The notes: generated by a model from the letters alone, not told the origin. Counted from the stretch's first letter, positions 1 through 64,000 are shown. The stretch: DNA of 64,000 nucleotides from an uncultured SAR116 cluster alpha proteobacterium (GCA_902625725.1 CACOCY010000009.1:1-64000); one strand, 5' to 3'. A program made the numbers and translations.

Positions 1-864
1 TGTTTTCGTTAAAACTGCCAATGTCACAACACCTCCCCCAACTAAAGTCCAACTCGACGGAACTTCATGTATGAATAGCCAAACCCATATTGGTGCAAAC
101 GTAAATTCTAAAAGCATAAAAAGAGTTAATTCTGCTGCAAGCAGGTGCTTTGACGCGATAATAAACAATATATTAGCTGTGGCCTGAAGAATACCACCAA
201 TAACAAAGCATATGATTGCATCGTGCATGGAGATAAGCAAATTATCACTCGTGTAAATTAACGCAACAATGATAATTATTAAATTAGATAAAATCAAAGT
301 TGGCAGCATTTCTGACTTACTATTTCGACGTATCATTATGGCATATGAAGAAAAACCAATCGCGCATAGTAATGCCATAAAGTTTCCATATAAAGTTACT
401 GAACCCAAGCCTTGAAAAAACATCAGAGATATCCCGATCGCTGCTGTGAACATGGTTATATAAGTAGATTTATCGATACGTTCATCAAGAAATATCCAAG
501 CCAATATAGCAGTTAAAAAAGGAATAAAACAAAGGGTGAAAGTTGTAGCAGCAACAGTAGTATTGGTTATTGCCTGTAAAAAGGAAATGCTTGCAAAGGC
601 TAAGAAACAGGCGGCTAAAAAACCTTGCATTCCGATACCCTTAAGTTTTAGTGGTACAGTTTTTCCATACCGAAAAAATAATACAGTTATCACCGTAAAT
701 CCAAATGTAATTGACCGATAAAAGTTGATTTGCCAATTATCTGCAGTTTCTATATTTCGAATAGCCAACCCAGCAAAGCTAATAGTAATGGAACCAATCA
801 GCATCAAAGCCATCGCATATCCGCGTTTAAGGCTTATTTTTAAAATCTCTTGTTTTTCAATCAT
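1..864 (-). CDS. EamA/DMT-family transporter, C-terminus cut by the window edge
   Basis: Reading the minus strand from an ATG at 864 gives an open frame of 288 codons that runs off the left edge. The product is very hydrophobic with about ten membrane segments in two similar halves, as in EamA-type drug/metabolite exporters of the inner membrane. Diagnostic stretches are NFYRSITFG in the first half, an ALLCAIGFSSYAIMIRR linker, and AAELTLFMLLEFTFAPIWVW in the second half, the usual 'E.....P..a' signature of the family. The substrate cannot be told. The gene lies downstream of the lysE-like gene on the same strand but is separated from it by 374 bp, so it probably has its own promoter. Confidence 0.85.
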   Translation of the reverse strand, partial: MIEKQEILKISLKRGYAMALMLIGSITISFAGLAIRNIETADNWQINFYRSITFGFTVITVLFFRYGKTVPLKLKGIGMQGFLAACFLAFASISFLQAITNTTVAATTFTLCFIPFLTAILAWIFLDERIDKSTYITMFTAAIGISLMFFQGLGSVTLYGNFMALLCAIGFSSYAIMIRRNSKSEMLPTLILSNLIIIIVALIYTSDNLLISMHDAIICFVIGGILQATANILFIIASKHLLAAELTLFMLLEFTFAPIWVWLFIHEVPSSWTLVGGGVVTLAVLTKT

Positions 865-1238
865 ACTTTGTTAACACTCCAGCTGAGTTAACAAACTCTT
901 TTTTAAAGAATGAAACGACAGTCTTTTATCTTTTTTATTAAATTAACCGTATGTAAATGTAATATACATTGAAGAGACGTTCATCTCATAAATTTAAAAC
1001 AAATCAAAGCTGAATTTCCTGAATTCACGGTAACTCAAGCCTTAATTCAATTATCTTTGCAAACCTTGCAAAGAATGGAGAGTAATATATGCTGAACCCA
1101 TCAATACGAATATACAACCAATGATGCTTTAGCAATTTCATCAAAATAGGGTTTTATAAAGATAAAAATCTGTATTTTTTCTTCAGTTATGACTATCCAA
1201 CTCGCCGTAATTCAGGAGAGATTATTAAAATACTCCAT
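865..1238. other. Intergenic region, no gene seen
   Basis: This 374-bp AT-rich stretch separates two minus-strand transporter genes. I find no reading frame with coding character, no tRNA and no convincing terminator hairpin. It presumably holds the promoter of the EamA-type gene. Confidence 0.5.
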
Positions 1239-1829
1239 CTAATTTATAATTGACCAAACAGATAATCCAACCACCACCACAAGGCTGATTGCCATGAAAA
1301 TATTGATATTTTTTTGCATATGCTCAGATAAATCCAATTGATTTATTTTAATGCCAATGAATAGCCACAAGCAATGAAGAAGGGTCCAAATAACATTAGT
1401 TATTAAAAATTTCAGACTAGTTTCAATTATGAAATTTTGAGGATGAAACGCAAAACCACTTAGAATCGTCATATTTACAGCATATACTTTTGGGTTTATG
1501 AGCTGAAAAGTTAACCCAGTTAGTAATCCAGGTTTAGGGATATTTATAAATGATATATTAGTCCTTGCAAAAGCAATCCTTATGGCTAAGTAACCAAGAT
1601 ACGAAGCTGATATAAATAATAATCCCGTACGAACTGTTGGATTTGCCAACATTATTGTGGAAAGGCCAAAAATAGCTGCCAAAAAAGCAATATTATAGCC
1701 AATAAATAATCCGATTAAATATTTAATTCCTTGGCGCCAACCGAATGCTGCACCGACTCCTGCAAGTGACAAAACGCCTGGACCAGGCGTCAAAATTAAC
1801 AAGAAAACAGCCAGAACAAAGGCAATCAT
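1239..1829 (-). CDS. LysE/RhtB-family amino-acid exporter
   Basis: The 196-residue hydrophobic protein begins MIAFVLAVFLLILTPGPGVL; the TPGPG motif near residue 15 and the following GxxxGWRxG segment are hallmarks of the LysE/RhtB translocator family. About six membrane helices are visible and the length is normal (about 200 residues). Such proteins export amino acids or related metabolites across the inner membrane; the substrate cannot be predicted. It is divergent from the nuclease gene at 2008 with about 180 bp between them. Confidence 0.88.
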   Translation of the reverse strand: MIAFVLAVFLLILTPGPGVLSLAGVGAAFGWRQGIKYLIGLFIGYNIAFLAAIFGLSTIMLANPTVRTGLLFISASYLGYLAIRIAFARTNISFINIPKPGLLTGLTFQLINPKVYAVNMTILSGFAFHPQNFIIETSLKFLITNVIWTLLHCLWLFIGIKINQLDLSEHMQKNINIFMAISLVVVVGLSVWSIIN

Positions 1830-2007
1830 TTATAAAATCCATCTCGACAGGTTAGGGTTTTAGTAGATATCATGTTTGTTATTGCTTTAGCACATTTGAT
1901 TTTTTTTAGTAAACTAATCTCACTTTTACTGTTTAGTGTTAAAATAAACTTTCAATTTCCATCTAAATTTCTTATTTATTTTTATGATTTTATAGGATTT
2001 ACCTCTA

Positions 2008-2790
2008 TTGTCATTTACTATGACCAGACATCGCGGCCAATATAAACCAGGGCATGAAAGCCCCTATGAACTCAGTCGATCACGTATCGAAAACTTTGTA
2101 CGATGCCCTGCTTGTTTTTATATGCAGCAAGTCCTCAAAATTGAGTTTCCATCTATTCCTGGCTTTAACATCAATGAAGCAACTGATGTTCTCCTGAAAA
2201 GAGATTTCGATAAATATCGAGGCCACTCGGAAACACATCCCTTTTTAATACATATGGGGATGGAGCACCTTGTTCCATTTGAACATGAGCATTTTGAACT
2301 ATGGACACAAAGCCTACATTTTGGCGCAGCGGACCGAATGAATACAGTGCATGAACCAACACATCTTCTGATCGGTGGTGGGCTAGATGATGTGTGGCTT
2401 AACACGAACACCAACCAGCTTCATATCGTTGATTATAAAAGCACTTCTCAAAAATCAGACGGCAAAGAGATTACCCTGGTAGACCCATGGAAGGCTGGAT
2501 ACAAACGACAAATGGACCTGTATGTTTGGGTAATGCGTCAAAAAGGATTTGACGTCAGTGATGAAGGATATTTCTTATATTGTGACGGAGACCGTTTCAG
2601 TGACTATGATTTTTTAGGAACCCAAAATGCGGTAATGAAATTCAAAATGTCACTCCTCCCATACACAGTCGATACATCTTGGGTTGAGCCAACGCTCTTT
2701 AATGTTAAGGAATGCTTAGACGGTCCGCGATGCCCGGACCATGATCCTGATTGTGAACATGGGCATTTTCTAAAACAAGTTTTATCTTAG
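2008..2790 (+). CDS. PD-(D/E)XK superfamily nuclease, RecB/Cas4-like
   Basis: A 260-residue soluble protein. The N-terminus has SRIENFVRCPACFYMQ, the 'S.i..f..CP..f' motif that opens RecB/AddB/Cas4-type nuclease domains. Near residues 128-148 there is GGLDDVW followed by HIVDYKST, matching the GxxD...DYK catalytic signature. The C-terminus is rich in Cys and His (CLDGPRCPDHDPDCEHGH) and, with the N-terminal CPAC, could hold a metal or Fe-S cluster as in Cas4. TTG at 2008 has an AGGA ten bases upstream; an ATG at 2020 is the alternative start. No cas genes, addAB or helicase are adjacent, so its role (repair, defence, DNA processing) is unknown. Confidence 0.75.
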   Translation: MSFTMTRHRGQYKPGHESPYELSRSRIENFVRCPACFYMQQVLKIEFPSIPGFNINEATDVLLKRDFDKYRGHSETHPFLIHMGMEHLVPFEHEHFELWTQSLHFGAADRMNTVHEPTHLLIGGGLDDVWLNTNTNQLHIVDYKSTSQKSDGKEITLVDPWKAGYKRQMDLYVWVMRQKGFDVSDEGYFLYCDGDRFSDYDFLGTQNAVMKFKMSLLPYTVDTSWVEPTLFNVKECLDGPRCPDHDPDCEHGHFLKQVLS

Positions 2791-2894
2791 AACAAATATC
2801 ATTTAGATTATTTCTCCAAAAACCAAAAATCCTATTTTTATTTCCAATCGTATTTACATCAGGAAATCAATATTTTCAGAGGCTCCCTCAAACC

Positions 2895-4385
2895 GTGCTT
2901 ACCTTACAGTATTCTGAATTTAAAAGAGATTGGCTTGCAAATGTGCGTGGAGACATATTGGCTGGCCTTGTAGTTGCCCTCGCTCTTATCCCTGAAGCGA
3001 TAGCATTTTCAATAATTGCTGGAGTGGACCCAAAAGTTGGGCTGTATGCATCATTTTCAATTGCTGTAATAAGTGCTTTTACTGGAGGTAGGCCAGGAAT
3101 GATATCTGCTGCAACTGCAGCAACAGCTGTATTAATGGTTACACTCGTTAAAGCTTACGGGCTCCAATATTTGCTTGCAACAACTGTCTTAGCTGGCCTA
3201 CTGCAAATCATCGCCGGATTGCTTCGTTTTGGAAATCTAATGCGGTTTGTATCCAAGTCTGTTTTAACAGGATTTGTTAACGCGTTAGCTATTTTAATAT
3301 TTCTTGCTCAAATTCCTGAATTAATTGGGGTCCCAATCCTCACTTATGGCATGGTAGTTTTTGGCTTGCTTATCATTTATCTTTTACCAAAGGTAACGAA
3401 AACTATACCATCACCACTCATTTGTATTCTGGTTTTAACTTTAGTTTGTCAAGGCTTCGGATTGGACCTTCGAACGGTCTCAGATATGGGGTCTCTTCCT
3501 AATAGTTTGCCAATATTTTTATTACCAGAAATTCCGCTAAATTTCGAAACCTTGTCAATTATAACACCACCAGCCATAGCAATTGCAACTGTTGGTCTAC
3601 TGGAATCACTTATGACTGCCTCTGTTGTAGACGAACTTACTGACACAGGCAGTAGTAAAAATCGTGAATGTATAGGTCAGGGTATATCTAACTTTTTTAC
3701 AGGATTTATCGGCGGGATGGCTGGTTGTGCAATGATAGGACAATCGGTAATTAATATAAAATCTGGTGGAAGAGGCAGGCTGTCAACTCTTTGTGCGGGG
3801 GTATTTCTCTTAATCTTATGTGTTGGACTTGGTGATTGGGTTGGGATGATTCCAATGGCAGCACTAATTGCAATAATGATCATGGTTTCAATCGGAACAT
3901 TCAGCTGGCAATCTATTGCAGATCTTAAAAAACATCCTCGTAGTTCTTCTATCGTTATGTTAGCCACTGTAGTGACTGTAGTCACAACTCATAATTTAGC
4001 TTTTGGAGTACTAGTTGGAGTTTTACTATCAGGAATATTCTTTGCCGGAAAAATTTCACAAATATTTCGTTTATCATCTGTATCAACAACCGATGGTAAA
4101 TCAAGAACTTACATAGTTGAAGGTCAGGTCTTTTTTGCATCTTCAGAGAAATTTTTAAATTCTTTTGATTTTCAGGAAGCGCTTGAGACAGTGACAATAG
4201 ACCTCACAAAAGCGCACATTTGGGATATTTCCAGTGTAGCAGCACTTGATACGGTAATTTTAAAGTTTCAACGAGAAGGCGCTGAGGTTAAACTTGTTGG
4301 ATTGAATGACGCTAGTGAAACAATAGTTGATGAATTAACTGTTTACGATAAGTCAGGTGGGCTTAAGAGACTTATTTCAAAATAA
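2895..4385 (+). CDS. SulP-family anion permease with STAS domain
   Basis: This 496-residue protein has a membrane domain with about 10-12 helices (residues 15-390) followed by a cytoplasmic STAS domain (about 405-496). [18 protein letters not shown] near residue 22 is the SulP signature. Family members carry sulfate, bicarbonate or other anions across the inner membrane, with coupling to Na+ or H+ varying between subfamilies. The GTG start at 2895 is preceded by an AGAGG-like ribosome site. The gene ends 14 bp before a tandem universal stress protein gene, so the two are probably cotranscribed, an arrangement often seen for bacterial SulP genes. The substrate is not decidable here. Confidence 0.9.
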
Positions 4386-4399
4386 AAGGTTTTAAAAAC

Positions 4400-5254
4400 A
4401 TGGAAAGAATGCTGGCATTTGTTGATGGTTCTATTTACAGCGAAAGTGTTTGTGATCACACGATATGGATAGCTCAAAAAAATCATTCAAAAGTATCTGT
4501 TTTCAATGTGATTGATGTGAGCGAAACAAGCCATAACGCCGCAAATTTTTCTGGAAATCTTGTTGCTGAGGCTCGCAGCACACTCCTATCTGAACTTGCT
4601 GAATTAGACAATAAAAGAGCTAAGCTGGCTCAAAAAAAAGGAAGATTAATTTTGGAGAATTCTGAAGCCCGTTTAATAGCGGGTGGCATAAAAAATATAG
4701 ATACCCATCTCCGACACGGAGACTTTGTTGATACCGTAACTGAATTTCAAAAAGAGGCCGATATTTTAATCATCGGCAAAAGAGGAGAGGCAGCCAACTT
4801 TGCCAAACTACACCTTGGTTCAAATCTTGAAAGACTAATTAGGGCAGCAAATAAGCCAGTTCTGGTTGCAGCCCGAAATTTCAAACCAATTAAAAGAGTG
4901 CTCATAGGATTTGACGGAGGGAAAAGTGCTATTAGGGCGGTAGAACATGTCTCAAATCACGACTTATTTAAAGACCTCGAATGTCATCTTTTATCTGCTG
5001 GAAGAATTGACATCAATCGAAAGGGAAAGTTAGAGGCTGCTGAAAGGTTGCTCACGGAAAAAGGTCGCAAAACTAAAACTTTTAAAACCGCAGGGGATGC
5101 TGAAACGGTAATAAGTGATCACGTAGAGCAGCATAATATAGACCTATTGGTCGTGGGAGCTTATGGACACTCGAGAATACGAAATCTAATGATAGGGTCA
5201 ACAACTACGCAAATGATAAGGTCTTGCCTAATTCCAGTTTTATTATTTCGCTAA
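4400..5254 (+). CDS. Tandem-domain universal stress protein
   Basis: The 284-residue protein has two UspA-type domains (about 1-155 and 165-284). The second ends with GAYGHSRIRNLMIGSTT, a full G-x2-G-x9-G-S/T nucleotide-binding motif, so it probably binds ATP. The first has the similar GKRGEAANFAKLHLGS. Between them, RVLIGFDGGKSAIRAVEH begins the second domain as expected. The gene lies 14 bp downstream of the SulP permease, which suggests a regulatory or accessory role for transport; that is inference. It is soluble and cytoplasmic. Confidence 0.88.
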   Translation: MERMLAFVDGSIYSESVCDHTIWIAQKNHSKVSVFNVIDVSETSHNAANFSGNLVAEARSTLLSELAELDNKRAKLAQKKGRLILENSEARLIAGGIKNIDTHLRHGDFVDTVTEFQKEADILIIGKRGEAANFAKLHLGSNLERLIRAANKPVLVAARNFKPIKRVLIGFDGGKSAIRAVEHVSNHDLFKDLECHLLSAGRIDINRKGKLEAAERLLTEKGRKTKTFKTAGDAETVISDHVEQHNIDLLVVGAYGHSRIRNLMIGSTTTQMIRSCLIPVLLFR

Positions 5255-5281
5255 TTAACTGAACAAAGCCTTATTTATTTT

Positions 5282-5578
5282 TTGATTTTTTTAAAAAAAA
5301 TTCTTTTTGTAATGGTAATTTTTCTCAATTTTATAAACTTAGGCATTTCAGATATAACAGGATATAACTTATGTTCTGGACCGATAGATACGGGGCTTGC
5401 AATGAAACGGACGCGAAATGATACTGAAGATAGTGAATTTTTTCTAGACCTATTGAAGGACCAGTTTGTGTTTTTTTATGCGCTAACAAATGTGATAATC
5501 GATGCCTATAAAAAAGCTCGAAAAAATTATAATGCAGAAGAATGCATGAATTCTAGTAAAGAGAAAGAGGCAGGCTAA
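5282..5578 (+). CDS. Small hypothetical secreted or anchored protein
   Basis: I do not recognise this family. The 98-residue frame starts at a TTG (5282) or at an ATG at codon 11. It begins with a Lys-containing tip and a hydrophobic stretch (ILFVMVIFLNFINLGIS) typical of a signal peptide. The mature part has two cysteines (YNLCSGP, EECMNS) that could form a disulfide and a charged tail. It follows the stress-protein gene by 27 bp and may be the last gene of that operon. Length and composition favour a real gene but the evidence is modest. Confidence 0.45.
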   Translation: MIFLKKILFVMVIFLNFINLGISDITGYNLCSGPIDTGLAMKRTRNDTEDSEFFLDLLKDQFVFFYALTNVIIDAYKKARKNYNAEECMNSSKEKEAG

Positions 5579-5627
5579 TACTATTTGAGTAGTGGGTAGC
5601 CATTTTTTATCCCACATTTTGTCTTAA

Positions 5628-5702
5628 ATTCTACAGGACGGCATTGGACAAGTCCAGCACTTATTATCCCATAATATTTTGATTTTATTGAGATATTTTT
5701 GA
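5628..5702 (+). pseudogene. C-terminal gene remnant shared with 9845-9916
   Basis: The last 21 codons here (DGIGQVQHLLSHNI...) match the end of the frame at 9707-9916 almost residue for residue. Within those 21 codons the two copies differ at six bases: four are synonymous and two give Q/R and L/I exchanges, as expected if both descend from a translated gene. An in-frame TAA at 5625 truncates this copy. Both copies lie the same distance upstream of a tRNA-Ser att repeat. The family is unknown; it could be the end of an element-borne gene. Confidence 0.45.
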
Positions 5703-5741
5703 ATTAAAGATGATAAAAGATGATAGTAATGAGGGTAGTGC

Positions 5742-5754
5742 GGCGGAGGGGAAG
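5742..5754 (+). repeat. Decayed att copy (att1) of the tRNA-Ser 3' end
   Basis: Thirteen bases, ggcggaggggaag, match the 3' end of the tRNA-Ser gene at 16528-16619; one further mismatch (gtgC versus gtgT) precedes them. The sequence upstream (5636-5741) is related to that upstream of att2, which supports a true attachment-site copy and not a chance match. It marks the left edge of module E1. Confidence 0.6.
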
Positions 5755-5814
5755 AACTCCGAATACCCATTTAACCTATTGTTTTATAGATATTTTTTTA
5801 CTTATTAAGAATAC

Positions 5815-5835
5815 TACCCCACATTTTACCCCACA
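5815..5835 (+). repeat. Paired direct repeat near att1
   Basis: TACCCCACA occurs twice, at 5815-5823 and 5827-5835, with 12-bp periodicity. It is a candidate pair of arm-type integrase binding sites, but the geometry differs from the pairs in E2 and E3 and no matching pair was seen at the other end of E1. Confidence 0.3.
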
Positions 5836-5934
5836 AATTTTATTGAAAAATGTAGTCTTTAAGTCTGGTGTATTTTCGTTTGAGGGTTACTAAACTGGTT
5901 TGATAATCAGCTTAAGTTTTTTAATATGGGTGGT

Positions 5935-5964
5935 GGTCCATGTACCGTGGACCTGTGACCACGG
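5935..5964. other. Two overlapping, mutually exclusive hairpins
   Basis: GGTCCA (5935-5940) can pair with TGGACC (5948-5953), while CCGTGG (5945-5950) can pair with CCACGG (5959-5964). Both cannot form together. There is no U-run, so this is not an ordinary terminator. It lies just downstream of the DUF2470 gene and inside module E1. Confidence 0.4.
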
Positions 5965-6086
5965 ACCCCGCAGGGTTGATGGATCGCCAATTTTTAACCA
6001 ATGAATTTTCGAGAGAACCAAAAATATCTTTTAGAGTAAATCAACTTAAAAATATTATCTTGCCTATATATTTAAGAACTCTTCTT

Positions 6087-6368
6087 TTAATCTAACTCAA
6101 AATTTCTATATTTTTTTGCCTGTATAATCAGTTGGTTTTTATAATGCTCCACACTTTCAGTCGCTTTTTCAAATTTTATAAAGAGCTTTTTTCCACCAGT
6201 ATCAATATAGTATCCGTCAACTTGCAAAGTTATCATTTTCGCATGAGGATCCTTGATCCCATGCTGTGCATGCAAACTCGAAATAATGGAGTTCTGATGG
6301 TCAGAATTCATATGGTCCATTATTCTGGTACTAGATATTTCGAGCCAATCTGGATTTTTATTTTTCAT
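6087..6368 (-). CDS. DUF2470 domain protein, HugZ C-terminal-like
   Basis: A 93-residue protein that consists of one DUF2470 domain: ISSTRIMDHMNSDHQNSI near the N-terminus is the typical 'ri.dHmN.DH' motif found at the C-terminal end of HugZ-type haem-utilisation proteins, followed by the usual V-D-G-Y segment (VDGYYIDTGGKK). Standalone copies are known but their chemistry is unclear. It is divergent from a haem ABC transporter operon and shares a Fur-box-like site with it, which supports a role in haem or iron handling. The flavin-like domain of full-length HugZ is missing here. Confidence 0.75.
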   Translation of the reverse strand: MKNKNPDWLEISSTRIMDHMNSDHQNSIISSLHAQHGIKDPHAKMITLQVDGYYIDTGGKKLFIKFEKATESVEHYKNQLIIQAKKYRNFELD

Positions 6369-6414
6369 TCAAAAAAATCTTTCCATTTGCAAACATTGAT
6401 CTATATTTTAAATC

Positions 6415-6433
6415 AATAATGATTATCATTTAC
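6415..6433. promoter_or_regulatory. Fur-box-like operator between DUF2470 and hmuT
   Basis: The core AATGATTATCATT (6418-6430) is a perfect 6-1-6 inverted repeat and, on the minus strand, equals the middle 13 bases of the classical Fur consensus GATAATGATAATCATTATC. Over 19 bases, 15 match. It sits between divergent haem genes, 47 bp from one start and about 140 bp from the other, as an iron-responsive operator serving both would. In Alphaproteobacteria Irr or RirA can replace Fur, so the regulator is uncertain. Confidence 0.7.
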
Positions 6434-6570
6434 AACTTATTTTAGCAATTCTTAGTTAAGGCATATTGTAGCAAAATGAAAATAGCGCACTTTTATATCG
6501 GTTGCTGATGATAAAGATAGGAGGTTCTGTCTGGAACTATAGTTCTTCTGACAGTAATAAGCTTTATGTA

Positions 6571-7434
6571 ATGAAAAATTTTTTAAGAACATTTTTAGTT
6601 TTATTTTTTTTGCTTATTACAAAATCATCTTTAAGTAATTGCGAAATAGCGAATAATGATGACAGAATTGTTGCAGCAGGGGGTTCCGTCACAGAAACAA
6701 TCTTTTTTTTGGAGAAAGAAAAAAATTTAGTTGCAAGAGATTTAACCTCTAATTTTCCGCCAAAAGCGTTAGAATTGCCATCTATAGGATACGTAAGGAA
6801 TCTCTCATCAGAGGGTTTGCTATCACTGAAACCAACGTTAATACTAGCCGAAGCCGATGTTGGACCAGATAATGTTATTGAGCAAGTCAAGAAAACATCT
6901 ATAGAACTTAGGATAGTCCCTGATAACTATAGTGAAGAGGGGATAATGTCTAAAGCGTTGTGTATCGGATCGATACTTGATGTTGATGATGAATTATTAA
7001 ACGAAAAAATAAACTCACTAAAAAAATCTATAAATACACTCAATAATGTGAGAGAGAAAGCAAAGTCGAGAAAAAAAATTATTTTGATTTTAATGATGAG
7101 AGGGACTTCACCAATTGTTGCGGGCTCTGAAACATCAGGAGATGGTTTCATTGCAATGACTGGAAACGAAAATGCATTCCTTGATATGTCAGGTTGGAAG
7201 CCAGTTGGCTTGGAGAATATTATCGAAAGTAACCCCGATTACATAATAGTTACAAAAAGAGGTTTTTCTGGTTTCAAAAATACAGAAGATTTTCTGAAGC
7301 AGACTGGTTTAATAGCTACACAGGCCGGAAAAAATGGAAAACTTATTGTTGGTGATGGAATGGAGATGCTTGGCTTTGGGCCAAGAACACTCACATTTGC
7401 CGCCAAAATTTCAGAACTCCTAACTCATGAATAA
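6571..7434 (+). CDS. hmuT: Haemin ABC transporter, periplasmic binding protein
   Basis: From the ATG at 6571 the protein has 287 residues and a clear signal peptide (MKNFLRTFLVLFFLLITKSS). DRIVAAGGSVTETIFFL is the strongly conserved opening of the HmuT/ShuT family, and the C-terminal part has EMLGFGPRTLTFAAKI. The open frame extends upstream to 6502, but a start there would bury the signal peptide. The protein would bind haem in the periplasm and hand it to HmuUV encoded directly downstream. No outer-membrane haem receptor or TonB is in the window. Confidence 0.9.
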   Translation: MKNFLRTFLVLFFLLITKSSLSNCEIANNDDRIVAAGGSVTETIFFLEKEKNLVARDLTSNFPPKALELPSIGYVRNLSSEGLLSLKPTLILAEADVGPDNVIEQVKKTSIELRIVPDNYSEEGIMSKALCIGSILDVDDELLNEKINSLKKSINTLNNVREKAKSRKKIILILMMRGTSPIVAGSETSGDGFIAMTGNENAFLDMSGWKPVGLENIIESNPDYIIVTKRGFSGFKNTEDFLKQTGLIATQAGKNGKLIVGDGMEMLGFGPRTLTFAAKISELLTHE

Positions 7435-7451
7435 TTAAACGAATAGCAAGA

Positions 7452-8471
7452 ATGATTTCATTACGTCAATTAATGAATACTAAACAAATTTTTTGGATAT
7501 CTGTTCTATCTATAGCCGTAATTTTTTCAACCATAGCTGCAATAAGTTTTGGGGGGGTAGATGTCGAACTCAAAAATATTTTTACAGGTACCATTAGTCC
7601 TCTCGAACTCGAGGTGCTAGCAAATATCAGGGGTCCAAGAGTTTTACTTGCAGCTGTAGTTGGGGCTGCTCTAGGTATATCAGGAGCAGCATTGCAAGGA
7701 TTGTTTAGAAATCCCTTAGCAGATCCAGGTTTGATTGGTGTTTCAGCAGGTGCAGCTCTTGGTGCGGTATCAGCCATTGTTTTTTTTAAAGACGGTCTTT
7801 TTGGTTTGCAATTTGGAATTTTCTTAGTTCCATTAGCTTCCGTTTTAGGTTCTTTAATTGTTATTGGTCTAATTTTTACCTTGACGAGTGGATTTACGCA
7901 ATCGGGAATAACTTATATGTTACTTGTTGGTATCGCATTAAATGCGCTTGCAACTGTAGGTATTGGCTTTCTCACATTTATAAGTAATGATAGCCAGTTA
8001 CGGGGTCTTACCTATTGGATGATGGGAAGCTTTGGCAGTGCTAATTGGCAACTTTTAATTCCTACCATCATTATCGTAACTATCGCCATTGCCAATTTGT
8101 TTATGATATCTAAAAAGTTGGATATTATTCAGTTAGGCGAGGTTGAAGCTCATAGATTAGGCATCAATATCAGATTGATAAAAATGACAATAGTGCTCTG
8201 TTCAGCTTTTATGATCGGAGCTTGTGTCTCACTATCAGGTATTATTGGTTTCATTGGATTGGTAGTGCCTCATTTAGTAAGATTGTTGGGTGGGGCAAAC
8301 CACACTTTCTTACTGCCTGGTTCTGCGTTGTTAGGTATCTCAATTTCTGTGCTTTCTGATTTATTTTCGAGAATTGTAATAACACCTGCAGAATTACCTG
8401 TTGGTTTGGCAACAAGTGCTTTAGGAGCACCTTTTTTCTTATGGTTAATAATAAGGCTTGGTAAAAATTGA
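7452..8471 (+). CDS. hmuU: Haemin ABC transporter permease, FecCD family
   Basis: A 339-residue polytopic inner-membrane protein of the FecCD/BtuC type. Signatures are RGPRVLLAAVVGAALGISGA near residue 55, GLFRNPLADPGLIGVSAGAA near residue 90, and GIIGFIGLVVPHLVRL near residue 265, the site that contacts the ATPase. It begins 17 bp after hmuT and its stop overlaps the hmuV start by four bases (TTGA), so the three genes form one operon. The substrate assignment comes from the HmuT partner. Confidence 0.92.
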   Translation: MISLRQLMNTKQIFWISVLSIAVIFSTIAAISFGGVDVELKNIFTGTISPLELEVLANIRGPRVLLAAVVGAALGISGAALQGLFRNPLADPGLIGVSAGAALGAVSAIVFFKDGLFGLQFGIFLVPLASVLGSLIVIGLIFTLTSGFTQSGITYMLLVGIALNALATVGIGFLTFISNDSQLRGLTYWMMGSFGSANWQLLIPTIIIVTIAIANLFMISKKLDIIQLGEVEAHRLGINIRLIKMTIVLCSAFMIGACVSLSGIIGFIGLVVPHLVRLLGGANHTFLLPGSALLGISISVLSDLFSRIVITPAELPVGLATSALGAPFFLWLIIRLGKN

Positions 8472-9241
8472 GTGTCGCATTCAAAAATATTTCGCTTTCA
8501 TATAAAGAGAAGGTAATTTTAGAAGACATAAGTTTCTGTATCTCTAGGGGTGAATTACTTGGCATAGTTGGCCCGAACGGTTCTGGAAAAACCACATTAA
8601 TGAAATTAGTGGCGGGTGATTTTATGCCCTCTAAAGGCGTTATAAAATATGATGATAAAGATCTTAAAAGGGTTTCTCTTTTAGAAAGGGCAAAATATAG
8701 AAGTGTAATGTCACAATCTCAAAATATTATTTTTGATTTCACGGTAAAAGAGATCATCCAAATGGGAGTTATCGGAGGATATGGTTTAAAAAATGAAAAA
8801 GAAGTAGCCAAAAAAATCCAACATATAATCAAACTTTTAGATATTGAGAAATTATTCTTTAGAAGCATTCAAACGCTATCTGGCGGCGAACAACAATTAG
8901 TTCATTTTGCAAGAGCTCTTATTCAAATTTGGGAAATGTCACATTATGAAACATCAAAATACATTTTTTTAGATGAGCCGACATCTAATCTAGATTTAAA
9001 ACAAGAGGTCAAGATTTTAGATATAACTAAAAACGAGGTTAAAAAAGGTTTGGGTGCGATGGTAATATTCCATGACCTCAATTTAACTGCTCATTATGCA
9101 GACAAAGTTTTAATGTTATCTAAAGGAAAAATTGCCGCTATGGGTAATCCATCGGATATTTTTACTCCCGACACCTTAGAGGCTGTCTATGGTTTGAAAG
9201 TGAAAGTTTTAAAAAAACCTTTTCGCATATTCCATTTCTAA
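8468..9241 (+). CDS. hmuV: Haemin ABC transporter ATP-binding protein
   Basis: The 257-residue ATPase has Walker A GPNGSGKTT (residues 36-44), signature LSGGEQQLV (about 139), Walker B YIFLDEPTSNLD (about 164) and the switch His in VIFHDLN. Order and spacing match FepC/HmuV ATPases that energise import through FecCD permeases. It starts with TTG in a TTGA overlap with hmuU, which implies translational coupling. It acts at the cytoplasmic face of the inner membrane. Confidence 0.92.
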   Translation: MSVAFKNISLSYKEKVILEDISFCISRGELLGIVGPNGSGKTTLMKLVAGDFMPSKGVIKYDDKDLKRVSLLERAKYRSVMSQSQNIIFDFTVKEIIQMGVIGGYGLKNEKEVAKKIQHIIKLLDIEKLFFRSIQTLSGGEQQLVHFARALIQIWEMSHYETSKYIFLDEPTSNLDLKQEVKILDITKNEVKKGLGAMVIFHDLNLTAHYADKVLMLSKGKIAAMGNPSDIFTPDTLEAVYGLKVKVLKKPFRIFHF

Positions 9242-9250
9242 CGAAAGAAA

Positions 9251-9577
9251 ATGATGACAGATTTCAATTATTTAATAGATATAACAGAACGCTTGAAATT
9301 ATTGTTCAGGGCTAGATCTACTTATCACCTTTTCATTATTTTTTTAATTTTTAGTATTAGCGGCGGTGCTTCATTATGGGTATCAGATCATATTCTGAAT
9401 TTTTTGGGACTTGAGTCATTTTTTAGTTCAGCATTCATTTATTGGATACTAAAGATCCCAATAATAATATTATCCTATCAATTTATCCTTTTAGCTGTAA
9501 GTGCGGTATTTGGTGAATTTAAGCATTTTTCTAGATATAGCTTAAAACTATTCTCAATTTTTAAAAAAATGTTTTAA
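9251..9577 (+). CDS. Small two-helix membrane protein, DUF6787-like
   Basis: A 108-residue protein with two hydrophobic segments (residues about 27-52 and 65-88). The pattern 'FSISGGASLWVSDHILNFLGL' shortened to SISGGASLWV, then KIPIIILSYQFILLAVSAVFGEF and a basic tail, resembles small DUF6787-type membrane proteins, which have a Gly-Ser-x-Ser-Leu motif after helix one and a P-x-Y-Q motif in helix two. It starts nine bases after hmuV and probably shares its transcript. The function is unknown; a link to haem uptake is inferred only from position. Confidence 0.55.
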   Translation: MMTDFNYLIDITERLKLLFRARSTYHLFIIFLIFSISGGASLWVSDHILNFLGLESFFSSAFIYWILKIPIIILSYQFILLAVSAVFGEFKHFSRYSLKLFSIFKKMF

Positions 9578-9706
9578 TTTTTAAGCCACTAAAAATTATT
9601 AATTTCTATTAGTTGCTCTTATCATTAATTAAGGAAATTTTTTGGTTGAATATTTTCTATATTACAAGTTATTGATAGGTATTTATAGTTTTAAAGAGGA
9701 TTAACT

Positions 9707-9916
9707 TTGGCAATATTAGGAAAGGCACAAGGAGTTTTTGACCTAGAAAATAGTGATTTTTCTATTGGCTCCTTCCTGTCAAAAAAGGATATCAAGCAGA
9801 TACTAGGTGTGGATGACTCCGATATCGGTACACTAAAATTCCAGAATTTGGACGGCATCGGACGAGTCCAGCACTTAATATCCCACAATATCCTGATTTT
9901 ATTGAGATATTTTTGA
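9707..9916 (+). CDS. Short unknown frame, partly shared with 5628-5702
   Basis: The 69-residue frame starts at TTG 9707 after an AGAGGA ribosome site (about 9696). The first 45 residues are hydrophilic and unfamiliar (FDLENSDFSIGSFLSKKD). The last 21 are nearly identical to the remnant at 5628-5702, with mostly synonymous differences. The gene may be an intact small element gene or a fusion of an unrelated start with an element end. It stops 37 bp before att2. Confidence 0.35.
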   Translation: MAILGKAQGVFDLENSDFSIGSFLSKKDIKQILGVDDSDIGTLKFQNLDGIGRVQHLISHNILILLRYF

Positions 9917-9953
9917 TTTCAAGATGGTAAAAGATGGCACTGAAAATGGTAGT

Positions 9954-9973
9954 GTGGCGGAGGGGAAGGGATT
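9954..9973 (+). repeat. att copy 2 (att2) of the tRNA-Ser 3' end
   Basis: The 20 bases gtggcggaggggaagggatt equal the sequence at 12564-12583 and at the tRNA-Ser gene (16527-16546). Identity to att3 continues to the right for another 18 bases or so (aaaagtgaataaaatcaat). It marks the E1/E2 border. Confidence 0.85.
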
Positions 9974-10006
9974 AAAAGTGAATAAAATCAATAACTTACA
10001 AGGCAA

Positions 10007-10025
10007 TGTGAGATATGTGTGAGAT
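10007..10025 (+). repeat. Paired arm-type repeat at the E2 left end
   Basis: TGTGAGAT occurs at 10007-10014 and 10018-10025, 11 bp apart. The first copy begins 34 bp after att2, the same offset as the TGCCTGAT pair in E3. Position and spacing (one helical turn) fit arm-type binding sites of a tyrosine integrase. Confidence 0.5.
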
Positions 10026-10111
10026 TATACTGGAATAGCTAAAGAAGCAAGCCTCGCTGAGTACCTACCTGCTCTGTTCGGGGTTTGCTTTGCCCATCTG
10101 GAATCTAACTT
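10025..10111 (-). pseudogene. 3' fragment of a T4-type (GH24) lysozyme gene
   Basis: On the minus strand 28 codons plus stop read KLDSRWAKQTPNRAGRYS..., ending in LASLAIPV. This matches the end of the copy at 12635-12835 and resembles the C-terminal 'sRW..QTPNRA.R' motif of T4 lysozyme. Compared with the other copy nearly all base changes are at third codon positions or between leucine codons, so the region was under protein-level selection. An in-frame TAG at 10112-10114 and loss of homology upstream show truncation. Confidence 0.65.
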
Positions 10112-10153
10112 CTAAATTTCATATTTAATCAAAAAATAACTCTTCAAAAAAAT

Positions 10154-11431
10154 TTAAAGCCAAATTTTATATAAACCAATAGTTTCTTCCCGACCTCTTA
10201 TTTTATAATTAGAGATATATTCAGAGCGGAGCGGAAAATTAATATTCTCTCGCAGTTCTGAGCTTATTAAAAAGTTCGTATCGAATTCTTTACACGCACT
10301 GCAAATTCTACTTGCAACATTTACAGTATCTCCAAGCACCGCAAATTCTATTCTGTGTTTACTACCCATATTTCCAACTACGCAACGACCAAAATGAATT
10401 CCTATACGATGCTCTATTTCGAATTTGCCATTTTTAGTGCGCTCTTGATTCCACTTTTCTAATGCCTCGTTCATTGCGACTGCGCAGTCAAAAGCGTTCT
10501 GCGAGTCATTTCCATAAGATTTTGGTGTACCAAAGTTAGCCATTACGGCATCACCGATAAATTTATCAACCGTACCACTATGTTTAAATATGTTATCTAC
10601 CATAATACTTTGATATTCCGACAATAAAACCAAGGTATCTTTTGGGTCCATTTTTTCAGATAACTGAGTAAAGTTTACAATATCTGTAAACATTACTGCC
10701 ACATCCATTTCTTTAGTCGAGGATGTATTGAAATTATCGCCACTATTTCTTATTTCTTCCTTTATGTCTGGTGAAAAATAGCGACTTAAATTTCTATTTT
10801 CTGTTTCAGCACTAATTGTCGAGTGCATTACCCAACGATTAAAATGAATTAAGGTGGAGATTACGAATAAGAAAAATATTGATGTCATAAACCCATCAGT
10901 TAATGCCCATTTGTTTACAGCATAACCATTGGAAATAATTATATCCCAGTCATCCGCAATAAATACCTTCTCATAGGAGGATAGAGTCACAAATTCCTTT
11001 AGCGGTCTGAAGCAAGAAAGAGCTAGCCACAGGTAGTTTGCCCATAGTCGGGAGAAAAATAAACAAAACAGTGCGGTTAATGGAAACGACATAAAGATAT
11101 AATCCATCATCCTTCCCGTTCCAACTATTTCAACACTCTGTAATCTATAACCCTCCAATTCATGTCCAAGCATGAATAAATTAAAAAATAAATGAAATGA
11201 TATTATAGAAACAAACAAATAAACTGCATATTTTTGTGGTTTAAGTGTCAGAAATATTATCAAAAAAATTAGTATAGCAACTGCTGGCACTCCTCGAACC
11301 AGAAAATTATCTATAAAAAATTGCTTTGGCTGCTCAATCCATTCAAGAAATCCCAGTGTTCCAAAAGAAAAGATAGCAAGCAAACCTAAAACTTTTAGAA
11401 ATCTAATTTCTAATCTATTTCCGGATAACAC
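10154..11431 (-). CDS. Membrane-bound class III adenylate/guanylate cyclase
   Basis: The N-terminal half (about residues 10-215) has roughly five or six hydrophobic segments and no recognisable sensor domain. The C-terminal half is a class III cyclase domain: VAVMFTDIVNFTQLSE (metal Asp), VDKFIGDAVMANFG (second metal Asp) and VLGDTVNVASRI (transition-state Asn region). It should make cAMP or cGMP from the corresponding triphosphate. I prefer GTG at 11431 because GGGAG lies six bases upstream; the frame stays open to a TTG at 11449. It lies inside att-bounded module E2, on the minus strand, 43 bp from the lysozyme remnant. Confidence 0.85.
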   Translation of the reverse strand: MLSGNRLEIRFLKVLGLLAIFSFGTLGFLEWIEQPKQFFIDNFLVRGVPAVAILIFLIIFLTLKPQKYAVYLFVSIISFHLFFNLFMLGHELEGYRLQSVEIVGTGRMMDYIFMSFPLTALFCLFFSRLWANYLWLALSCFRPLKEFVTLSSYEKVFIADDWDIIISNGYAVNKWALTDGFMTSIFFLFVISTLIHFNRWVMHSTISAETENRNLSRYFSPDIKEEIRNSGDNFNTSSTKEMDVAVMFTDIVNFTQLSEKMDPKDTLVLLSEYQSIMVDNIFKHSGTVDKFIGDAVMANFGTPKSYGNDSQNAFDCAVAMNEALEKWNQERTKNGKFEIEHRIGIHFGRCVVGNMGSKHRIEFAVLGDTVNVASRICSACKEFDTNFLISSELRENINFPLRSEYISNYKIRGREETIGLYKIWL

Positions 11432-11584
11432 AGTCAGCTCCCGATGCAATATTTTAAAGATGTTTTTTTATTAGCGCTATACACACCATTTCTCCACCAT
11501 AACCAACAATATCAATTCTCAAAAATTTGTTCATATTTTTAGTATAATTAATAATCGTTGTTATGACGACCTTCTCTTTACTTA

Positions 11585-11609
11585 GACGGTCTTTTTACCG
11601 TCCTTTTTT
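11585..11609 (+). terminator. Rho-independent terminator
   Basis: GACGGT (11585-11590), a six-base loop, ACCGTC (11597-11602) and a run of six Ts (11604-11609). It is oriented on the plus strand although no gene lies upstream on that strand within E2. It could end a short leader RNA or act as an attenuator for the small frame that follows. A GACC at 11568-11571 could compete for GGTC at 11588-11591, but only four pairs form. Confidence 0.6.
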
Positions 11610-11643
11610 AATCGTAAGCTATTCGCCTAAAGAGGAGGCCACC

Positions 11644-11709
11644 ATGCACGCCATCATAAATATCGCAGTTGTATCCGTTTTATCCTTGGTTACAATTGTG
11701 GGACATTAA
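11644..11709 (+). CDS. Very small hydrophobic frame (21 residues)
   Basis: ATG at 11644 follows a strong GAGGAGG-like ribosome site (aagaggaggccacc). The 21 codons give a hydrophobic peptide, MHAIINIAVVSVLSLVTIVG followed by His, which could be a single membrane helix. A terminator directly upstream and the MotA-like gene 36 bp downstream suggest either a leader peptide or a small membrane protein. I do not recognise it. Confidence 0.4.
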   Translation: MHAIINIAVVSVLSLVTIVGH

Positions 11710-11745
11710 ATTATAAATGAGTAAAGCTAAAAAAGGGGATTTGGG

Positions 11746-12111
11746 ATGATTTTGTCAACAATAATGGTAATTGGGTCAATTTTTTTAATGTTGTTTGGGA
11801 TTGTTATAGGAGGAGATATAGGGCTTTCATTCAACCTTCCAGCGGCCGTTTTAGTTATCGGGCTAGCCTCTTTATCTACAATTGGAGCTAAAGCTGTGAA
11901 AACAGACCTAGACTCTCTGCAATATTTTGGCGAGTCCGCAGTTAGAGCAGGTTGGATTGCATTTTTTATAGGATTGGTAATGACTAGTGGTTTATTGCAG
12001 AACGAAGCAAATTTAATTGAGTTTTTGCCTAGAGCAATCTCGATAATATTTTTAGGACCTCTTTACGGCTATGTATTAAACTTTTTAACAAAAATCTTGT
12101 CACCTAGATAA
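11746..12111 (+). CDS. Small membrane protein resembling the MotA N-terminus
   Basis: A 121-residue protein with about four hydrophobic stretches. The segment GSIFLMLFGIVIGGDIGLSF followed by NLPAAVLVIGLASLSTIGA resembles the beginning of MotA/PomA stator proteins ('G...GG.lg.f.d.psvliviGG.'). A second pair of helices follows near residues 65-110. It lacks the cytoplasmic loop and the proton-path region of full MotA. It may be a separate small family or a shortened relative. Its presence in the same tandem array as a flagellin is suggestive, but a motility role is not shown. Confidence 0.5.
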   Translation: MILSTIMVIGSIFLMLFGIVIGGDIGLSFNLPAAVLVIGLASLSTIGAKAVKTDLDSLQYFGESAVRAGWIAFFIGLVMTSGLLQNEANLIEFLPRAISIIFLGPLYGYVLNFLTKILSPR

Positions 12112-12280
12112 AATCAATCGACGAGGGACTAATGCGACTGACTCGGATATAAAGTTACGCACCTTATCCGATAACAATCAAGCTATGGAACAAACGAACT
12201 GTCACCAAATTTATGCAGTCAATTTAAAAGAATAATTTTCTAAACCCGTTTTGCAACATGAGTGAGATAACGTCAGAAAG

Positions 12281-12496
12281 AAAATCAACCTAGAGTTTCT
12301 ATGGTGGCATGACCTTCGAAGAACCTGGGCAACGATGGCGGCAAGGGAACGTGTCGATATGATTCAAATTTCCAGACAACTCGGTCACGCAAGTATGAGA
12401 ATTACCGAAGAGCATTACGCTCACTACCATCCTGATTATATGGGTCAGGCGAGTGACCATTCTAGTCGGATGTTGCAAAATTTCCTAGAACGGTAG
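12281..12496 (+). pseudogene. 3' fragment of a tyrosine integrase gene (copy in E2)
   Basis: The plus-strand frame gives KINLEFLWWHDLRRTWATMA and on to LQNFLER before TAG. It contains the catalytic box II parts of tyrosine recombinases: H-x-x-R (HDLRR), LGH and a C-terminal Tyr (EEHYAHYHPDY). The N-terminal arm-binding and core-binding domains and the first catalytic Arg are missing. It has no start codon. Versus the copy at 16244-16459 there are about a dozen synonymous and about three non-synonymous differences, so the two copies diverged as functional genes before truncation or were acquired separately. Confidence 0.85.
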
Positions 12497-12510
12497 TCAG
12501 TGCCTAAAAT

Positions 12511-12529
12511 AGGAGGCAAAACCGAGGCA
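12511..12529 (+). repeat. Paired arm-type repeat at the E2 right end
   Basis: AGGAGGCA (12511-12518) and CCGAGGCA (12522-12529) share GAGGCA and are 11 bp apart. The pair ends 35 bp before att3, exactly as the ATCAGGCA pair does before the tRNA att. Likely integrase arm sites, with a changed outer sequence. Confidence 0.5.
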
Positions 12530-12563
12530 AAACGCTTTAAACCATTGAAATCATTAGTTTTTT

Positions 12564-12583
12564 GTGGCGGAGGGGAAGGGATT
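12564..12583 (+). repeat. att copy 3 (att3) of the tRNA-Ser 3' end
   Basis: Identical over 20 bases to att2 and to the tRNA-Ser end. To the left, 12536-12563 matches the sequence left of the tRNA att (cattgaaatcattagttttt); to the right it matches att2. It is therefore the hybrid junction between modules E2 and E3. Confidence 0.88.
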
Positions 12584-12616
12584 AAAAGTGAATAAAATCA
12601 ATGACTTAAAAGCCAT

Positions 12617-12635
12617 TGCCTGATGAGTGCCTGAT
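12617..12635 (+). repeat. Paired arm-type repeat at the E3 left end
   Basis: TGCCTGAT at 12617-12624 and 12628-12635, 11 bp apart, starting 34 bp after att3. The reverse complement, ATCAGGCA, is found twice with the same spacing at the other end of the module (16474-16492). Confidence 0.65.
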
Positions 12636-12835
12636 TATACTGGAATAGCAAGCGATGCGAGCCTGTTCGAATACCTCTGCGCCCTGTTCGGGGTTTGCAT
12701 CGCCCATCTGGAATCCAATATCTCGGTTGCACATTTATCCCACGAACCTTCTTTGGCATACTGGATGGACTTTTTAAATTTAGAAAAACGCGGACGGCCT
12801 AATTGAAATATCATCCCTGGAGTCGAGTAGGTATA
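12635..12835 (-). pseudogene. 3' fragment of a T4-type (GH24) lysozyme gene (copy in E3)
   Basis: Sixty-six codons plus stop on the minus strand. They include GMIFQLGRPRFSKF, EGSWDKCATEILDSRW and QTPNRAQRYSNRL. The order and spacing correspond to the C-terminal lobe of T4 lysozyme (NMVFQMG...RWDEA...SRWYNQTPNRAKRV). The catalytic N-terminal half is missing and a TAA (12836-12838) precedes the fragment in frame. The enzyme would cleave peptidoglycan; here only the gene end remains, next to att3. It suggests a prophage or phage-related ancestor. Confidence 0.75.
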
Positions 12836-12941
12836 TTAATTCTGGTATCATAAATGAAAAGAATATCTATTTCTTACCCCAAAAATAGTTAAATAAATTC
12901 TAGAAAAAGACGTTCCTTTCCGCAGTTATTGGAATAAAAAA

Positions 12942-15900
12942 ATGTCTTTTTCAAACTCAATAAATAATCAGGTGCAAATTCGGCATAATCTATTAGAGGC
13001 AAATAACGAACTTCAAAAAAGCATGGAGAAACTGTCTACAGGGGTTCGTTTAAATTCTGCTAGCGATAATGTTGCTTCGACAGCTATTGCTTTCAATTTT
13101 GAAACAAAAATTAAAAGTCTTCAGGCAAGTCTAAAAAACCTCTCTCAGAATATTTCGATAACTCAAATTGCACAATCTGCTTTGGAAGAAGTGGCAAGTC
13201 TTCTCCAAAGAATGAGAGAAATAAAACTACAATCTGTCAATGATACAAACACAGACACAGACAAAGAATATTTAAATCAGGAAGTTTTGCAGTTAACGAA
13301 GCAAATAGATAATATACTTTCCACTACTGAGTTTAATGGAAAAAGTATTTTAAATACCTCTTTTTTGACCGAAAAACACAATGTTGAGATTGACGAATTT
13401 GACAATTTTAAAATCAATTCGTCTAAACTCAGCGCTTTATCCTCTAAGCCTAATGCAGGAATAAGCGATACTGAACAAAATGAGTTTTTATCACTTTATG
13501 AAGTTGGACGATTAAAATTTTCTGAGAGTGATACTTATTCATTTTCCATAAAAGACAATGAAACAGGTCTGACTTTTCAAAGCCCGGCTGTAGAAATAGC
13601 GGCAGATGAACCACCTTCTGACTATCGAGTTTTGACCTACAGCGCTACGCCAATAATATTTTCAAACGGTCACAATTTTAAAACTGGGGACTTATTGGAA
13701 CTTAATGATATTACTTTTCTTTTTCCAAATAGTCCGAACCCAGCAGAAATGTATGCAATAGCGTTGAGCGATACTGAGTTACTTTTTGCAGATAGCCGGA
13801 TAAATGCAATGAACGGTAAACAAAGTCCTATAAGCGTCGCGGTTGGAGACAATATAACGGTTTCAGGTCAAGGCTTTTCCCTGAATATTGAAGACGAAAA
13901 TTCAAAGTCTAATTTTGAAAAATTTATTAATGAGGGACTAGAAAAATCTACTACTAAAACAAGTATCCAATCAAAATACCAAATTCCTAGGCCATTGGAT
14001 GTATATGATGACTATTTTTTAGACATTGGTGAATTTAGAGAGGATGATTTTAAGTTTCGAGTTTCAATCGATGGGGTATCAAAAGATATTAACTTTAAAA
14101 AAGGCTTTGAAGATTATATTAAAAATGGAGATATAAGTGGCCACACTCGGTATCATAGTGATATAAGCCGAATACATCCAGAAAAAACATTTTTTTTGCA
14201 AGAGATAGGAAGAATAATCAGCAAAGAGTTGCAGATTATATTCGACGAGAGCGTTTTTGTTAAACAGGCTGGACCTGGGTTATTTGAACTAACTGATGCT
14301 AAAGGACGTTCGATAGAAATCTCTCAAGGAGAAGGAAGTGGTTATTTTTTTGGAACAGATAACCAAAATGGAGGTTCTTTATTTGTTGAAGGCAACCAAA
14401 AAAATAATATTTCGGTAAAGTGGGATGATAATGGTGAAGAATTAATCATTTATCACGCAAATGGAGGAAGTTTTCAAATTCAGGATGTTTCCAGCGAAGG
14501 CTCTGGCAAAATAACTTTATCCACCCCCTCAATTGAAAATTCAGAAATGAGTACATCAACATACACTCTTAGGGATGACGCAAGAGACACAAATGCAAAA
14601 TTTACTGGATTGGTAGAACCAAGCGAACTCATATTAAATTTTTCAAATTTATTCGGTTATGCCGATGACCGTGTTTCCCGGACTGCAGACACATCAATTT
14701 TAAAATCTACTTATGGATTTAAAATTACAGATGGGGGCGGTAATCATTATATCAATTTCTCTGCAAATGACCTTTTAGACATTCAATCGTATAATAATAC
14801 TGATGCAGATATTGAAGCGGCAATAAGAGAAAATTTAGAAAATCAGATTCTGGTTGGAGCCAATGGTGGTAGTTTTAATGACAATCAACTCAATGCCAAT
14901 GAATTTCAAATCACCTATAAAGAGGGTGTATTAAAGATAGTTAATAATGTAGGTCGAAACCTTGCCGTTGAAGACTTCAATTCTGAATATGGCTCTGTAG
15001 AAGTTTATAACCCTGGTTTAAATTCTTTTTCCGAAACACTCTCATCTAAAAAAGCACACGTTTCTGAACTGAGGTTAGAAAGAGGATGGGCTGAAGGCTT
15101 TAGTGCTGAAGCTGCACCGTTACGGTTTTCTTTGAACGGAGATGAGACATTCTCGGCAAATCTACATAGTGTATTTGATATGTCTCAAACTAACCGGTGG
15201 AGCGAGGCTTATTTCTTTGAGCAAGCCATACAAACTGCAGCTAACGCGGATACTAATTTAAGAGTTGGTTATGATGAAAAATCTAACGAATTTATAATTA
15301 TTGATTTGCTAGGTAGAGAAATTGAGATCAAGAATTTTGAGGCCACTGGAGACCAAGGAATAGATATAAGTGGCAACATTCTATTAAATACAACATCTAC
15401 TATTGGATTTTCAAACCAAAATAATAACGTAAAGACACAAACTGAAAAATTTTCTCAAGGTGAATTAAACGAAATCACCCAAGTAAAACTAGATTTTAAT
15501 CAAAGAGATGCCTCAGAATTTATTCTAGGTTTAAATGGGCAAGTTTCATCTGCTGTAGATTTTAATTTTGCGAATGCAGGTTTCAACGGGTCAAATTTAG
15601 AACAAAGCCTAGATTATTTATTTGACCGTTTAAATAGAGATTATAAAGACGCTCCCTTTAATTATTCATACGACAAGAAACAAAATGCTCTAATCGTTCG
15701 AAATATGAGAGGGGGAGAATTATACTTTGACGGACACTCCACTTCATCAGACAATTTTGAAATGATAGCAACAGCAATTTCAGGGCAATTGAATAATGCC
15801 GATATAAAACTCTCAAAAAATACCTCGGTAATTAAATACGAGGAACAACTAGAGTTTGTTCAAATTGATAAACAACTCGATTTGATAAAGCAAAATAATA

Positions 15901-16235
15901 AAACTATATCAGTAAAACATCCCTTAGATAAAAGTAACTTAACTCATAATATGAATGGTGAACTCTCTCTCAATCAGATAGATGATTTCTTGGCAAACAC
16001 CATTGCTAATCAAATTGAGTTTGGCGTCGCTCAGAACAGGATTAGTTTTATGATAAATAATACTTTCAATGAAGAGAATAAGACTAAGATAGCTTTGGGA
16101 CGCCTTAAGGATACTGACTATTCATTTGAAGTCTCTAGGCTAGTGAAGGAACAACTGGTAGTGCAATCTTCTGTATCAATGTTAGCCCAAGCAAACCAGT
16201 TAAATAAAAATATCCTTATACTTTTAAATCTCTAG
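12942..16235 (+). CDS. Giant flagellin (1097 residues)
   Basis: Residues 1-150 form a flagellin D0/D1 N-terminal domain: LQKSMEKLSTGVRLNSASDN near residue 24 and TTEFNGKSIL near residue 128. The C-terminal end has the matching domain, GRLKDTDYSFEVSRLVKEQL and MLAQANQLNKNIL, with the final helix at 1085-1097. Typical flagellins have 270-500 residues. Here a central region of about 850 residues is inserted where the variable, surface-exposed D2/D3 domains lie. It seems built from at least four divergent repeats of about 75-100 residues starting near 368, 589, 726 and 858, each opening with F-x-(I/L)-x-(D/G)-G and closing with G-(R/G)-x-(I/L)-x-(I/F). No HExxH protease motif is visible. It is the only cargo gene of module E3; no other flagellar gene is in the window. 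The start has only a weak GGA upstream. Confidence 0.9.
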   Translation: MSFSNSINNQVQIRHNLLEANNELQKSMEKLSTGVRLNSASDNVASTAIAFNFETKIKSLQASLKNLSQNISITQIAQSALEEVASLLQRMREIKLQSVNDTNTDTDKEYLNQEVLQLTKQIDNILSTTEFNGKSILNTSFLTEKHNVEIDEFDNFKINSSKLSALSSKPNAGISDTEQNEFLSLYEVGRLKFSESDTYSFSIKDNETGLTFQSPAVEIAADEPPSDYRVLTYSATPIIFSNGHNFKTGDLLELNDITFLFPNSPNPAEMYAIALSDTELLFADSRINAMNGKQSPISVAVGDNITVSGQGFSLNIEDENSKSNFEKFINEGLEKSTTKTSIQSKYQIPRPLDVYDDYFLDIGEFREDDFKFRVSIDGVSKDINFKKGFEDYIKNGDISGHTRYHSDISRIHPEKTFFLQEIGRIISKELQIIFDESVFVKQAGPGLFELTDAKGRSIEISQGEGSGYFFGTDNQNGGSLFVEGNQKNNISVKWDDNGEELIIYHANGGSFQIQDVSSEGSGKITLSTPSIENSEMSTSTYTLRDDARDTNAKFTGLVEPSELILNFSNLFGYADDRVSRTADTSILKSTYGFKITDGGGNHYINFSANDLLDIQSYNNTDADIEAAIRENLENQILVGANGGSFNDNQLNANEFQITYKEGVLKIVNNVGRNLAVEDFNSEYGSVEVYNPGLNSFSETLSSKKAHVSELRLERGWAEGFSAEAAPLRFSLNGDETFSANLHSVFDMSQTNRWSEAYFFEQAIQTAANADTNLRVGYDEKSNEFIIIDLLGREIEIKNFEATGDQGIDISGNILLNTTSTIGFSNQNNNVKTQTEKFSQGELNEITQVKLDFNQRDASEFILGLNGQVSSAVDFNFANAGFNGSNLEQSLDYLFDRLNRDYKDAPFNYSYDKKQNALIVRNMRGGELYFDGHSTSSDNFEMIATAISGQLNNADIKLSKNTSVIKYEEQLEFVQIDKQLDLIKQNNKTISVKHPLDKSNLTHNMNGELSLNQIDDFLANTIANQIEFGVAQNRISFMINNTFNEENKTKIALGRLKDTDYSFEVSRLVKEQLVVQSSVSMLAQANQLNKNILILLNL

Positions 16236-16243
16236 CATTCACA

Positions 16244-16459
16244 AAAATCAACCTAATGTTTCTATGGTGGCATGACCTTCGAAGAACCTGGGCAACGATG
16301 GCGGTAAGAGAGCGTGTCGATATGATACAAATTTCTCGACAACTCGGTCACGCGAATATGAGAATTACCGAAGAGCATTACGCTCATTACCATCCTGACT
16401 ACATGGGTCAGGCAAGTGACCATTCTAGTCGAATGTTACAGAATTTCCTAGAACGGTAG
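16244..16459 (+). pseudogene. 3' fragment of a tyrosine integrase gene (copy in E3)
   Basis: The frame from the internal ATG (16256) gives 67 residues with HDLRR, LGH and EEHYAHYH, the box II catalytic residues of a tyrosine recombinase. Homology with the E2 copy begins at the same base (aaaatcaaccta) in both, so the two share one truncation point. The fragment starts nine bases after the flagellin stop codon. It may be translated as a short protein but cannot be a working integrase. Confidence 0.85.
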
Positions 16460-16473
16460 TGAGTGCCTAAAAA

Positions 16474-16492
16474 ATCAGGCAAAAATCAGGCA
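16474..16492 (+). repeat. Paired arm-type repeat at the E3 right end
   Basis: ATCAGGCA at 16474-16481 and 16485-16492, 11 bp apart, ending 35 bp before the tRNA att. They are exact reverse complements of the pair at 12617-12635, as expected for integrase arm sites at opposite ends of an element. Confidence 0.65.
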
Positions 16493-16526
16493 AAACGCCC
16501 TAACCCATTGAAATCATTAGTTTTTT

Positions 16527-16546
16527 GTGGCGGAGGGGAAGGGATT
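16527..16546 (+). repeat. att copy 4 (att4), inside the tRNA-Ser gene
   Basis: The 20-base sequence shared with att2 and att3, here made of one flanking base, the encoded CCA, the acceptor stem and the start of the T arm of tRNA-Ser. Integration here restores the tRNA 3' end, the usual strategy of tyrosine integrases. Confidence 0.88.
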
Positions 16547-16619
16547 CGAACCCCCGGAAGGAGTTTCCTCCTTCAACGATTTAGCAAACCGCCGCCTTCA
16601 GCCACTCGGCCACCCCTCC
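16528..16619 (-). tRNA. tRNA-Ser(GCU)
   Basis: Read on the minus strand the gene starts GGAGGGGTGGCCGAGTGGCT and ends with CCCCTCCG followed by an encoded CCA. The acceptor stem GGAGGGG/CCCCTCC is perfect, the T loop contains GGTTCGAATCC, the anticodon in TTTGCTAAA is GCU (codons AGC/AGU), and the long variable arm GAAGGAGGAAACTCCTTC is class II as expected for serine. The length is 92 nt with CCA. Its 3' end is the integration site for the upstream modules. Confidence 0.97.
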
Positions 16620-16848
16620 GCAATAAATAGATGAAGTTCAAATAATTGCACGGCGTTTGTATTATTCCTTTAATATTTTCCATTTTGCCTGTCAATTCAT
16701 TCGCACATTTAAATAGAGGAAATTTATTAATTGGTTATTTTGGCTATTAGTAAATATTGCAAGATTTAATAGATAGCAGATCTTGATAAGCTATTGGTTC
16801 TGATTTACTTATTGTTTCAATAAAAGAGAAAATTATTTTGGAGCAAGC

Positions 16849-17796
16849 GTGGATTTAATTACCTCGATGCGCGTTTTTACGGTTATTGCAAGTGAAAATT
16901 CATTTAGAGCCGCCGCTGACATATTGGATATGCCCCCTTCTGCAGTGTCAAAACACCTTGCAGGCTTAGAGACCCGACTGGGTGCACAGCTCGTAGAAAG
17001 AACAACAAGAAGAGTTTCACTGACAGAAGTTGGCTCTGATTATCTGGTAAGATGCCGACACATCTTATCTGAAATTGACGAGGCAGAAGCAGAAATAACA
17101 GATGCTGCCGGAGAGGTAAAAGGAGTTCTAAAGGTAAGTGCACCTCCAGCTTTTGCTCACAGACATATTGCACCACATATGCCTTATTTTCTGAGTAAAT
17201 ATCCAAAGATATCTGTAGATTTAAGCACCACTGACTATTCTATATCTCCTAGCCATACAGCTATTGATTTACATATCCGAATTTCTGAAATGAACTCCAC
17301 CGATGGGCTCACTACAATTATGCTTGCACCGAATACGCGAAGACTTGTTGCAAGTCCTCAATATTTAAATGCCCAAGGAATGCCAGCGGCTGTTTCAGAT
17401 TTACAGAAACACAGGCTTATTACACTCGAATACGGGCATCCTCATAATAATTGGCATTTCAGAACTGAAAATGGAGAAATAAATACATTTCTTGCTAACG
17501 GTTCTGTGAGAATGGACTCTGGTGATGCTATTTTACGAGCCGTTTTGAATAATGGTGGCATTTCAATGCTTCCAACCTATGTCACTGGAAAGCACATTCA
17601 TAATAAGCATCTAGTTCCGATTCTTGACGAATTGGTGAATGAGGATGAACCTATTCATGCCACTTTCAGAACGAAAAATCATCGATATAAGCGCATCATG
17701 TTGCTTACTACATTTCTTCAAGGCCTATACTCGCCAACACCTTATTGGGACCAGCACGAGGGCACTTCAGAGGCTGCACTGCGAGCAGCACTCTAA
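16849..17796 (+). CDS. LysR-family transcriptional regulator
   Basis: A 315-residue protein. The N-terminal winged helix (residues 1-60) reads [20 protein letters not shown] followed by [20 protein letters not shown] and RRVSLTEVG, close to the CrgA/PecT-like branch of LysR regulators. The remainder is a substrate-binding-like effector domain. The GTG start at 16849 has GGAG five bases upstream. It is next to the tRNA-Ser gene and overlaps the end of gatB by four bases in convergent orientation. No obvious target gene is adjacent, so the effector and regulon are unknown. Confidence 0.92.
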
Positions 17797-19247
17797 ATAT
17801 CGAGTTTTTGTTTTAATAACTGATTCACCATGCCTGGGTTAGCCTGCCCTTTTGAAGCTTTCATTATTTGACCTACGAAAAATCCAAATAACTTATCTTT
17901 ACCGCCTCTATATTCGTTTACCTTATCAAGGTTGGCTGCTAACACCTCATCAATCATGGCAAAAATAGTGCTTTCGTCTGATACCTGCTTAAGTCCTTTT
18001 TCATCAACAATGAGCTTTGCATCCTTTCCAGTTTCAAACATCTCAGAAAATACTTCTTTTGCGATCTTACCAGAAATGCTGCCATCAGAAATCAGGTCAA
18101 TTAAGTCCCCTAACTGCGAAGGGCTCACTGGGCTTTGAGCAAGCTCAATACCAGCTTTATTAAGTGCACCAAATAATTCTACACTCATCCAGTTAGCTGT
18201 AATTTTTCTATCTCTCCCATCACTAGCCAGCTCATAAAACGCTGCGGTTTCTCTCTCTTCGGTAAGTACATTTGCATCATAAGAAGAAAGCCCGTATTCA
18301 TTAACCATTCTGTATTTTATTTCATCCGGCAGCTCAGGCATTCCCATTCTAAGCTCATCAATAAATGCATCATCAAATGTGAGTGGTAATAAATCAGGAT
18401 CCGGAAAATATCGATAATCATGCGCATCTTCTTTTCCTCGCATAGCTCTCGTCATTCCAGTTGTGGTATCGAATAGTCTGGTTTCTTGTTTAACCTCACC
18501 ACCATTTTCAATAAGCTCAATTTGGCGGTTCACCTCAAACTCAATTGTTTGCATTATGAATTTGACAGAATTAAGATTTTTTGTTTCAGTTCTGGTTCCA
18601 AGTAAATGTCCTGGTCTCCTAACGGACACATTTACATCTGCTCGTAGAGAACCCTCCTCCATGTTTCCATCGCATGTCCCAAGATATCGTAGAATCGACC
18701 TTAACTTCTTAATATAAGCAGCAGCCTGTTCCGCTGAATGCATTTCTGGCTTTGATACAATCTCCATCAAAGCGACGCCAGAACGATTGAGGTCAATATA
18801 ACTTTTTAAGGGATGTTGGTCATGAAGTGATTTGCCTGCATCCTGCTCTAAATGAATTCGCTCAATACCTACCTTATGTGTGCTGCCATCAGATAGCTCT
18901 ATTTTAACTTCCCCTTCTCCAACAATTGGGTGTTTAAATTGGCTTATCTGATAACCTTGCGGTAAATCTGCATAAAAATAATTTTTTCTGTCAAATACAC
19001 TAAATTTATTAATTTTTGCGTTAAGTCCAAGCCCAGTTAAAACAGCCTGTTTAACGCATTGTTCATTTATTACGGGAAGCATTCCCGGCATTGCCGCATC
19101 CACAAGAGAAACATGATTATTTGGACTCGCCCCAAATACTGCAGAGGACCCTGAGAACAATTTAGAATTAGAAACGACTTGTGCATGAACTTCCATACCA
19201 ATTACTACTTCCCATTCACCGGTTCTGCCCGATACAAGTGTGCTCAT
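17793..19247 (-). CDS. gatB: Asp/Glu-tRNA(Asn/Gln) amidotransferase subunit B
   Basis: The 484-residue protein contains [10 protein letters not shown] near residue 17, the classic GatB opening, then [46 protein letters not shown] and a C-terminal YqeY-like tail domain ([12 protein letters not shown]). GatB binds the mischarged tRNA and carries out the kinase step; with GatA and GatC it makes Gln-tRNA(Gln) and/or Asn-tRNA(Asn). It overlaps gatA by four bases and is third in a gatC-gatA-gatB operon. Confidence 0.97.
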
Positions 19248-20725
19248 TGCAAATCTCCTGCAGCCCTTGGAGGTACTAATGAAAATTCTGCCTGCTTCTC
19301 AATAGCACTTGCAGTAGAGAATAGTTTATCCTCTCTAAAATGTGACGCTAGTAATTGGAGCCCAAGAGGAAGACCCTGTTTTGATAATCCTGCTGGAACA
19401 GATATGCCAGGCAAACCTGCGAGATTTGCTGGAACGGTAAATACATCGTTTAGATACATAGTAATAGGGTCAGAAACTTCTGCGCCTAAAGGAAAAGTGG
19501 GCGACGGCGTAGTAGGAGTTAAAATAGCATCAACCTCATTAAATGCCTTATCAAAATCTTCTTTTATAAGGCGCCTAACTTGCTGTGCTTTAAGGTAATA
19601 TGCGTCATAATAGCCAGCAGACAATGCATAAGTTCCGATAAGAATCCTTCTTTGAACTTCCTCCCCAAAACCATCTGCTCGGGTTAACTCATACATCTCA
19701 TCAAGTGTCTCGGCTTCTATCCGTTTACCGTACTTAACCCCGTCATATCTAGCCAGATTCGAAGACGCTTCTGCTGGAGCAATAATATAATAACAAGGTA
19801 GAGCATATTTTGTATGGGGCAGACTGATATCAACAATTGTAGCACCAGCCTGTTCTAACCAAGCGCGTCCCTTTTTCCATAACTCTAAAATATCAATGTC
19901 CATACCATCTACATAGTACTCTGCTGGTATGCCTATACGAAGGCCCTCAATGCCAGCATGCACCGCTTTTGAAAAATTGGGCACCTTCAAGGAAGCTGAA
20001 GTTGAGTCTTTAGGATCATGGCCCGCCATAGCAGAAAAAATTAGAGCAGAATCTTCAACTGTCCTAGTAAACGGACCTGCTTGATCAAGCGAAGATGCAA
20101 ATGCAACTATACCCCACCTAGAACAACGACCATAAGTAGGTTTTAACCCAACCACCCCACAAAAAGCAGCGGGCTGACGAATAGAACCTCCCGTATCTGT
20201 ACCCAAACTCATTAAGGCAGCGCCTGCCGCTACTGAAGAAGCAGAACCCCCTGAAGAACCTCCAGAGGATAAATTATTTCCGTCTTTTTTACTCCAAGGG
20301 TTAACTGAGGGACCAAATATACTTGTTTCATTAGAAGAACCCATAGCGAATTCATCACAATTCAATTTACCTAGCATCACGCCACCAGACTTCCAAACCT
20401 TAGATGTAACAGTACTTTCATAAGACGGCAGAAATCCTTTAAGGATGGCTGAACATGCAGTCGTTTCTATATCTTTTGTGCAAAACAAATCCTTGACCCC
20501 AATTGGCAATCCTGACAAGGAACTTGCAGTTCCTTGAGAGTAGGCTTTATCAGCATCCATAGCCATTTGCTTTGCTACCTCAAATGTAGGAGTCACATAA
20601 TTATTCAAGCCCTTTGTTTCTTCCATAGCAGTCTGGTAAGCATCTAGCAATTCAACAGATGATATTTCTTTTTTCAAAAGTAAATTTCTAGCCTGCGTTG
20701 CTGTCATTTTTAATAAGTCTGACAT
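19244..20725 (-). CDS. gatA: Asp/Glu-tRNA(Asn/Gln) amidotransferase subunit A
   Basis: A 493-residue amidase-signature protein. The catalytic Ser-cisSer-Lys triad is visible as Lys in [11 protein letters not shown] (near residue 79), and serines in [16 protein letters not shown] and [14 protein letters not shown] (near 155-180). It liberates ammonia from glutamine and passes it to GatB. The length is normal. Operon with gatC upstream (27 bp) and gatB downstream (four-base overlap). Confidence 0.97.
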
Positions 20726-20752
20726 TTAAACCCTACCAATTTCAATAAATCT

Positions 20753-21040
20753 CTACTCTATAACCTTTGGCACAACAAAAAATTCTCCCGCGTTTTCTGG
20801 AGCATTTTTTAAGACCTTTTCAGGCATTTCTCCGTCAGTTACAATATCCTCACGCCAAGCTAAAGCATGCTCATTAACACTAGATAATGGTTCTACCCCA
20901 TCTGTATTAACCTCTTCCAACTGCTCTATCCAATTTAAAATGTTACCTAAATCGGCAGATAATAATTCTGATTTTTTCTCAGACACGTGTATTCTTGCAA
21001 GACGTGCTATTTTCTTTACGACATGTTTATCAACAGACAT
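20753..21040 (-). CDS. gatC: Asp/Glu-tRNA(Asn/Gln) amidotransferase subunit C
   Basis: A 95-residue protein with the usual GatC opening, VKKIARLARIHVSEKKSE, and the motif ILNWIEQLEEVNTDGVEPLS, ending with AGEFFVVPKVIE. It stabilises the GatA-GatB complex. It is the first gene of the gatCAB operon and is divergent from ruvX, with only about 60 bp between starts. Confidence 0.96.
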   Translation of the reverse strand: MSVDKHVVKKIARLARIHVSEKKSELLSADLGNILNWIEQLEEVNTDGVEPLSSVNEHALAWREDIVTDGEMPEKVLKNAPENAGEFFVVPKVIE

Positions 21041-21100
21041 TGTGATATTTCCGATTATTGTTATGCTATTATTAATATTTGATAGGTGCTAACACGGCTC

Positions 21101-21580
21101 ATGACAATCTGCAACATCGATGATACGATAACTTTAATTAATGATGGTGAGCGATTAATGGGGCTTGACATTGGCAAAAAAACAATTGGGATTGCAATTG
21201 GAGACCCGGAGCACAAAATCGCATCACCTCATTGTATATTATGGCGACAAAAATTTTCTTTAGACATATTTAAGTTGTTCTCCGAGATGGAGAGGCTTAA
21301 TGCAGCTGGTCTCATTATTGGGTGGCCATTATTAATGAATGGAAACATCGGACCAGCCTGTGATTCTGTGAGAGACTTTACACATTCCCTGCTCAAAGTA
21401 AAGGATTTACCTATAACATTTCAAGACGAACGCTTATCCACTTATGCAGTTGAAAGAACTATGATTGAGGCAGATTTAACACGAAAGAAACGTCAAAGGA
21501 AAAGAGATGCTCTCGCCGCGAGTTGGATACTACAAACCGCTTTGGACCGTTATCAGCAAAGTAATCAGTCAAAAAAATAA
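21101..21580 (+). CDS. ruvX: RuvX/YqgF-type Holliday-junction resolvase-like nuclease
   Basis: From ATG 21101 the protein has 159 residues. LMGLDIGKKTIGIAIGD is the RNase H-like motif with the first catalytic Asp, FQDERLSTYAVE and KRDALAASWILQTALD hold the other acidic residues. YqgF/RuvX family members act in 16S rRNA 5' end maturation and possibly in recombination. The frame is open to a GTG at 21086, which would add five residues. It is followed by pyrB. Confidence 0.92.
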   Translation: MTICNIDDTITLINDGERLMGLDIGKKTIGIAIGDPEHKIASPHCILWRQKFSLDIFKLFSEMERLNAAGLIIGWPLLMNGNIGPACDSVRDFTHSLLKVKDLPITFQDERLSTYAVERTMIEADLTRKKRQRKRDALAASWILQTALDRYQQSNQSKK

Positions 21581-21626
21581 ACAAACTAGACGAATCTATA
21601 AAATAGCGTGTATATAATCCAACCCG

Positions 21627-22592
21627 ATGGATAAAAAAATGCATATTGAAAATATTAACCCATTAGCGGCAGCTAAACTGTCGAAAAAGCATATACTCGG
21701 TATAGAGGGTATGCCTATTCCAGAAATAACCTCTCTTATAGAACGCGCTAATTACTTCGCGGAAAAGCCAAAAGACACATTTTCAGATATATTAGCGGAT
21801 CACACTGTATTGAATATATTCTTCGAAAATTCAACGAGAACTAAGGTTTCTTTTGAGCTCGCCGCTAAAAGACTTGGTGCATCGGTTGTAAATATATCTA
21901 TTAGTGGCTCATCTGTGAAAAAAGGTGAGACCTTAATTGATACAGCGACAACGCTTAATGCTATGCAACCGGACATATTAGTAATAAGGCATCATTCTTC
22001 CGGAGCTCCCTTACTATTAAGCCAACACGTTGATGCTGCAGTCATTAATGCTGGAGACGGAAGACACGAGCACCCCACGCAGGCACTACTTGACGCACTT
22101 ACTATTAAACGCAGTTTAGGAAGAATAGCTGGTTTAAAAATTGCTATTTGTGGTGATATTAATAATAGCAGAGTTGCCCGCTCGAACATGTATCTCTTAT
22201 CTGCACTTGGCGCAGATGTGAGATTTGTAAGTCCTTCTACTCTTGTTTCTCCATTTTTCTCTGACATGGGTATTCCTGTTTATACCAATATGGAACAGGG
22301 CATAGCTGGATGTGAAATTGTAATGATTTTACGCCTTCAAACAGAGCGAATGGAGGGAAAAGAGGCGCCTAGTCAACATGAGTATTTTCAGCTTTTTGGT
22401 CTTGATAGTTGCAAGCTTCAAAAAGCAGCCCGAAATGCTCTGATAATGCATCCTGGGCCAATGAATAGAGGAGTGGAAATTGACTCGAAAATAGCTGATG
22501 ACAATAATAAAAGCTTAATTCGTACACAAGTAGAACTTGGTGTAGCGACGCGCATGGCATGCTTAGAAGCAGTGGCTGGGGTAAAACTTTGA
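21627..22592 (+). CDS. pyrB: Aspartate carbamoyltransferase catalytic subunit
   Basis: A 321-residue protein with [20 protein letters not shown] (carbamoyl phosphate site), [21 protein letters not shown] and [12 protein letters not shown], all diagnostic for PyrB. It condenses carbamoyl phosphate and aspartate in pyrimidine synthesis. No regulatory PyrI is adjacent; instead a PyrC-like gene follows with a TTGA overlap, as in species where PyrB forms a complex with a catalytically inactive PyrC'. Confidence 0.96.
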
Positions 22593-23866
22593 ATAGAACA
22601 TTGTTGAAAAATGGCCGGATTATTTGCCCTTCAGAGAATCTTGACATTATAGGTGATTTGATTATTGAAAAAGATAAAATTGCTTATGTAGGAAAGGAAC
22701 AACCGCAAAGTAATGTAGCAGACACAATTATAGAATGTAATGGCTGCATAATCATGCCTGGCGCTATTGATATGCGTGTTCAATCCGCAGACCCCGGCAC
22801 AGAGCATTTGGAATCACTATCAGACCTACTTTCTGCAGCCGGCAACGCTGGTATTACACAGCTTGTAAGCTTACCTGCAACCTCACCTGTAGTAGATTCA
22901 GCTGTAATGATTGATTCTTTGAGACTTAGAGCATCTGGTTGCAAAGGTGCTCTGTTCCATTTATATGGGGCAATGACACAAGCACTAGACAATAAAAACA
23001 TGGCGGAGCTTGGGATGATGGCAAAGGCGGGCGCTGTTGGCTTTGCCAATAGTCTCAAGAGTGTCGAGGACTCGCTATTAATGCGCAGGATCATGACTTA
23101 TTCGAAAATGCTAAATAAACCAGTTATCCATCACTGCGCCGACCCATATTTAAGTAACGAAGCCGATATGAATGAGAGTGAAACTGCTATCCGGCTTGGT
23201 CTACACGGTGTGCCATCTATAGCAGAAACAATAATTCTAGAACGAGACCTTAATCTTGTGGCATTGACAGGTTGCAGGTACCATGCAGCACATGTCTCAA
23301 CTGCTTCATCGGTTGAAGCATTACGTCGTGCCAAAAATAAGGGTCTTCAAGTAACAGCGGATACATCTCCAGCTTATTTTCTATTGAATGATAAAGCGGC
23401 AGGTGACTATGATACAGCTTTTCGCCTTGACCCACCGTTACGTGATGAAAAAGACAGATTAGCAATCATTGAGGCTATTAAAGACGGCACCATTGATGTG
23501 ATCGCGTCTGACCATCATCCAATAGAGATGGATAAAAAAATGCTACCATTTGGGCAAGCGGCTTCTGGCGCAGCCGGTGTCGAAACTTTATTACCACTAG
23601 CTTTCAGCCTTTATTTTACAAGTGACATGAGCTTATCTAAAATAATAAATGCATTAAGTGTTGCGCCAGCTAAAGCAATTTCATTAACAATACCAAGATT
23701 AGCAAAAGGCGAACAAGCAAACATAACAATCATTAATTTATCTTCCTCTAGCGTCATTCGAGGTGCAAACTTTATATCCCAATCTCAAATTACCCCTTTC
23801 GAGCATTACCTAATTGACAGTAAAATTGTAGGCTGTTTTGTTAATGGCGTCTCTATGACGAATTAG
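22589..23866 (+). CDS. pyrC: Dihydroorotase-like protein (PyrC'), key metal ligands missing
   Basis: I choose TTG 22589, which overlaps the pyrB stop (TTGA) and gives the usual N-terminus [15 protein letters not shown]. The protein is an amidohydrolase of the class I dihydroorotase type (425 residues). The metal motif normally read DxHxH is [11 protein letters not shown] here, so both histidines are gone. H in [17 protein letters not shown] and SDHHPIE remain, but the 'TPHH' segment reads TSPAYF. Such degenerate PyrC' proteins are known partners of PyrB and occur in Alphaproteobacteria. The enzyme is probably inactive, so a separate true dihydroorotase should exist elsewhere in the genome. 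Confidence 0.88.
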
Positions 23867-23909
23867 TTTTATAATAATTTCTGGAGCTTTATCTATTCTA
23901 AGTTAGAAA

Positions 23910-24503
23910 ATGAACTTGATAATGTATATTGAAATATTAATTGCGCTTATTTTTGGTTATTTGATTGGAAGCATCCCTTTTGGACTGCTGCTAACTAAAT
24001 TCCTAGGTGTCGGAGACATAAGGAAAATTGGCTCTGGTAATATTGGAGCAACAAATGTCTTGAGGACGGGACATAAGTCTCTTGCTGTAGCTACGCTTGT
24101 TCTTGATTCTGGAAAAGGAGCATTTGGCATATATGCAATTGGCGTATATTTACCTGATGTATATTTAGGAATAGCGGGTGCGAGTGCTGTGGTTGGTCAT
24201 TGCTATTCTGTTTGGATGAAATTTTCAGGAGGTAAGGGTGTTGCCACCGGATTAGGAGTCATAGCTTTACTATATCCTATTTCAGGATTTTTGTTTGTTT
24301 TAACTTGGATAACATTTGCTCTCTTATTTCGATACTCCTCGCTTTCAGCACTAATGTCATTTCTTGTATCAAGCATTACGGCTGTTTATTTTGCACACGG
24401 TGATATCTTTATTCCAATTTTGTTGATCACCGCTATTGTCTTTTTCAGGCACAAAAAAAATATCAAACGATTATTATCTGGGGACGAAAATAGAATTTTT
24501 TGA
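23910..24503 (+). CDS. plsY: Glycerol-3-phosphate acyltransferase PlsY
   Basis: A 197-residue protein with about five membrane helices and all three PlsY motifs: GSIPFGLLLTK, GSGNIGATNVLR and GHCYSVWMKFSGGKGVATGL. It transfers acyl from acyl phosphate to glycerol-3-phosphate at the inner membrane, the first step of phospholipid synthesis. In many relatives dprA follows plsY, but here 240 bp of apparently non-coding DNA lead directly to topA. Confidence 0.95.
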   Translation: MNLIMYIEILIALIFGYLIGSIPFGLLLTKFLGVGDIRKIGSGNIGATNVLRTGHKSLAVATLVLDSGKGAFGIYAIGVYLPDVYLGIAGASAVVGHCYSVWMKFSGGKGVATGLGVIALLYPISGFLFVLTWITFALLFRYSSLSALMSFLVSSITAVYFAHGDIFIPILLITAIVFFRHKKNIKRLLSGDENRIF

Positions 24504-24745
24504 AATTTTCATCAAAACCCAAAAATTAAAACATAAAGAAAAGGTCCCAATTAAAAAAATGTTAAACAAGAACCAAATAATATTGACGAATCATTCATCT
24601 GGTGGCATTTGTCTGCTCTAGAAAATCTAGAACATTACTTGGAATATTAATTATTAGGTCCAATTAAAGTTTTTTTGAAGTAAGCATAAGAAGAACATAT
24701 TATTAAAAATGTTACTTACCAGTTTTTTTGGGTTGGACTAGCAGA

Positions 24746-27304
24746 ATGAAAGTTGTAGTAGTAGAATCTCCCGCTAAAGCGAAAACAATCAACAGGTATC
24801 TGGGGGCTGACTACACTGTTTTAGCGTCTTACGGTCATGTCAGAGACTTACCTGCCAAGGACGGTTCCGTTTTACCTGAACTCTCCTTTGAAATGAGTTG
24901 GCAGACTGATCCTAAATCTAATAAGCACATCAAAGAAATAACAGATGCATTATCAAAGGCAGATAAACTAATTCTTGCAACAGATCCCGACCGTGAGGGA
25001 GAGGCAATAAGCTGGCATGTTCAAGAACTTGTCAAATCCAAAAAAGCCTTAAAAAATATTCCAAGTGAACGAGTTGTTTTTAATGAAGTAACCAAATCAG
25101 CTATTTTGGCTGCGATGGACAGACCAAGAGAGATTAATTACGACTTAGTAAACGCTTACTTGGCTCGTCGTGCATTAGATTATTTAGTCGGATTCAATCT
25201 CTCGCCCGTATTGTGGCGAAAACTTCCAGGAGCTAAATCAGCGGGAAGAGTTCAATCAGTTGCCTTACGCCTGATTTGTAATAGAGAAGCAGAAATAGAG
25301 TCATTTAATTCTCAAGAATATTGGTCGATAGATACTAAATTAAAAACACAAGACGACAAGTACCTAACAGCTCGACTTATTAGCCTCGACTCTAATAGAG
25401 TTGATAAGTTAGACATCACCTCCGAAAAACAGTCAAAAGAGATAGAAAAAAGAATAGACAAAGCATCTTTTTCTGTGTTGTCAGTGGATACAAAACGAAC
25501 AAAAAGACAACCGTCTGCTCCATTCACTACATCAACTTTACAACAAGAGGCTTCACGCAAACTTGGCTTTTCTGCCTCAAGAACAATGCAGATTGCACAG
25601 CGATTATATGAAGGTATTCAAGTTGGAAAAGAAACCACTGGATTAATTACCTATATGAGAACTGATGGCGTACAAATAAGTAGTGAGGCGATATTTACTT
25701 TGCGTGATGAAATAGCTTCAATTTATGGCGAACAATATTTACCTGAAAAACCACGCTTTTACAAAACTAAAGCGGTTAACGCACAGGAAGCGCATGAGGC
25801 TATTAGACCAACGAGTTTTAAACGACATCCGAATGATATTCGGTCTTATCTTGATTACGACCAGTTTCGATTATATGACCTAATTTGGAAGAGGTCCGTT
25901 GCAAGCCAGATGGCTTCTTCGGAATTAGACCAAACAACTATTCAAATCACAAATCAGGATAATTCGATAGAACTTAGAAGCAATGGTAGAGTAATTATAT
26001 TCGATGGCTTTAGGCGCGCTTATTTTGAAAGTAGAGACGAGACGGGTGATCAAGATATTAAAGAAGAGGAGGAAGAAGCTATCCTCCCATTCGTTAAAAA
26101 AGGAGAAGTTCTTGTTCAGGAGCAAATTATACCTGAACAACATTTCACTCAGCCACCACCGAGATTCACCGACGCGAGCCTTGTAAAGAACCTTGAGGAA
26201 TTAGGAATTGGAAGGCCGTCTACTTATGCATCCATCTTACAAGTACTGGAGAAAAGGGGGTATGTTCGTAAAGATCAAAAACGGTTTATTCCAGAACACC
26301 GTGGTAGAATTGTCTCCACCTTCCTTGAAAATTTTTTCAAAAAATACGTTCAATACGACTTTACTGCTAGCCTTGAAAACCAGCTAGATGACGTTTCAGG
26401 CGGAAGGCTTGACTGGAAACAAGTACTATCTCAATTCTGGTATGATTTTAAACTGAATATTGATTCAACAAAGGATTTACCAGTGCCTGATGTTATGGCA
26501 GCACTTGATAATGACCTTGAACGATTATTTTTCAAACCCGACGAGAATGGAAAAATTAATCGAATTTGTTCTAAGTGTAATGAGGGATATCTTGAACTAA
26601 AACTTAGCAAATATGGGCCTTTTATTGGTTGTGCTAAATACCCAGACTGTAGCTATACAAAACAAGTACATAACTCTCTTATTGGAGAAGACTCTTCTCA
26701 AATACAAGATAACACCGAACTAGGTATAGACCCGGACACAAATTTGACTATTTGGCTGAAAAAGGGACCATATGGTTGGTATGTACAGCAAGGCGGGGAA
26801 GAGATTAAAAAACCGAAACGAACAGGCCTATCAAAGGAGATTAACGCCGATCAGGTTACGCTAGAGCAAGCAATTTCTCTGTTATCACTTCCAAGGGAAA
26901 TTGGATTGCACCCCGAAACAGGCGAAAATATTCAGGCAGGAATAGGAAGATATGGTCCATTTCTAAAACATCAAGGCAAATTTGTTAGCTTGACCTCAGA
27001 TGACGACGTGTTATCTGTCGGAATTAATCGTGCAGTTGATTTATTGGCAGCAGCTCAGCTAAAAGCAGGAAGAATGCTTGGCGAACATCCTGATGGTGGG
27101 GAAATTGAATTAAAACGTGGACGCTTCGGAAGTTATATTGAACACAAAAAACTTCGTGCTTCGTTACCTCGAGGTATAGAAATGAGTGATGTAACTCTAG
27201 AACTGGCAATAACGCTTTTACAAGAAAGATCCGCTAACCCTCCTAAGAAAAAGAGAGCGGGTAAGAAAGCATCTGTGAAGAAAAAAACTACTAAAAAAAT
27301 CTGA
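24746..27304 (+). CDS. topA: DNA topoisomerase I
   Basis: An 852-residue type IA topoisomerase from ATG 24746. The TOPRIM domain opens KVVVVESPAKAKTINRYLG and has ATDPDREGEAISWHV; the active-site Tyr is in GLITYMRTDG near residue 305. One C4 zinc ribbon (CSKCNEGYLEL...CAKYPDC) is followed by three topoisomerase C-terminal repeats (each with a 'G.yG.y...' core) and a Lys-rich tail. It relaxes negative supercoils. The frame is open to TTG 24728, but the ATG fits the family start. Confidence 0.97.
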   Translation: MKVVVVESPAKAKTINRYLGADYTVLASYGHVRDLPAKDGSVLPELSFEMSWQTDPKSNKHIKEITDALSKADKLILATDPDREGEAISWHVQELVKSKKALKNIPSERVVFNEVTKSAILAAMDRPREINYDLVNAYLARRALDYLVGFNLSPVLWRKLPGAKSAGRVQSVALRLICNREAEIESFNSQEYWSIDTKLKTQDDKYLTARLISLDSNRVDKLDITSEKQSKEIEKRIDKASFSVLSVDTKRTKRQPSAPFTTSTLQQEASRKLGFSASRTMQIAQRLYEGIQVGKETTGLITYMRTDGVQISSEAIFTLRDEIASIYGEQYLPEKPRFYKTKAVNAQEAHEAIRPTSFKRHPNDIRSYLDYDQFRLYDLIWKRSVASQMASSELDQTTIQITNQDNSIELRSNGRVIIFDGFRRAYFESRDETGDQDIKEEEEEAILPFVKKGEVLVQEQIIPEQHFTQPPPRFTDASLVKNLEELGIGRPSTYASILQVLEKRGYVRKDQKRFIPEHRGRIVSTFLENFFKKYVQYDFTASLENQLDDVSGGRLDWKQVLSQFWYDFKLNIDSTKDLPVPDVMAALDNDLERLFFKPDENGKINRICSKCNEGYLELKLSKYGPFIGCAKYPDCSYTKQVHNSLIGEDSSQIQDNTELGIDPDTNLTIWLKKGPYGWYVQQGGEEIKKPKRTGLSKEINADQVTLEQAISLLSLPREIGLHPETGENIQAGIGRYGPFLKHQGKFVSLTSDDDVLSVGINRAVDLLAAAQLKAGRMLGEHPDGGEIELKRGRFGSYIEHKKLRASLPRGIEMSDVTLELAITLLQERSANPPKKKRAGKKASVKKKTTKKI

Positions 27305-27418
27305 AACGAGTTAACGCATCAAAGTTAGTCTTTCAAATAAATTTTTAGGTGTTTTTATTTTGCTCTATTTGATATTTGCTCTCTCAAATTAGATAATAAT
27401 AAACCCTAGCAGCAAAAA

Positions 27419-29647
27419 GTGATTCATAACTTGGTAAAAATAAAAAATTCATTGCCTTCTAAAGAAGCAATAAAAGATTTTATAAGAATAAGCTCGAAAC
27501 CTATAAAATTACGTGAAATAGCTCGTGTTTTTGGCGTAGCTCCAAACGATAGAGCCGCTCTAAGGAGATTATTAACTGAAATTGGCGATAGTCCAAAAAA
27601 TTGGCGAAAGAAAGAAGCATCAGATATCCCTGAATTATGCATCATGAAAATCTATTCTATTGATAATGACGGAATAGCAATCGCAACACTAGTTGATAAC
27701 CCTATCGAAAATGCAGAATTTCGAGCAGAAATAGATACGTCATTGAAAAGAGGTAGGAGCCCTAGTTTAGGAGACGTTGTTTTAGCTAGAATTAGAAATA
27801 AACAAGATGATAAAATGACGGCAGAACTAATTCGCATTTTACCAAAAAACAAATACCAATGCTATGTATATGGTCGGACGTTCAAATCAAAAGGGAATTG
27901 GTATATTGAGAATGCCGACAAAGGAACACATAGACCTATCTTTTTAGACATGGCAGACCATGAAAAACTTGAAGAAGGCACACTTATCAAAGCAGAGTTA
28001 GTGAAAACATCTAATAGGTATCTTAAAAAAGCAAAACTAACAAGTATTATTGGTCATGTTACAAACCCACAATCCATACTAGAGATGACTATAGATGAAT
28101 GTAATCTTGTAGAAAAGTTTCCAGAGGAAGTTTTAAAATGCTCATTAAATCCAAGACCACTTAAGTACTCTGAAAGAGAAGATTTAACTGAATTAAATCT
28201 GGTAACTATTGATGGATCTGACGCTAAAGACTTTGATGATGCTGTCTTTGCAGAACCAACTGGTGATGGTGGCTGGCGACTAATTATCGCTATTGCGGAT
28301 GTCAGTCTTTATGTAAACGAAGATAGCGAAATTGATGTGGAGGCAAAAAAGCGGGGAAACTCTGTATATCTTCCAGGAAGAGTACTCCCTATGTTACCTG
28401 AAATTTTATCTAATGATTTATGTTCTCTTAAACCAAATGAAGAAAGGGCATGTCTTGCAGTTGAGATATACCTTGACGCAACAGGAAATAAAATCAAACA
28501 TCGATTTATTAGAGGCGTGATAAAGTCAAGAGCCAGACTAACTTATGATAGTGTACAGTCTGTATATGAGGGCCTTTTTGATGAGGGGAAATTTAACCTT
28601 CCTGACGGAACGTTACACAATTTGTTTGCGGTTTATAAGTGCCTAAACGAAGCAAGTAGAAAAAGAGGAAGGTTAGAACTCTATTTAAAAGAACGTTCAA
28701 TAAAATTTTCACATGAGATGTATCCAATAGATATTGAGATTCGCGAACAAAAACAGGCAAATGAGCTTATTGAAGAATTTATGGTCCTTGCTAATATCTG
28801 TGCCGCAGAGACATTAGAAGGAAAACAAAAGACTTGTATTTACAGGGTGCATGAACCGCCAAGCTCTGACAAACTAGCAGAATTGGTATTGTTAGCAGAT
28901 GAGATGAATATAAACCTACCAAAATCACCAAATTTCACACCTCAACAATTTAATCTTCTTTTAAAAAAGGGGATGAAAACTTCTAATAAGGAAATCTTGC
29001 AAAATGCAATTCTCCGTTGTCAGTCTCGCGCTGCCTATTCAACTAAAAATGTTGGGCATTATGGACTTGGGCTACAAAGATATACTCACTTTACATCCCC
29101 AATCAGGCGCTACTCTGACTTACTAGTTCATCGCGCTTTAATTGCAGCATGCAATCTTGACCCCAATGGTATTATGAAAGACTCAAAAGAACTGATTGCA
29201 GAGACATGCAATCATATTAGCCAAACTGAACAAGTCGCAGCAAAAGCTGAAAGACTCGCCGTTAATAGATTAGCTAATATAGTTTTGAGCTCTTTGCTTG
29301 GCACAGAACAAGAAGTAGTAATAACTGGAGTTACGGTGGCAGGCTTATTTGTTTCTATAGGGAATGGAGTAGCAGAGGGATTTGTATCGAGAAAATCCTT
29401 GCCAGATGATTTTTACATATTGGATAACAAAAAAACACAGCTTATTGGGAGGCATACAGGTTGGAGGTTTAGGCTTGGTGATATTTTAAAAACAATGGTA
29501 TCAGAAATATCCATTGTTAGCGGCAATATATCCCTATCGTGGATAACAGGCGGGTGTAAGGACAATTATTCTAGCCAGAATAAAAGAAAGAAAGTACAGA
29601 ATAGAAAAAATTCTAAACCGAAAAAAGGCAAAGAAAAAAGGCTTTGA
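27419..29647 (+). CDS. rnr: Ribonuclease R
   Basis: The 742-residue protein has an N-terminal helix-turn-helix-like region (KLREIARVFGVAPNDRAALR), cold-shock domains, the RNB catalytic domain with DGSDAKDFDDAVFA (metal-binding Asp cluster), HYGLGLQRYTHFTSPIRRYS and a C-terminal S1 domain (about 630-710) followed by a basic tail. It is a 3'-5' exonuclease that degrades structured RNA. GTG 27419 is the start. It stands between topA and rpmG, a common alphaproteobacterial order. Confidence 0.96.
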   Translation: MIHNLVKIKNSLPSKEAIKDFIRISSKPIKLREIARVFGVAPNDRAALRRLLTEIGDSPKNWRKKEASDIPELCIMKIYSIDNDGIAIATLVDNPIENAEFRAEIDTSLKRGRSPSLGDVVLARIRNKQDDKMTAELIRILPKNKYQCYVYGRTFKSKGNWYIENADKGTHRPIFLDMADHEKLEEGTLIKAELVKTSNRYLKKAKLTSIIGHVTNPQSILEMTIDECNLVEKFPEEVLKCSLNPRPLKYSEREDLTELNLVTIDGSDAKDFDDAVFAEPTGDGGWRLIIAIADVSLYVNEDSEIDVEAKKRGNSVYLPGRVLPMLPEILSNDLCSLKPNEERACLAVEIYLDATGNKIKHRFIRGVIKSRARLTYDSVQSVYEGLFDEGKFNLPDGTLHNLFAVYKCLNEASRKRGRLELYLKERSIKFSHEMYPIDIEIREQKQANELIEEFMVLANICAAETLEGKQKTCIYRVHEPPSSDKLAELVLLADEMNINLPKSPNFTPQQFNLLLKKGMKTSNKEILQNAILRCQSRAAYSTKNVGHYGLGLQRYTHFTSPIRRYSDLLVHRALIAACNLDPNGIMKDSKELIAETCNHISQTEQVAAKAERLAVNRLANIVLSSLLGTEQEVVITGVTVAGLFVSIGNGVAEGFVSRKSLPDDFYILDNKKTQLIGRHTGWRFRLGDILKTMVSEISIVSGNISLSWITGGCKDNYSSQNKRKKVQNRKNSKPKKGKEKRL

Positions 29648-29752
29648 GGTTAATAATAAATTAAGTCTAAATATATTGACGTAAGCTTGACAAATTTACA
29701 TATTTAGAGCATTTTGTCATTAATTTTGGGCATACTTAATGTGGAGAATATT

Positions 29753-29920
29753 ATGGCGAAGCCTGCAACTCTTCAAATTAAACTAGTTAGTACTGCAGAT
29801 ACCGGTTTTTATTACGTTACTAAAAAAAACCCGCGTACCAAGCCGGAAAAATTAGAACTTATGAAGTACGACCCAAAAATGCGTAAGCATGTGCTTTTCA
29901 AAGAGGCAAAAATCAAATAA
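29753..29920 (+). CDS. rpmG: Ribosomal protein L33
   Basis: From ATG 29753 (GGAG nine bases upstream) the protein has 55 residues: [20 protein letters not shown], then [20 protein letters not shown] and a basic end. This is the Cys-less form of L33, a component of the large ribosomal subunit. The frame stays open for 13 codons upstream but that part is not conserved in the family. Confidence 0.97.
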
Positions 29921-29935
29921 CGAAGATATTAAATA

Positions 29936-30826
29936 ATGCGTTGTGGTATAGACGTAGGCGGAACAAAAATAGAAATCGCTATACTTGCTGATAACGGGGC
30001 ATTTTTGTGTCGAGAAAGAACAAACACTCCAGACAATTACAAAGAATTACTGGATACTATAAAGAAAAGTGTGGACAATTCTGCTAAAAGCACTGGATAT
30101 TTTGGCCCAGTTGGTATTTGTATGCCTGGAAGCGTTTCAAAACATACGGGGCTAATTCAAGGGGCGAACACTACCTATCTTAATGGGCAAAATTTTCAGA
30201 AAGATCTTCAAGCCACACTTAATCGTTCTGTTCGTCTATCAAATGATGCTAATTGCTTTGCTCTTTCTGAAGCAATTGAGGGCTCTGGGAAAGGCTATAC
30301 TGTTGTATTTGGTGTAATCATCGGAACTGGATGCGGTGGCGGTATTGTTGCAAATGAACAACTTATTACAGGAGCAAACAGTATTGCGGGGGAATGGGGT
30401 CATACACCCTTACCTTGGCCAGTTGAAAATGAATTTGACAATCATGATTGCTGGTGCGGAAAAACAGGATGTCTGGAGACATTTATATCAGGCTCTGCAC
30501 TGATGAAAGATTATGAGCAAATAGCTGGCATAAAAAAAGATGGTCAAGAAATTGTAGTAGCCAGTGAAAACGGAGATATAGTTGCTGAGGCTGTATTACA
30601 GGCGGTGGAGGATAGGATTGCGCGGGGTCTCGCCATGATAATAAATATTCTTGACCCTGATATTATTGTTTTAGGCGGTGGTCTATCAAACATAAATCGA
30701 TTCTATAAAAATATTCCTGGGAAATTGCACGGGTATGTATTTTCTGACAATATTAGCACAAAACTAACAAAGCCAAAGTATGGGGACTCTAGTGGAGTTC
30801 GTGGCGCCGCACTTTTATTTAAATAA
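29936..30826 (+). CDS. ROK-family sugar kinase
   Basis: A 296-residue kinase with GIDVGGTKIEIAIL (phosphate loop), IGTGCGGGIV, the zinc site GHTPLPW...CWCGKTGCLE and LGGGLSNI near the end. The family phosphorylates hexoses: N-acetylglucosamine kinase (NagK) and fructokinase (Mak) are the closest types by motif, but I cannot decide between them. The start is 15 bp after rpmG. Confidence 0.88.
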   Translation: MRCGIDVGGTKIEIAILADNGAFLCRERTNTPDNYKELLDTIKKSVDNSAKSTGYFGPVGICMPGSVSKHTGLIQGANTTYLNGQNFQKDLQATLNRSVRLSNDANCFALSEAIEGSGKGYTVVFGVIIGTGCGGGIVANEQLITGANSIAGEWGHTPLPWPVENEFDNHDCWCGKTGCLETFISGSALMKDYEQIAGIKKDGQEIVVASENGDIVAEAVLQAVEDRIARGLAMIINILDPDIIVLGGGLSNINRFYKNIPGKLHGYVFSDNISTKLTKPKYGDSSGVRGAALLFK

Positions 30827-30880
30827 GTTAAATAAATAAGGCATTCATTTTTGATCATCAGTAATTTGCCTGCTTCATAT

Positions 30881-31777
30881 CTACATACAATCAACCTTTT
30901 CAATCAAACGGGCATTTGAAATAGCAGCATTAATAGTAAACTCACCATAATTGATGAGAAAATTGGTTACCACTCCATTATCGTGAAGTTCCATCTGGAT
31001 TTGATATTCTGGCATAGCTTCGGTCGCATTTTCTCTAAAGTATGCAACATTAACAGGCCAATAATAAGCAGTTGTTACACCATCAAATTGAAAATCTGAC
31101 TCGTAAGGCTTTTTCCTGCCTATAGCTGCAGCTGCAGTTTTTATCGCGTCTTCAGGAGTGCCGTTGACAAATATTTTACCTGATAAGAACTTTTTTTCTT
31201 GTCGAGCCGCTTCTAAAATGGTTCTTGTGTAGTTAACAGGAAACATTATGTCATTAAACAACTTTAAATTATTATTATATGCACCCGTATAATTTGCTTC
31301 AGCGATCTCACTCTGTGGTGGTAAAACCGCATATCCAGAATAAATAGTTTCAGGCTCATAAGAATTTTGTTCTCGCACGTCAAAACTGTAAAGCCGTCCA
31401 TTTTTATGCTCCCATGAATCAGATTGGGAAACAATTGTAACTTCCTCTCCTGTTTCATAGAAAAACTGGAAAAGGTAATCCTCTTTTAATGACCAGCCAT
31501 CACATTGAGCTTTTAGAACAAAGGAAATTTTTCCTTTAACATCTTGAACAGCAGCATCTCGATTTTTTTTTCCCATAGAAAGAGTATAATCAGCTTTATG
31601 AGAAACTATTGATGATGCACCATAAGATTTATGCACAAAAAATGTAACTAAAAATGGCACAAAGATTAATAAAAAAAAATGTCTTTTGTGTATTATCTTT
31701 AGATTTATAATACCCAAAAAATTAATTTTTTCTAAGTAAAATTTGTCAAAAAATTCTAATGTTTTAATACATGACAT
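30881..31777 (-). CDS. eipB: Cell-envelope integrity protein EipB (DUF1849)
   Basis: The protein has a signal peptide-like hydrophobic stretch (FFLLIFVPFLVTFFVHKSYG) preceded by an unusually long N-terminal extension, so the true start may lie downstream of the one given. The mature part matches DUF1849: SHKADYTLSMG, AQCDGWSLKEDYLFQF, FVNGTPEDAIK, FDGVTTAYYWPVNVAYF and a C-terminal IEKVDCM. The two cysteines should form the conserved disulfide. EipB is a periplasmic beta-spiral protein needed for envelope integrity in Brucella and is largely confined to Alphaproteobacteria. Confidence 0.85.
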   Translation of the reverse strand: MSCIKTLEFFDKFYLEKINFLGIINLKIIHKRHFFLLIFVPFLVTFFVHKSYGASSIVSHKADYTLSMGKKNRDAAVQDVKGKISFVLKAQCDGWSLKEDYLFQFFYETGEEVTIVSQSDSWEHKNGRLYSFDVREQNSYEPETIYSGYAVLPPQSEIAEANYTGAYNNNLKLFNDIMFPVNYTRTILEAARQEKKFLSGKIFVNGTPEDAIKTAAAAIGRKKPYESDFQFDGVTTAYYWPVNVAYFRENATEAMPEYQIQMELHDNGVVTNFLINYGEFTINAAISNARLIEKVDCM

Positions 31778-31801
31778 TTGATTTACCTTCTTACAACTTT
31801 T

Positions 31802-31840
31802 AAAAAAAAGTATTCTTTTTTTAAAAAAAAGTATTCTTTT
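31802..31840. repeat. Tandem direct repeat upstream of eipB
   Basis: The unit aaaaaaaagtattctttt occurs twice within about 39 bases, separated by Ts. It lies about 25-60 bp upstream of the eipB start and could affect its promoter or be a slippage product. Confidence 0.5.
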
Positions 31841-32073
31841 GCTAATTTTTATAACCGCATACCCATAGTAACCCTAATTACAGAGCGATTTGTATAGGTT
31901 ATTATTTATTCAAAAAAACAATAAATTCAATATTTAAACGAGGTTTATCTCAAACAAATCTCTATGACAAATCAATAGCAGAAATGGATAAGCACAAGCT
32001 CAACAAAGCACGTATTTACCACTGTGTAAGATAGAGACTATCATTAAAAACACTATTCTTTATATGATCAAGT

Positions 32074-33240
32074 ATGGATGATACACCTAAATTTATCACA
32101 ACAACAAGTGAATTAGAAACTGCGATTAAAACTCTTTGTAGTTTTGGTGCGGTGGCTGTTGACACAGAATTCATCCGTGAGTCCACATATTACGCACAAT
32201 TATGTCTAATTCAGCTTGCCGCGGGGGAACATTGTTTTGCAATTGATCCACTCTCCGAAAATATAAAACTTACCCCACTTTTCGAAATGCTAGATAACAC
32301 CAACATCGTCAAGGTGTTCCATGCCGGTCGCCAAGATATAGAAATTTTTGTGCATTTAACTGGTAAAGTTCCAAACCCAATTTTTGACACTCAAATAGCT
32401 GCAATGGTTGTTGGTCTTGGGGACCAAGCTGGATATGATAAATTAGTTCAACATTATCTCAATATAGATATAGATAAATCATCGAGATTTACAAACTGGT
32501 CCACAAGACCGCTTAGCGATAAACAATTAAAATATGCTATTGATGACGTGAAATATTTGATAGAAATTTATCATATCATGCATCGTGAATTGACCAAAAA
32601 TAACAGATTAAACTGGCTTGACGACGAGATTACAGCATTAAAACAAATATCTTTATATCACCCAGACCCAAATAATTCGTGGAAAAAATTAAAGATCAGA
32701 AGTTATAAACCAGATTTCTTAAACAGGCTTAAATTTCTAGCCTCATGGCGTGAGCAGAGAGCAATTTCAAAAAATATACCTAAAAATAGAATAGTCAGAG
32801 ATGAAACATTACTCGATTTAGCAGGAACGAACCCGAAGAATGCTGCAAAATTTGAAAATATTCGAGGCTTCCCCGGTGGAAGCAACGGAAAATTAGTGCC
32901 TGAAATTTTACAAATACTTGCAAACGCAGAATTATCACCTCGTGAAAACTGGCCAAAGATAAAGATAGATTTTCGAAAAGATAAAGCCCCAGCAGCCACG
33001 CTTGAATTACTTCGTGTACTATTAAAGCATATTACAGAAAGTGAAAAAATTGCTCCTAAATTAATAGCATCTTCTGACGATTTAGACGCGCTAGCTCGAG
33101 ATGATAATGCAGATATTAAGTTACTAAAGGGGTGGAGGCGCGAGCTTTTTGGGAATGTCGCGTTAAAGCTCAAAACAGGCGAGATCGCGCTTTCAATAAA
33201 AGATAAGAAGATGCAATTAATTCATCTAAAAGATAGCTAA
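32074..33240 (+). CDS. rnd: Ribonuclease D
   Basis: A 388-residue DEDDy exonuclease. Exo I is AVDTEFIRESTYYAQLCLIQ, Exo II has KVFHAGRQDIEIF and Exo III KYAIDDVKYLIEIY with the catalytic Tyr. The HRDC domain follows (FLASWREQRAISKNIPKNRI, about 225-300). It trims 3' ends of tRNA precursors. It is followed by a 764-bp gap and convergent hdaA. Confidence 0.95.
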   Translation: MDDTPKFITTTSELETAIKTLCSFGAVAVDTEFIRESTYYAQLCLIQLAAGEHCFAIDPLSENIKLTPLFEMLDNTNIVKVFHAGRQDIEIFVHLTGKVPNPIFDTQIAAMVVGLGDQAGYDKLVQHYLNIDIDKSSRFTNWSTRPLSDKQLKYAIDDVKYLIEIYHIMHRELTKNNRLNWLDDEITALKQISLYHPDPNNSWKKLKIRSYKPDFLNRLKFLASWREQRAISKNIPKNRIVRDETLLDLAGTNPKNAAKFENIRGFPGGSNGKLVPEILQILANAELSPRENWPKIKIDFRKDKAPAATLELLRVLLKHITESEKIAPKLIASSDDLDALARDDNADIKLLKGWRRELFGNVALKLKTGEIALSIKDKKMQLIHLKDS

Positions 33241-34004
33241 CGAGTGGCATTAAAATTTTAACATCCATCAATGGTTTTAACCGACAATTTAGGCTAAATT
33301 ATCTGGCCACTCCACGGACAAGCAAACTAGAATTTCTCTATTTCTCTGAGCCGCTTTAAGGGGTTTTCTTGCTCAAGGTTGAGACGCAATTTTTGCAGTA
33401 TAGTGCTATTTTTCCAAGCCTTTTTAGTCATTGACTTAGAACAATGAATATAAAATTAATCTGAAAAATTTTTGGTTATCATAATGCTACGCTAAGCATA
33501 CTCCTGCAATATTGCAGAATTGACACTATTATCAAGCAAAAGCAACGTTCGACAAAATAATTTCAGATATAGGAGACTCACCTTAACTACAGGTGATATT
33601 TAAGATGCGTCGATTTTTATTTTTCACAATAAAGCAAATTATTGCCCACATTTTTTCGGTAGATGGGAGCCTATTCTGGTTAATTGCACTAATCCAATTT
33701 TCAGTCTCTCAATTTTCAAAATGACGGCTAGTTAGACCCCCTGTCTTATTAACAAAAATATCGCCTGCACCCACGATATTTAAAACTGCTGTCCTCCTTG
33801 TTCGGCGGCTAAATCTACTTCAACGGGCAAAACGCCTGCGCCCATTTTTCGTCATAACTAATCTACAGCAATTATCGTTTTTCTTCACGTCTTGTATATA
33901 AAAGTAGACTTATTTCATATTAAGCTAGTGCCTCAGAATACCCATAAGCAGTCCAATGGGACCAGCTACAAAATACTGAGTTTTGTTGGTTATTCCAAAA
34001 TCTA
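33241..34004. other. Large intergenic gap between rnd and hdaA
   Basis: A 764-bp region between convergent rnd and hdaA. I find only very short frames: a 39-codon hydrophobic one on the plus strand (33605-33724) and a 21-codon one on the minus strand (33780-33845). A hairpin cacct-taacta-caggtg lies near 33580-33597. No tRNA, tmRNA, RNase P or SRP RNA motif is apparent. In several relatives ppk and/or ppx occupy this place, so the gap may be the scar of a deletion; that is inference. Confidence 0.45.
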
Positions 34005-34676
34005 TTATTCTATTTTTTCTTCAGACATTTTAATTAGAACTCGCTTAACAAGCGCAATAGTTACACTCTGTTTCAGCTCTAGAGATAACATATCTATCTC
34101 ATGGGCTAACTTCTGAATATAAGAGTATTCTCTTCGCACCCTGGGAACCAAAAAATTAATTACAGATGTTGATACCATGCATTGTCTTTGTGTAAAATGA
34201 TGTTCCAATAGCGGTTTTATTAACTTTTCTCCCAACGGCAATATTTCTAGGGTATGTATACTACGTAAACGAGAACGCAAATCATCCAACTGCCAAGCCA
34301 TCGAAGAAATGGGTTCTTTAGAAATCATAAGAACTGTACCCATACTTTCAGTCACCGATTGGTATAAAAAAAATAATGCCTCCTCAGACCAATTTTCTGA
34401 CACTGTTACCTCATCTAATATAAAATGTCTGTTTTTTAATTCCTCAGGGTACCAATTGACAAGGCTTGTTAATATTTTACCACTACTATTCTGACTATGA
34501 AGTCTACCAATAATTGATTTGCCGGATGCACTAGGACCAAAAATATTCAAAAATTGGCTTGGTTTTGGCCAATTAGGCCAATTTTTAATCCATTTTATTG
34601 CAAGTTCATTTTCCGGACTAGAAATTAACCCTAACCCTGTTTTTTCACTAAACTTAAATGGTAATTGGTCTATCAT
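34005..34676 (-). CDS. hdaA: DnaA-like replication regulator HdaA
   Basis: A 223-residue AAA+ protein without the DnaA DNA-binding domain. FLNIFGPSASGKSIIGRL is Walker A, HFILDEV Walker B, and the lid region RLRSIHTLEILPLGEKLIK matches the DnaA/Hda family. HdaA promotes hydrolysis of DnaA-bound ATP with the beta clamp; the start MIDQLPFKF resembles the clamp-binding motif QLPF. It lies downstream of the DUF2066 gene on the same strand (about 50 bp), a frequent alphaproteobacterial pairing. Confidence 0.9.
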   Translation of the reverse strand: MIDQLPFKFSEKTGLGLISSPENELAIKWIKNWPNWPKPSQFLNIFGPSASGKSIIGRLHSQNSSGKILTSLVNWYPEELKNRHFILDEVTVSENWSEEALFFLYQSVTESMGTVLMISKEPISSMAWQLDDLRSRLRSIHTLEILPLGEKLIKPLLEHHFTQRQCMVSTSVINFLVPRVRREYSYIQKLAHEIDMLSLELKQSVTIALVKRVLIKMSEEKIE

Positions 34677-34729
34677 TAAAAACTCTGGCTATATTAAAAA
34701 GCAAAGGGCATGTTATCATAGACTTTTTT

Positions 34730-35860
34730 TTATTTTCTAGAAAGCAAGAATATATCTTGTTTTTCTGTCAATTTATAACCTAAAGAATTTAAATTTGTCG
34801 TAAACTGTGCGACATCACCCGATATAGTAATTCTTATAATCCCATTGGAATCTGAAAGTGAAATAGGATTAATTTTGCGTACGATGGGCATGGAAGACAA
34901 AGTCTTTTTTAAATTACGCCAGTTAGACAATGATTCTACAAATATTCGAGCGATTAATACAAAATCTGTCTGAGGTGAGATTTGATTTTTTTGTTTCCAA
35001 AATTTTTCAAGTTCCGATATCAAACTATATTGAAATTCTTCAAATAAAACAGCAAGATTTTTAGTGCCATTCAGTTCATGAACTTCGTTCTTAAGAGTTG
35101 TGATTAGTTTAGCGTTGTCATCGAATAAACGAGAACTGAATCGTAAAATAGGAACAGTAGTATTATGATCGATTTCTGCAGCTACTATCAATAGCTGGCT
35201 AGCCTTTACTGCTTGTATTGCTAATTTTAGTATCTCTTGATCTTCCGCGAATATAGCCTCCTCTTTCAACCGCCTTTGTATTTTAATATTTGGCTTAATA
35301 GACACAAATGATAACAAGCCATTATATGATTTACTATGTTCGCTCCACGAGTTTAACCAATTATTATTCTCGTTCCAAACAACAGCACCTGATGCCTCCT
35401 TCCAAATTGGAATAGTTACAATTGGTGGACTTACTAATTCTGCCCAAGTCAGGCCTTTCCGTCTAAAAAGAGAACGCACCTCTCTTGCGTCAAAGCAAAA
35501 ATCTATTTCCCCTAAATATCGTCTAGCTAGAGTCGTCTCGTTGTGAATATGCAGATAGGAGAGGTAATCCGGTGGTTCCACCTTTGAAATGATCTCTGAA
35601 ACATCTTCCTTACTGATAAGCAATCTCTTTAGAACCCTCTCAAATGCGTGAACTGACGCTTTGCTAATCCCGTATTCACGAGCTTGGGTACCTGTGTCTG
35701 AAATTTCATCAATCGTCACATTTTGTACTGCAAATGCAGGTGAGATACATTTTTGCTCAGCGTTTCCTTCTAAACTAAAAAATATAAGGCTCGCTGTTAC
35801 AACAAGTGCCATTTGTTTGCAGGACAATTTGCAATTCCTATTGCTATGAATTAAAACCAC
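34730..35860 (-). CDS. DUF2066 domain protein, exported
   Basis: A 376-residue protein with a hydrophobic N-terminus (MALVVTASLIFFSLEGNAEQ) that looks like a signal peptide, and then the DUF2066 pattern: AREYGISKASVHAFERVLKR, CFDAREVRSLFRRKGLTWAE and SPPIVTIPIW. The family is common in Proteobacteria next to hda and purM, but its biochemical role is unknown. GTG 35860 is the start given; the ATG at codon 17 would still keep the signal peptide. Confidence 0.8.
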   Translation of the reverse strand: MVLIHSNRNCKLSCKQMALVVTASLIFFSLEGNAEQKCISPAFAVQNVTIDEISDTGTQAREYGISKASVHAFERVLKRLLISKEDVSEIISKVEPPDYLSYLHIHNETTLARRYLGEIDFCFDAREVRSLFRRKGLTWAELVSPPIVTIPIWKEASGAVVWNENNNWLNSWSEHSKSYNGLLSFVSIKPNIKIQRRLKEEAIFAEDQEILKLAIQAVKASQLLIVAAEIDHNTTVPILRFSSRLFDDNAKLITTLKNEVHELNGTKNLAVLFEEFQYSLISELEKFWKQKNQISPQTDFVLIARIFVESLSNWRNLKKTLSSMPIVRKINPISLSDSNGIIRITISGDVAQFTTNLNSLGYKLTEKQDIFLLSRK

Positions 35861-35911
35861 ACTAAAGTTTAATGAAATTATTATATACCATATAATAAGG
35901 GTCTGACCAGT

Positions 35912-36985
35912 ATGGATAAAAAAAACAATCCATCCCCCATCACTTATTCAAGTTCAGGTGTAGATATAGATGCAGGAAATGCATTGATAGAAGCTATTAA
36001 ACCTCACGCAAGGAGAACAAGAACTGACGGTGGTAAAGCAGAACTTGGTGGTTTTGGAGCTTTATTTGATATAAAAAATGCTGGTTTTTTAGATCCTATT
36101 TTAGTTTCTGCCACAGATGGGGTAGGTACTAAGTTAGATGTAGCTCACAAAAGTGGAATACATAGAGGACTTGGCATTGACCTAGTTGCGATGTGTGCGA
36201 ATGACCTGTTAGCGCAAGGAGCAACACCTTTATTTTTCTTAGATTATTTTGCCACTGGGAAACTAAAACCAGAGGTGGCCTTAGAAGTTATAGCTGGCAT
36301 TGCGGATGGCTGCCTAGAAGCCGGATGCGCATTCATAGGGGGAGAAACTGCAGAAATGCCCGGTATCTATAATAATGACCAATATGACTTAGCAGGTTTT
36401 TGTGTCGGAGCAGTTGAAAGAGATCAAATTTTGTCACCTGAAAAAGTAAAGTTAGGTAACGTGGCTATTGCTCTTCAGTCATCAGGCCTACACGCAAATG
36501 GTTTTTCTCTTGTTCGAAATTTAATTCAGCAGGAAAATTTAAATTATAATAGCCCATCCCCCTTTGATAGAAATATTTCACTTGCTAAGAGCATCCTCTC
36601 ACCAACAAGAATTTATAAAGCGGCAGTAGAAGCTGCAATATTATTTGGTGGTGTTACAGGATTTTCCCATATCACTGGAGGGGGGTTAATTGAAAATCCA
36701 CCAAGATGCTTTAGTAAAGATTTATGCCTGAGATTAAGTTTAAAACATCGCCCGCTACCTCCAGTTTTTCAATGGATCAAGTCCACTGGTAATATATCTG
36801 ATGTTGAATTTGCACGTACATTTAATTGCGGTATTGGTGGTATAATCTTTGTTGAAGAAGAAACAGCAGACAGCCTTCTCAGAGTGATTAGAGAAACAGG
36901 GGAAGATGCTTGGATAGCTGGTCAGATAGAGAGCCGAATTGATAAACCTGTTATACTAGAGGATACCAAAAATTCATGGGCTTGA
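35912..36985 (+). CDS. purM: Phosphoribosylformylglycinamidine cyclo-ligase (AIR synthetase)
   Basis: The 357-residue protein has GGFGALFDI, SATDGVGTKLDVA, CVNDLLAQGA-like CANDLLAQGATPLFFLDYF, GGETAEMPGIY and TGFSHITGGGLIENPPR, all typical of PurM. It closes the imidazole ring in purine synthesis. It is divergent from the DUF2066 gene and followed by purN after 27 bp. Confidence 0.97.
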   Translation: MDKKNNPSPITYSSSGVDIDAGNALIEAIKPHARRTRTDGGKAELGGFGALFDIKNAGFLDPILVSATDGVGTKLDVAHKSGIHRGLGIDLVAMCANDLLAQGATPLFFLDYFATGKLKPEVALEVIAGIADGCLEAGCAFIGGETAEMPGIYNNDQYDLAGFCVGAVERDQILSPEKVKLGNVAIALQSSGLHANGFSLVRNLIQQENLNYNSPSPFDRNISLAKSILSPTRIYKAAVEAAILFGGVTGFSHITGGGLIENPPRCFSKDLCLRLSLKHRPLPPVFQWIKSTGNISDVEFARTFNCGIGGIIFVEEETADSLLRVIRETGEDAWIAGQIESRIDKPVILEDTKNSWA

Positions 36986-37012
36986 TCTTTCAAAACTTTA
37001 TGCAAACTTAAA

Positions 37013-37693
37013 ATGTCAAAAATCGCTATTCTAATATCAGGGCGCGGCAGCAATATGACCGCGTTATTAAATGCAATCAAAACAAAAAATCTCGATTGCC
37101 ACGTTGTGTGCGTTATCGCAAATAAAAAGTCACAAGGACTTGAATTTGCCGCAAAACGCAATATCCCAACTAGACTTATAGAACGCAATAAATTTGACAG
37201 CAAAGAAACTCACGAAATCAAACTTATTGATGTGCTATTAAGTTACCAGCCCGATTGGATTTTACTAGCAGGATATATGGCCATACTTTCCCCAAAAATT
37301 ATTGAGGTTTTTGGAGGAAAAATAATAAATATTCATCCCTCTCTGCTACCTAAGTTCAAGGGACTTGATACACATCGCAGAGCAATGGAAGCCAAAGAGA
37401 ATAAACATGGGACTACTATACACATAGTAACAAATGAGCTAGACGGTGGCCCTATAATTGCCCAGTCTGAAATAAACGTGTTACCGAGTGATACAAGTGA
37501 AACATTGAGGCATCGTGTACTTGAAGAAGAGCACATTTTGTATCCTCTAGTTTTAGAAGCGCTAACAAAAAAATATCTAGAGATCAAATCTTTCAAAGTA
37601 ATTTGGCATCAAGCCCCACCAATGTTTGAGTTGGAAAATAAAGCGATAGAGGTTTCCGTCAAGCCTTTTTTGAAGATAAAAAATATAGTTTAA
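37013..37693 (+). CDS. purN: Phosphoribosylglycinamide formyltransferase
   Basis: A 226-residue protein with ISGRGSNMTALLNAI at the N-terminus, the catalytic NIHPSLLPKFKGLDTHRRA (Asn and His) and HIVTNELDGGPIIAQ with the catalytic Asp. It formylates GAR with 10-formyl-THF in purine synthesis. The last 20 residues extend a little beyond the usual end. Operon with purM. Confidence 0.96.
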   Translation: MSKIAILISGRGSNMTALLNAIKTKNLDCHVVCVIANKKSQGLEFAAKRNIPTRLIERNKFDSKETHEIKLIDVLLSYQPDWILLAGYMAILSPKIIEVFGGKIINIHPSLLPKFKGLDTHRRAMEAKENKHGTTIHIVTNELDGGPIIAQSEINVLPSDTSETLRHRVLEEEHILYPLVLEALTKKYLEIKSFKVIWHQAPPMFELENKAIEVSVKPFLKIKNIV

Positions 37694-37771
37694 ATCGATT
37701 GCCTATTGTTTCCTTTCAGTGCATTATAAATTTAACATTAGTTTACGCTAGTAAAAAGGTACGATACAAAA

Positions 37772-37903
37772 ATGAAGACGGATAAATTTGACAAGCAAGC
37801 TGTCAATCATCTCTCCTTTTATGAAGGATTTCTCTCTCTATCTAAGATAGTAATAGCTGGTATTATTACGATTTTGATATTAATGGCTATTTTCCTTCTT
37901 TAA
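37772..37903 (+). CDS. aa3-type cytochrome c oxidase subunit IV, small
   Basis: A 43-residue frame from ATG 37772. The sequence has a hydrophilic start with HLSFYEGFLSLSKIVIAGII and a single membrane helix to the C-terminus. This resembles the bacterial aa3-type oxidase subunit IV family (H...f.gF..l.k....) of Alphaproteobacteria, a one-helix subunit of complex IV. It lies between purN and ndk without other oxidase genes, a known type of location for this small gene. Confidence 0.65.
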   Translation: MKTDKFDKQAVNHLSFYEGFLSLSKIVIAGIITILILMAIFLL

Positions 37904-37987
37904 AAAATATTATTCTTGTAAAGCAATAAATTCATTATTACGTGTTAAATTGTTCAATTCTGAAATCATCACAGAAAGTGATAGATT

Positions 37988-38410
37988 TTAGCTCACAATC
38001 TCACTATCTATAAAAAAATGAGCGATTTCTGCAACAGCGTTTTCATAACTATCAGAACCGTGAACTGAATTAGCTTCTATACTTTCAGCATACTCTTTTC
38101 TAATTGTTCCCTCTGCAGCTTCGGACGGATTTGTTGCTCCCATTATCTCTCTATACAACAGAACCGCATTCTCACCCTCTAGGACTTGCACTATCACAGG
38201 ACCAGAGGTCATGAAGGAGACTAAATCGCTATAAAATGGTCTTTCTGCGTGTATAGCATAAAAATCTTTTGCCTGTTTTTCAGACATAAGTATTCTCTTT
38301 TGAGCTACAATCCGCAAACCACTCGCCTCTATTTTCGCGTTAATAGCACCCGTTATATTACGTCTTGTGGCATCTGGTTTAATGATTGAGAAAGTACGTT
38401 GTATTGACAT
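37988..38410 (-). CDS. ndk: Nucleoside diphosphate kinase
   Basis: A 140-residue protein. [19 protein letters not shown] is the N-terminal signature, and [16 protein letters not shown] has the catalytic His with the HGSD motif. It balances nucleoside triphosphate pools. The length is standard. Downstream neighbours on the same strand are absent; holC lies upstream-side on the same strand with its own spacing. Confidence 0.97.
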
Positions 38411-38594
38411 AAAATATTCCTTTTTTAAAAAGTGTACGCGCTAAGTTATAATTTTTAATACAAACTATACAATAAAGCCAGCAAACTCTATGTTGCAAGC
38501 CAAACAAGTCAATTGAGAAAACAAAACCTCCTATCAAAGGCTCCTTTCAAAAATATTTTCATATAAAAATATGTTGAACTCATATTAATAGGAT

Positions 38595-39059
38595 TTACTT
38601 ACTTTGGTGCCAACCACCTGAGTCAGTCTGAGTGAAATAGCGACAAACATTTTGAGGTCTTAAGGACAAATCACGCCATTGACCTCTTGCATTTTCTAAC
38701 TCGTTTGTTGAGGACCCATCAAATAAATTAAACACATGCGTAAAAGCATTAGGTTTTCCTAGACTTAAACCGTTTGTTAACATTAAAATGTCTGCGTTTA
38801 TTGGATTATCTTCAGCTGTTGAAGATAACCAAATAGGTGCAAAATCAGAAAGACCTTCATCAAATAAACCATGTGCAATAAAACTATCTTTTTTATTAGT
38901 CCACAGGTTATCGCTCAAAGATGAAAGTTTATCCTCTGGAGCAACAATTAGTAATTTATTAGAGTTTCTAAGTGCTTCTTCTGCAATTAAAATTGCTGGT
39001 TCAATATAATCACCAAAAACGATATGATAAAAATCAAATCTATGAAACGTTTTACTCAC
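38595..39059 (-). CDS. holC: DNA polymerase III chi subunit
   Basis: A 154-residue protein with the HolC pattern: FDFYHIV at the start, NKLLIVAPEDKLSSLSDNLW, FIAHGLFDEGLSDFAPIWLS and HVFNLFDGSS. Chi links the clamp loader to SSB. It starts with GTG directly after the pepA stop, so pepA-holC is one operon, as in many Proteobacteria. Confidence 0.9.
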   Translation of the reverse strand: MSKTFHRFDFYHIVFGDYIEPAILIAEEALRNSNKLLIVAPEDKLSSLSDNLWTNKKDSFIAHGLFDEGLSDFAPIWLSSTAEDNPINADILMLTNGLSLGKPNAFTHVFNLFDGSSTNELENARGQWRDLSLRPQNVCRYFTQTDSGGWHQSK

Positions 39060-39062
39060 TAA

Positions 39063-40520
39063 TCAGTCATCCTTGACTGGTTGCCAGTCGTCTATAACTT
39101 GATTAAGCAGTCTTACTCCAAAGCCTGTGCCGCCCTTAGGTACACCAGCAGCAACATTATCCGACCACGCCTTGCCAGCAATATCAAGATGAGCCCATGG
39201 GATATTTTTGTTTATAAACCTATTTAGAAAACAAGCTGCCGTTATGGATCCACCGAGTGGACCACCTATATTTTTCATGTCTGCAATATGCGATTTGAGC
39301 TGTTTGTTATAGGCCTCTTCCATTGGCATCCTCCAGCTTTTTTCAGAAACTTTCTTCCCTGCCCTCATGATTTGCTCGCATAGTTTATCACTATTAGAGA
39401 ACAAACCTGCGTATTCTTTGCCCAAAGACGCGATTATAGATCCTGTCAAGGTCGCAAGATCAATGATAGCTTGGGGTTTATATTCTTGCTGGACGTAAGT
39501 AAGCACGTCTGCAAGCACAAGCCTGCCCTCTGCGTCCGTATTTATCACCTCAATAGTTTGACCTGACATAGAAGTAACTACATCTCCAGGCCGCTGTGCA
39601 TTGCCATCCGGCATATTTTCAACAAGACCAATAACCCCGACCACATTTTTATTGACTTTTCGGCCAGCTAAGGCACACATGGCGCCGGTTACCGCCCCTG
39701 CTCCTCCCATATCCCATTTCATATCTTCCATCCCTCTTGAGGGCTTTATGGATATACCACCAGTATCAAAGCACACACCTTTACCCACCAAGGCTAATGG
39801 TGATTCCTCTCCTCCTCCATTCCACTCCATCACCACAATAATGGACTCTCGAACACTACCTTGACCAACACCAAGAAGAGCACCCATACCAAGTTTCATC
39901 ATTTCTTTTTCAGTTAGGATAGAAACTCTTAAACCTAGTTCATTTAGCTGCTCACACCTTTCGGCAAACTTTTTAGGAAAAAGGACATTAGCCGGTTCAA
40001 AAGCAAGGTCTCGTGCCAGATGCACACCATCCGCAATAGCTTTCACATTTGACCATATTTTCTCAAATCGAGTTTCTTTAATACCCGTAATAACAAGAGT
40101 TACATCTGTAGACACTAATTCTTTTTTAGAGAAATATTTGTTAAATTCATAAGAAGCAAGAGTTGCCCCTAACAAAATACCTTCTATAATTTCATCCTTC
40201 AAATTCTCAGGCGCAAAAATTACTTCATGAAATGGCTTTTTTTTCATCGCTTTAAAAAGTTCATCGCCCCATTTTTCTGCCTCGACTATTGTTTTTAGCC
40301 CTTCTCCCATCCCACCAATCAGAACATTATGATTTTTAGGAAAAACAGATAAAAAAGCACCATTTTTTGCTTTGTAAGAGACCCTGTCCATGCAATCACT
40401 TATGTTATCAGCTAAGTCTTTTTTTACATCTTGAAGAAATTCAAGTTTGTTATTTACACAAAAAACAGTAGCACTCTGTTTCGGGCTTAATGAAAAAATA
40501 GCTTTAAATTGAAAACTCAT
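39063..40520 (-). CDS. pepA: Leucyl aminopeptidase (M17)
   Basis: The 485-residue protein has VGKGVCFDTGGISIKPSRGM and the signature NTDAEGRLVLADVLTY, with the metal ligands Lys, Asp and Glu of the M17 family in the C-terminal half. It removes N-terminal amino acids and acts as a hexamer. It is upstream of holC and divergent from lptF. Confidence 0.96.
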   Translation of the reverse strand: MSFQFKAIFSLSPKQSATVFCVNNKLEFLQDVKKDLADNISDCMDRVSYKAKNGAFLSVFPKNHNVLIGGMGEGLKTIVEAEKWGDELFKAMKKKPFHEVIFAPENLKDEIIEGILLGATLASYEFNKYFSKKELVSTDVTLVITGIKETRFEKIWSNVKAIADGVHLARDLAFEPANVLFPKKFAERCEQLNELGLRVSILTEKEMMKLGMGALLGVGQGSVRESIIVVMEWNGGGEESPLALVGKGVCFDTGGISIKPSRGMEDMKWDMGGAGAVTGAMCALAGRKVNKNVVGVIGLVENMPDGNAQRPGDVVTSMSGQTIEVINTDAEGRLVLADVLTYVQQEYKPQAIIDLATLTGSIIASLGKEYAGLFSNSDKLCEQIMRAGKKVSEKSWRMPMEEAYNKQLKSHIADMKNIGGPLGGSITAACFLNRFINKNIPWAHLDIAGKAWSDNVAAGVPKGGTGFGVRLLNQVIDDWQPVKDD

Positions 40521-40723
40521 TTTATGAAATTCCTACAAAGTTATTAGCAAATATTTGCAGCATATAATAAAAACGCTAGTTTTATGGGGGTTGTGAAGAA
40601 CATTTGCAATAAAAATCGTTTTGCATAAGTCATATAAGACACTATCTTATATTTTAATTTATATGTGCAAATTTAGAAAAATATGTTTAAAACTATGGAA
40701 AAAAAGCAGCTTTTGGTACTTTC

Positions 40724-41848
40724 ATGAACAACCAAATCAACAAATATTTATTTAACCATATTGTGGGAATATGGTTAATTATATTAAGCTGTTTAATGAT
40801 TGTAATATGGTTAAATCAATCTCTTCGTATATTAGAGATTGTCATCACGCAAGGGGCCTCTTCTATAGAGTTTTTGAGCTATTCTATCCTTGCAGCGCCT
40901 CTCTGGATGATTGTTACTATTCCGATTTCTGCATTTATAGCTATATTGTGGACACTTCATCGTTTTCTCGCAGATAGAGAAATTGTTGTAATGCATGCTG
41001 TTGGCTTGAGCCCACTCCAACTTTCTATTGCGCCGATTAGTTTTAGTTTGATATTATGTTTTCTTTTGTTTTTTAATTCATTGGTGCTACTCCCGCTAAG
41101 CTTTTCTAAATTTAAAACAGTTCAAGATGATGTGCGCAACACTATTCCAAAATTACTAATACAAGATAATGTTTTCATCGATATTGATAAAAATTTAACA
41201 ATTTTCATAGGAGAAAAGCATTCCAGAAATGCAGTTGGAAATGTATTCATTCAAGATAGACGCGATCGAATTCATCATGTTACGTTCACAGCAAAATCTG
41301 GAGAATTCAGAACTTTAAAAAATAAGCCTGTATTTGTTCTTCTTCAGGGTCAAAGGACCGAAACAAGCGTTGAACTAAGAAAAAGTACAACCTTGTCATT
41401 TGATAGTTATACACTCAACATCACAAGAGCTAATGAAAAACAATCTACCTTGGAGCGTATAAAAGATGCAAATGAAGAGTCTGTCTCAAACCTATTTAAA
41501 CGTGAGCTGGCACTAAATGATCGTTATTGGCGACAAAGATATGCAGAAGGACATTATAGATTATCTTCTCCAATAATGGTTGTTTCTTTATCATTTACGG
41601 CCGTTGCTCTATTTTTTTATCGACTTTCAAAGCAATTAAGCAATGTAAAACGCTTATTACTCGCTGGGCTTCTAGGTTTTGGCATTCAAATTTTATACAT
41701 TGTTAGCAAGTCAGCAGTGATTAATTATCCATTTTTATGGCCATCAATGTACATTATTCCTGTCGTACCGGTGATAATTGGTTTCTTGAGCATAGTTCGC
41801 AGCAGTCAAAAAGATAAATTACTAAACTTTCAATTAGCGGAGCTTTAG
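40724..41848 (+). CDS. lptF: LPS export permease LptF
   Basis: A 374-residue inner-membrane protein with three N-terminal and three C-terminal helices around a periplasmic domain (about 125-270). LADREIVVMHAVGLSPLQL is the typical coupling-helix motif after helix two. With LptG and LptB it extracts LPS from the inner membrane. It is followed by lptG after two bases. lptF and lptG precede surA, pdxA and rsmA; lptD, which often lies between lptG and surA, is not there. Confidence 0.92.
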   Translation: MNNQINKYLFNHIVGIWLIILSCLMIVIWLNQSLRILEIVITQGASSIEFLSYSILAAPLWMIVTIPISAFIAILWTLHRFLADREIVVMHAVGLSPLQLSIAPISFSLILCFLLFFNSLVLLPLSFSKFKTVQDDVRNTIPKLLIQDNVFIDIDKNLTIFIGEKHSRNAVGNVFIQDRRDRIHHVTFTAKSGEFRTLKNKPVFVLLQGQRTETSVELRKSTTLSFDSYTLNITRANEKQSTLERIKDANEESVSNLFKRELALNDRYWRQRYAEGHYRLSSPIMVVSLSFTAVALFFYRLSKQLSNVKRLLLAGLLGFGIQILYIVSKSAVINYPFLWPSMYIIPVVPVIIGFLSIVRSSQKDKLLNFQLAEL

Positions 41849-41850
41849 GA

Positions 41851-42957
41851 GTGAACTGGTTTCCATCCTTAACTGTGACAATCTATCTAGCGCGGATCTA
41901 CTTAATGTGGGTGAGTGGAACCTTGCTCATATTACTAAGTTTTGTTTCTCTTATAGATTTTGTAGAATTATTTCATCGTGTATCAAAATATGATTTAGAT
42001 GTCTCTAATTTTAACGTATTTATGCTAGGTTTGTTTAATTTACCCACACTATTTGATGAAATTCTGCCATTCGGATTACTATTTGGTTCTGCTATTTGCT
42101 TTTATTTCTGGTCGAAATCTCGTCAAATTGTTGCTATTAGAAGCTTCGGCCTTAATATTTGGCAGACCCTCTTCCCCGTAATAATAGCAGCTGGATTTAT
42201 CGGTTTAATACATATACTTATTTTAAACCCGATTTCCGCTATTATAAGTCAACAACATGACTCACAAATGAATTCTATTTTCAAAAATCAAAAAAATAAT
42301 CTTGTATCCATTTCAGCTTCAGGAATTTGGCTTAGAGATACATTTGTGAACGATAAAATAATCATTAATGGCTCAAATATGAATACGGAAAAAGCCATTA
42401 TTTTCAATCCAGTCTTATATGTGCTCAATGAGTCTGGTGGTTTAAAGTGGCTAATAACAGCTAAGTCTATGAAACTTAACACTGGATTCTGGGTATTTGA
42501 CTCACCGCGTCGAATAAAGCAAGACGGAAAAATTGAAATTTTGGAAAATTATAATCCAGAATCAACTTTGGAGAAATCTATTATGGTTAATGCCGGAAGG
42601 CCCCCGAGAACCATAAGCATATATGCACTATCTGATTATATTGATACATTGAAAACTGCTGGAATTCCCGTAGAAAAACTGCAAGTGCAATTTCATAAAA
42701 CACTTGCTTTACCAATTCAACTTATTGGACTTGCTCTCCTTGCTGCTAGCTTTACATTATTAAATCTCGTGGGCCAAAGAGGAATAAGAATTATAATTTA
42801 TGGCTTAATAGCCAGTTTCGTATATTATTTTATATCGGACTTAATTTTTCTGCTTGGTCATAATTCAAGACTGCCAGAAATAATTGCAGGGTGGCTTCCG
42901 TCTATATTAATTCTCACAATCAGTGGTTTTCTTCTTGCTCGTGGAGATGAACATTGA
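41851..42957 (+). CDS. lptG: LPS export permease LptG
   Basis: A 368-residue paralogue of LptF. YLARIYLMWVSGTLLILL opens helix one; FYFWSKSRQIVAIRSFGLNI is the coupling helix after helix two. The start is GTG at 41851 with GGAG just upstream. A periplasmic domain fills the middle and three helices close the protein. It pairs with LptF in the LptB2FG exporter. Confidence 0.92.
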   Translation: MNWFPSLTVTIYLARIYLMWVSGTLLILLSFVSLIDFVELFHRVSKYDLDVSNFNVFMLGLFNLPTLFDEILPFGLLFGSAICFYFWSKSRQIVAIRSFGLNIWQTLFPVIIAAGFIGLIHILILNPISAIISQQHDSQMNSIFKNQKNNLVSISASGIWLRDTFVNDKIIINGSNMNTEKAIIFNPVLYVLNESGGLKWLITAKSMKLNTGFWVFDSPRRIKQDGKIEILENYNPESTLEKSIMVNAGRPPRTISIYALSDYIDTLKTAGIPVEKLQVQFHKTLALPIQLIGLALLAASFTLLNLVGQRGIRIIIYGLIASFVYYFISDLIFLLGHNSRLPEIIAGWLPSILILTISGFLLARGDEH

Positions 42958-42995
42958 TATCAAAATCTAATAATGTATAAAAAAACCTGTTTTAT

Positions 42996-44300
42996 ATGAT
43001 TTTTTTAAATTTAAAAACTATGACTTTCTCGTCATTTTTTGCCATTTTATTTCTTATATTCCAATTGGTTTTAGTAGAGATTAAACCTGTCTACGCCATA
43101 ACAAAAGCTTCTGTTGTTGCGGTTGTTGATGGCATTGCAATTTCCTCAATAGACTTACAAAATAAAATAAAACTATTGCTACTTACGATAGGTAAAAAAG
43201 AAAATACAGAAAATATAAGTCAATATCGTCAACAGGCTTTAGATATGTTAATTGATGAGACGTTAAAGACACAGGCAGGTATCTCTGCAAACCCATCTGC
43301 CTTGGAAAATGCATTAAAAACAGCGCCTTCTTTTTTCGAAGATATCTATGGAAGTAAAAATCTTACAGGTGCCGAGCGACTGCAATCTGCAGGGATTCAA
43401 GTTTCTACAGCGCTTGACCAAATAAGTTCAGACGTTATTTGGACAGGAGTATTAACAACAAAATTCAAGCGTCAATTTTCACAAGTCGATTTACTTGCAA
43501 ATGCAGAGCGAGAACGACTGCTTAGCAACTTATCAGCCCCACAATATAAAATTTCTGAAATAGTTTTAATGCCTATTCCTTCAAGACCGCTGGACCAAAC
43601 GCAAAAACTTGCTCAACAACTAGTACGGGCAATAAATCAAGGTGCAGATTTTAATGCAATTGCAGCCCAATATTCCATGTCAGGAAGTTCAAAGAATGGC
43701 GGAAAAATAGGATGGGTTCAAGCTCAACGACTCCCCACCGATATCCAAGTTGCAATTGAAAATGCACGATTTAAAAATATGAAATTAATTTCTGTTAAGT
43801 CTAACGAATTTTTTTATATTTTCAGATTGGAGGGGTATCGGGAATTAGGTTTTAATGACCCTGTCCTTGATAAGGTTTCAATCGCACGTGCCATAATAAA
43901 GCTACCATCTAATCTTTCTGACATAGCAATAAAAAAACAGGTCTCTAACTTAACCTCAGAAAGTAAAAAATTTGTCACATGCAAAGATTTAGTAGAATTT
44001 CATCAGGCCACTGGTAGCAACGTTTCTAGTCAAATTAATAATGTTGTGATTGAGCAACTAGAGGGCAGCTTCCGAGAAACAGTTCTCGAGTTAGATGTAC
44101 AGAAAGTTAGTGACGTATTTCATACAGCAAACAATGAACTTATTGTTTTTATGGTTTGTGGTCGTACCAAGGTAGAGCCAGATATTCCTCCTCTTGAAAA
44201 ATTAAAAGAGGCAGAATTCAACAAATTATATTCAGTATTAAGTCTCAGATATCTAATGCGCTTGCGAAGAGCAGCGAGTATCGAAATTAAAATAAAATGA
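42996..44300 (+). CDS. surA: Periplasmic chaperone/peptidyl-prolyl isomerase SurA
   Basis: A 434-residue exported protein with signal peptide (FFAILFLIFQLVLVE). The SurA N-terminal domain begins SVVAVVDGIAISSIDLQNKI. One parvulin domain is clear (about 185-285: YSMSGSSKNGGKIGWVQAQR). SurA escorts outer-membrane proteins through the periplasm. It overlaps pdxA by four bases (ATGA), the surA-pdxA-rsmA order seen in many Proteobacteria. Confidence 0.9.
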   Translation: MIFLNLKTMTFSSFFAILFLIFQLVLVEIKPVYAITKASVVAVVDGIAISSIDLQNKIKLLLLTIGKKENTENISQYRQQALDMLIDETLKTQAGISANPSALENALKTAPSFFEDIYGSKNLTGAERLQSAGIQVSTALDQISSDVIWTGVLTTKFKRQFSQVDLLANAERERLLSNLSAPQYKISEIVLMPIPSRPLDQTQKLAQQLVRAINQGADFNAIAAQYSMSGSSKNGGKIGWVQAQRLPTDIQVAIENARFKNMKLISVKSNEFFYIFRLEGYRELGFNDPVLDKVSIARAIIKLPSNLSDIAIKKQVSNLTSESKKFVTCKDLVEFHQATGSNVSSQINNVVIEQLEGSFRETVLELDVQKVSDVFHTANNELIVFMVCGRTKVEPDIPPLEKLKEAEFNKLYSVLSLRYLMRLRRAASIEIKIK

Positions 44301-45322
44301 GTTTTCACGGAATATCCAACAAACCTGTAATTGTAACATCAGGAGACCCAAGTGGTATTGGGCCTGAAGTCACCCTGAAAGCTGCACAAGTTTGTCGTAC
44401 CCCGTTCGTGGTAGTAGCAGACATTGACCACATGAGAAAATTATCGGCTGAGTTGGGTCTAGATTTAGTTATCGATCTATGGAAATCAGGTCAAAAACTT
44501 AAACCAAAAACATTATCAATTATACAGCAAACATGGTCTGCAGAGATAAAACCAGGAAAACCTAATGATAAAAATAGCGATGGTATTTTAAGCTCTATAA
44601 AAAGTGCCGTTGAACAGGTAAAAATAGGAAATGCATGCGCATTGGTAACAAACCCAATTAATAAGTTCGTTCTATACGAGTCCGGTTTCAAATTCCCTGG
44701 ACATACAGAATATTTAGCTTCGCTATCTGACAAAAAAAAGTATTCAGTCATGATGTTAGCAAATAGTCATTTGAGAGTAATACCCGTAACAATACATAAT
44801 TCTATTGCCAAGATACCAGAACTCCTTACATTTGATGCTATTTATCAAACAATAATAATAGTAAAACAAGACTTACAAAAATTTTTTGGAATATCAGAAC
44901 CAAAAATAGCCGTATGTGGATTAAATCCTCATGCTGGAGAAAGAGGCAAGCTCGGTAATGAGGATGAGACTATAATTAAACCCGTAATATTAAAACTTCA
45001 ATCAGAAGGTGTTAATGCCAAGGGCCCCTTACCAGCTGATAGTCTATTTCATCCTTCTGCACGGAATAAATTTGATTGTGTGATCGGAATGTATCATGAT
45101 CAAGTTCTACCTATTGTTAAAGCTCTTGATTTCGAGAAAACAGTAAACATCACACTCGGGCTAGATTTTATACGTACCTCACCTGATCATGGCACTGCCT
45201 ATGATATAGCGGGCAAAAATGTCGCAAATGCAGAAAGTTTGATAACTGCAATAGATACTGCGAGAATGATGAGTGATACATATTTATATTTTACTGCTAA
45301 AAATAAAAAAAGAAAAACTTAA
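44297..45322 (+). CDS. pdxA: 4-hydroxythreonine-4-phosphate dehydrogenase
   Basis: A 341-residue protein with SGDPSGIGPEVTLKAA, FPGHTEYLA, NPHAGERGKLGNEDE and GMYHDQVLPIVKALDF, all PdxA hallmarks, including the metal-binding His residues. It works in vitamin B6 synthesis. It overlaps surA and abuts rsmA directly. Confidence 0.96.
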   Translation: MSFHGISNKPVIVTSGDPSGIGPEVTLKAAQVCRTPFVVVADIDHMRKLSAELGLDLVIDLWKSGQKLKPKTLSIIQQTWSAEIKPGKPNDKNSDGILSSIKSAVEQVKIGNACALVTNPINKFVLYESGFKFPGHTEYLASLSDKKKYSVMMLANSHLRVIPVTIHNSIAKIPELLTFDAIYQTIIIVKQDLQKFFGISEPKIAVCGLNPHAGERGKLGNEDETIIKPVILKLQSEGVNAKGPLPADSLFHPSARNKFDCVIGMYHDQVLPIVKALDFEKTVNITLGLDFIRTSPDHGTAYDIAGKNVANAESLITAIDTARMMSDTYLYFTAKNKKRKT

Positions 45323-46168
45323 ATGCTCGATCCTATTAGTAATCTTGAAACTTTAAAAGAAAGTTTATCTAAATATGATTTGAAGGCAAAAAAAGCACTT
45401 GGTCAAAATTTTCTTTTGGATACAGATTTTACCGATAAAATTGCACTAGCCTCAGCGCCGTTTGACGGTTGCGTAATTGAGATAGGGCCAGGTCCTGGCG
45501 GACTGACTCGCTCCATTTTACTTCATGGTGCAAAAAAGGTTATAGCTATTGAAAAGGACCCTCGTGCTATTTCTTTTCTTGAAGAGTTAAAAGACGCAGC
45601 TAAACCCAGACTTAAGATAAAGCAAGCTGATGCACTTACACAAACAGTTTGGACTTTTGGCAGTAAACCGAGGCAGATTATTGCAAACCTTCCCTACAAC
45701 GTTGCTACACCATTGTTAATTCTGTGGTTAAAGCATATAAACGCATTTGATAAATTAACGCTTATGTTTCAAAAAGAAGTAGCGGAGCGCATAGTAGCCA
45801 GACCAGGATATAACAATTTTGGTAGGTTATCTGTTTTAACCAATTGGCTTACTGATTCAGAAATATTATTTGAAGTTCCAGCGTCAGCATTTACTCCAAG
45901 GCCAAAAGTTACTTCTGCTGTAATTCAGTTTTTACCAAGAAAGAAGCCACTGTATGATTGCACGATGAAACACCTGGAAATAGTGACCCAAATTGCCTTT
46001 AATCAGCGTCGCAAAATGCTTCGCGCTAGTTTTAAACAATTTGGTGGCTCTGAAATGCTTTCTTCCCTCGGCATAGACCCTCAGCTACGTCCACAGGAAC
46101 TTTCTATTCAAAATTTTTGTAAACTTGCTAATCATTTAGGAAATCACATAGATGAAGCAACAGTGTAA
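45323..46168 (+). CDS. rsmA: 16S rRNA dimethyladenosine transferase RsmA
   Basis: A 281-residue Rossmann methyltransferase. KKALGQNFLLD is the family start; VIEIGPGPGGLTRSIL is the SAM site; IANLPYNVATPLLI is the catalytic NLPY motif; FTPRPKVTSAVI follows. It dimethylates two adenines in helix 45 of 16S rRNA. Start immediately after the pdxA stop; it ends four bases before convergent gmk. Confidence 0.97.
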   Translation: MLDPISNLETLKESLSKYDLKAKKALGQNFLLDTDFTDKIALASAPFDGCVIEIGPGPGGLTRSILLHGAKKVIAIEKDPRAISFLEELKDAAKPRLKIKQADALTQTVWTFGSKPRQIIANLPYNVATPLLILWLKHINAFDKLTLMFQKEVAERIVARPGYNNFGRLSVLTNWLTDSEILFEVPASAFTPRPKVTSAVIQFLPRKKPLYDCTMKHLEIVTQIAFNQRRKMLRASFKQFGGSEMLSSLGIDPQLRPQELSIQNFCKLANHLGNHIDEATV

Positions 46169-46172
46169 TAAA

Positions 46173-46808
46173 TTAAAGCTGAGAACTCAAATGCTTTACA
46201 AATTGTACAAGCCCGTTCTGTCTTTCTCTTCGCGACCGTTCTGCATTTAATATAGATTGAACCTGTTGAACAGATTTGTCTAAATCATAATTTATTACAA
46301 CATAATCATACTCGGAATAGTGGCTCATTTCGCCAGCGGATTTTGACATGCGTTGAGCCACAACATCACTTGTATCCTGAGCGCGATTAAAAAGTCTTTT
46401 CTCGAGTTCTTTTATAGAAGGAGGCAAAATGAAAACTGATACCAGATCCTGTCCTGCCTTTGCTTTCATTTGCTGCGTACCTTGCCAATCGATATCAAAA
46501 AGAATATCAACCCCGGAATTAAGACTACTTTCCACCGGTTTTGATGGCGTCCCATAATAATGGCCAAATACTTTCGCATATTCTAGAAACTCAGACCTAT
46601 TTATTCTTGTCTCAAAATCTATTGTTGATAGAAACAGGTAATCTTTTCCTTCAACTTCGCCAGGGCGCCTCTGTCGCGTTGTCGCTGATACAGAAAGCTT
46701 AAGTTCTGTTTCCTGCTGCAGAAGCCTATTACATATACTTGTTTTACCGGCTCCAGATGGAGAAGATAAAACAAGCATTATTCCACGTCTGGTAATTGGA
46801 GGACCCAT
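46173..46808 (-). CDS. gmk: Guanylate kinase
   Basis: A 211-residue protein with Walker A SSPSGAGKTSIC, the GMP-binding SATTRQRRPGEVEGKDYLFL and DIDWQGTQQMK. It phosphorylates GMP. It is the last gene of the minus-strand series fabF-mltG-gmk, 14 bp after mltG. Confidence 0.97.
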   Translation of the reverse strand: MGPPITRRGIMLVLSSPSGAGKTSICNRLLQQETELKLSVSATTRQRRPGEVEGKDYLFLSTIDFETRINRSEFLEYAKVFGHYYGTPSKPVESSLNSGVDILFDIDWQGTQQMKAKAGQDLVSVFILPPSIKELEKRLFNRAQDTSDVVAQRMSKSAGEMSHYSEYDYVVINYDLDKSVQQVQSILNAERSRRERQNGLVQFVKHLSSQL

Positions 46809-46822
46809 TTAGTTATAGTTTC

Positions 46823-47836
46823 CTATTCTTTTTTTGTTGCTATAGTCTTTCTATACTCTCTTACATTGTCGTTATGTTCGTCCAGTGTTTTAGCAAATCG
46901 ATGCCCACCCAGACCATCTGCGACAAAATATAGGTAATCAGTCTTTGCCGGATTAAGCACTGATTGAATCGAGGCAAATCCAGGATTCGAAATGGGGGTT
47001 TTTGGTAAACCCCGAAACATGTAAGTGTTCCAATCGTGCATTTGCTTCAAATGCTTTCTCAAAAGACGTTTTGGAACAACTCCTTTTGTCTTAAGTCCAT
47101 AAATTACAGTTGGATCGGATTGTAACGGCATTTTTGATTTCAATCGATTAATAAATACTGAAGCAATAATCGGACGTTCTGCCTGTTTTCCGGTCTCTTG
47201 CTCAACAATTGAAGCAAGAATTACTGCCTCTCTCGACGACTTTATTGGAAGATTATCTTTCCTCTTAGCCCATAGTTCTGCAAGTGTTACCTCGAATTTT
47301 TGTGATGCACGTTCAAGAATATTGTGTCTAGACATATCACGAGTATAAAAATAAGTATCCGGAAAAAGGCTGCCTTCCTGAGGAATAACAACGATCTGAT
47401 CTCTCATATAAGGCGCATTATTCAATAAACTTATAATCTGTTTAGATGTAAAACCTTCAGGAAACGTAATCTTGTGTTGTAGCGATACCCCTGAGTGAAG
47501 TATATCCATCGCCTGTGAAAGAGTTGAATAAGCTGGAATCTCGTATTCACCTATTTTTGGTATAAACGGCTTCAAAGTTGAGTATTTAGCAATAAAAAAC
47601 TGTGCTCTATTTGATATAATATTTTTACGATAGAGCTCCCAACTTATCGAATTGTCACCATCTCCAGGTCGTACTAACATAATAACAGGATTTTTATTTT
47701 TACCAGCCAAATTTTTTGAATATTCCGCAAGTACGTATCCTGCAAAACCAAAACCAATAAATAAAAATGTCAAAATAAAAACAATACGCAAAAACAGCCT
47801 TATGGCCTGCCTCATCTTTCTAATCAACCTCACCAA
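46823..47836 (-). CDS. mltG: Endolytic murein transglycosylase MltG
   Basis: A 337-residue protein with one N-terminal membrane helix (FLRIVFILTFLFIGFGF) and a periplasmic YceG/MltG domain. FPEGFTSKQIISLL and ASIVEQETGKQAERPIIASV (catalytic Glu) are diagnostic, followed by LQSDPTVIYGL and TPISNPG. It cuts nascent glycan strands and sets their length. The start overlaps the end of fabF by 17 bases; ATG at codon 8 (47815) would give no overlap. Confidence 0.95.
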   Translation of the reverse strand: MVRLIRKMRQAIRLFLRIVFILTFLFIGFGFAGYVLAEYSKNLAGKNKNPVIMLVRPGDGDNSISWELYRKNIISNRAQFFIAKYSTLKPFIPKIGEYEIPAYSTLSQAMDILHSGVSLQHKITFPEGFTSKQIISLLNNAPYMRDQIVVIPQEGSLFPDTYFYTRDMSRHNILERASQKFEVTLAELWAKRKDNLPIKSSREAVILASIVEQETGKQAERPIIASVFINRLKSKMPLQSDPTVIYGLKTKGVVPKRLLRKHLKQMHDWNTYMFRGLPKTPISNPGFASIQSVLNPAKTDYLYFVADGLGGHRFAKTLDEHNDNVREYRKTIATKKE

Positions 47837-49082
47837 TTATTAACGAAGCGTTAGTACCGCCAAATCCAAAAGAGTTAGACATCGCGTTATTAATAGTTTT
47901 CCTTCGTGATTTTAGAGGCACCAAGTCTAGTCGCTCTAAAATATCTTCTTTATCGTTCAGATTTAAAGTTGGAGGTAATATATTATCTCTAACAGCGAGA
48001 GTTGAGAAAATAGCTTCAATAGCTCCAGCAGCTCCTAATAAATGTCCTGTTGCACTTTTTGTTGAAGACATGGAAGCACTATCCAGACACCCCTCAAACA
48101 AACGCATTACTGCCTCCGCTTCAATTAGGTCCCCAAGAGGCGTTGAGGTGCCGTGTGCGTTTATATAATTGATTTCTTGTGGCACTAGATTTGCTCGTTT
48201 TAGAGCATTCTTCATAGCTCTGAAACCGCCATCCCCATTTGAAGATGGAGCCGTAATATGATATGCATCACCAGACATACCATAACCTTTTACTTCGCCA
48301 TAAATTTTAGCACCTCTTTTGACAGCATGCTCGTATTCCTCAAGAACAACCACGCCTGCCCCTTCACCCATTACGAAACCATCTCTCCCTTTATCCCACG
48401 GACGAGAGGCAATTTCTGGGGTTTCATTATATTTACTAGATAATGCTCTAGCTGCAGCGAATCCAGCCATTCCAAGCCTACAGACGGCTGCCTCGGCACC
48501 ACCAGCCACCATAACATCAGCATCGTCGATTTGTATTATTCTAGCAGCGTCACCTATGGCGTGTGCTCCGGTAGAACAGGCTGTTACAACAGAATGATTA
48601 GGTCCTTTAAAACCAAATTTAATGGAAACTTGGCCGGAAATCAGATTAATTAAGGCAGAGGGAATGAAAAATGGGCTTATTTTCCTTGGACCACGCTCAT
48701 TCATTAGCTCCGTTGTTTCAACAATGGATTGCAAGCCACCTATACCTGACCCTACCATAACTCCAGTTCTTTCTTGCTGCGTCTCTGTCTTTGGTCTCCA
48801 GTTTGAATCTTCCACAGCTTCTAATGCTGCAATTATACCAAATTGTATGAATCTATCAATTTTTCGCTGTTCCTTCGGCTCGATGAATTTATCAATATCG
48901 AGCCCATATTCATCTTCTTTTTTAGGAACCTGACCTGCTATCTGACAAGTGATATCTGATACATTAAATGTATCGATTTTTGAAATTCCGGTCTTGCCGT
49001 CCAGCAGGTTTTTCCAGTTAGCATCCACTCCCTGTCCCAGAGGAGTAACCATTCCCATGCCAGTAATAACTACACGACGCAT
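47820..49082 (-). CDS. fabF: 3-oxoacyl-ACP synthase II
   Basis: A 420-residue ketosynthase with the Cys-His-His triad: VVTACSTGAHAIGDAA, NAHGTSTPLGDL and SATGHLLGAAGAIEA. RRVVITGMGMVTPLG opens the protein. It elongates acyl-ACP chains. It follows acpP by about 70 bp. Confidence 0.97.
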   Translation of the reverse strand: MRRVVITGMGMVTPLGQGVDANWKNLLDGKTGISKIDTFNVSDITCQIAGQVPKKEDEYGLDIDKFIEPKEQRKIDRFIQFGIIAALEAVEDSNWRPKTETQQERTGVMVGSGIGGLQSIVETTELMNERGPRKISPFFIPSALINLISGQVSIKFGFKGPNHSVVTACSTGAHAIGDAARIIQIDDADVMVAGGAEAAVCRLGMAGFAAARALSSKYNETPEIASRPWDKGRDGFVMGEGAGVVVLEEYEHAVKRGAKIYGEVKGYGMSGDAYHITAPSSNGDGGFRAMKNALKRANLVPQEINYINAHGTSTPLGDLIEAEAVMRLFEGCLDSASMSSTKSATGHLLGAAGAIEAIFSTLAVRDNILPPTLNLNDKEDILERLDLVPLKSRRKTINNAMSNSFGFGGTNASLIIGEVD

Positions 49083-49155
49083 TTCATCAAACCTCTTGAA
49101 TTATTAGCCTGACACCTAATTCGTGTAAATGCAGGCTAATGTATCGCAAAGCTAG

Positions 49156-49389
49156 TTAAGCAGCACTTTCAAGGAAATCCACTGCATCTTTAACCGTCTG
49201 AATCTTCTCAGCCGCATCATCGGGAATCTCCACTTCAAATTCTTCTTCAAATGCCATGACCAATTCTACAGTATCTAGGCTATCTGCTCCCAAATCATCA
49301 ATGAAGGATGCACCATCAACAACTTTCGAATCTTCCACACCAAGATGTTCAACAACAATAGCTTTAACGCGACTAGAAATATCACTCAT
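49156..49389 (-). CDS. acpP: Acyl carrier protein
   Basis: A 77-residue acidic protein with the phosphopantetheine site [20 protein letters not shown]. Standard length and sequence. It lies between fabG and fabF in the fatty-acid gene cluster. Confidence 0.98.
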
Positions 49390-49505
49390 TATAATCCCCT
49401 ATTTAATAGTCCAAATTGGACTTGATCATTTATAATTTGGCGTGGGTTTAGCACAGTTTTTAATTGCAGGCTAGTGTCTGATTTCATAACCTATGAAACA
49501 ATTAG

Positions 49506-50246
49506 CTATAGCATTGCCATTCCACCATTTATGTGAAACGTGGCACCAGTTAAATAACTTGCTTCTTGCGTAGCTAAAAACAAAACCGCTGACGCGACCT
49601 CATCAGGAGTTCCTAACCTTCCAACAGGTACTTGTCTAAGTAAATTATACTTTTGTTTTTCGTCTAGTGAGTCTGTCATCGGGGTTTCTATAAAACCAGG
49701 TGCAACGATATTAACAGTAATTCCCCTACTGGCTACCTCCTGAGCAAGCGACTTACAAAATCCTATCAATCCGGCTTTGGATGCCGCATAATTGCTTTGC
49801 CCAGGATTTCCAGTTGCACCAACGATAGAAGATATAGAGATAATCCTACCCCATTTTGCTTTAATCATCGAACGAATGGCTGACCTACACAAGATCATAT
49901 TTGCTGTTAGGTTAACATCCAATACTGACTGCCAGTCCTCAATTTTCATTCTCATCAACAATCCATCAATAGTAAAACCAGCGTTATTTATAAGAATATC
50001 TATTGGTGCATTAGACAAATTGCTTGCCGATTCCACCAGTGTTGAAACAGCGTCTAAATCCTGAAGGTTTGCTGAAACAACAGATGTATTCGAACCAATT
50101 TGTTCAGAAAGAGCTAATAGTTTTTTCTGACTTGTTCCATGTAAAACAACGTGAGCACCCCTGGAATGAAGCAGAGTTGCTATGGCCCTGCCAATACCAC
50201 CACTGGCACCAGTAACAAGAGCAGTTTTTCCACTTAAGTCAAACAT
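49506..50246 (-). CDS. fabG: 3-oxoacyl-ACP reductase
   Basis: A 246-residue short-chain reductase: TGASGGIGRAIA (NADPH), NNAGFTIDGLLMRM, SSIVGATGNPGQSNYAASKA (Ser-Tyr-Lys) and APGFIETPMTD. It reduces 3-oxoacyl-ACP. It lies between fabD and acpP on the same strand. Confidence 0.96.
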   Translation of the reverse strand: MFDLSGKTALVTGASGGIGRAIATLLHSRGAHVVLHGTSQKKLLALSEQIGSNTSVVSANLQDLDAVSTLVESASNLSNAPIDILINNAGFTIDGLLMRMKIEDWQSVLDVNLTANMILCRSAIRSMIKAKWGRIISISSIVGATGNPGQSNYAASKAGLIGFCKSLAQEVASRGITVNIVAPGFIETPMTDSLDEKQKYNLLRQVPVGRLGTPDEVASAVLFLATQEASYLTGATFHINGGMAML

Positions 50247-50324
50247 AAAAGAATCCTTTATTTTTAGTCTTTAAATATCCCCAAAAAGTATCATTATAAT
50301 TACTACAAGAGAAATTATTAAAGG

Positions 50325-51272
50325 TTAAGAAAAATAGTTTGTTATATCCTCAAATGTCTCTAACGAGGTTGTTTGTGCATTAGGATTTGTTCGCTTAACG
50401 AGACCAGATAATATTTTTCCAGTCCCAATTTCAACAAAATTTGTAACTCCATTTTGTGAGAGATTAATGATTGTTTCTCGCCAACGCACTCGGGCTGTTA
50501 CTTGGGCCACCAAATTCGAGCGAAGTTGTGTCACATCTTCCTCTAATGAAGCCGTTACATTACAATAAACTTTTAATCTAGGGGGGGCAAACTTACATTT
50601 CGCCAACGCGGTCGACATAATATCTGCTGCTGGGGACATTAAATCACAATGAAATGGTGCGCTGACCGGAAGCATTAGACTTTTCTTAACTCCAATCTGA
50701 GTTGCCATTTCACATAATTTTTTTACTGCATTTTTATGACCACTTACAACAATCTGGTTTGGAGAGTTATCATTTGCAATTTGAATAATTTCAGACGACT
50801 TATTTGAGTTGAAAACAGCTATTAGAGCTTCTATTTTATTTATATCGGAACCTATCATGGCAGCCATTGCGCCTGTACCAACCGGTGTAGCTGATTGCAT
50901 CGCCTCCCCCCTTATTCTCAGTAACTGCGCAGCTTTGGAAATTTCCAAACACTTAGATGCAGCCAGCGCAGAATATTCTCCAAGGGAGTGCCCTGCGACA
51001 AATGATGCATGGTTTTCAATATCACCGAATCTTTCCTCAATTGCTGCCACTACGGCTAAAGAACTGGCAAAAATTGCTGGTTGTGCATTTTTTGTTAATT
51101 GGAGAATATCCGCAGGACCTTGTTTCATCAAAGAAAATAAATCTTCTGATATTGCATCATTTACCTGTTCGAAAAGAAGTTTTGCAGATTTGCTCTCATC
51201 AGCGAGCGCTGCACCCATCCCAATAATTTGTGAGCCTTGACCTGGGAATAATAATGCAACGGATGCCTTCAT
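50325..51272 (-). CDS. fabD: Malonyl-CoA:ACP transacylase
   Basis: A 315-residue protein: ALLFPGQGSQIIGMG at the start, catalytic Ser in VAGHSLGEYSALAA, Arg in LRIRGEAMQ and His in SAPFHCDLM. It loads malonyl onto ACP. First gene of the fabD-fabG-acpP-fabF series, divergent from rpsF. Confidence 0.96.
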   Translation of the reverse strand: MKASVALLFPGQGSQIIGMGAALADESKSAKLLFEQVNDAISEDLFSLMKQGPADILQLTKNAQPAIFASSLAVVAAIEERFGDIENHASFVAGHSLGEYSALAASKCLEISKAAQLLRIRGEAMQSATPVGTGAMAAMIGSDINKIEALIAVFNSNKSSEIIQIANDNSPNQIVVSGHKNAVKKLCEMATQIGVKKSLMLPVSAPFHCDLMSPAADIMSTALAKCKFAPPRLKVYCNVTASLEEDVTQLRSNLVAQVTARVRWRETIINLSQNGVTNFVEIGTGKILSGLVKRTNPNAQTTSLETFEDITNYFS

Positions 51273-51464
51273 AATTTATTATTTCCTTATAAAATTTCGT
51301 GGTATTCGATTATTTTTATTTAAATTACTCCTTACAATATTTGAACCGGGTGGTGAAGCATCTTTTTAAAAAACTATCAACTTGCAAAATAAGACTATTT
51401 AATGCATAACGATGTCGTTCAAAAATAAATTGTGTGACCATTTACATAAGAATACACTCCCTTG

Positions 51465-51518
51465 CCAGCAATAATGCTGGTTCGTCACGAAGTAATGTTA
51501 TCGATGTAATATTATCGA
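51465..51518 (+). promoter_or_regulatory. Structured leader upstream of rpsF
   Basis: Two small hairpins precede rpsF: CCAGCA-ATAA-TGCTGG (51465-51480) and TCGAT...ATCGA (51501-51518). Neither has a T-run. Many bacteria autoregulate rpsF-rpsR through an mRNA site bound by S6:S18. This could be such a leader, but I did not recognise its consensus. Confidence 0.3.
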
Positions 51519-51546
51519 CATGACTATTAGCCATAAGGAGAGAAAC

Positions 51547-51957
51547 ATGAGGCTTTATGAATGCGTTATCATTGCGCGTCAAGATGTGTCTGCGGGACAA
51601 GTGGACGAATTAGTTAATGAATTTTGCTCTATAATAGAGAATGATGGAGGGTCGATTCGGAGGAGAGAATATTGGGGTCTTCGATCGTTAGCGTATAGAA
51701 TTAAAAAAAATCGAAAAGGGCATTACATTCTTCTAAATATTGAAACTGTGCCAAAAACATTAAAAGAGTTTGAGCGAATTATGGGTTTAAATGAAGACAT
51801 CCTTCGTTTCATGACAATTGGGATTGATAAACTAGAAGAAGGTCCTTCCGTCATGATGCAAACTAAACAAGAGCGTCCACGTTCTGAAAGAAGCGAGAGA
51901 AAAGAAATGCCAAAAGACGACAAATTTAATGCAAAAGTAGTGTCGGAAGGAGAATAA
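51547..51957 (+). CDS. rpsF: Ribosomal protein S6
   Basis: From ATG 51547, eight bases after AAGGAGA, the protein has 136 residues: MRLYECVIIARQDVSAGQVD at the start, RREYWGLRSLAYRIKKNRKG in the middle and a charged C-terminal extension. The open frame continues nine codons upstream, but the ribosome site decides for the inner ATG. S6 binds S18 in the small subunit; rpsR follows after three bases. Confidence 0.97.
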   Translation: MRLYECVIIARQDVSAGQVDELVNEFCSIIENDGGSIRRREYWGLRSLAYRIKKNRKGHYILLNIETVPKTLKEFERIMGLNEDILRFMTIGIDKLEEGPSVMMQTKQERPRSERSERKEMPKDDKFNAKVVSEGE

Positions 51958-51960
51958 TAA

Positions 51961-52215
51961 ATGACCCAATTAGAAATTACAAGGGAAGCCCTTCGCCGTC
52001 CACAAAACAAACGTCGTAAGTCATGTCCGTTTTCTGGTCCTGGTGCCCCCAGGATTGATTACAAGGATGTAAAGCTGCTAACAAGATTTGTCTCTGAACG
52101 AGGAAAAATAGTTCCCTCACGTATATCTGCTGTTTCGGCAAAAAAGCAGCGCGAGCTGTCCAATGCAATAAAACGGGCGCGCTTTTTAGCACTAATGCCT
52201 TATGCCTCCATCTAA
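51961..52215 (+). CDS. rpsR: Ribosomal protein S18
   Basis: An 84-residue basic protein with [40 protein letters not shown] and the tail [11 protein letters not shown], the standard S18 pattern. In the rpsF-rpsR-rplI operon. Confidence 0.98.
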
Positions 52216-52230
52216 TTAGGATATGAAAAA

Positions 52231-52857
52231 ATGGAAATCGTACTTTTAGAGCGCGTTGAAAAACTTGGTAAAATTGGTGATGTTGTTAGAGTAAAACCGG
52301 GTTATGCTAGAAATTTTCTTTTACCCCAAGGAAAAGCGTTACGTGCCAACAAACAAAATCTAGCAAAATTTGAAGCTGAAAGAAGCGCTATAGAGGCTAA
52401 GAATGCCGATGCTAAAAAAAGAGCAGAATTACTCTCAGAAACTATTGGAACTTTTAACGTCAATATCGTTCGTGCTGCGTCAGAAATGGGTCAGTTGTAT
52501 GGCTCTGTAACGTCGCGCGATATATCAGAAGCAATTGTACAAGCAGGCTATGAGGTAGAAAAACGTCAGGTTGTTATGGATGCTGCTATAAAAACGCTAG
52601 GTCTATTTCACATAAAATTAGCGCTTCACCCTGAGGTTACCAAGCAAATTGTAGTGAATGTGGCCCGCTCTCTTGAAGAAGCTAAATCACAATTAGCTTC
52701 AGGAAAGGCAGTGGTAACTGAGACTGAAAATAAAGACCAAGACGAAATTTCTCAAAGGACAAAACACGAACAGGTTGGAGATGTTGAAGCTAACAATAAT
52801 CTGGTTGGTGACTTAAATGGCGATGAAGAAAAAATTGAAGAACCAAAAAGTGGATAA
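52231..52857 (+). CDS. rplI: Ribosomal protein L9
   Basis: MEIVLLERVEKLGKIGDVVR and the GYARNFLLPQGKA motif identify L9. The two-domain core is about 150 residues; here a roughly 55-residue acidic tail follows (EDKDQDE-like and EEKIEEPKSG), giving 208 residues. Extended tails are common in Alphaproteobacteria. A terminator follows at 52909. Confidence 0.97.
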   Translation: MEIVLLERVEKLGKIGDVVRVKPGYARNFLLPQGKALRANKQNLAKFEAERSAIEAKNADAKKRAELLSETIGTFNVNIVRAASEMGQLYGSVTSRDISEAIVQAGYEVEKRQVVMDAAIKTLGLFHIKLALHPEVTKQIVVNVARSLEEAKSQLASGKAVVTETENKDQDEISQRTKHEQVGDVEANNNLVGDLNGDEEKIEEPKSG

Positions 52858-52908
52858 TATTTATAATCACCCGAACTCTACTACCTTGCTTTCTTGAGGG
52901 CATTTTTG

Positions 52909-52940
52909 TACCAGCTTCCATAAAAGGCTGGTATTTTTTT
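52909..52940 (+). terminator. Rho-independent terminator after rplI
   Basis: TACCAGC (52909-52915) pairs with GCTGGTA (52927-52933), loop of 11, followed by seven Ts. It closes the rpsF-rpsR-rplI operon about 50 bp after rplI. Confidence 0.85.
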
Positions 52941-53008
52941 GAGTTATCCCTGTTATCCTCGTTTTTCACAACTAGAAAATAGAAAAAAATAAGTTTAATC
53001 TATGAAAC

Positions 53009-54514
53009 ATGAGCGATAATAAAAATGAAGAACCCATAGCTTTATTTCCACGAACAGAAACCGAGGTCACTTCAACACGTTCAATGCCTAATAATATCGC
53101 TGCAGAGCAAAATTATCTGGGCGCGCTTTTATATGATAATCAGGTATTTGATAAGACCAGCGACCTTCTTCGTTCTGAGCATTTTTTTGATCCCCTTCAC
53201 GGCAAAATATTCGAATCTGCTTCAAAATTAATTATGAGGGGTCAAGTTGCCAACAATGTTACTTTAAAAGCAATGATTACGGTGGATTCAAATGTTTACG
53301 AAATCAATATCGACAATTATTTGGGTGATTTGATTGATGGAATAATCTCAATTTCGGATGCTCCTGATTATGCACAAATTATACATAACAACTATCTTAG
53401 ACGCGAACTCATTCGAATTTCTGACGCTGTTATACGAGAAGCAATACAGCCTGACATAGACGATTCTGCATTTCGTCAAATTGAAGCTGCTGAGCAATAT
53501 CTTTTTAATTTAGCAGAAAAAGACAGCGCTGAAGTCGGCTTGCGCCCATTTTTATCTGTTTTGACGGAAACAATTAAACAGGCAGAAATTGCCGCAAATT
53601 CTGATGGACATTTGTCAGGTTTGTCAACTGGTTTAACTGGCTTAAATAATCTGCTTGGCGGCATGCATAAATCAGATCTAATAATCATTGCCGGTAGGCC
53701 CGCAATGGGAAAAACAGCGCTAGCAACAAATATTGCCTTTCACGCGGCTACAACCACACGCACAGGCGAGCAACCGGCTCCAGTAGCTTTTTTCTCGCTT
53801 GAAATGTCGGCTGAACAACTTGGCCTCAGAATCCTGTCAGAGCGCTCAGATCTAGATTCCGAAAAAATAAGAAGAGGTAAACTAAAAACTGATGAATTTA
53901 ACAAACTGATAGATGCTAATCGTGAAATTAATATGGCTCCATTTTTCATAGATGACACCCCAGCGTTATCAATTAGTCAACTTGCAAGCCGCGCCAGACG
54001 AATGAAGCGAACGTCCGGCCTTGGACTGATTGTTGTAGACTATCTGCAACTTCTTCAAGCTCAAATTGGCATAAAGCCTGAAAATAGAGTTCAGGAAATT
54101 TCAAACATTACACGTTCGCTTAAGGGGCTTGCCAAAGAGTTGGACGTCCCTGTTCTTGCATTATCACAGCTTTCGCGTGCAGTCGAACAACGAGAAGACA
54201 AAAGACCGAATTTAGCTGATTTAAGAGAATCTGGTTCGATAGAACAAGACTCTGACGTAGTAATGTTTGTATATCGTGAGGAATATTATTTAGATAAAAA
54301 TGAACCACAACAAAAAGACAATGAAACAAATGAAAAATACAACGAACGCTACGATAATTGGACGAAAAAACTTGAGAATACTTCTGGACTTGCAGAAATT
54401 ATTATTGCTAAACAGCGCCACGGACCAGTTGGGAATGTTACTGTTCAATTTGAAAGCAGGCTTACAAAATTTCATGACCCAATTTCCACAGACCAACTTC
54501 CAAATAATTTTTGA
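53009..54514 (+). CDS. dnaB: Replicative DNA helicase DnaB
   Basis: A 501-residue helicase: the N-terminal domain begins PNNIAAEQNYLGALLYDN; the RecA-like domain has GRPAMGKTALATNI (Walker A), LIVVDYLQLL (Walker B) and DSDVVMFVYREEYY. It unwinds DNA at the fork. It is followed by alr, with alr's open frame overlapping the dnaB stop. Confidence 0.97.
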   Translation: MSDNKNEEPIALFPRTETEVTSTRSMPNNIAAEQNYLGALLYDNQVFDKTSDLLRSEHFFDPLHGKIFESASKLIMRGQVANNVTLKAMITVDSNVYEINIDNYLGDLIDGIISISDAPDYAQIIHNNYLRRELIRISDAVIREAIQPDIDDSAFRQIEAAEQYLFNLAEKDSAEVGLRPFLSVLTETIKQAEIAANSDGHLSGLSTGLTGLNNLLGGMHKSDLIIIAGRPAMGKTALATNIAFHAATTTRTGEQPAPVAFFSLEMSAEQLGLRILSERSDLDSEKIRRGKLKTDEFNKLIDANREINMAPFFIDDTPALSISQLASRARRMKRTSGLGLIVVDYLQLLQAQIGIKPENRVQEISNITRSLKGLAKELDVPVLALSQLSRAVEQREDKRPNLADLRESGSIEQDSDVVMFVYREEYYLDKNEPQQKDNETNEKYNERYDNWTKKLENTSGLAEIIIAKQRHGPVGNVTVQFESRLTKFHDPISTDQLPNNF

Positions 54515-54582
54515 TAGCTTTATCTATAAAAAAAATACTAAAATCAAAATCTCTACATCTTATAAAATTAGGGAATAAGTTT

Positions 54583-55704
54583 GTGTCTGCTGAGTTATCT
54601 AACTTCATTATTGATTTAGAACAACTTAAGCTAAACTGGAGATGGCTTGATACCCTTACACATCCTAATTGTATCACCGCTGGGGTAGTAAAGGCAAATG
54701 CCTACGGGCATGGCTTAGGATCTATTGCTACTAGCCTGTTCGAGGCTGGATGTAGAATTTTTTGTGTTGCAAGACTCGAAGAAGCGCTTGAACTTCGTAA
54801 TATTTTAGTCAAACAAAACATTAGTAAACATATTACAGAGATCGTCACTTTTGATGGCCTACAAAAAAGTGATATCGATTTTTACCATTCACACAAAATA
54901 ACACCAGCGCTGAAAAAAGTATCTGAAATTGAAGTTGCTGCCAATTTTGCTAACATATCAGGGATCAAATTTCCAGTTTGGATACAATTAGATACGGGAA
55001 TGAACCGTTTGGGCATTTCTGAAACAGAATTAAATTCATCACTCAAAAAAATGACAATAAGTAACTTATCGCAACTAGATATTAGTGTTATCATGAGCCA
55101 TCTATCTTCGTCAGATACACCCTCTCATGAGGCAAATGAAAGGCAAAGAGTTCGGTTTGAACAAATGAGCAAAAGAATTGCCTCTTTGCCGTTATCGTTA
55201 GCTGCAAGCCATGGCATGTTTTTATCAAAAGAATTTCATTACGATATTACACGTCCAGGCATAGCACTTTATGGTTATCAAGACAGCACAAATGCTAACT
55301 TTAATTGCAAACCTATTTTAGATTGGATGGCGCCAATACTTCAAATACGCGATATAAGAAAAGGTGAGCAGATCGGCTATGGTGCTGATTTTACGGCAAA
55401 TCGGTCCATGCGGATTGCGGCAATCGGTGCCGGTTACGCAGACGGTTATAGACGTTCTCTGGCAGAATTTGGGAAAGTGGATGTAGGGGGTTTCATTTGT
55501 ACGCTAGTAGGCCGAATTTCCATGGATAGTTTGGTAATTGATGTATCGAACGTCCCTGAGGCAGTTTTAGGAAGAGAATCACAAGCTTGCCTTATTGGTA
55601 AACATTATAACGCCAAAGATATGGCCACTGATTTATCAACTATTACCTATGAAATTCTTACCAACCTTGGCTCTAGACCACAACGAATATATGAAAAGAA
55701 TTGA
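54583..55704 (+). CDS. alr: Alanine racemase
   Basis: I prefer GTG 54583, preceded by AGGGA, which gives a normal N-terminus (SNFIIDLEQLKLNWRWL). The frame is open from TTG 54511 in a TTGA overlap with dnaB. GVVKANAYGHGLG carries the PLP lysine, and QIGYGADFTANRSM the catalytic tyrosine. It makes D-alanine for peptidoglycan. The length from 54583 is 373 residues, normal for the family. The dnaB-alr-radA vicinity is typical of Alphaproteobacteria. Confidence 0.94.
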   Translation: MSAELSNFIIDLEQLKLNWRWLDTLTHPNCITAGVVKANAYGHGLGSIATSLFEAGCRIFCVARLEEALELRNILVKQNISKHITEIVTFDGLQKSDIDFYHSHKITPALKKVSEIEVAANFANISGIKFPVWIQLDTGMNRLGISETELNSSLKKMTISNLSQLDISVIMSHLSSSDTPSHEANERQRVRFEQMSKRIASLPLSLAASHGMFLSKEFHYDITRPGIALYGYQDSTNANFNCKPILDWMAPILQIRDIRKGEQIGYGADFTANRSMRIAAIGAGYADGYRRSLAEFGKVDVGGFICTLVGRISMDSLVIDVSNVPEAVLGRESQACLIGKHYNAKDMATDLSTITYEILTNLGSRPQRIYEKN

Positions 55705-55844
55705 AATTTTCGTTACATATTCGGAAACATATCAACTGAAAACAGTTTTAAAAACCTAACTTAAATATTCGTGTAATTATCTAGATCTCAATTCATATTG
55801 CGTGGTAAAAGATAATTAAAACATAGTGGCAAAAAAGGATTATA

Positions 55845-56618
55845 ATGATAGATTTATTTCGATCACTCGGAATTGGACTTTTAAGACTTTGCCAACTGAC
55901 AGGTAGTGTAGCTTTATTCATCGCCCTAGCTCTTCGCTGGAGCATAACGCCACCCTTTTATGGGAAACAGATTCTAAAACAGATTATTGATATTGGATAT
56001 TATTCTCTTCCTGTGGTTGGACTTACAACATTGTTTTCGGGAATGGTGCTTGCTCTGCAAAGCTATACTGGTTTTGCACGTTTCTCAGCGGAAGATACTG
56101 TTGCGACTGTTGTAGTTTTATCCGTGACACGTGAGCTTGGTCCTGTTCTAGCGGGGTTAATGGTTGCCGGTAGAATTGGCGCCTCTATCGCTGCAGAAAT
56201 TGGAACTATGCGTGTAACTGACCAGATTGATGCGCTAGAAACATTATCTACGAGACCAATGCAATATCTAGTCGGACCTCGTATAATAGCTGGAACCATT
56301 TGTTTGCCGATTCTGGTATTGATTGGAGATATAATCGGTGTTTTTGGTGGTTATCTGGTTGGCATTTACAAGCTCGAGTTCAATTCCTCTATCTATCTCT
56401 CTAGAACATTGGAATTTCTTGAATTGAATGACGTGATTTTGGGAGTTATAAAAGCTGCAGTTTTTGGATTTATAATTGGGCTTATGGGATGTTATCATGG
56501 ATATAATTCAGGTCGTGGAGCGGAGGGTGTCGGAAAAGCAACAACTAATGCAGTTGTTTCTTCCTCTATACTGATATTAATTGCGAATTATACTGTTACA
56601 GCACTTTTTATCGGATAA
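55845..56618 (+). CDS. mlaE: Lipid-asymmetry ABC transporter permease MlaE
   Basis: A 257-residue membrane protein of the MlaE family: SLPVVGLTTLFSGMVLALQS, TRELGPVLAGLMVAGRIGAS (coupling region) and GAEGVGKATTNAVVSS at the end. It forms the MlaFE core that moves phospholipids between membranes. AAGGATT precedes the ATG. It is followed by mlaF; a substrate-binding mlaD is not adjacent. Confidence 0.93.
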   Translation: MIDLFRSLGIGLLRLCQLTGSVALFIALALRWSITPPFYGKQILKQIIDIGYYSLPVVGLTTLFSGMVLALQSYTGFARFSAEDTVATVVVLSVTRELGPVLAGLMVAGRIGASIAAEIGTMRVTDQIDALETLSTRPMQYLVGPRIIAGTICLPILVLIGDIIGVFGGYLVGIYKLEFNSSIYLSRTLEFLELNDVILGVIKAAVFGFIIGLMGCYHGYNSGRGAEGVGKATTNAVVSSSILILIANYTVTALFIG

Positions 56619-56623
56619 ATGTG

Positions 56624-57442
56624 ATGACAAATAACAAAAATAAAGTTCCAAAAATAAATATGACGAACGTCACAAAAAGTTTTGGAAGCGACCCAGTTCT
56701 AAATGGATTTAGTTTATTAATAAATGAGGGTGAATCTTTATGTTTAATTGGTACATCTGGAAGTGGAAAATCAGTGGCTTTAAAATGTCTTATTGGGCTT
56801 CTCTCCCCGGACGGAGGCTCAATAAAAATAGACGGGCTAGAGACTATTGGTCAAAATAAAACTCAGCATGAGGACTTACTAAAACGTTTTGGTATGACCT
56901 TTCAGTTTGGTGCCTTATTTGACTCACTTCCAATATGGGAGAATGTCACCTTTAGACTGCGTCAAAAAGAAAAATTGACCAAGAGGGAATCTAAAGAAAT
57001 AGCCAAAGACATAATAACCCAGCTTGGCCTCTCCCCCCAAGTTATTGAACTTTTTCCAGCTGAATTATCAGGCGGTATGCAAAAAAGAGTTGCGATTGCA
57101 AGAGCGATTGCTGACAAACCAGAAATACTTCTATTTGATGAACCGACATCAGGGCTTGACCCAATAACCTCTGGGGTAATCAACGATCTTATTCTAAATT
57201 CTGTAAATAGACTTGGCGCAACTACCCTAACTATTTCACATGATATGGCGTCTGTACACCAAATTGCAGATACAGTAGCAATGCTGCATAGAGGAAAAAT
57301 AATATGGTGCGGTTCAATAAGAGATATAAATCACACAGGAATCGCAGAAGTTGATCAATTTGTTAACGGAAAGCCTTATGGACCTCTAACATCTAATAAC
57401 ACAGCTATTTCCTATTCAAATCAATCAGAGACTACAGATTAA
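56624..57442 (+). CDS. mlaF: Lipid-asymmetry ABC transporter ATPase MlaF
   Basis: ATG 56624 (a GTG at 56621 is in frame). The ATPase has GTSGSGKSVALKCL (Walker A), ELSGGMQKRVAIARAIA (signature) and ILLFDEPTSGLDP (Walker B), closest to MlaF. Its stop overlaps the radA start by one base, so mlaE-mlaF-radA-cvpA look like one transcript. mlaD, mlaC and mlaB are not in the window. Confidence 0.92.
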   Translation: MTNNKNKVPKINMTNVTKSFGSDPVLNGFSLLINEGESLCLIGTSGSGKSVALKCLIGLLSPDGGSIKIDGLETIGQNKTQHEDLLKRFGMTFQFGALFDSLPIWENVTFRLRQKEKLTKRESKEIAKDIITQLGLSPQVIELFPAELSGGMQKRVAIARAIADKPEILLFDEPTSGLDPITSGVINDLILNSVNRLGATTLTISHDMASVHQIADTVAMLHRGKIIWCGSIRDINHTGIAEVDQFVNGKPYGPLTSNNTAISYSNQSETTD

Positions 57443-58812
57443 TGGCAAAAAATACTCAATATCTCTGCCAACAATGCGGTGCTGTCTCTCCGAAATGGAC
57501 AGGTAAATGTGAAGCTTGTAGTGCTTGGAATAGCATTGTTGAAGAGCAAATAAGTATTAGACCAAGTCACGCAAAATTAGCAAGAACAGCCAATCGAATT
57601 GAATTTAGTTCATTAGCGGATAAAAAAACTGAGCAAATAAAAGAACGAATGCTATCCGGTATTTCTGAATTTGACAGAGTTACTGGCGGCGGTATTGTTC
57701 CAGGCTCAGTTCTTCTAATTGGAGGGGACCCTGGTATAGGCAAATCAACCTTACTTCTTCAACTTGCCTGTCGCTTGTCACAAAATGAGAGGCAGACCGT
57801 GTATATATCAGGTGAAGAATCAGCAGATCAAGTTAGAATTCGGGGTCAAAGATTGGGTGTTGTAAATACTGATATTGGCCTTGCAACATCTACTAACGCA
57901 AGTGAAATCTCCGAAACAATTAGACGAACACCACAGCTGGAACTCATTATAATTGACTCCATACAAACAATGTATCTACCAGCTTTAGATTCCAGTCCCG
58001 GCACGGTAAGTCAGGTTCGAGCATCTGCACAGGAATTAATTTACGCAGCAAAAGAAAATAATACAGCATTAATTTTTGTTGGCCATGTTACTAAAGATGG
58101 GGCAATCGCTGGACCAAGAGTTCTTGAGCATATGGTAGATTCTGTTCTTCATTTTGAAGGAGACAGAAGTCATCATTTTCGAATTCTACGAGGCATTAAA
58201 AACCGTTTTGGTGCCACTGACGAGATAGGAGTTTTTGAAATGACTTCTAATGGATTAAATCAAATTTCTAACCCGTCTGAGTTATTTCTAACAGAAAGAA
58301 AAAATGAAGTTGCAGGAACGGCTGTTTTCGCTGCAATTGAGGGAAGCCGTCCGCTACTAGTGGAAATTGAAGCACTGGTTGCACACTCTTCGTTGGCAAC
58401 CCCTAGAAGGAATGTTGTAGGTTGGGAAAATTCCAGACTCTCTATGCTAACTGCGGTATTAGAGACAAGATGTGGAATGCAACTCTCAGGAAGGGACATC
58501 TTTTTAAATGTTGCTGGGGGCATGAAAATACAAGAACCCGCAGCTGACCTTGCTGTTGCTGCAGCACTAATTTCATCAGTTACAAACCGTCCGCTTCCAA
58601 ATAGTTCTGTATTTTTTGGAGAAATCGCTTTATCAGCCCAGATTAGACAGGTTTCGCAGCCGGAGCAACGGCTTAAGGAAGCAAAAAAATTAGGGTTTCA
58701 AAAGGCTTTTCTGCCAAAACCAATAAAAAGTAATGATTCAAACTCAGGCCTTGTTTTGTCTTATTCAGAAAATTTATCTGATTTCATTGACATTCTAGAT
58801 GGGATATCGTGA
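57442..58812 (+). CDS. radA: DNA repair protein RadA
   Basis: A 456-residue protein with a C4 zinc finger (CQQCGAVSPKWTGKCEAC), RecA-like ATPase (GGDPGIGKSTLLLQLA), the RadA-specific KNRFGATDEIGVF and a Lon-like C-terminal domain with GGMKIQEPAADLAVAAAL. It promotes branch migration in recombination. A plausible cvpA start overlaps its end. Confidence 0.96.
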   Translation: MAKNTQYLCQQCGAVSPKWTGKCEACSAWNSIVEEQISIRPSHAKLARTANRIEFSSLADKKTEQIKERMLSGISEFDRVTGGGIVPGSVLLIGGDPGIGKSTLLLQLACRLSQNERQTVYISGEESADQVRIRGQRLGVVNTDIGLATSTNASEISETIRRTPQLELIIIDSIQTMYLPALDSSPGTVSQVRASAQELIYAAKENNTALIFVGHVTKDGAIAGPRVLEHMVDSVLHFEGDRSHHFRILRGIKNRFGATDEIGVFEMTSNGLNQISNPSELFLTERKNEVAGTAVFAAIEGSRPLLVEIEALVAHSSLATPRRNVVGWENSRLSMLTAVLETRCGMQLSGRDIFLNVAGGMKIQEPAADLAVAAALISSVTNRPLPNSSVFFGEIALSAQIRQVSQPEQRLKEAKKLGFQKAFLPKPIKSNDSNSGLVLSYSENLSDFIDILDGIS

Positions 58813-58858
58813 TTATAAAATCGAGTATTCAAGAATCTACCACATAATTCGAGATAAT

Positions 58859-59542
58859 ATGGAATTAACTAGCCTAAATTATATAGATTATATTGCTTTA
58901 GCGATTTTATTTATATCTGCAATGCTATCAACCATTCGAGGCATGACACGAGAATTTCTCGGGCTGGTAGGTTGGTTCGTAGCTATTTTTATTGCAAAAT
59001 TAACATCACCTGTTCTTTTTCCAATACTTCAAAGCTTTATTTCTCTGGCTTACATAATTACGCCTCTTTCTTGGATAATTCCTTTTTTTGCAGCTTTTAT
59101 AGTTTGGTATGTTTTTGCGGGTGTTATCTCACCCAGTCTCTCTCGTGCGGGGTTGGGCGCACTAGATGGTGGAATGGGGGTATTCTTTGGACTAGCAAGA
59201 GGGGCTGTCATTCTTGTTTTATTTTACTTAGCGCTATTATATCTTTATGGAGGAGCAAATAAAATACCAGACATAGTAAAAGATTCCAATACATCGCGCT
59301 TTTCTATTTTTATTATTAACGCCACCAAACCGTTATTGCCCAATACAATACTAATGCAATTTGACAGTTTATCAATTCCAGAAATAGAAACATCAACACC
59401 CAACATCGTTGATACTAATTCTCAATCTTCTGAAAAAAATAATAATCAAAAAAATATTAATGAGAATTTAAAAATTGCCCCTGAATTGGAAACAGAGAAA
59501 CCACCAGCTTTAGTGATACTTGAAGCACGACCTGTGCAATAA
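58859..59542 (+). CDS. cvpA: CvpA-family membrane protein
   Basis: From ATG 58859 the protein has 227 residues with four membrane helices. LNYIDYIALAILFISAMLST and TREFLGLVGWFVAIFIA are typical of CvpA, and GLGALDGGMGVFFGLARGAV is the conserved helix-three motif. A Pro- and Asn-rich tail follows. The frame stays open to an ATG at 58799 that would overlap radA. CvpA is linked to colicin V production and envelope stress; its function is poorly known. Confidence 0.88.
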   Translation: MELTSLNYIDYIALAILFISAMLSTIRGMTREFLGLVGWFVAIFIAKLTSPVLFPILQSFISLAYIITPLSWIIPFFAAFIVWYVFAGVISPSLSRAGLGALDGGMGVFFGLARGAVILVLFYLALLYLYGGANKIPDIVKDSNTSRFSIFIINATKPLLPNTILMQFDSLSIPEIETSTPNIVDTNSQSSEKNNNQKNINENLKIAPELETEKPPALVILEARPVQ

Positions 59543-59998
59543 CAAAAATAAAAAGCTTAATGGCACCCATTTAATATAGTAATATATAAGAAACCGCTAA
59601 ATTGTGGCATTTTTGGTTCCTTCAAAGAATATACTATCTCGAAACTCGTGCATCAAAATGATGCAGATATATAGCATGTTTTGGGCTTCATATTGAATTG
59701 TGAGAAAACTCATTGCGTGGTTTATAGTTTGTACGAACCAATAATGCTACTATTGCCCTGATGACGGAGACCTTTTTCCCTTCCGGCCCAAAAATATAAA
59801 AGATCCCCATGTATATGAAAAGGTTGGCGTTGATTATCTATATACACTTGCCAAATTCCTAAATGAAGTTTGGGCAAATATGCCCAAATTTTTTTTATAT
59901 TAGCTGATATACTTTAGATTGCTATTTAACCACTAATGCCCCAAAATATACCTCGAGAAGCAACCAACATTTTGTAAATTTATATTAACCGAAAAATT
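59543..59998. other. Convergent gap between cvpA and purF
   Basis: A 456-bp region without a coding frame. It holds a strong plus-strand terminator at 59869-59896. The 325 bp between cvpA and the terminator could be a long 3' UTR or contain a small RNA, but no known RNA family motif was recognised. Confidence 0.45.
59869..59896 (+). terminator. Rho-independent terminator
   Basis: TTTGGGCA (59869-59876), loop AATA, TGCCCAAA (59881-59888), then eight Ts. Perfect eight-base stem. It ends transcription from the left, 327 bp after cvpA, before the convergent purF. Confidence 0.88.
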
Positions 59999-61456
59999 TT
60001 ATTCTTTTCCTATTTCAGATAAATGCGTCAGATTATAAATATTTTTTTTACCAAATTGGTCTAACAATCTTGTTGGGTAGTCTCCTGTAAAACAATGGTC
60101 TGTGTATTGGGGATTTTTTGCATCTCTTCCTTGAGTGTGTCCCATAGCTTGATATAATCCATCAACTGACAAGAAAGATATGCTATCAACACCAAGAAAT
60201 TTTCTCATTTCTGGGATGGTTTTATTTGCAGCTAGTAGATTTTCTTTAAGCGGTGTGTCAATCCCATAATAGTCTGCATATTTGATTGGTGGGGAAGCAA
60301 TTCGCATGTGAACCTCTTTTGCTCCTGCCTCTCGCATCATTCTCACGAGTTTTATTGACGTAGTCCCTCTTACTAACGAATCATCGACTAAAACCACCTT
60401 TTTACCTCTAACAAGAATTTTGTTTGCATTGTGTTTTAATTTTACCGAGAAAGCCCTTATTGATTGCTGTGGTTCAATAAAAGTTCTCCCGACATAATGA
60501 TTCCTTATAATACCGGTTTCAAATCTAATATTAGATTGCTCTGCGAATCCAATAGAGGCTGGAACACCGCTGTCTGGAACCGGCATAACCATATCTGCTT
60601 CCAACGATGCCTCCTTTGCTAATTGAATACCAAAAGCTTTTCTGCAATTATAAACGCTGACTCCGCCGAGGATGCTATCTGGCCTTGAAAAATAAATATA
60701 CTCAAAAATACAAGGTCGCGGTAAGCATGCGGGAAAGGGTTTTATACTCTCAATTTTATTTTTCGTAATTACAACAATCTCACCGTTCTCTATCTCCCGT
60801 ACAAATGTTGCTCCTATTAAGTCTAAAGCACAGGTCTCAGAACTTAAAATATATTTACCATCCAAATGACCAAGAACTAGAGGTCTAATACCCAATGGAT
60901 CTTTTGCGCCAATTAATTCATTGTTCGTAAGCGCTACGAGAGCATATGCGCCCTCAACCTTCAATAAGGCATCAACAAATTTTTCCACTACATTTTTCTT
61001 TTTTGATTTTGCAACCAATTGCAAAATTGTTTCAGTGTCCGAAGTTGACTGAAAAATTGAACCATCTTTGATCAATTTGTGTCTTAGGGTTAGCCCATTA
61101 GTTAAATTTCCATTATGAGCAATCGCAAAACCGCCAGAGGTAAGATCAGCAAATAGCGGTTGGACATTTCTTAAAATTGGTTCCCCAGTAGTAGAGTATC
61201 TTACATGTCCAATAGAAGACTTTCCAGGCAAACGTTCAATGACACGCCTTTTGGTAAAATGTTCGCTTACTAACCCGATTCTTTTTTCTGCATGAAAATG
61301 ATTTTTATCAAAACTAACTATACCAGTGGACTCTTGGCCTCTATGTTGCAGAGCATGAAGACCTAACGCTGTGAGTTTTGCAGCATCAAGATGGTCAAAA
61401 ACACCAAAAATGCCGCATTCTTCTTTTAATTTATCTTCGTTTTCTAGATATTGCAT
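59999..61456 (-). CDS. purF: Amidophosphoribosyltransferase
   Basis: A 485-residue protein. A 13-residue propeptide precedes CGIFGVFDH, so Cys14 should be the N-terminal nucleophile after cleavage. HIAHNGNLTN-like AIAHNGNLTNGL, FETGIIRNHYVGRTFIEP and the PRPP loop VVLVDDSLVRGTTS are present. It commits PRPP to purine synthesis. In many bacteria cvpA and purF point the same way; here they are convergent. Confidence 0.97.
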   Translation of the reverse strand: MQYLENEDKLKEECGIFGVFDHLDAAKLTALGLHALQHRGQESTGIVSFDKNHFHAEKRIGLVSEHFTKRRVIERLPGKSSIGHVRYSTTGEPILRNVQPLFADLTSGGFAIAHNGNLTNGLTLRHKLIKDGSIFQSTSDTETILQLVAKSKKKNVVEKFVDALLKVEGAYALVALTNNELIGAKDPLGIRPLVLGHLDGKYILSSETCALDLIGATFVREIENGEIVVITKNKIESIKPFPACLPRPCIFEYIYFSRPDSILGGVSVYNCRKAFGIQLAKEASLEADMVMPVPDSGVPASIGFAEQSNIRFETGIIRNHYVGRTFIEPQQSIRAFSVKLKHNANKILVRGKKVVLVDDSLVRGTTSIKLVRMMREAGAKEVHMRIASPPIKYADYYGIDTPLKENLLAANKTIPEMRKFLGVDSISFLSVDGLYQAMGHTQGRDAKNPQYTDHCFTGDYPTRLLDQFGKKNIYNLTHLSEIGKE

Positions 61457-61916
61457 GTAAACCCCAAAAAATATCTCTATTCTACTTCAATAAAAAAAAA
61501 TAGATAGGAATGTTTTTGAAAACTTATGGTATGATATGTGTCTATCAGAAAATGTTTAGCAGACTGGCGAGAGCTTTTTATTTTAGCTACCATATTAGAG
61601 AAGCAATTATAACTTATAAATAATTTTTCCATTCGATTAGAATAAGCATTCAAAAGATTCTTTGTTTTTAAAAAATACATATTTCTCTCAATGCACAAAA
61701 ATTGATTTACAATACTTACAAAATTAATGCTCCTGAGCATAGTTTTGCAGTATTTTATTCAAATAACTAATGAGATGAATACTATTTGAGATAGAATTGA
61801 ATTTATAACTTTGCCAATATTTCTGATGAAAGATTATAAAAAAATGGATACAGTCGAATGCAACAGACAATATGGAAAACGTTGGATGTCACCAAGTTGC
61901 AATTTTATTTTGAGGA
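61457..61916. other. Divergent gap between purF and the SDR gene
   Basis: A 460-bp AT-rich region. An 87-codon minus-strand frame (61477-61740) looks random. Nothing else was recognised; both flanking promoters should lie here. Confidence 0.45.
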
Positions 61917-61922
61917 GTGAGG

Positions 61923-62654
61923 ATGATGGGAGCTGAAAAACCTCTTAACGGTAAAATTATTTTGCTCACGGGGGCAAGTAGAGGAATTGGTAGGGCTGCG
62001 TCGATTGCATGCGCTAAAGCAGGTGCTGAATTAATTATTACTGGAAGAACTACAGGAGCGCTAGAAGAAGTGGATGATGAGATTAAGAATTTAGGAAGCA
62101 AATCAACAATCGTAGAGCTTGATTCTAGGGACTTAGCTGCTTTACCAAGACTAGCGAAGGAGATACATAGTAAATGGGGTAGGCTTGACGGTTTCGTTGC
62201 GAATGCAGGTCAATTGGGACAAATGTCACCAATGCCACATATAGAACCTGAAGCGTGGGACGATACAATACTTGTTAATTTAACATCAGTATGGCATCAA
62301 ATCCGAAATTTTGATTCATTATTGAGGACAGCGCCAGCGGCTCGTGTCATTTTAATGTCATCCGCTGCTGCGGTCGGGCCCCGTGCTTATTGGGGGGCAT
62401 ATGCCGTATCAAAAGCCGGCATCGAAGCTATGGGACGCGCTTGGGCAGCTGAGAGTGAGAAGACTAAAATGAGAATAAATATGATTGACCCAGGCGGCAC
62501 TAGGACAAAAATGAGAGCGGATGCCTTTCCTGGAGAGAACCCAATGACACTACCAACACCAGAAGATATTGCGCCGGCATTTGTTGCATTAATGAGAGAT
62601 GATTGTCCTCATCATGGCGAACTCATAAAGGCAAGAAGCTATATATCCTCATGA
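61923..62654 (+). CDS. Short-chain dehydrogenase/reductase
   Basis: ATG 61923 follows GAGGAG by five bases; the frame is open to GTG 61917. The 243-residue protein has TGASRGIGRAASIA, NAGQLGQMSPM, SSAAAVGPRAYWGAYAVSKA (Ser, Tyr, Lys) and DPGGTRTKMRA. It is a classical SDR with an unknown substrate; such genes are often annotated as oxidoreductases next to purF in Alphaproteobacteria. Confidence 0.9.
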   Translation: MMGAEKPLNGKIILLTGASRGIGRAASIACAKAGAELIITGRTTGALEEVDDEIKNLGSKSTIVELDSRDLAALPRLAKEIHSKWGRLDGFVANAGQLGQMSPMPHIEPEAWDDTILVNLTSVWHQIRNFDSLLRTAPAARVILMSSAAAVGPRAYWGAYAVSKAGIEAMGRAWAAESEKTKMRINMIDPGGTRTKMRADAFPGENPMTLPTPEDIAPAFVALMRDDCPHHGELIKARSYISS

Positions 62655-62662
62655 AAACAAAT

Positions 62663-64000
62663 CTACCTCCTGGATTTAGTTCTTGTTTCACGGATTGAAA
62701 ATCGTTCTGGGTCTAAATTTTTCATAATATTTCTGTCTAACCCTGTGGGTCTTCCAGATATTTTTCTTGCCAAAACCATACCCAACAAAGGTGCGTTGGT
62801 GAGTCCGCGTGACCCAAATGCGCTAAATAAATGAAGTGTCTCATAGCATTCACCAACTAACGGCATTCTATCCTTGCTTGCAAGACGCTGTGAAACTCGA
62901 CCCTGTAACTTATTAATATCGAATATTAGCTTCTGCAACGAAACTGGTAAAAGACTAATATTGTGGAGATGTCCTTTATCTGTAACATCCATAGAGCCAG
63001 ACAAATCGAAACTTGCTCCAAAAACTTGTTTGCCGTCAATCATAGGAGTTATGTAACCGCCATATTGAAGACTGATACCTAGATTGCTTAACCTTGTATG
63101 TTTTGGAAGAAAGCTAAGCTGACCTGAGGTTACTTGCAATTCCAGTGAGGGAAGTGAAAATTTTTCCAAAAACTGGGGAAGACCAGAACCAATAGATAAA
63201 ACAATATCAGTAGCAGTGTATATTTTACCACTTGAAGTTTTTATCTCCCATTTTTCATTTTTCTTTTCAAGAGATGATATATAATCGCCTGTCTTTACAT
63301 CAGTGTTATTAAGGAGCTGTTTTGTAAGTTTCGAGGGATTTATAACCTGTCCAGCCGACTGAATAAAGCCATCCTGCTCAATCTCTAAATTTGCTAATTT
63401 TGATATGTCACTAGCGTTTTTTGCTTCCACAAGGTCGTTTGGCCATTGCTGACCAGCTATCTTTCTTTGCCGTATACCCAGCTTTTCTGGATAATGAAGG
63501 TTAATGAGGCCTTTGCTTAAAACTGCCTCTTGTTGAATGGCAAGCCTACTAACATATGAAAAACAGGCGAGTGACATTTGCATAGATGGATGGGGAGCCG
63601 CCATTAACTGAGGTGTTATAAGACCAGCAGGATTACCTGACGCCCCTCCTGCAATTGAATTCGAACCCTCCAAAACAAAATGAGAAATATTGGCTGCCCT
63701 AAGGCCGTGTGCAATGCTAGCACCTGCGATACCTGCACCAATTACGATTACATTTTTGTGTTGATTAGAGATTGTTTTTATGACGCTGTGGGTTTGATAA
63801 TATCCCGTAAGCATCTCTCTTTTTCTTCCAAATCCCTTACTTTTTTCAATCTTAAATCCCGACTTCAAAAGTCCTTCTTTAACTGATGTAGCAACGGAGA
63901 AGCTCGCCACTTTTGCGTTTGAGGACGACAATCTTGCCATTTGGCGAAATACATCTTTAGTCCACATATCTAAGTTTTTTGACGGTGAAAAACCGTCTAG
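62663..64000 (-). CDS. mnmC: tRNA 5-methylaminomethyl-2-thiouridine synthesis protein MnmC, N-terminus cut by the window edge
   Basis: The open frame enters from the right edge: the residues LDGFSPSKNLDMWTKDVF continue into GFGRKREMLTGYY, the end of the MnmC methyltransferase domain. Then a complete FAD-dependent oxidoreductase domain follows: NVIVIGAGIAGASIAHGL, ASGNPAGLITPQL and FGSRGLTNAPLLG. The C-terminal domain removes the carboxymethyl group from cmnm5s2U34 and the N-terminal one methylates the amine. It is convergent with the SDR gene, eight bases apart. An internal ATG at 63967 is not the true start. Confidence 0.92.
   Translation of the reverse strand, partial: LDGFSPSKNLDMWTKDVFRQMARLSSSNAKVASFSVATSVKEGLLKSGFKIEKSKGFGRKREMLTGYYQTHSVIKTISNQHKNVIVIGAGIAGASIAHGLRAANISHFVLEGSNSIAGGASGNPAGLITPQLMAAPHPSMQMSLACFSYVSRLAIQQEAVLSKGLINLHYPEKLGIRQRKIAGQQWPNDLVEAKNASDISKLANLEIEQDGFIQSAGQVINPSKLTKQLLNNTDVKTGDYISSLEKKNEKWEIKTSSGKIYTATDIVLSIGSGLPQFLEKFSLPSLELQVTSGQLSFLPKHTRLSNLGISLQYGGYITPMIDGKQVFGASFDLSGSMDVTDKGHLHNISLLPVSLQKLIFDINKLQGRVSQRLASKDRMPLVGECYETLHLFSAFGSRGLTNAPLLGMVLARKISGRPTGLDRNIMKNLDPERFSIRETRTKSRR

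Follow-up and report, generated by a model that had tools for sequence, protein, structure and literature searches.

A gene for a giant flagellin lies beside a tRNA gene in an uncultured SAR116 cluster alphaproteobacterium, apart from the flagellar genes of the same genome. The locus raises the question of how such a gene came to stand there, whether it can still be moved, and what its product may do in a cell that has a giant flagellin of its own. The window analysed here is the whole stretch of 64,000 nucleotides (GCA_902625725.1 CACOCY010000009.1:1-64000). The explanation that we favour, with slightly more than even confidence, is that the gene is held by an integrase-less, phage-derived att cassette and encodes a second giant flagellin, constrained but divergent. 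The locus suggests that phage remains may act as small carriers of surface genes.

Two tandem att cassettes at a tRNA-Ser gene

The ORF at 12942..16235 (+ strand) encodes a protein of 1097 aa that matches Pfam Flagellin_N (residues 8-139, 1.3e-28, 100.2 bits against a cut-off of 26.6) and Flagellin_C (residues 1011-1095, 2.2e-12, 47.6 bits against a cut-off of 23), with no further Pfam family between the two. As both domains exceed their curated cut-offs, the protein is a bacterial flagellin, as had been claimed, and its length places it among the giant flagellins (>1000 aa). It can be divided into a D0/D1 N-terminal part (residues 1-141), a central part (142-1002) and a C-terminal part (1003-1097). 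AlphaFold2, in a low-confidence model (mean pLDDT 54.7; both models that we obtained have means below 55), predicts helices at residues 2-33, 40-99, 105-128 and 1003-1096; structure prediction, proposed as a check, thus yielded the D0/D1 helices and left the central part at low confidence. Internal repeats of the central region were considered, given beta-beta-alpha units in the model, and were rejected, the profile comparisons being weak except for one 35-column match.

The tRNA-Ser(GCT) gene at 16528..16619 (- strand; ARAGORN) is the integration target. The 19-mer TGGCGGAGGGGAAGGGATT, which is the 3' end of this tRNA, occurs exactly at three places in the window against 0.01 expected, all given here on the + strand: at 9955..9973 (att core copy 1, left edge of an outer cassette, hereafter cassette 1), at 12565..12583 (copy 2, left edge of the flagellin cassette) and at 16528..16546 (copy 3, within the intact tRNA gene). 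Two modules therefore stand in tandem, cassette 1 at 9974-12583 and the flagellin cassette at 12584-16546, and their ends are repeated: a right-end repeat of 300 nt (12281-12580 and 16244-16543) is 91% identical, and a left-end direct repeat, D2, of 175 nt (9953-10127 and 12563-12737) is 79% identical. The original prediction of a flagellin carried alone in an att-bounded module at a tRNA holds insofar as the flagellin is the sole complete gene between att copies 2 and 3. What it had missed is that the module is one of two in tandem, and that its edges are fragments of a phage lysozyme gene and a phage integrase gene. The stretch 12565-16546 has no ORF for an integrase of its own, or for packaging or interference genes. 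The flagellin cassette shares with satellites and hitchers the att sites at both ends; as a prophage, att-bounded and carrying an integrase and structural genes, it does not qualify, because the integrase tail and the lysozyme tail alone remain. Since it adjoins the intact tRNA, the flagellin cassette was probably the last to arrive, and the older cyclase-bearing cassette would have been pushed outward.

Cassette 1 starts with a left end at 9974..10127 (- strand), part of repeat D2, in which a 26-aa lysozyme C-terminal fragment lies at 10031-10108 (tblastn 73% to an IMG/VR phage lysozyme), and it closes with a phage integrase C-terminal fragment at 12236..12496 (+ strand; tblastn 72% to residues 257-342) that contains one in-frame stop. 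Its cargo consists of an adenylate/guanylate cyclase at 10154..11449 (- strand; Pfam Guanylate_cyc 4.4e-24), hydrophobic at its N-terminus, and a 121-aa membrane protein at 11746..12111 (+ strand), an ORF that is 96% identical in G009, a genome of the same genus, and 57-61% identical elsewhere in the genus. The latter gave no significant family match; homologues occur across the order. A motility theme for this cassette was discarded, the best PDB hits of the 121-aa protein, MotA/PomA, being insignificant (E 5.5-7.9). So was a Pycsar defence system: the cyclase matches Pycsar cyclase models (2.3e-28), and the 121-aa protein beside it has no match among defence families.

Further left, beyond att copy 1, a group of genes for ABC uptake of the iron/haem type (periplasmic binding protein, FecCD permease and ATPase) occupies 6087-9577 together with genes for DUF2470 and DUF6787 proteins; this group is absent from the corresponding place in G009.

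Phage origin of the cassette ends and their recurrence in the genus

The left end of the flagellin cassette contains a C-terminal 58-aa fragment of a phage lysozyme at 12641..12814 (- strand; tblastn 67%, 4e-22 to L116:1511-2059), and the right end a phage integrase fragment at 16244..16459 (+ strand; tblastn 73%, 1.3e-32) that corresponds to the final 67 aa of a tyrosine recombinase and starts near residue 270 of the 343. This integrase fragment is 91% identical to that of cassette 1 and 96% to that of G003, another genome of the genus. When IMG/VR was scanned with the integrase tail, three phage contigs were recovered (L114-L116, 77% identity). They encode a complete 343-aa integrase (Pfam Phage_integrase 1e-20; PHROG integrase 4.7e-50) and a 182-aa lysozyme that converge across a presumed attP (int>-attP-<lysozyme); the intergenic sequence between the two genes, GTGGCGGGAGTGAGG, resembles the 3' end of tRNA-Asp. 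Both gene tails sit at the two ends of the cassette in the orientation expected of an integrated prophage. As the phages carry this arrangement intact, the cassette can be described as two prophage ends around one host-type gene.

Between the lysozyme and integrase tails and their respective att cores lie matched repeats, which from their pattern and position are putative arm-type integrase sites. The left site, TTGCCTGATGAGTGCCTGAT (12616..12635, + strand), is a 17/20 inverted match to the right site, ATCAGGCAAAAATCAGGCAA (16474..16493, + strand), which is identical in G003; shuffled sequences reach at most 13 (0 of 200). Each side has two 9-bp units spaced about one helical turn apart. A matched pair is also present in the cassette of G003, and the phage's own pair matches at 18/20; cassette 1 has no matched pair.

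These features are consistent with the following history. The source would be a temperate phage, with integrase and lysozyme converging on attP, that used tRNA genes of this SAR116 genus for integration; as a prophage it would have had the lysozyme end next to one att and the integrase end next to the opposite one. The prophage interior would then have been lost or replaced, and the ends kept around the flagellin gene. What remains on the left would be a remnant of ~250 bp (att, two arm-type sites and lysozyme tail), and on the right one of ~300 bp (integrase tail, two arm-type sites and att). A conserved breakpoint acting as a recombination site was considered and rejected, since the start of homology at 16244, at first sight shared by several copies, is the edge of the query itself; the actual breakpoints range from integrase residue 242 to 291 among the copies.

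When 111 genomes were searched with a 69-aa integrase tail, 15 loci matched strongly. All of them belong to this genus and all are truncated; none of the genomes yielded a full-length integrase closely related to the tail. The copies adjoin tRNA-Ser, tRNA-Asp and tRNA-Glu, with differing cargo. At the tRNA-Ser site of G003, the left and right ends of the flagellin cassette (94.5% identical over 256 nt, 12563-12817, and 94.7% over 457 nt, respectively) enclose different genes, among them those for an M48 peptidase and a DUF898 protein; the same site holds no cassette in G009, and other integrases in G001, G004 and G006. Alternative flagellins, which had been suggested as occupants of this att site in relatives, were thus not found there. 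Within the G003 cassette, at L072:9059-10181, we also noted a second, degenerate pair of ends with an att core of tRNA-Glu type, and so cassettes appear to be nested as well as tandem.

Exchange between species is evident around the flagellin gene. The cyclase cassette (10059-12522) is 96% identical over 2467 bp in G009, where it stands at tRNA-Asp. Identity to G003 and G009 is 90-98% on the left of the tRNA-Ser locus (2000-16546) and ~84% on its right, with a sharp change at the tRNA, which implies that the left side was recently exchanged between species. The proposal of horizontal exchange therefore stands for the ends of the flagellin cassette, for cassette 1 and for the left flank, and not for the flagellin itself, of which no second copy was found in 151 genomes, IMG/VR or phage records. 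Carriage of the flagellin by a phage was also examined and set aside: a protein scan of IMG/VR returned no relative, and phage records match at the N-terminal domain only. For packaged cassettes, two DNA patterns taken from the ends had no match in IMG/VR.

A grounded prophage offers a different account of the same anatomy, namely that an internal deletion took place, a duplicated resident-type flagellin landed inside and nothing has moved since, which would leave the att repeats and gene tails as fossils. Prophage decay after the loss of excision, with gene gain, is a described route (PMC6379469), and such a scar agrees with the truncation of 15/15 integrase tails, some of them with stops, and with the mismatched arm sites of cassette 1; indeed, this mismatch means that some such modules may be immobile scars. 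It is harder to reconcile with the matched putative arm pairs retained by the flagellin cassette and by that of G003, with truncations that are uniformly short and no partly decayed prophage seen, and with a cyclase cassette that two species share at 96% identity, each at a different tRNA. We consider this account a serious possibility, although short of probable. In the favoured explanation, the integrase of a related phage would excise and reinsert the cassette in trans, which may still be feasible because both att cores and the matched putative arm pair remain. We lean marginally towards such movement, and the integrase of the IMG/VR contigs is of a helper-like kind; neither an excised circle, nor a helper phage, nor a second location of the flagellin cassette was found.

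Divergence and constraint of the island flagellin

The D0/D1 ends had been described as well preserved. They are recognisable, yet their N-terminal identity is low and their C-terminal score is the lowest of those compared. The N-terminal domain of the island copy is 41-48% identical to genus flagellins, whereas the residents share 79-89% among themselves, and that of one resident (G007_1) is 62-65% identical even to betaproteobacterial proteins. The island C-terminal region scores 73 bits, the lowest of 56 flagellin C-termini (the others reach at least 109.6 bits), and the N-terminal score is the fifth-lowest of 146, the lower ones including FlgL-type and cut-off proteins. The resident motif DDAAGLAI is DNVASTAI in the island copy. 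In trees, the D0/D1 branch lengths of the island copy are ~1.77 (N) and ~1.66 (C), against <=0.17 for residents. The usual conservation of D0/D1, which is typical and not strictly defining of flagellins, is therefore missing here, and so strong a divergence argues against an ordinary filament role.

The central part, originally taken for an insertion of about 850 residues in place of the usual variable region, is not a novel one: the host's own resident flagellin has a homologous region, and so do giant flagellins of marine betaproteobacteria. It is 32-36% identical to genus residents, with a branch of 1.66 against 0.36-0.74 for the residents, and it clusters with genus flagellins, apart from the homologous betaproteobacterial giants (support 100/100), although the position of such a long branch in the tree is unsure. 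A recent copy of the resident flagellin is ruled out, as identity is merely 36-39%.

This kinship of the central region could be read as vertical inheritance of a second flagellin that drifted in function and came to lie beside phage debris by chance. The distribution of the gene does not fit: it is present in 1/10 genus genomes (known from one assembly, the genomes compared being incomplete), its orthologues are absent from the same place in sister species, and in relatives the site is empty or occupied by other cargo. The gene is, moreover, closely flanked on both sides by phage gene tails and att repeats, with 8 bp between the stop codon and the integrase tail and 124 bp between the G003-like left end and the start codon. 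Vertical descent without mobility, named beforehand as the finding that would count against an island origin, is in our view highly improbable.

The long branches also bear on whether the gene is dying, with the constraint on the filament core lost. D0/D1 branches far longer than those of the residents would agree with a pseudogene, as would a weak Shine-Dalgarno sequence and the lack of a resident-type promoter motif. However, the reading frame is open over 1097 codons, with no stop and no frameshift, where tens of stops would be expected without selection: ~35 even at a divergence of 0.5 amino-acid changes per site, given 6.3 nonsense for every 100 missense changes, an estimate that depends on the long, uncertain branch lengths. 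The D0/D1 helices, too, are still predicted in the structural model. A gene on its way out thus seems quite unlikely. An open frame of this length despite the divergence indicates a protein kept under altered constraint, and the island flagellin probably retains a function.

Its expression is less sure. In resident upstream regions (C27 and the first flagellin of G007), AGGAGG precedes the start codon and TGGCAY-N5-TTG-like (sigma-54-like) motifs occur, features that are less clear in the flagellin of G004 and the second one of G007; upstream of the island flagellin there is neither AGGAGG nor a TGGCAY-N5-TTG-like motif.

The host, whose genome falls in the SAR116 order because named SAR116 records proved identical to other genomes of that order, has the apparatus by which such a protein could be exported. 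Contig C7 of the same genome carries flhA, flhF, flhG, fliA and flgB-L, and contig C27 carries pse-type sugar genes followed by the resident giant flagellin, cut by the contig end; the uncut order in G007 is flgL, pse genes and two flagellins of 1068 aa. FlgE and the FlgK of G007 were confirmed by Pfam, and the other flagellar names were read from sequence. FlhA is encoded by 9/10 genus genomes. Genes for hook, rod, export and resident flagellin are therefore found elsewhere in the host genome, and the case raised against the original prediction, a genome devoid of other flagellar genes, falls away. No match to MotA_N or MotA_ExbB above the cut-off was obtained in the host's own assembly (G000), so its stator genes are either missing from the assembly or diverged.

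We consider it reasonably likely that the island flagellin is exported via this resident apparatus, after which it would form or decorate a filament distinct from that of the resident giant flagellin. Free co-assembly with the resident is doubtful, because the packing core of the island protein is strongly changed; we see the chances as evenly balanced that it builds a filament that is separate or minor instead of mixing freely with the resident. Evasion of flagellotropic phages or grazers, as first suggested, is a speculative role for it.

Relation to known elements

The closest precedent, by analogy, appears to be FliCP of Enterobacter, according to its authors the first known prophage-encoded flagellin, which is carried by a complete, inducible 53.5-kb prophage beside the RNA-guided repressor TldR; these authors consider phage resistance unlikely as its main reason (PMC13418256). 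The two cases are alike in context: both have a phage-derived setting and a flagellin that diverges strongly from the one its host already has. They differ in that the island cassette consists of prophage ends only and encodes a giant protein in a marine alphaproteobacterium, and, unlike FliCP-TldR, it has no adjacent RNA-guided repressor, holding just the flagellin and two phage-gene tails.

This precedent makes flagellar conversion worth weighing, that is, that the flagellin came as a gene of a phage or satellite which altered the host filament, the rest of the phage being lost later. The position of the gene between two prophage ends would suit such an origin, and FliCP too is encoded by a prophage and tends to differ strongly from the flagellin of its host. 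On the other hand, no phage with the island flagellin is present in IMG/VR or phage records, the cassette lacks a TldR-like or other regulator gene, and the nearest kin of the central region are the chromosomal flagellins of the genus itself. We regard flagellar conversion as unlikely, and continue to favour a host-type gene captured between prophage ends.

Studied giant flagellins form the main filament, and the domain duplication underlying them has been inferred to be vertically inherited (PMC6248924). The island protein resembles them in exceeding 1000 aa, in having flagellin N- and C-terminal domains with a long central extension, and in belonging to a marine bacterium. It departs from them as a diverged extra copy in a mobile-element setting. 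A literature search found no paper on a giant flagellin between prophage-end remnants.

Known phage satellites encode integration or helper-exploitation functions. PICI, PICMI, VEIME and tycheposons depend on helper phages and carry cargo genes, and proto-hitchers have been proposed to derive from defective prophages (PMC11389934, PMC10803314). Unlike these, the cassettes described here are prophage ends that encode no known mobility protein. They are closer to CALIN and MITEs (PMC11389934) in that recombination sites are kept, units form arrays and, if a cassette moves, the enzyme acts in trans; they differ in having tRNA att cores and putative arm sites of phage type instead of attC sites or terminal inverted repeats. 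With grounded prophages (PMC6379469) they share the truncated prophage that holds accessory genes, and they are set apart by uniformly minimal ends, matched putative arm sites in one cassette and cargo that depends on the species at the same site.

A bolder reading is that SAR116 harbours a class of minimal prophage-end cassettes, mobilised in trans and hopping between tRNA genes and species by means of a helper integrase, one of which converts the flagellum with an orthogonal giant flagellin. We put this forward tentatively, as possible and rather less than probable. If the cassettes do move, they would be about the simplest possible phage parasites, made of two att ends and cargo, the phage counterpart of CALIN and MITEs, and streamlined marine bacteria could swap single surface genes through them. 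The island gene would add to Enterobacter FliCP another, apparently independent, phage-linked flagellin, this time from a marine clade; whether it builds an orthogonal filament can be tested directly, given its diverged packing core.

Several minor observations concern the size and distribution of flagellar proteins. Within the order, a flagellin length of about 1000 aa is common. Marine betaproteobacteria, among them MED-G174 and TMED41, carry giant flagellins (L117, L118, L119, L155 and L190) with a homologous central region, 25-32% identical to that of the SAR116 genus, and among related records L148, L167 and L173 have flagellins of some 1870-1880 aa. A canonical flagellin is absent from most genus assemblies, including 92-95% complete ones; mostly surface-sugar genes follow flgL in G009, G001 and G004 (L213, L214 and L216), and pse genes with a flagellin are seen in G000 and G007. 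The flagellar locus of C7 (L065) encodes a giant FlgE of 1491 aa at 4923-9398 and a giant FlgK of 1739 aa at 13289-18508, and G007 likewise has a FlgK of 1739 aa.
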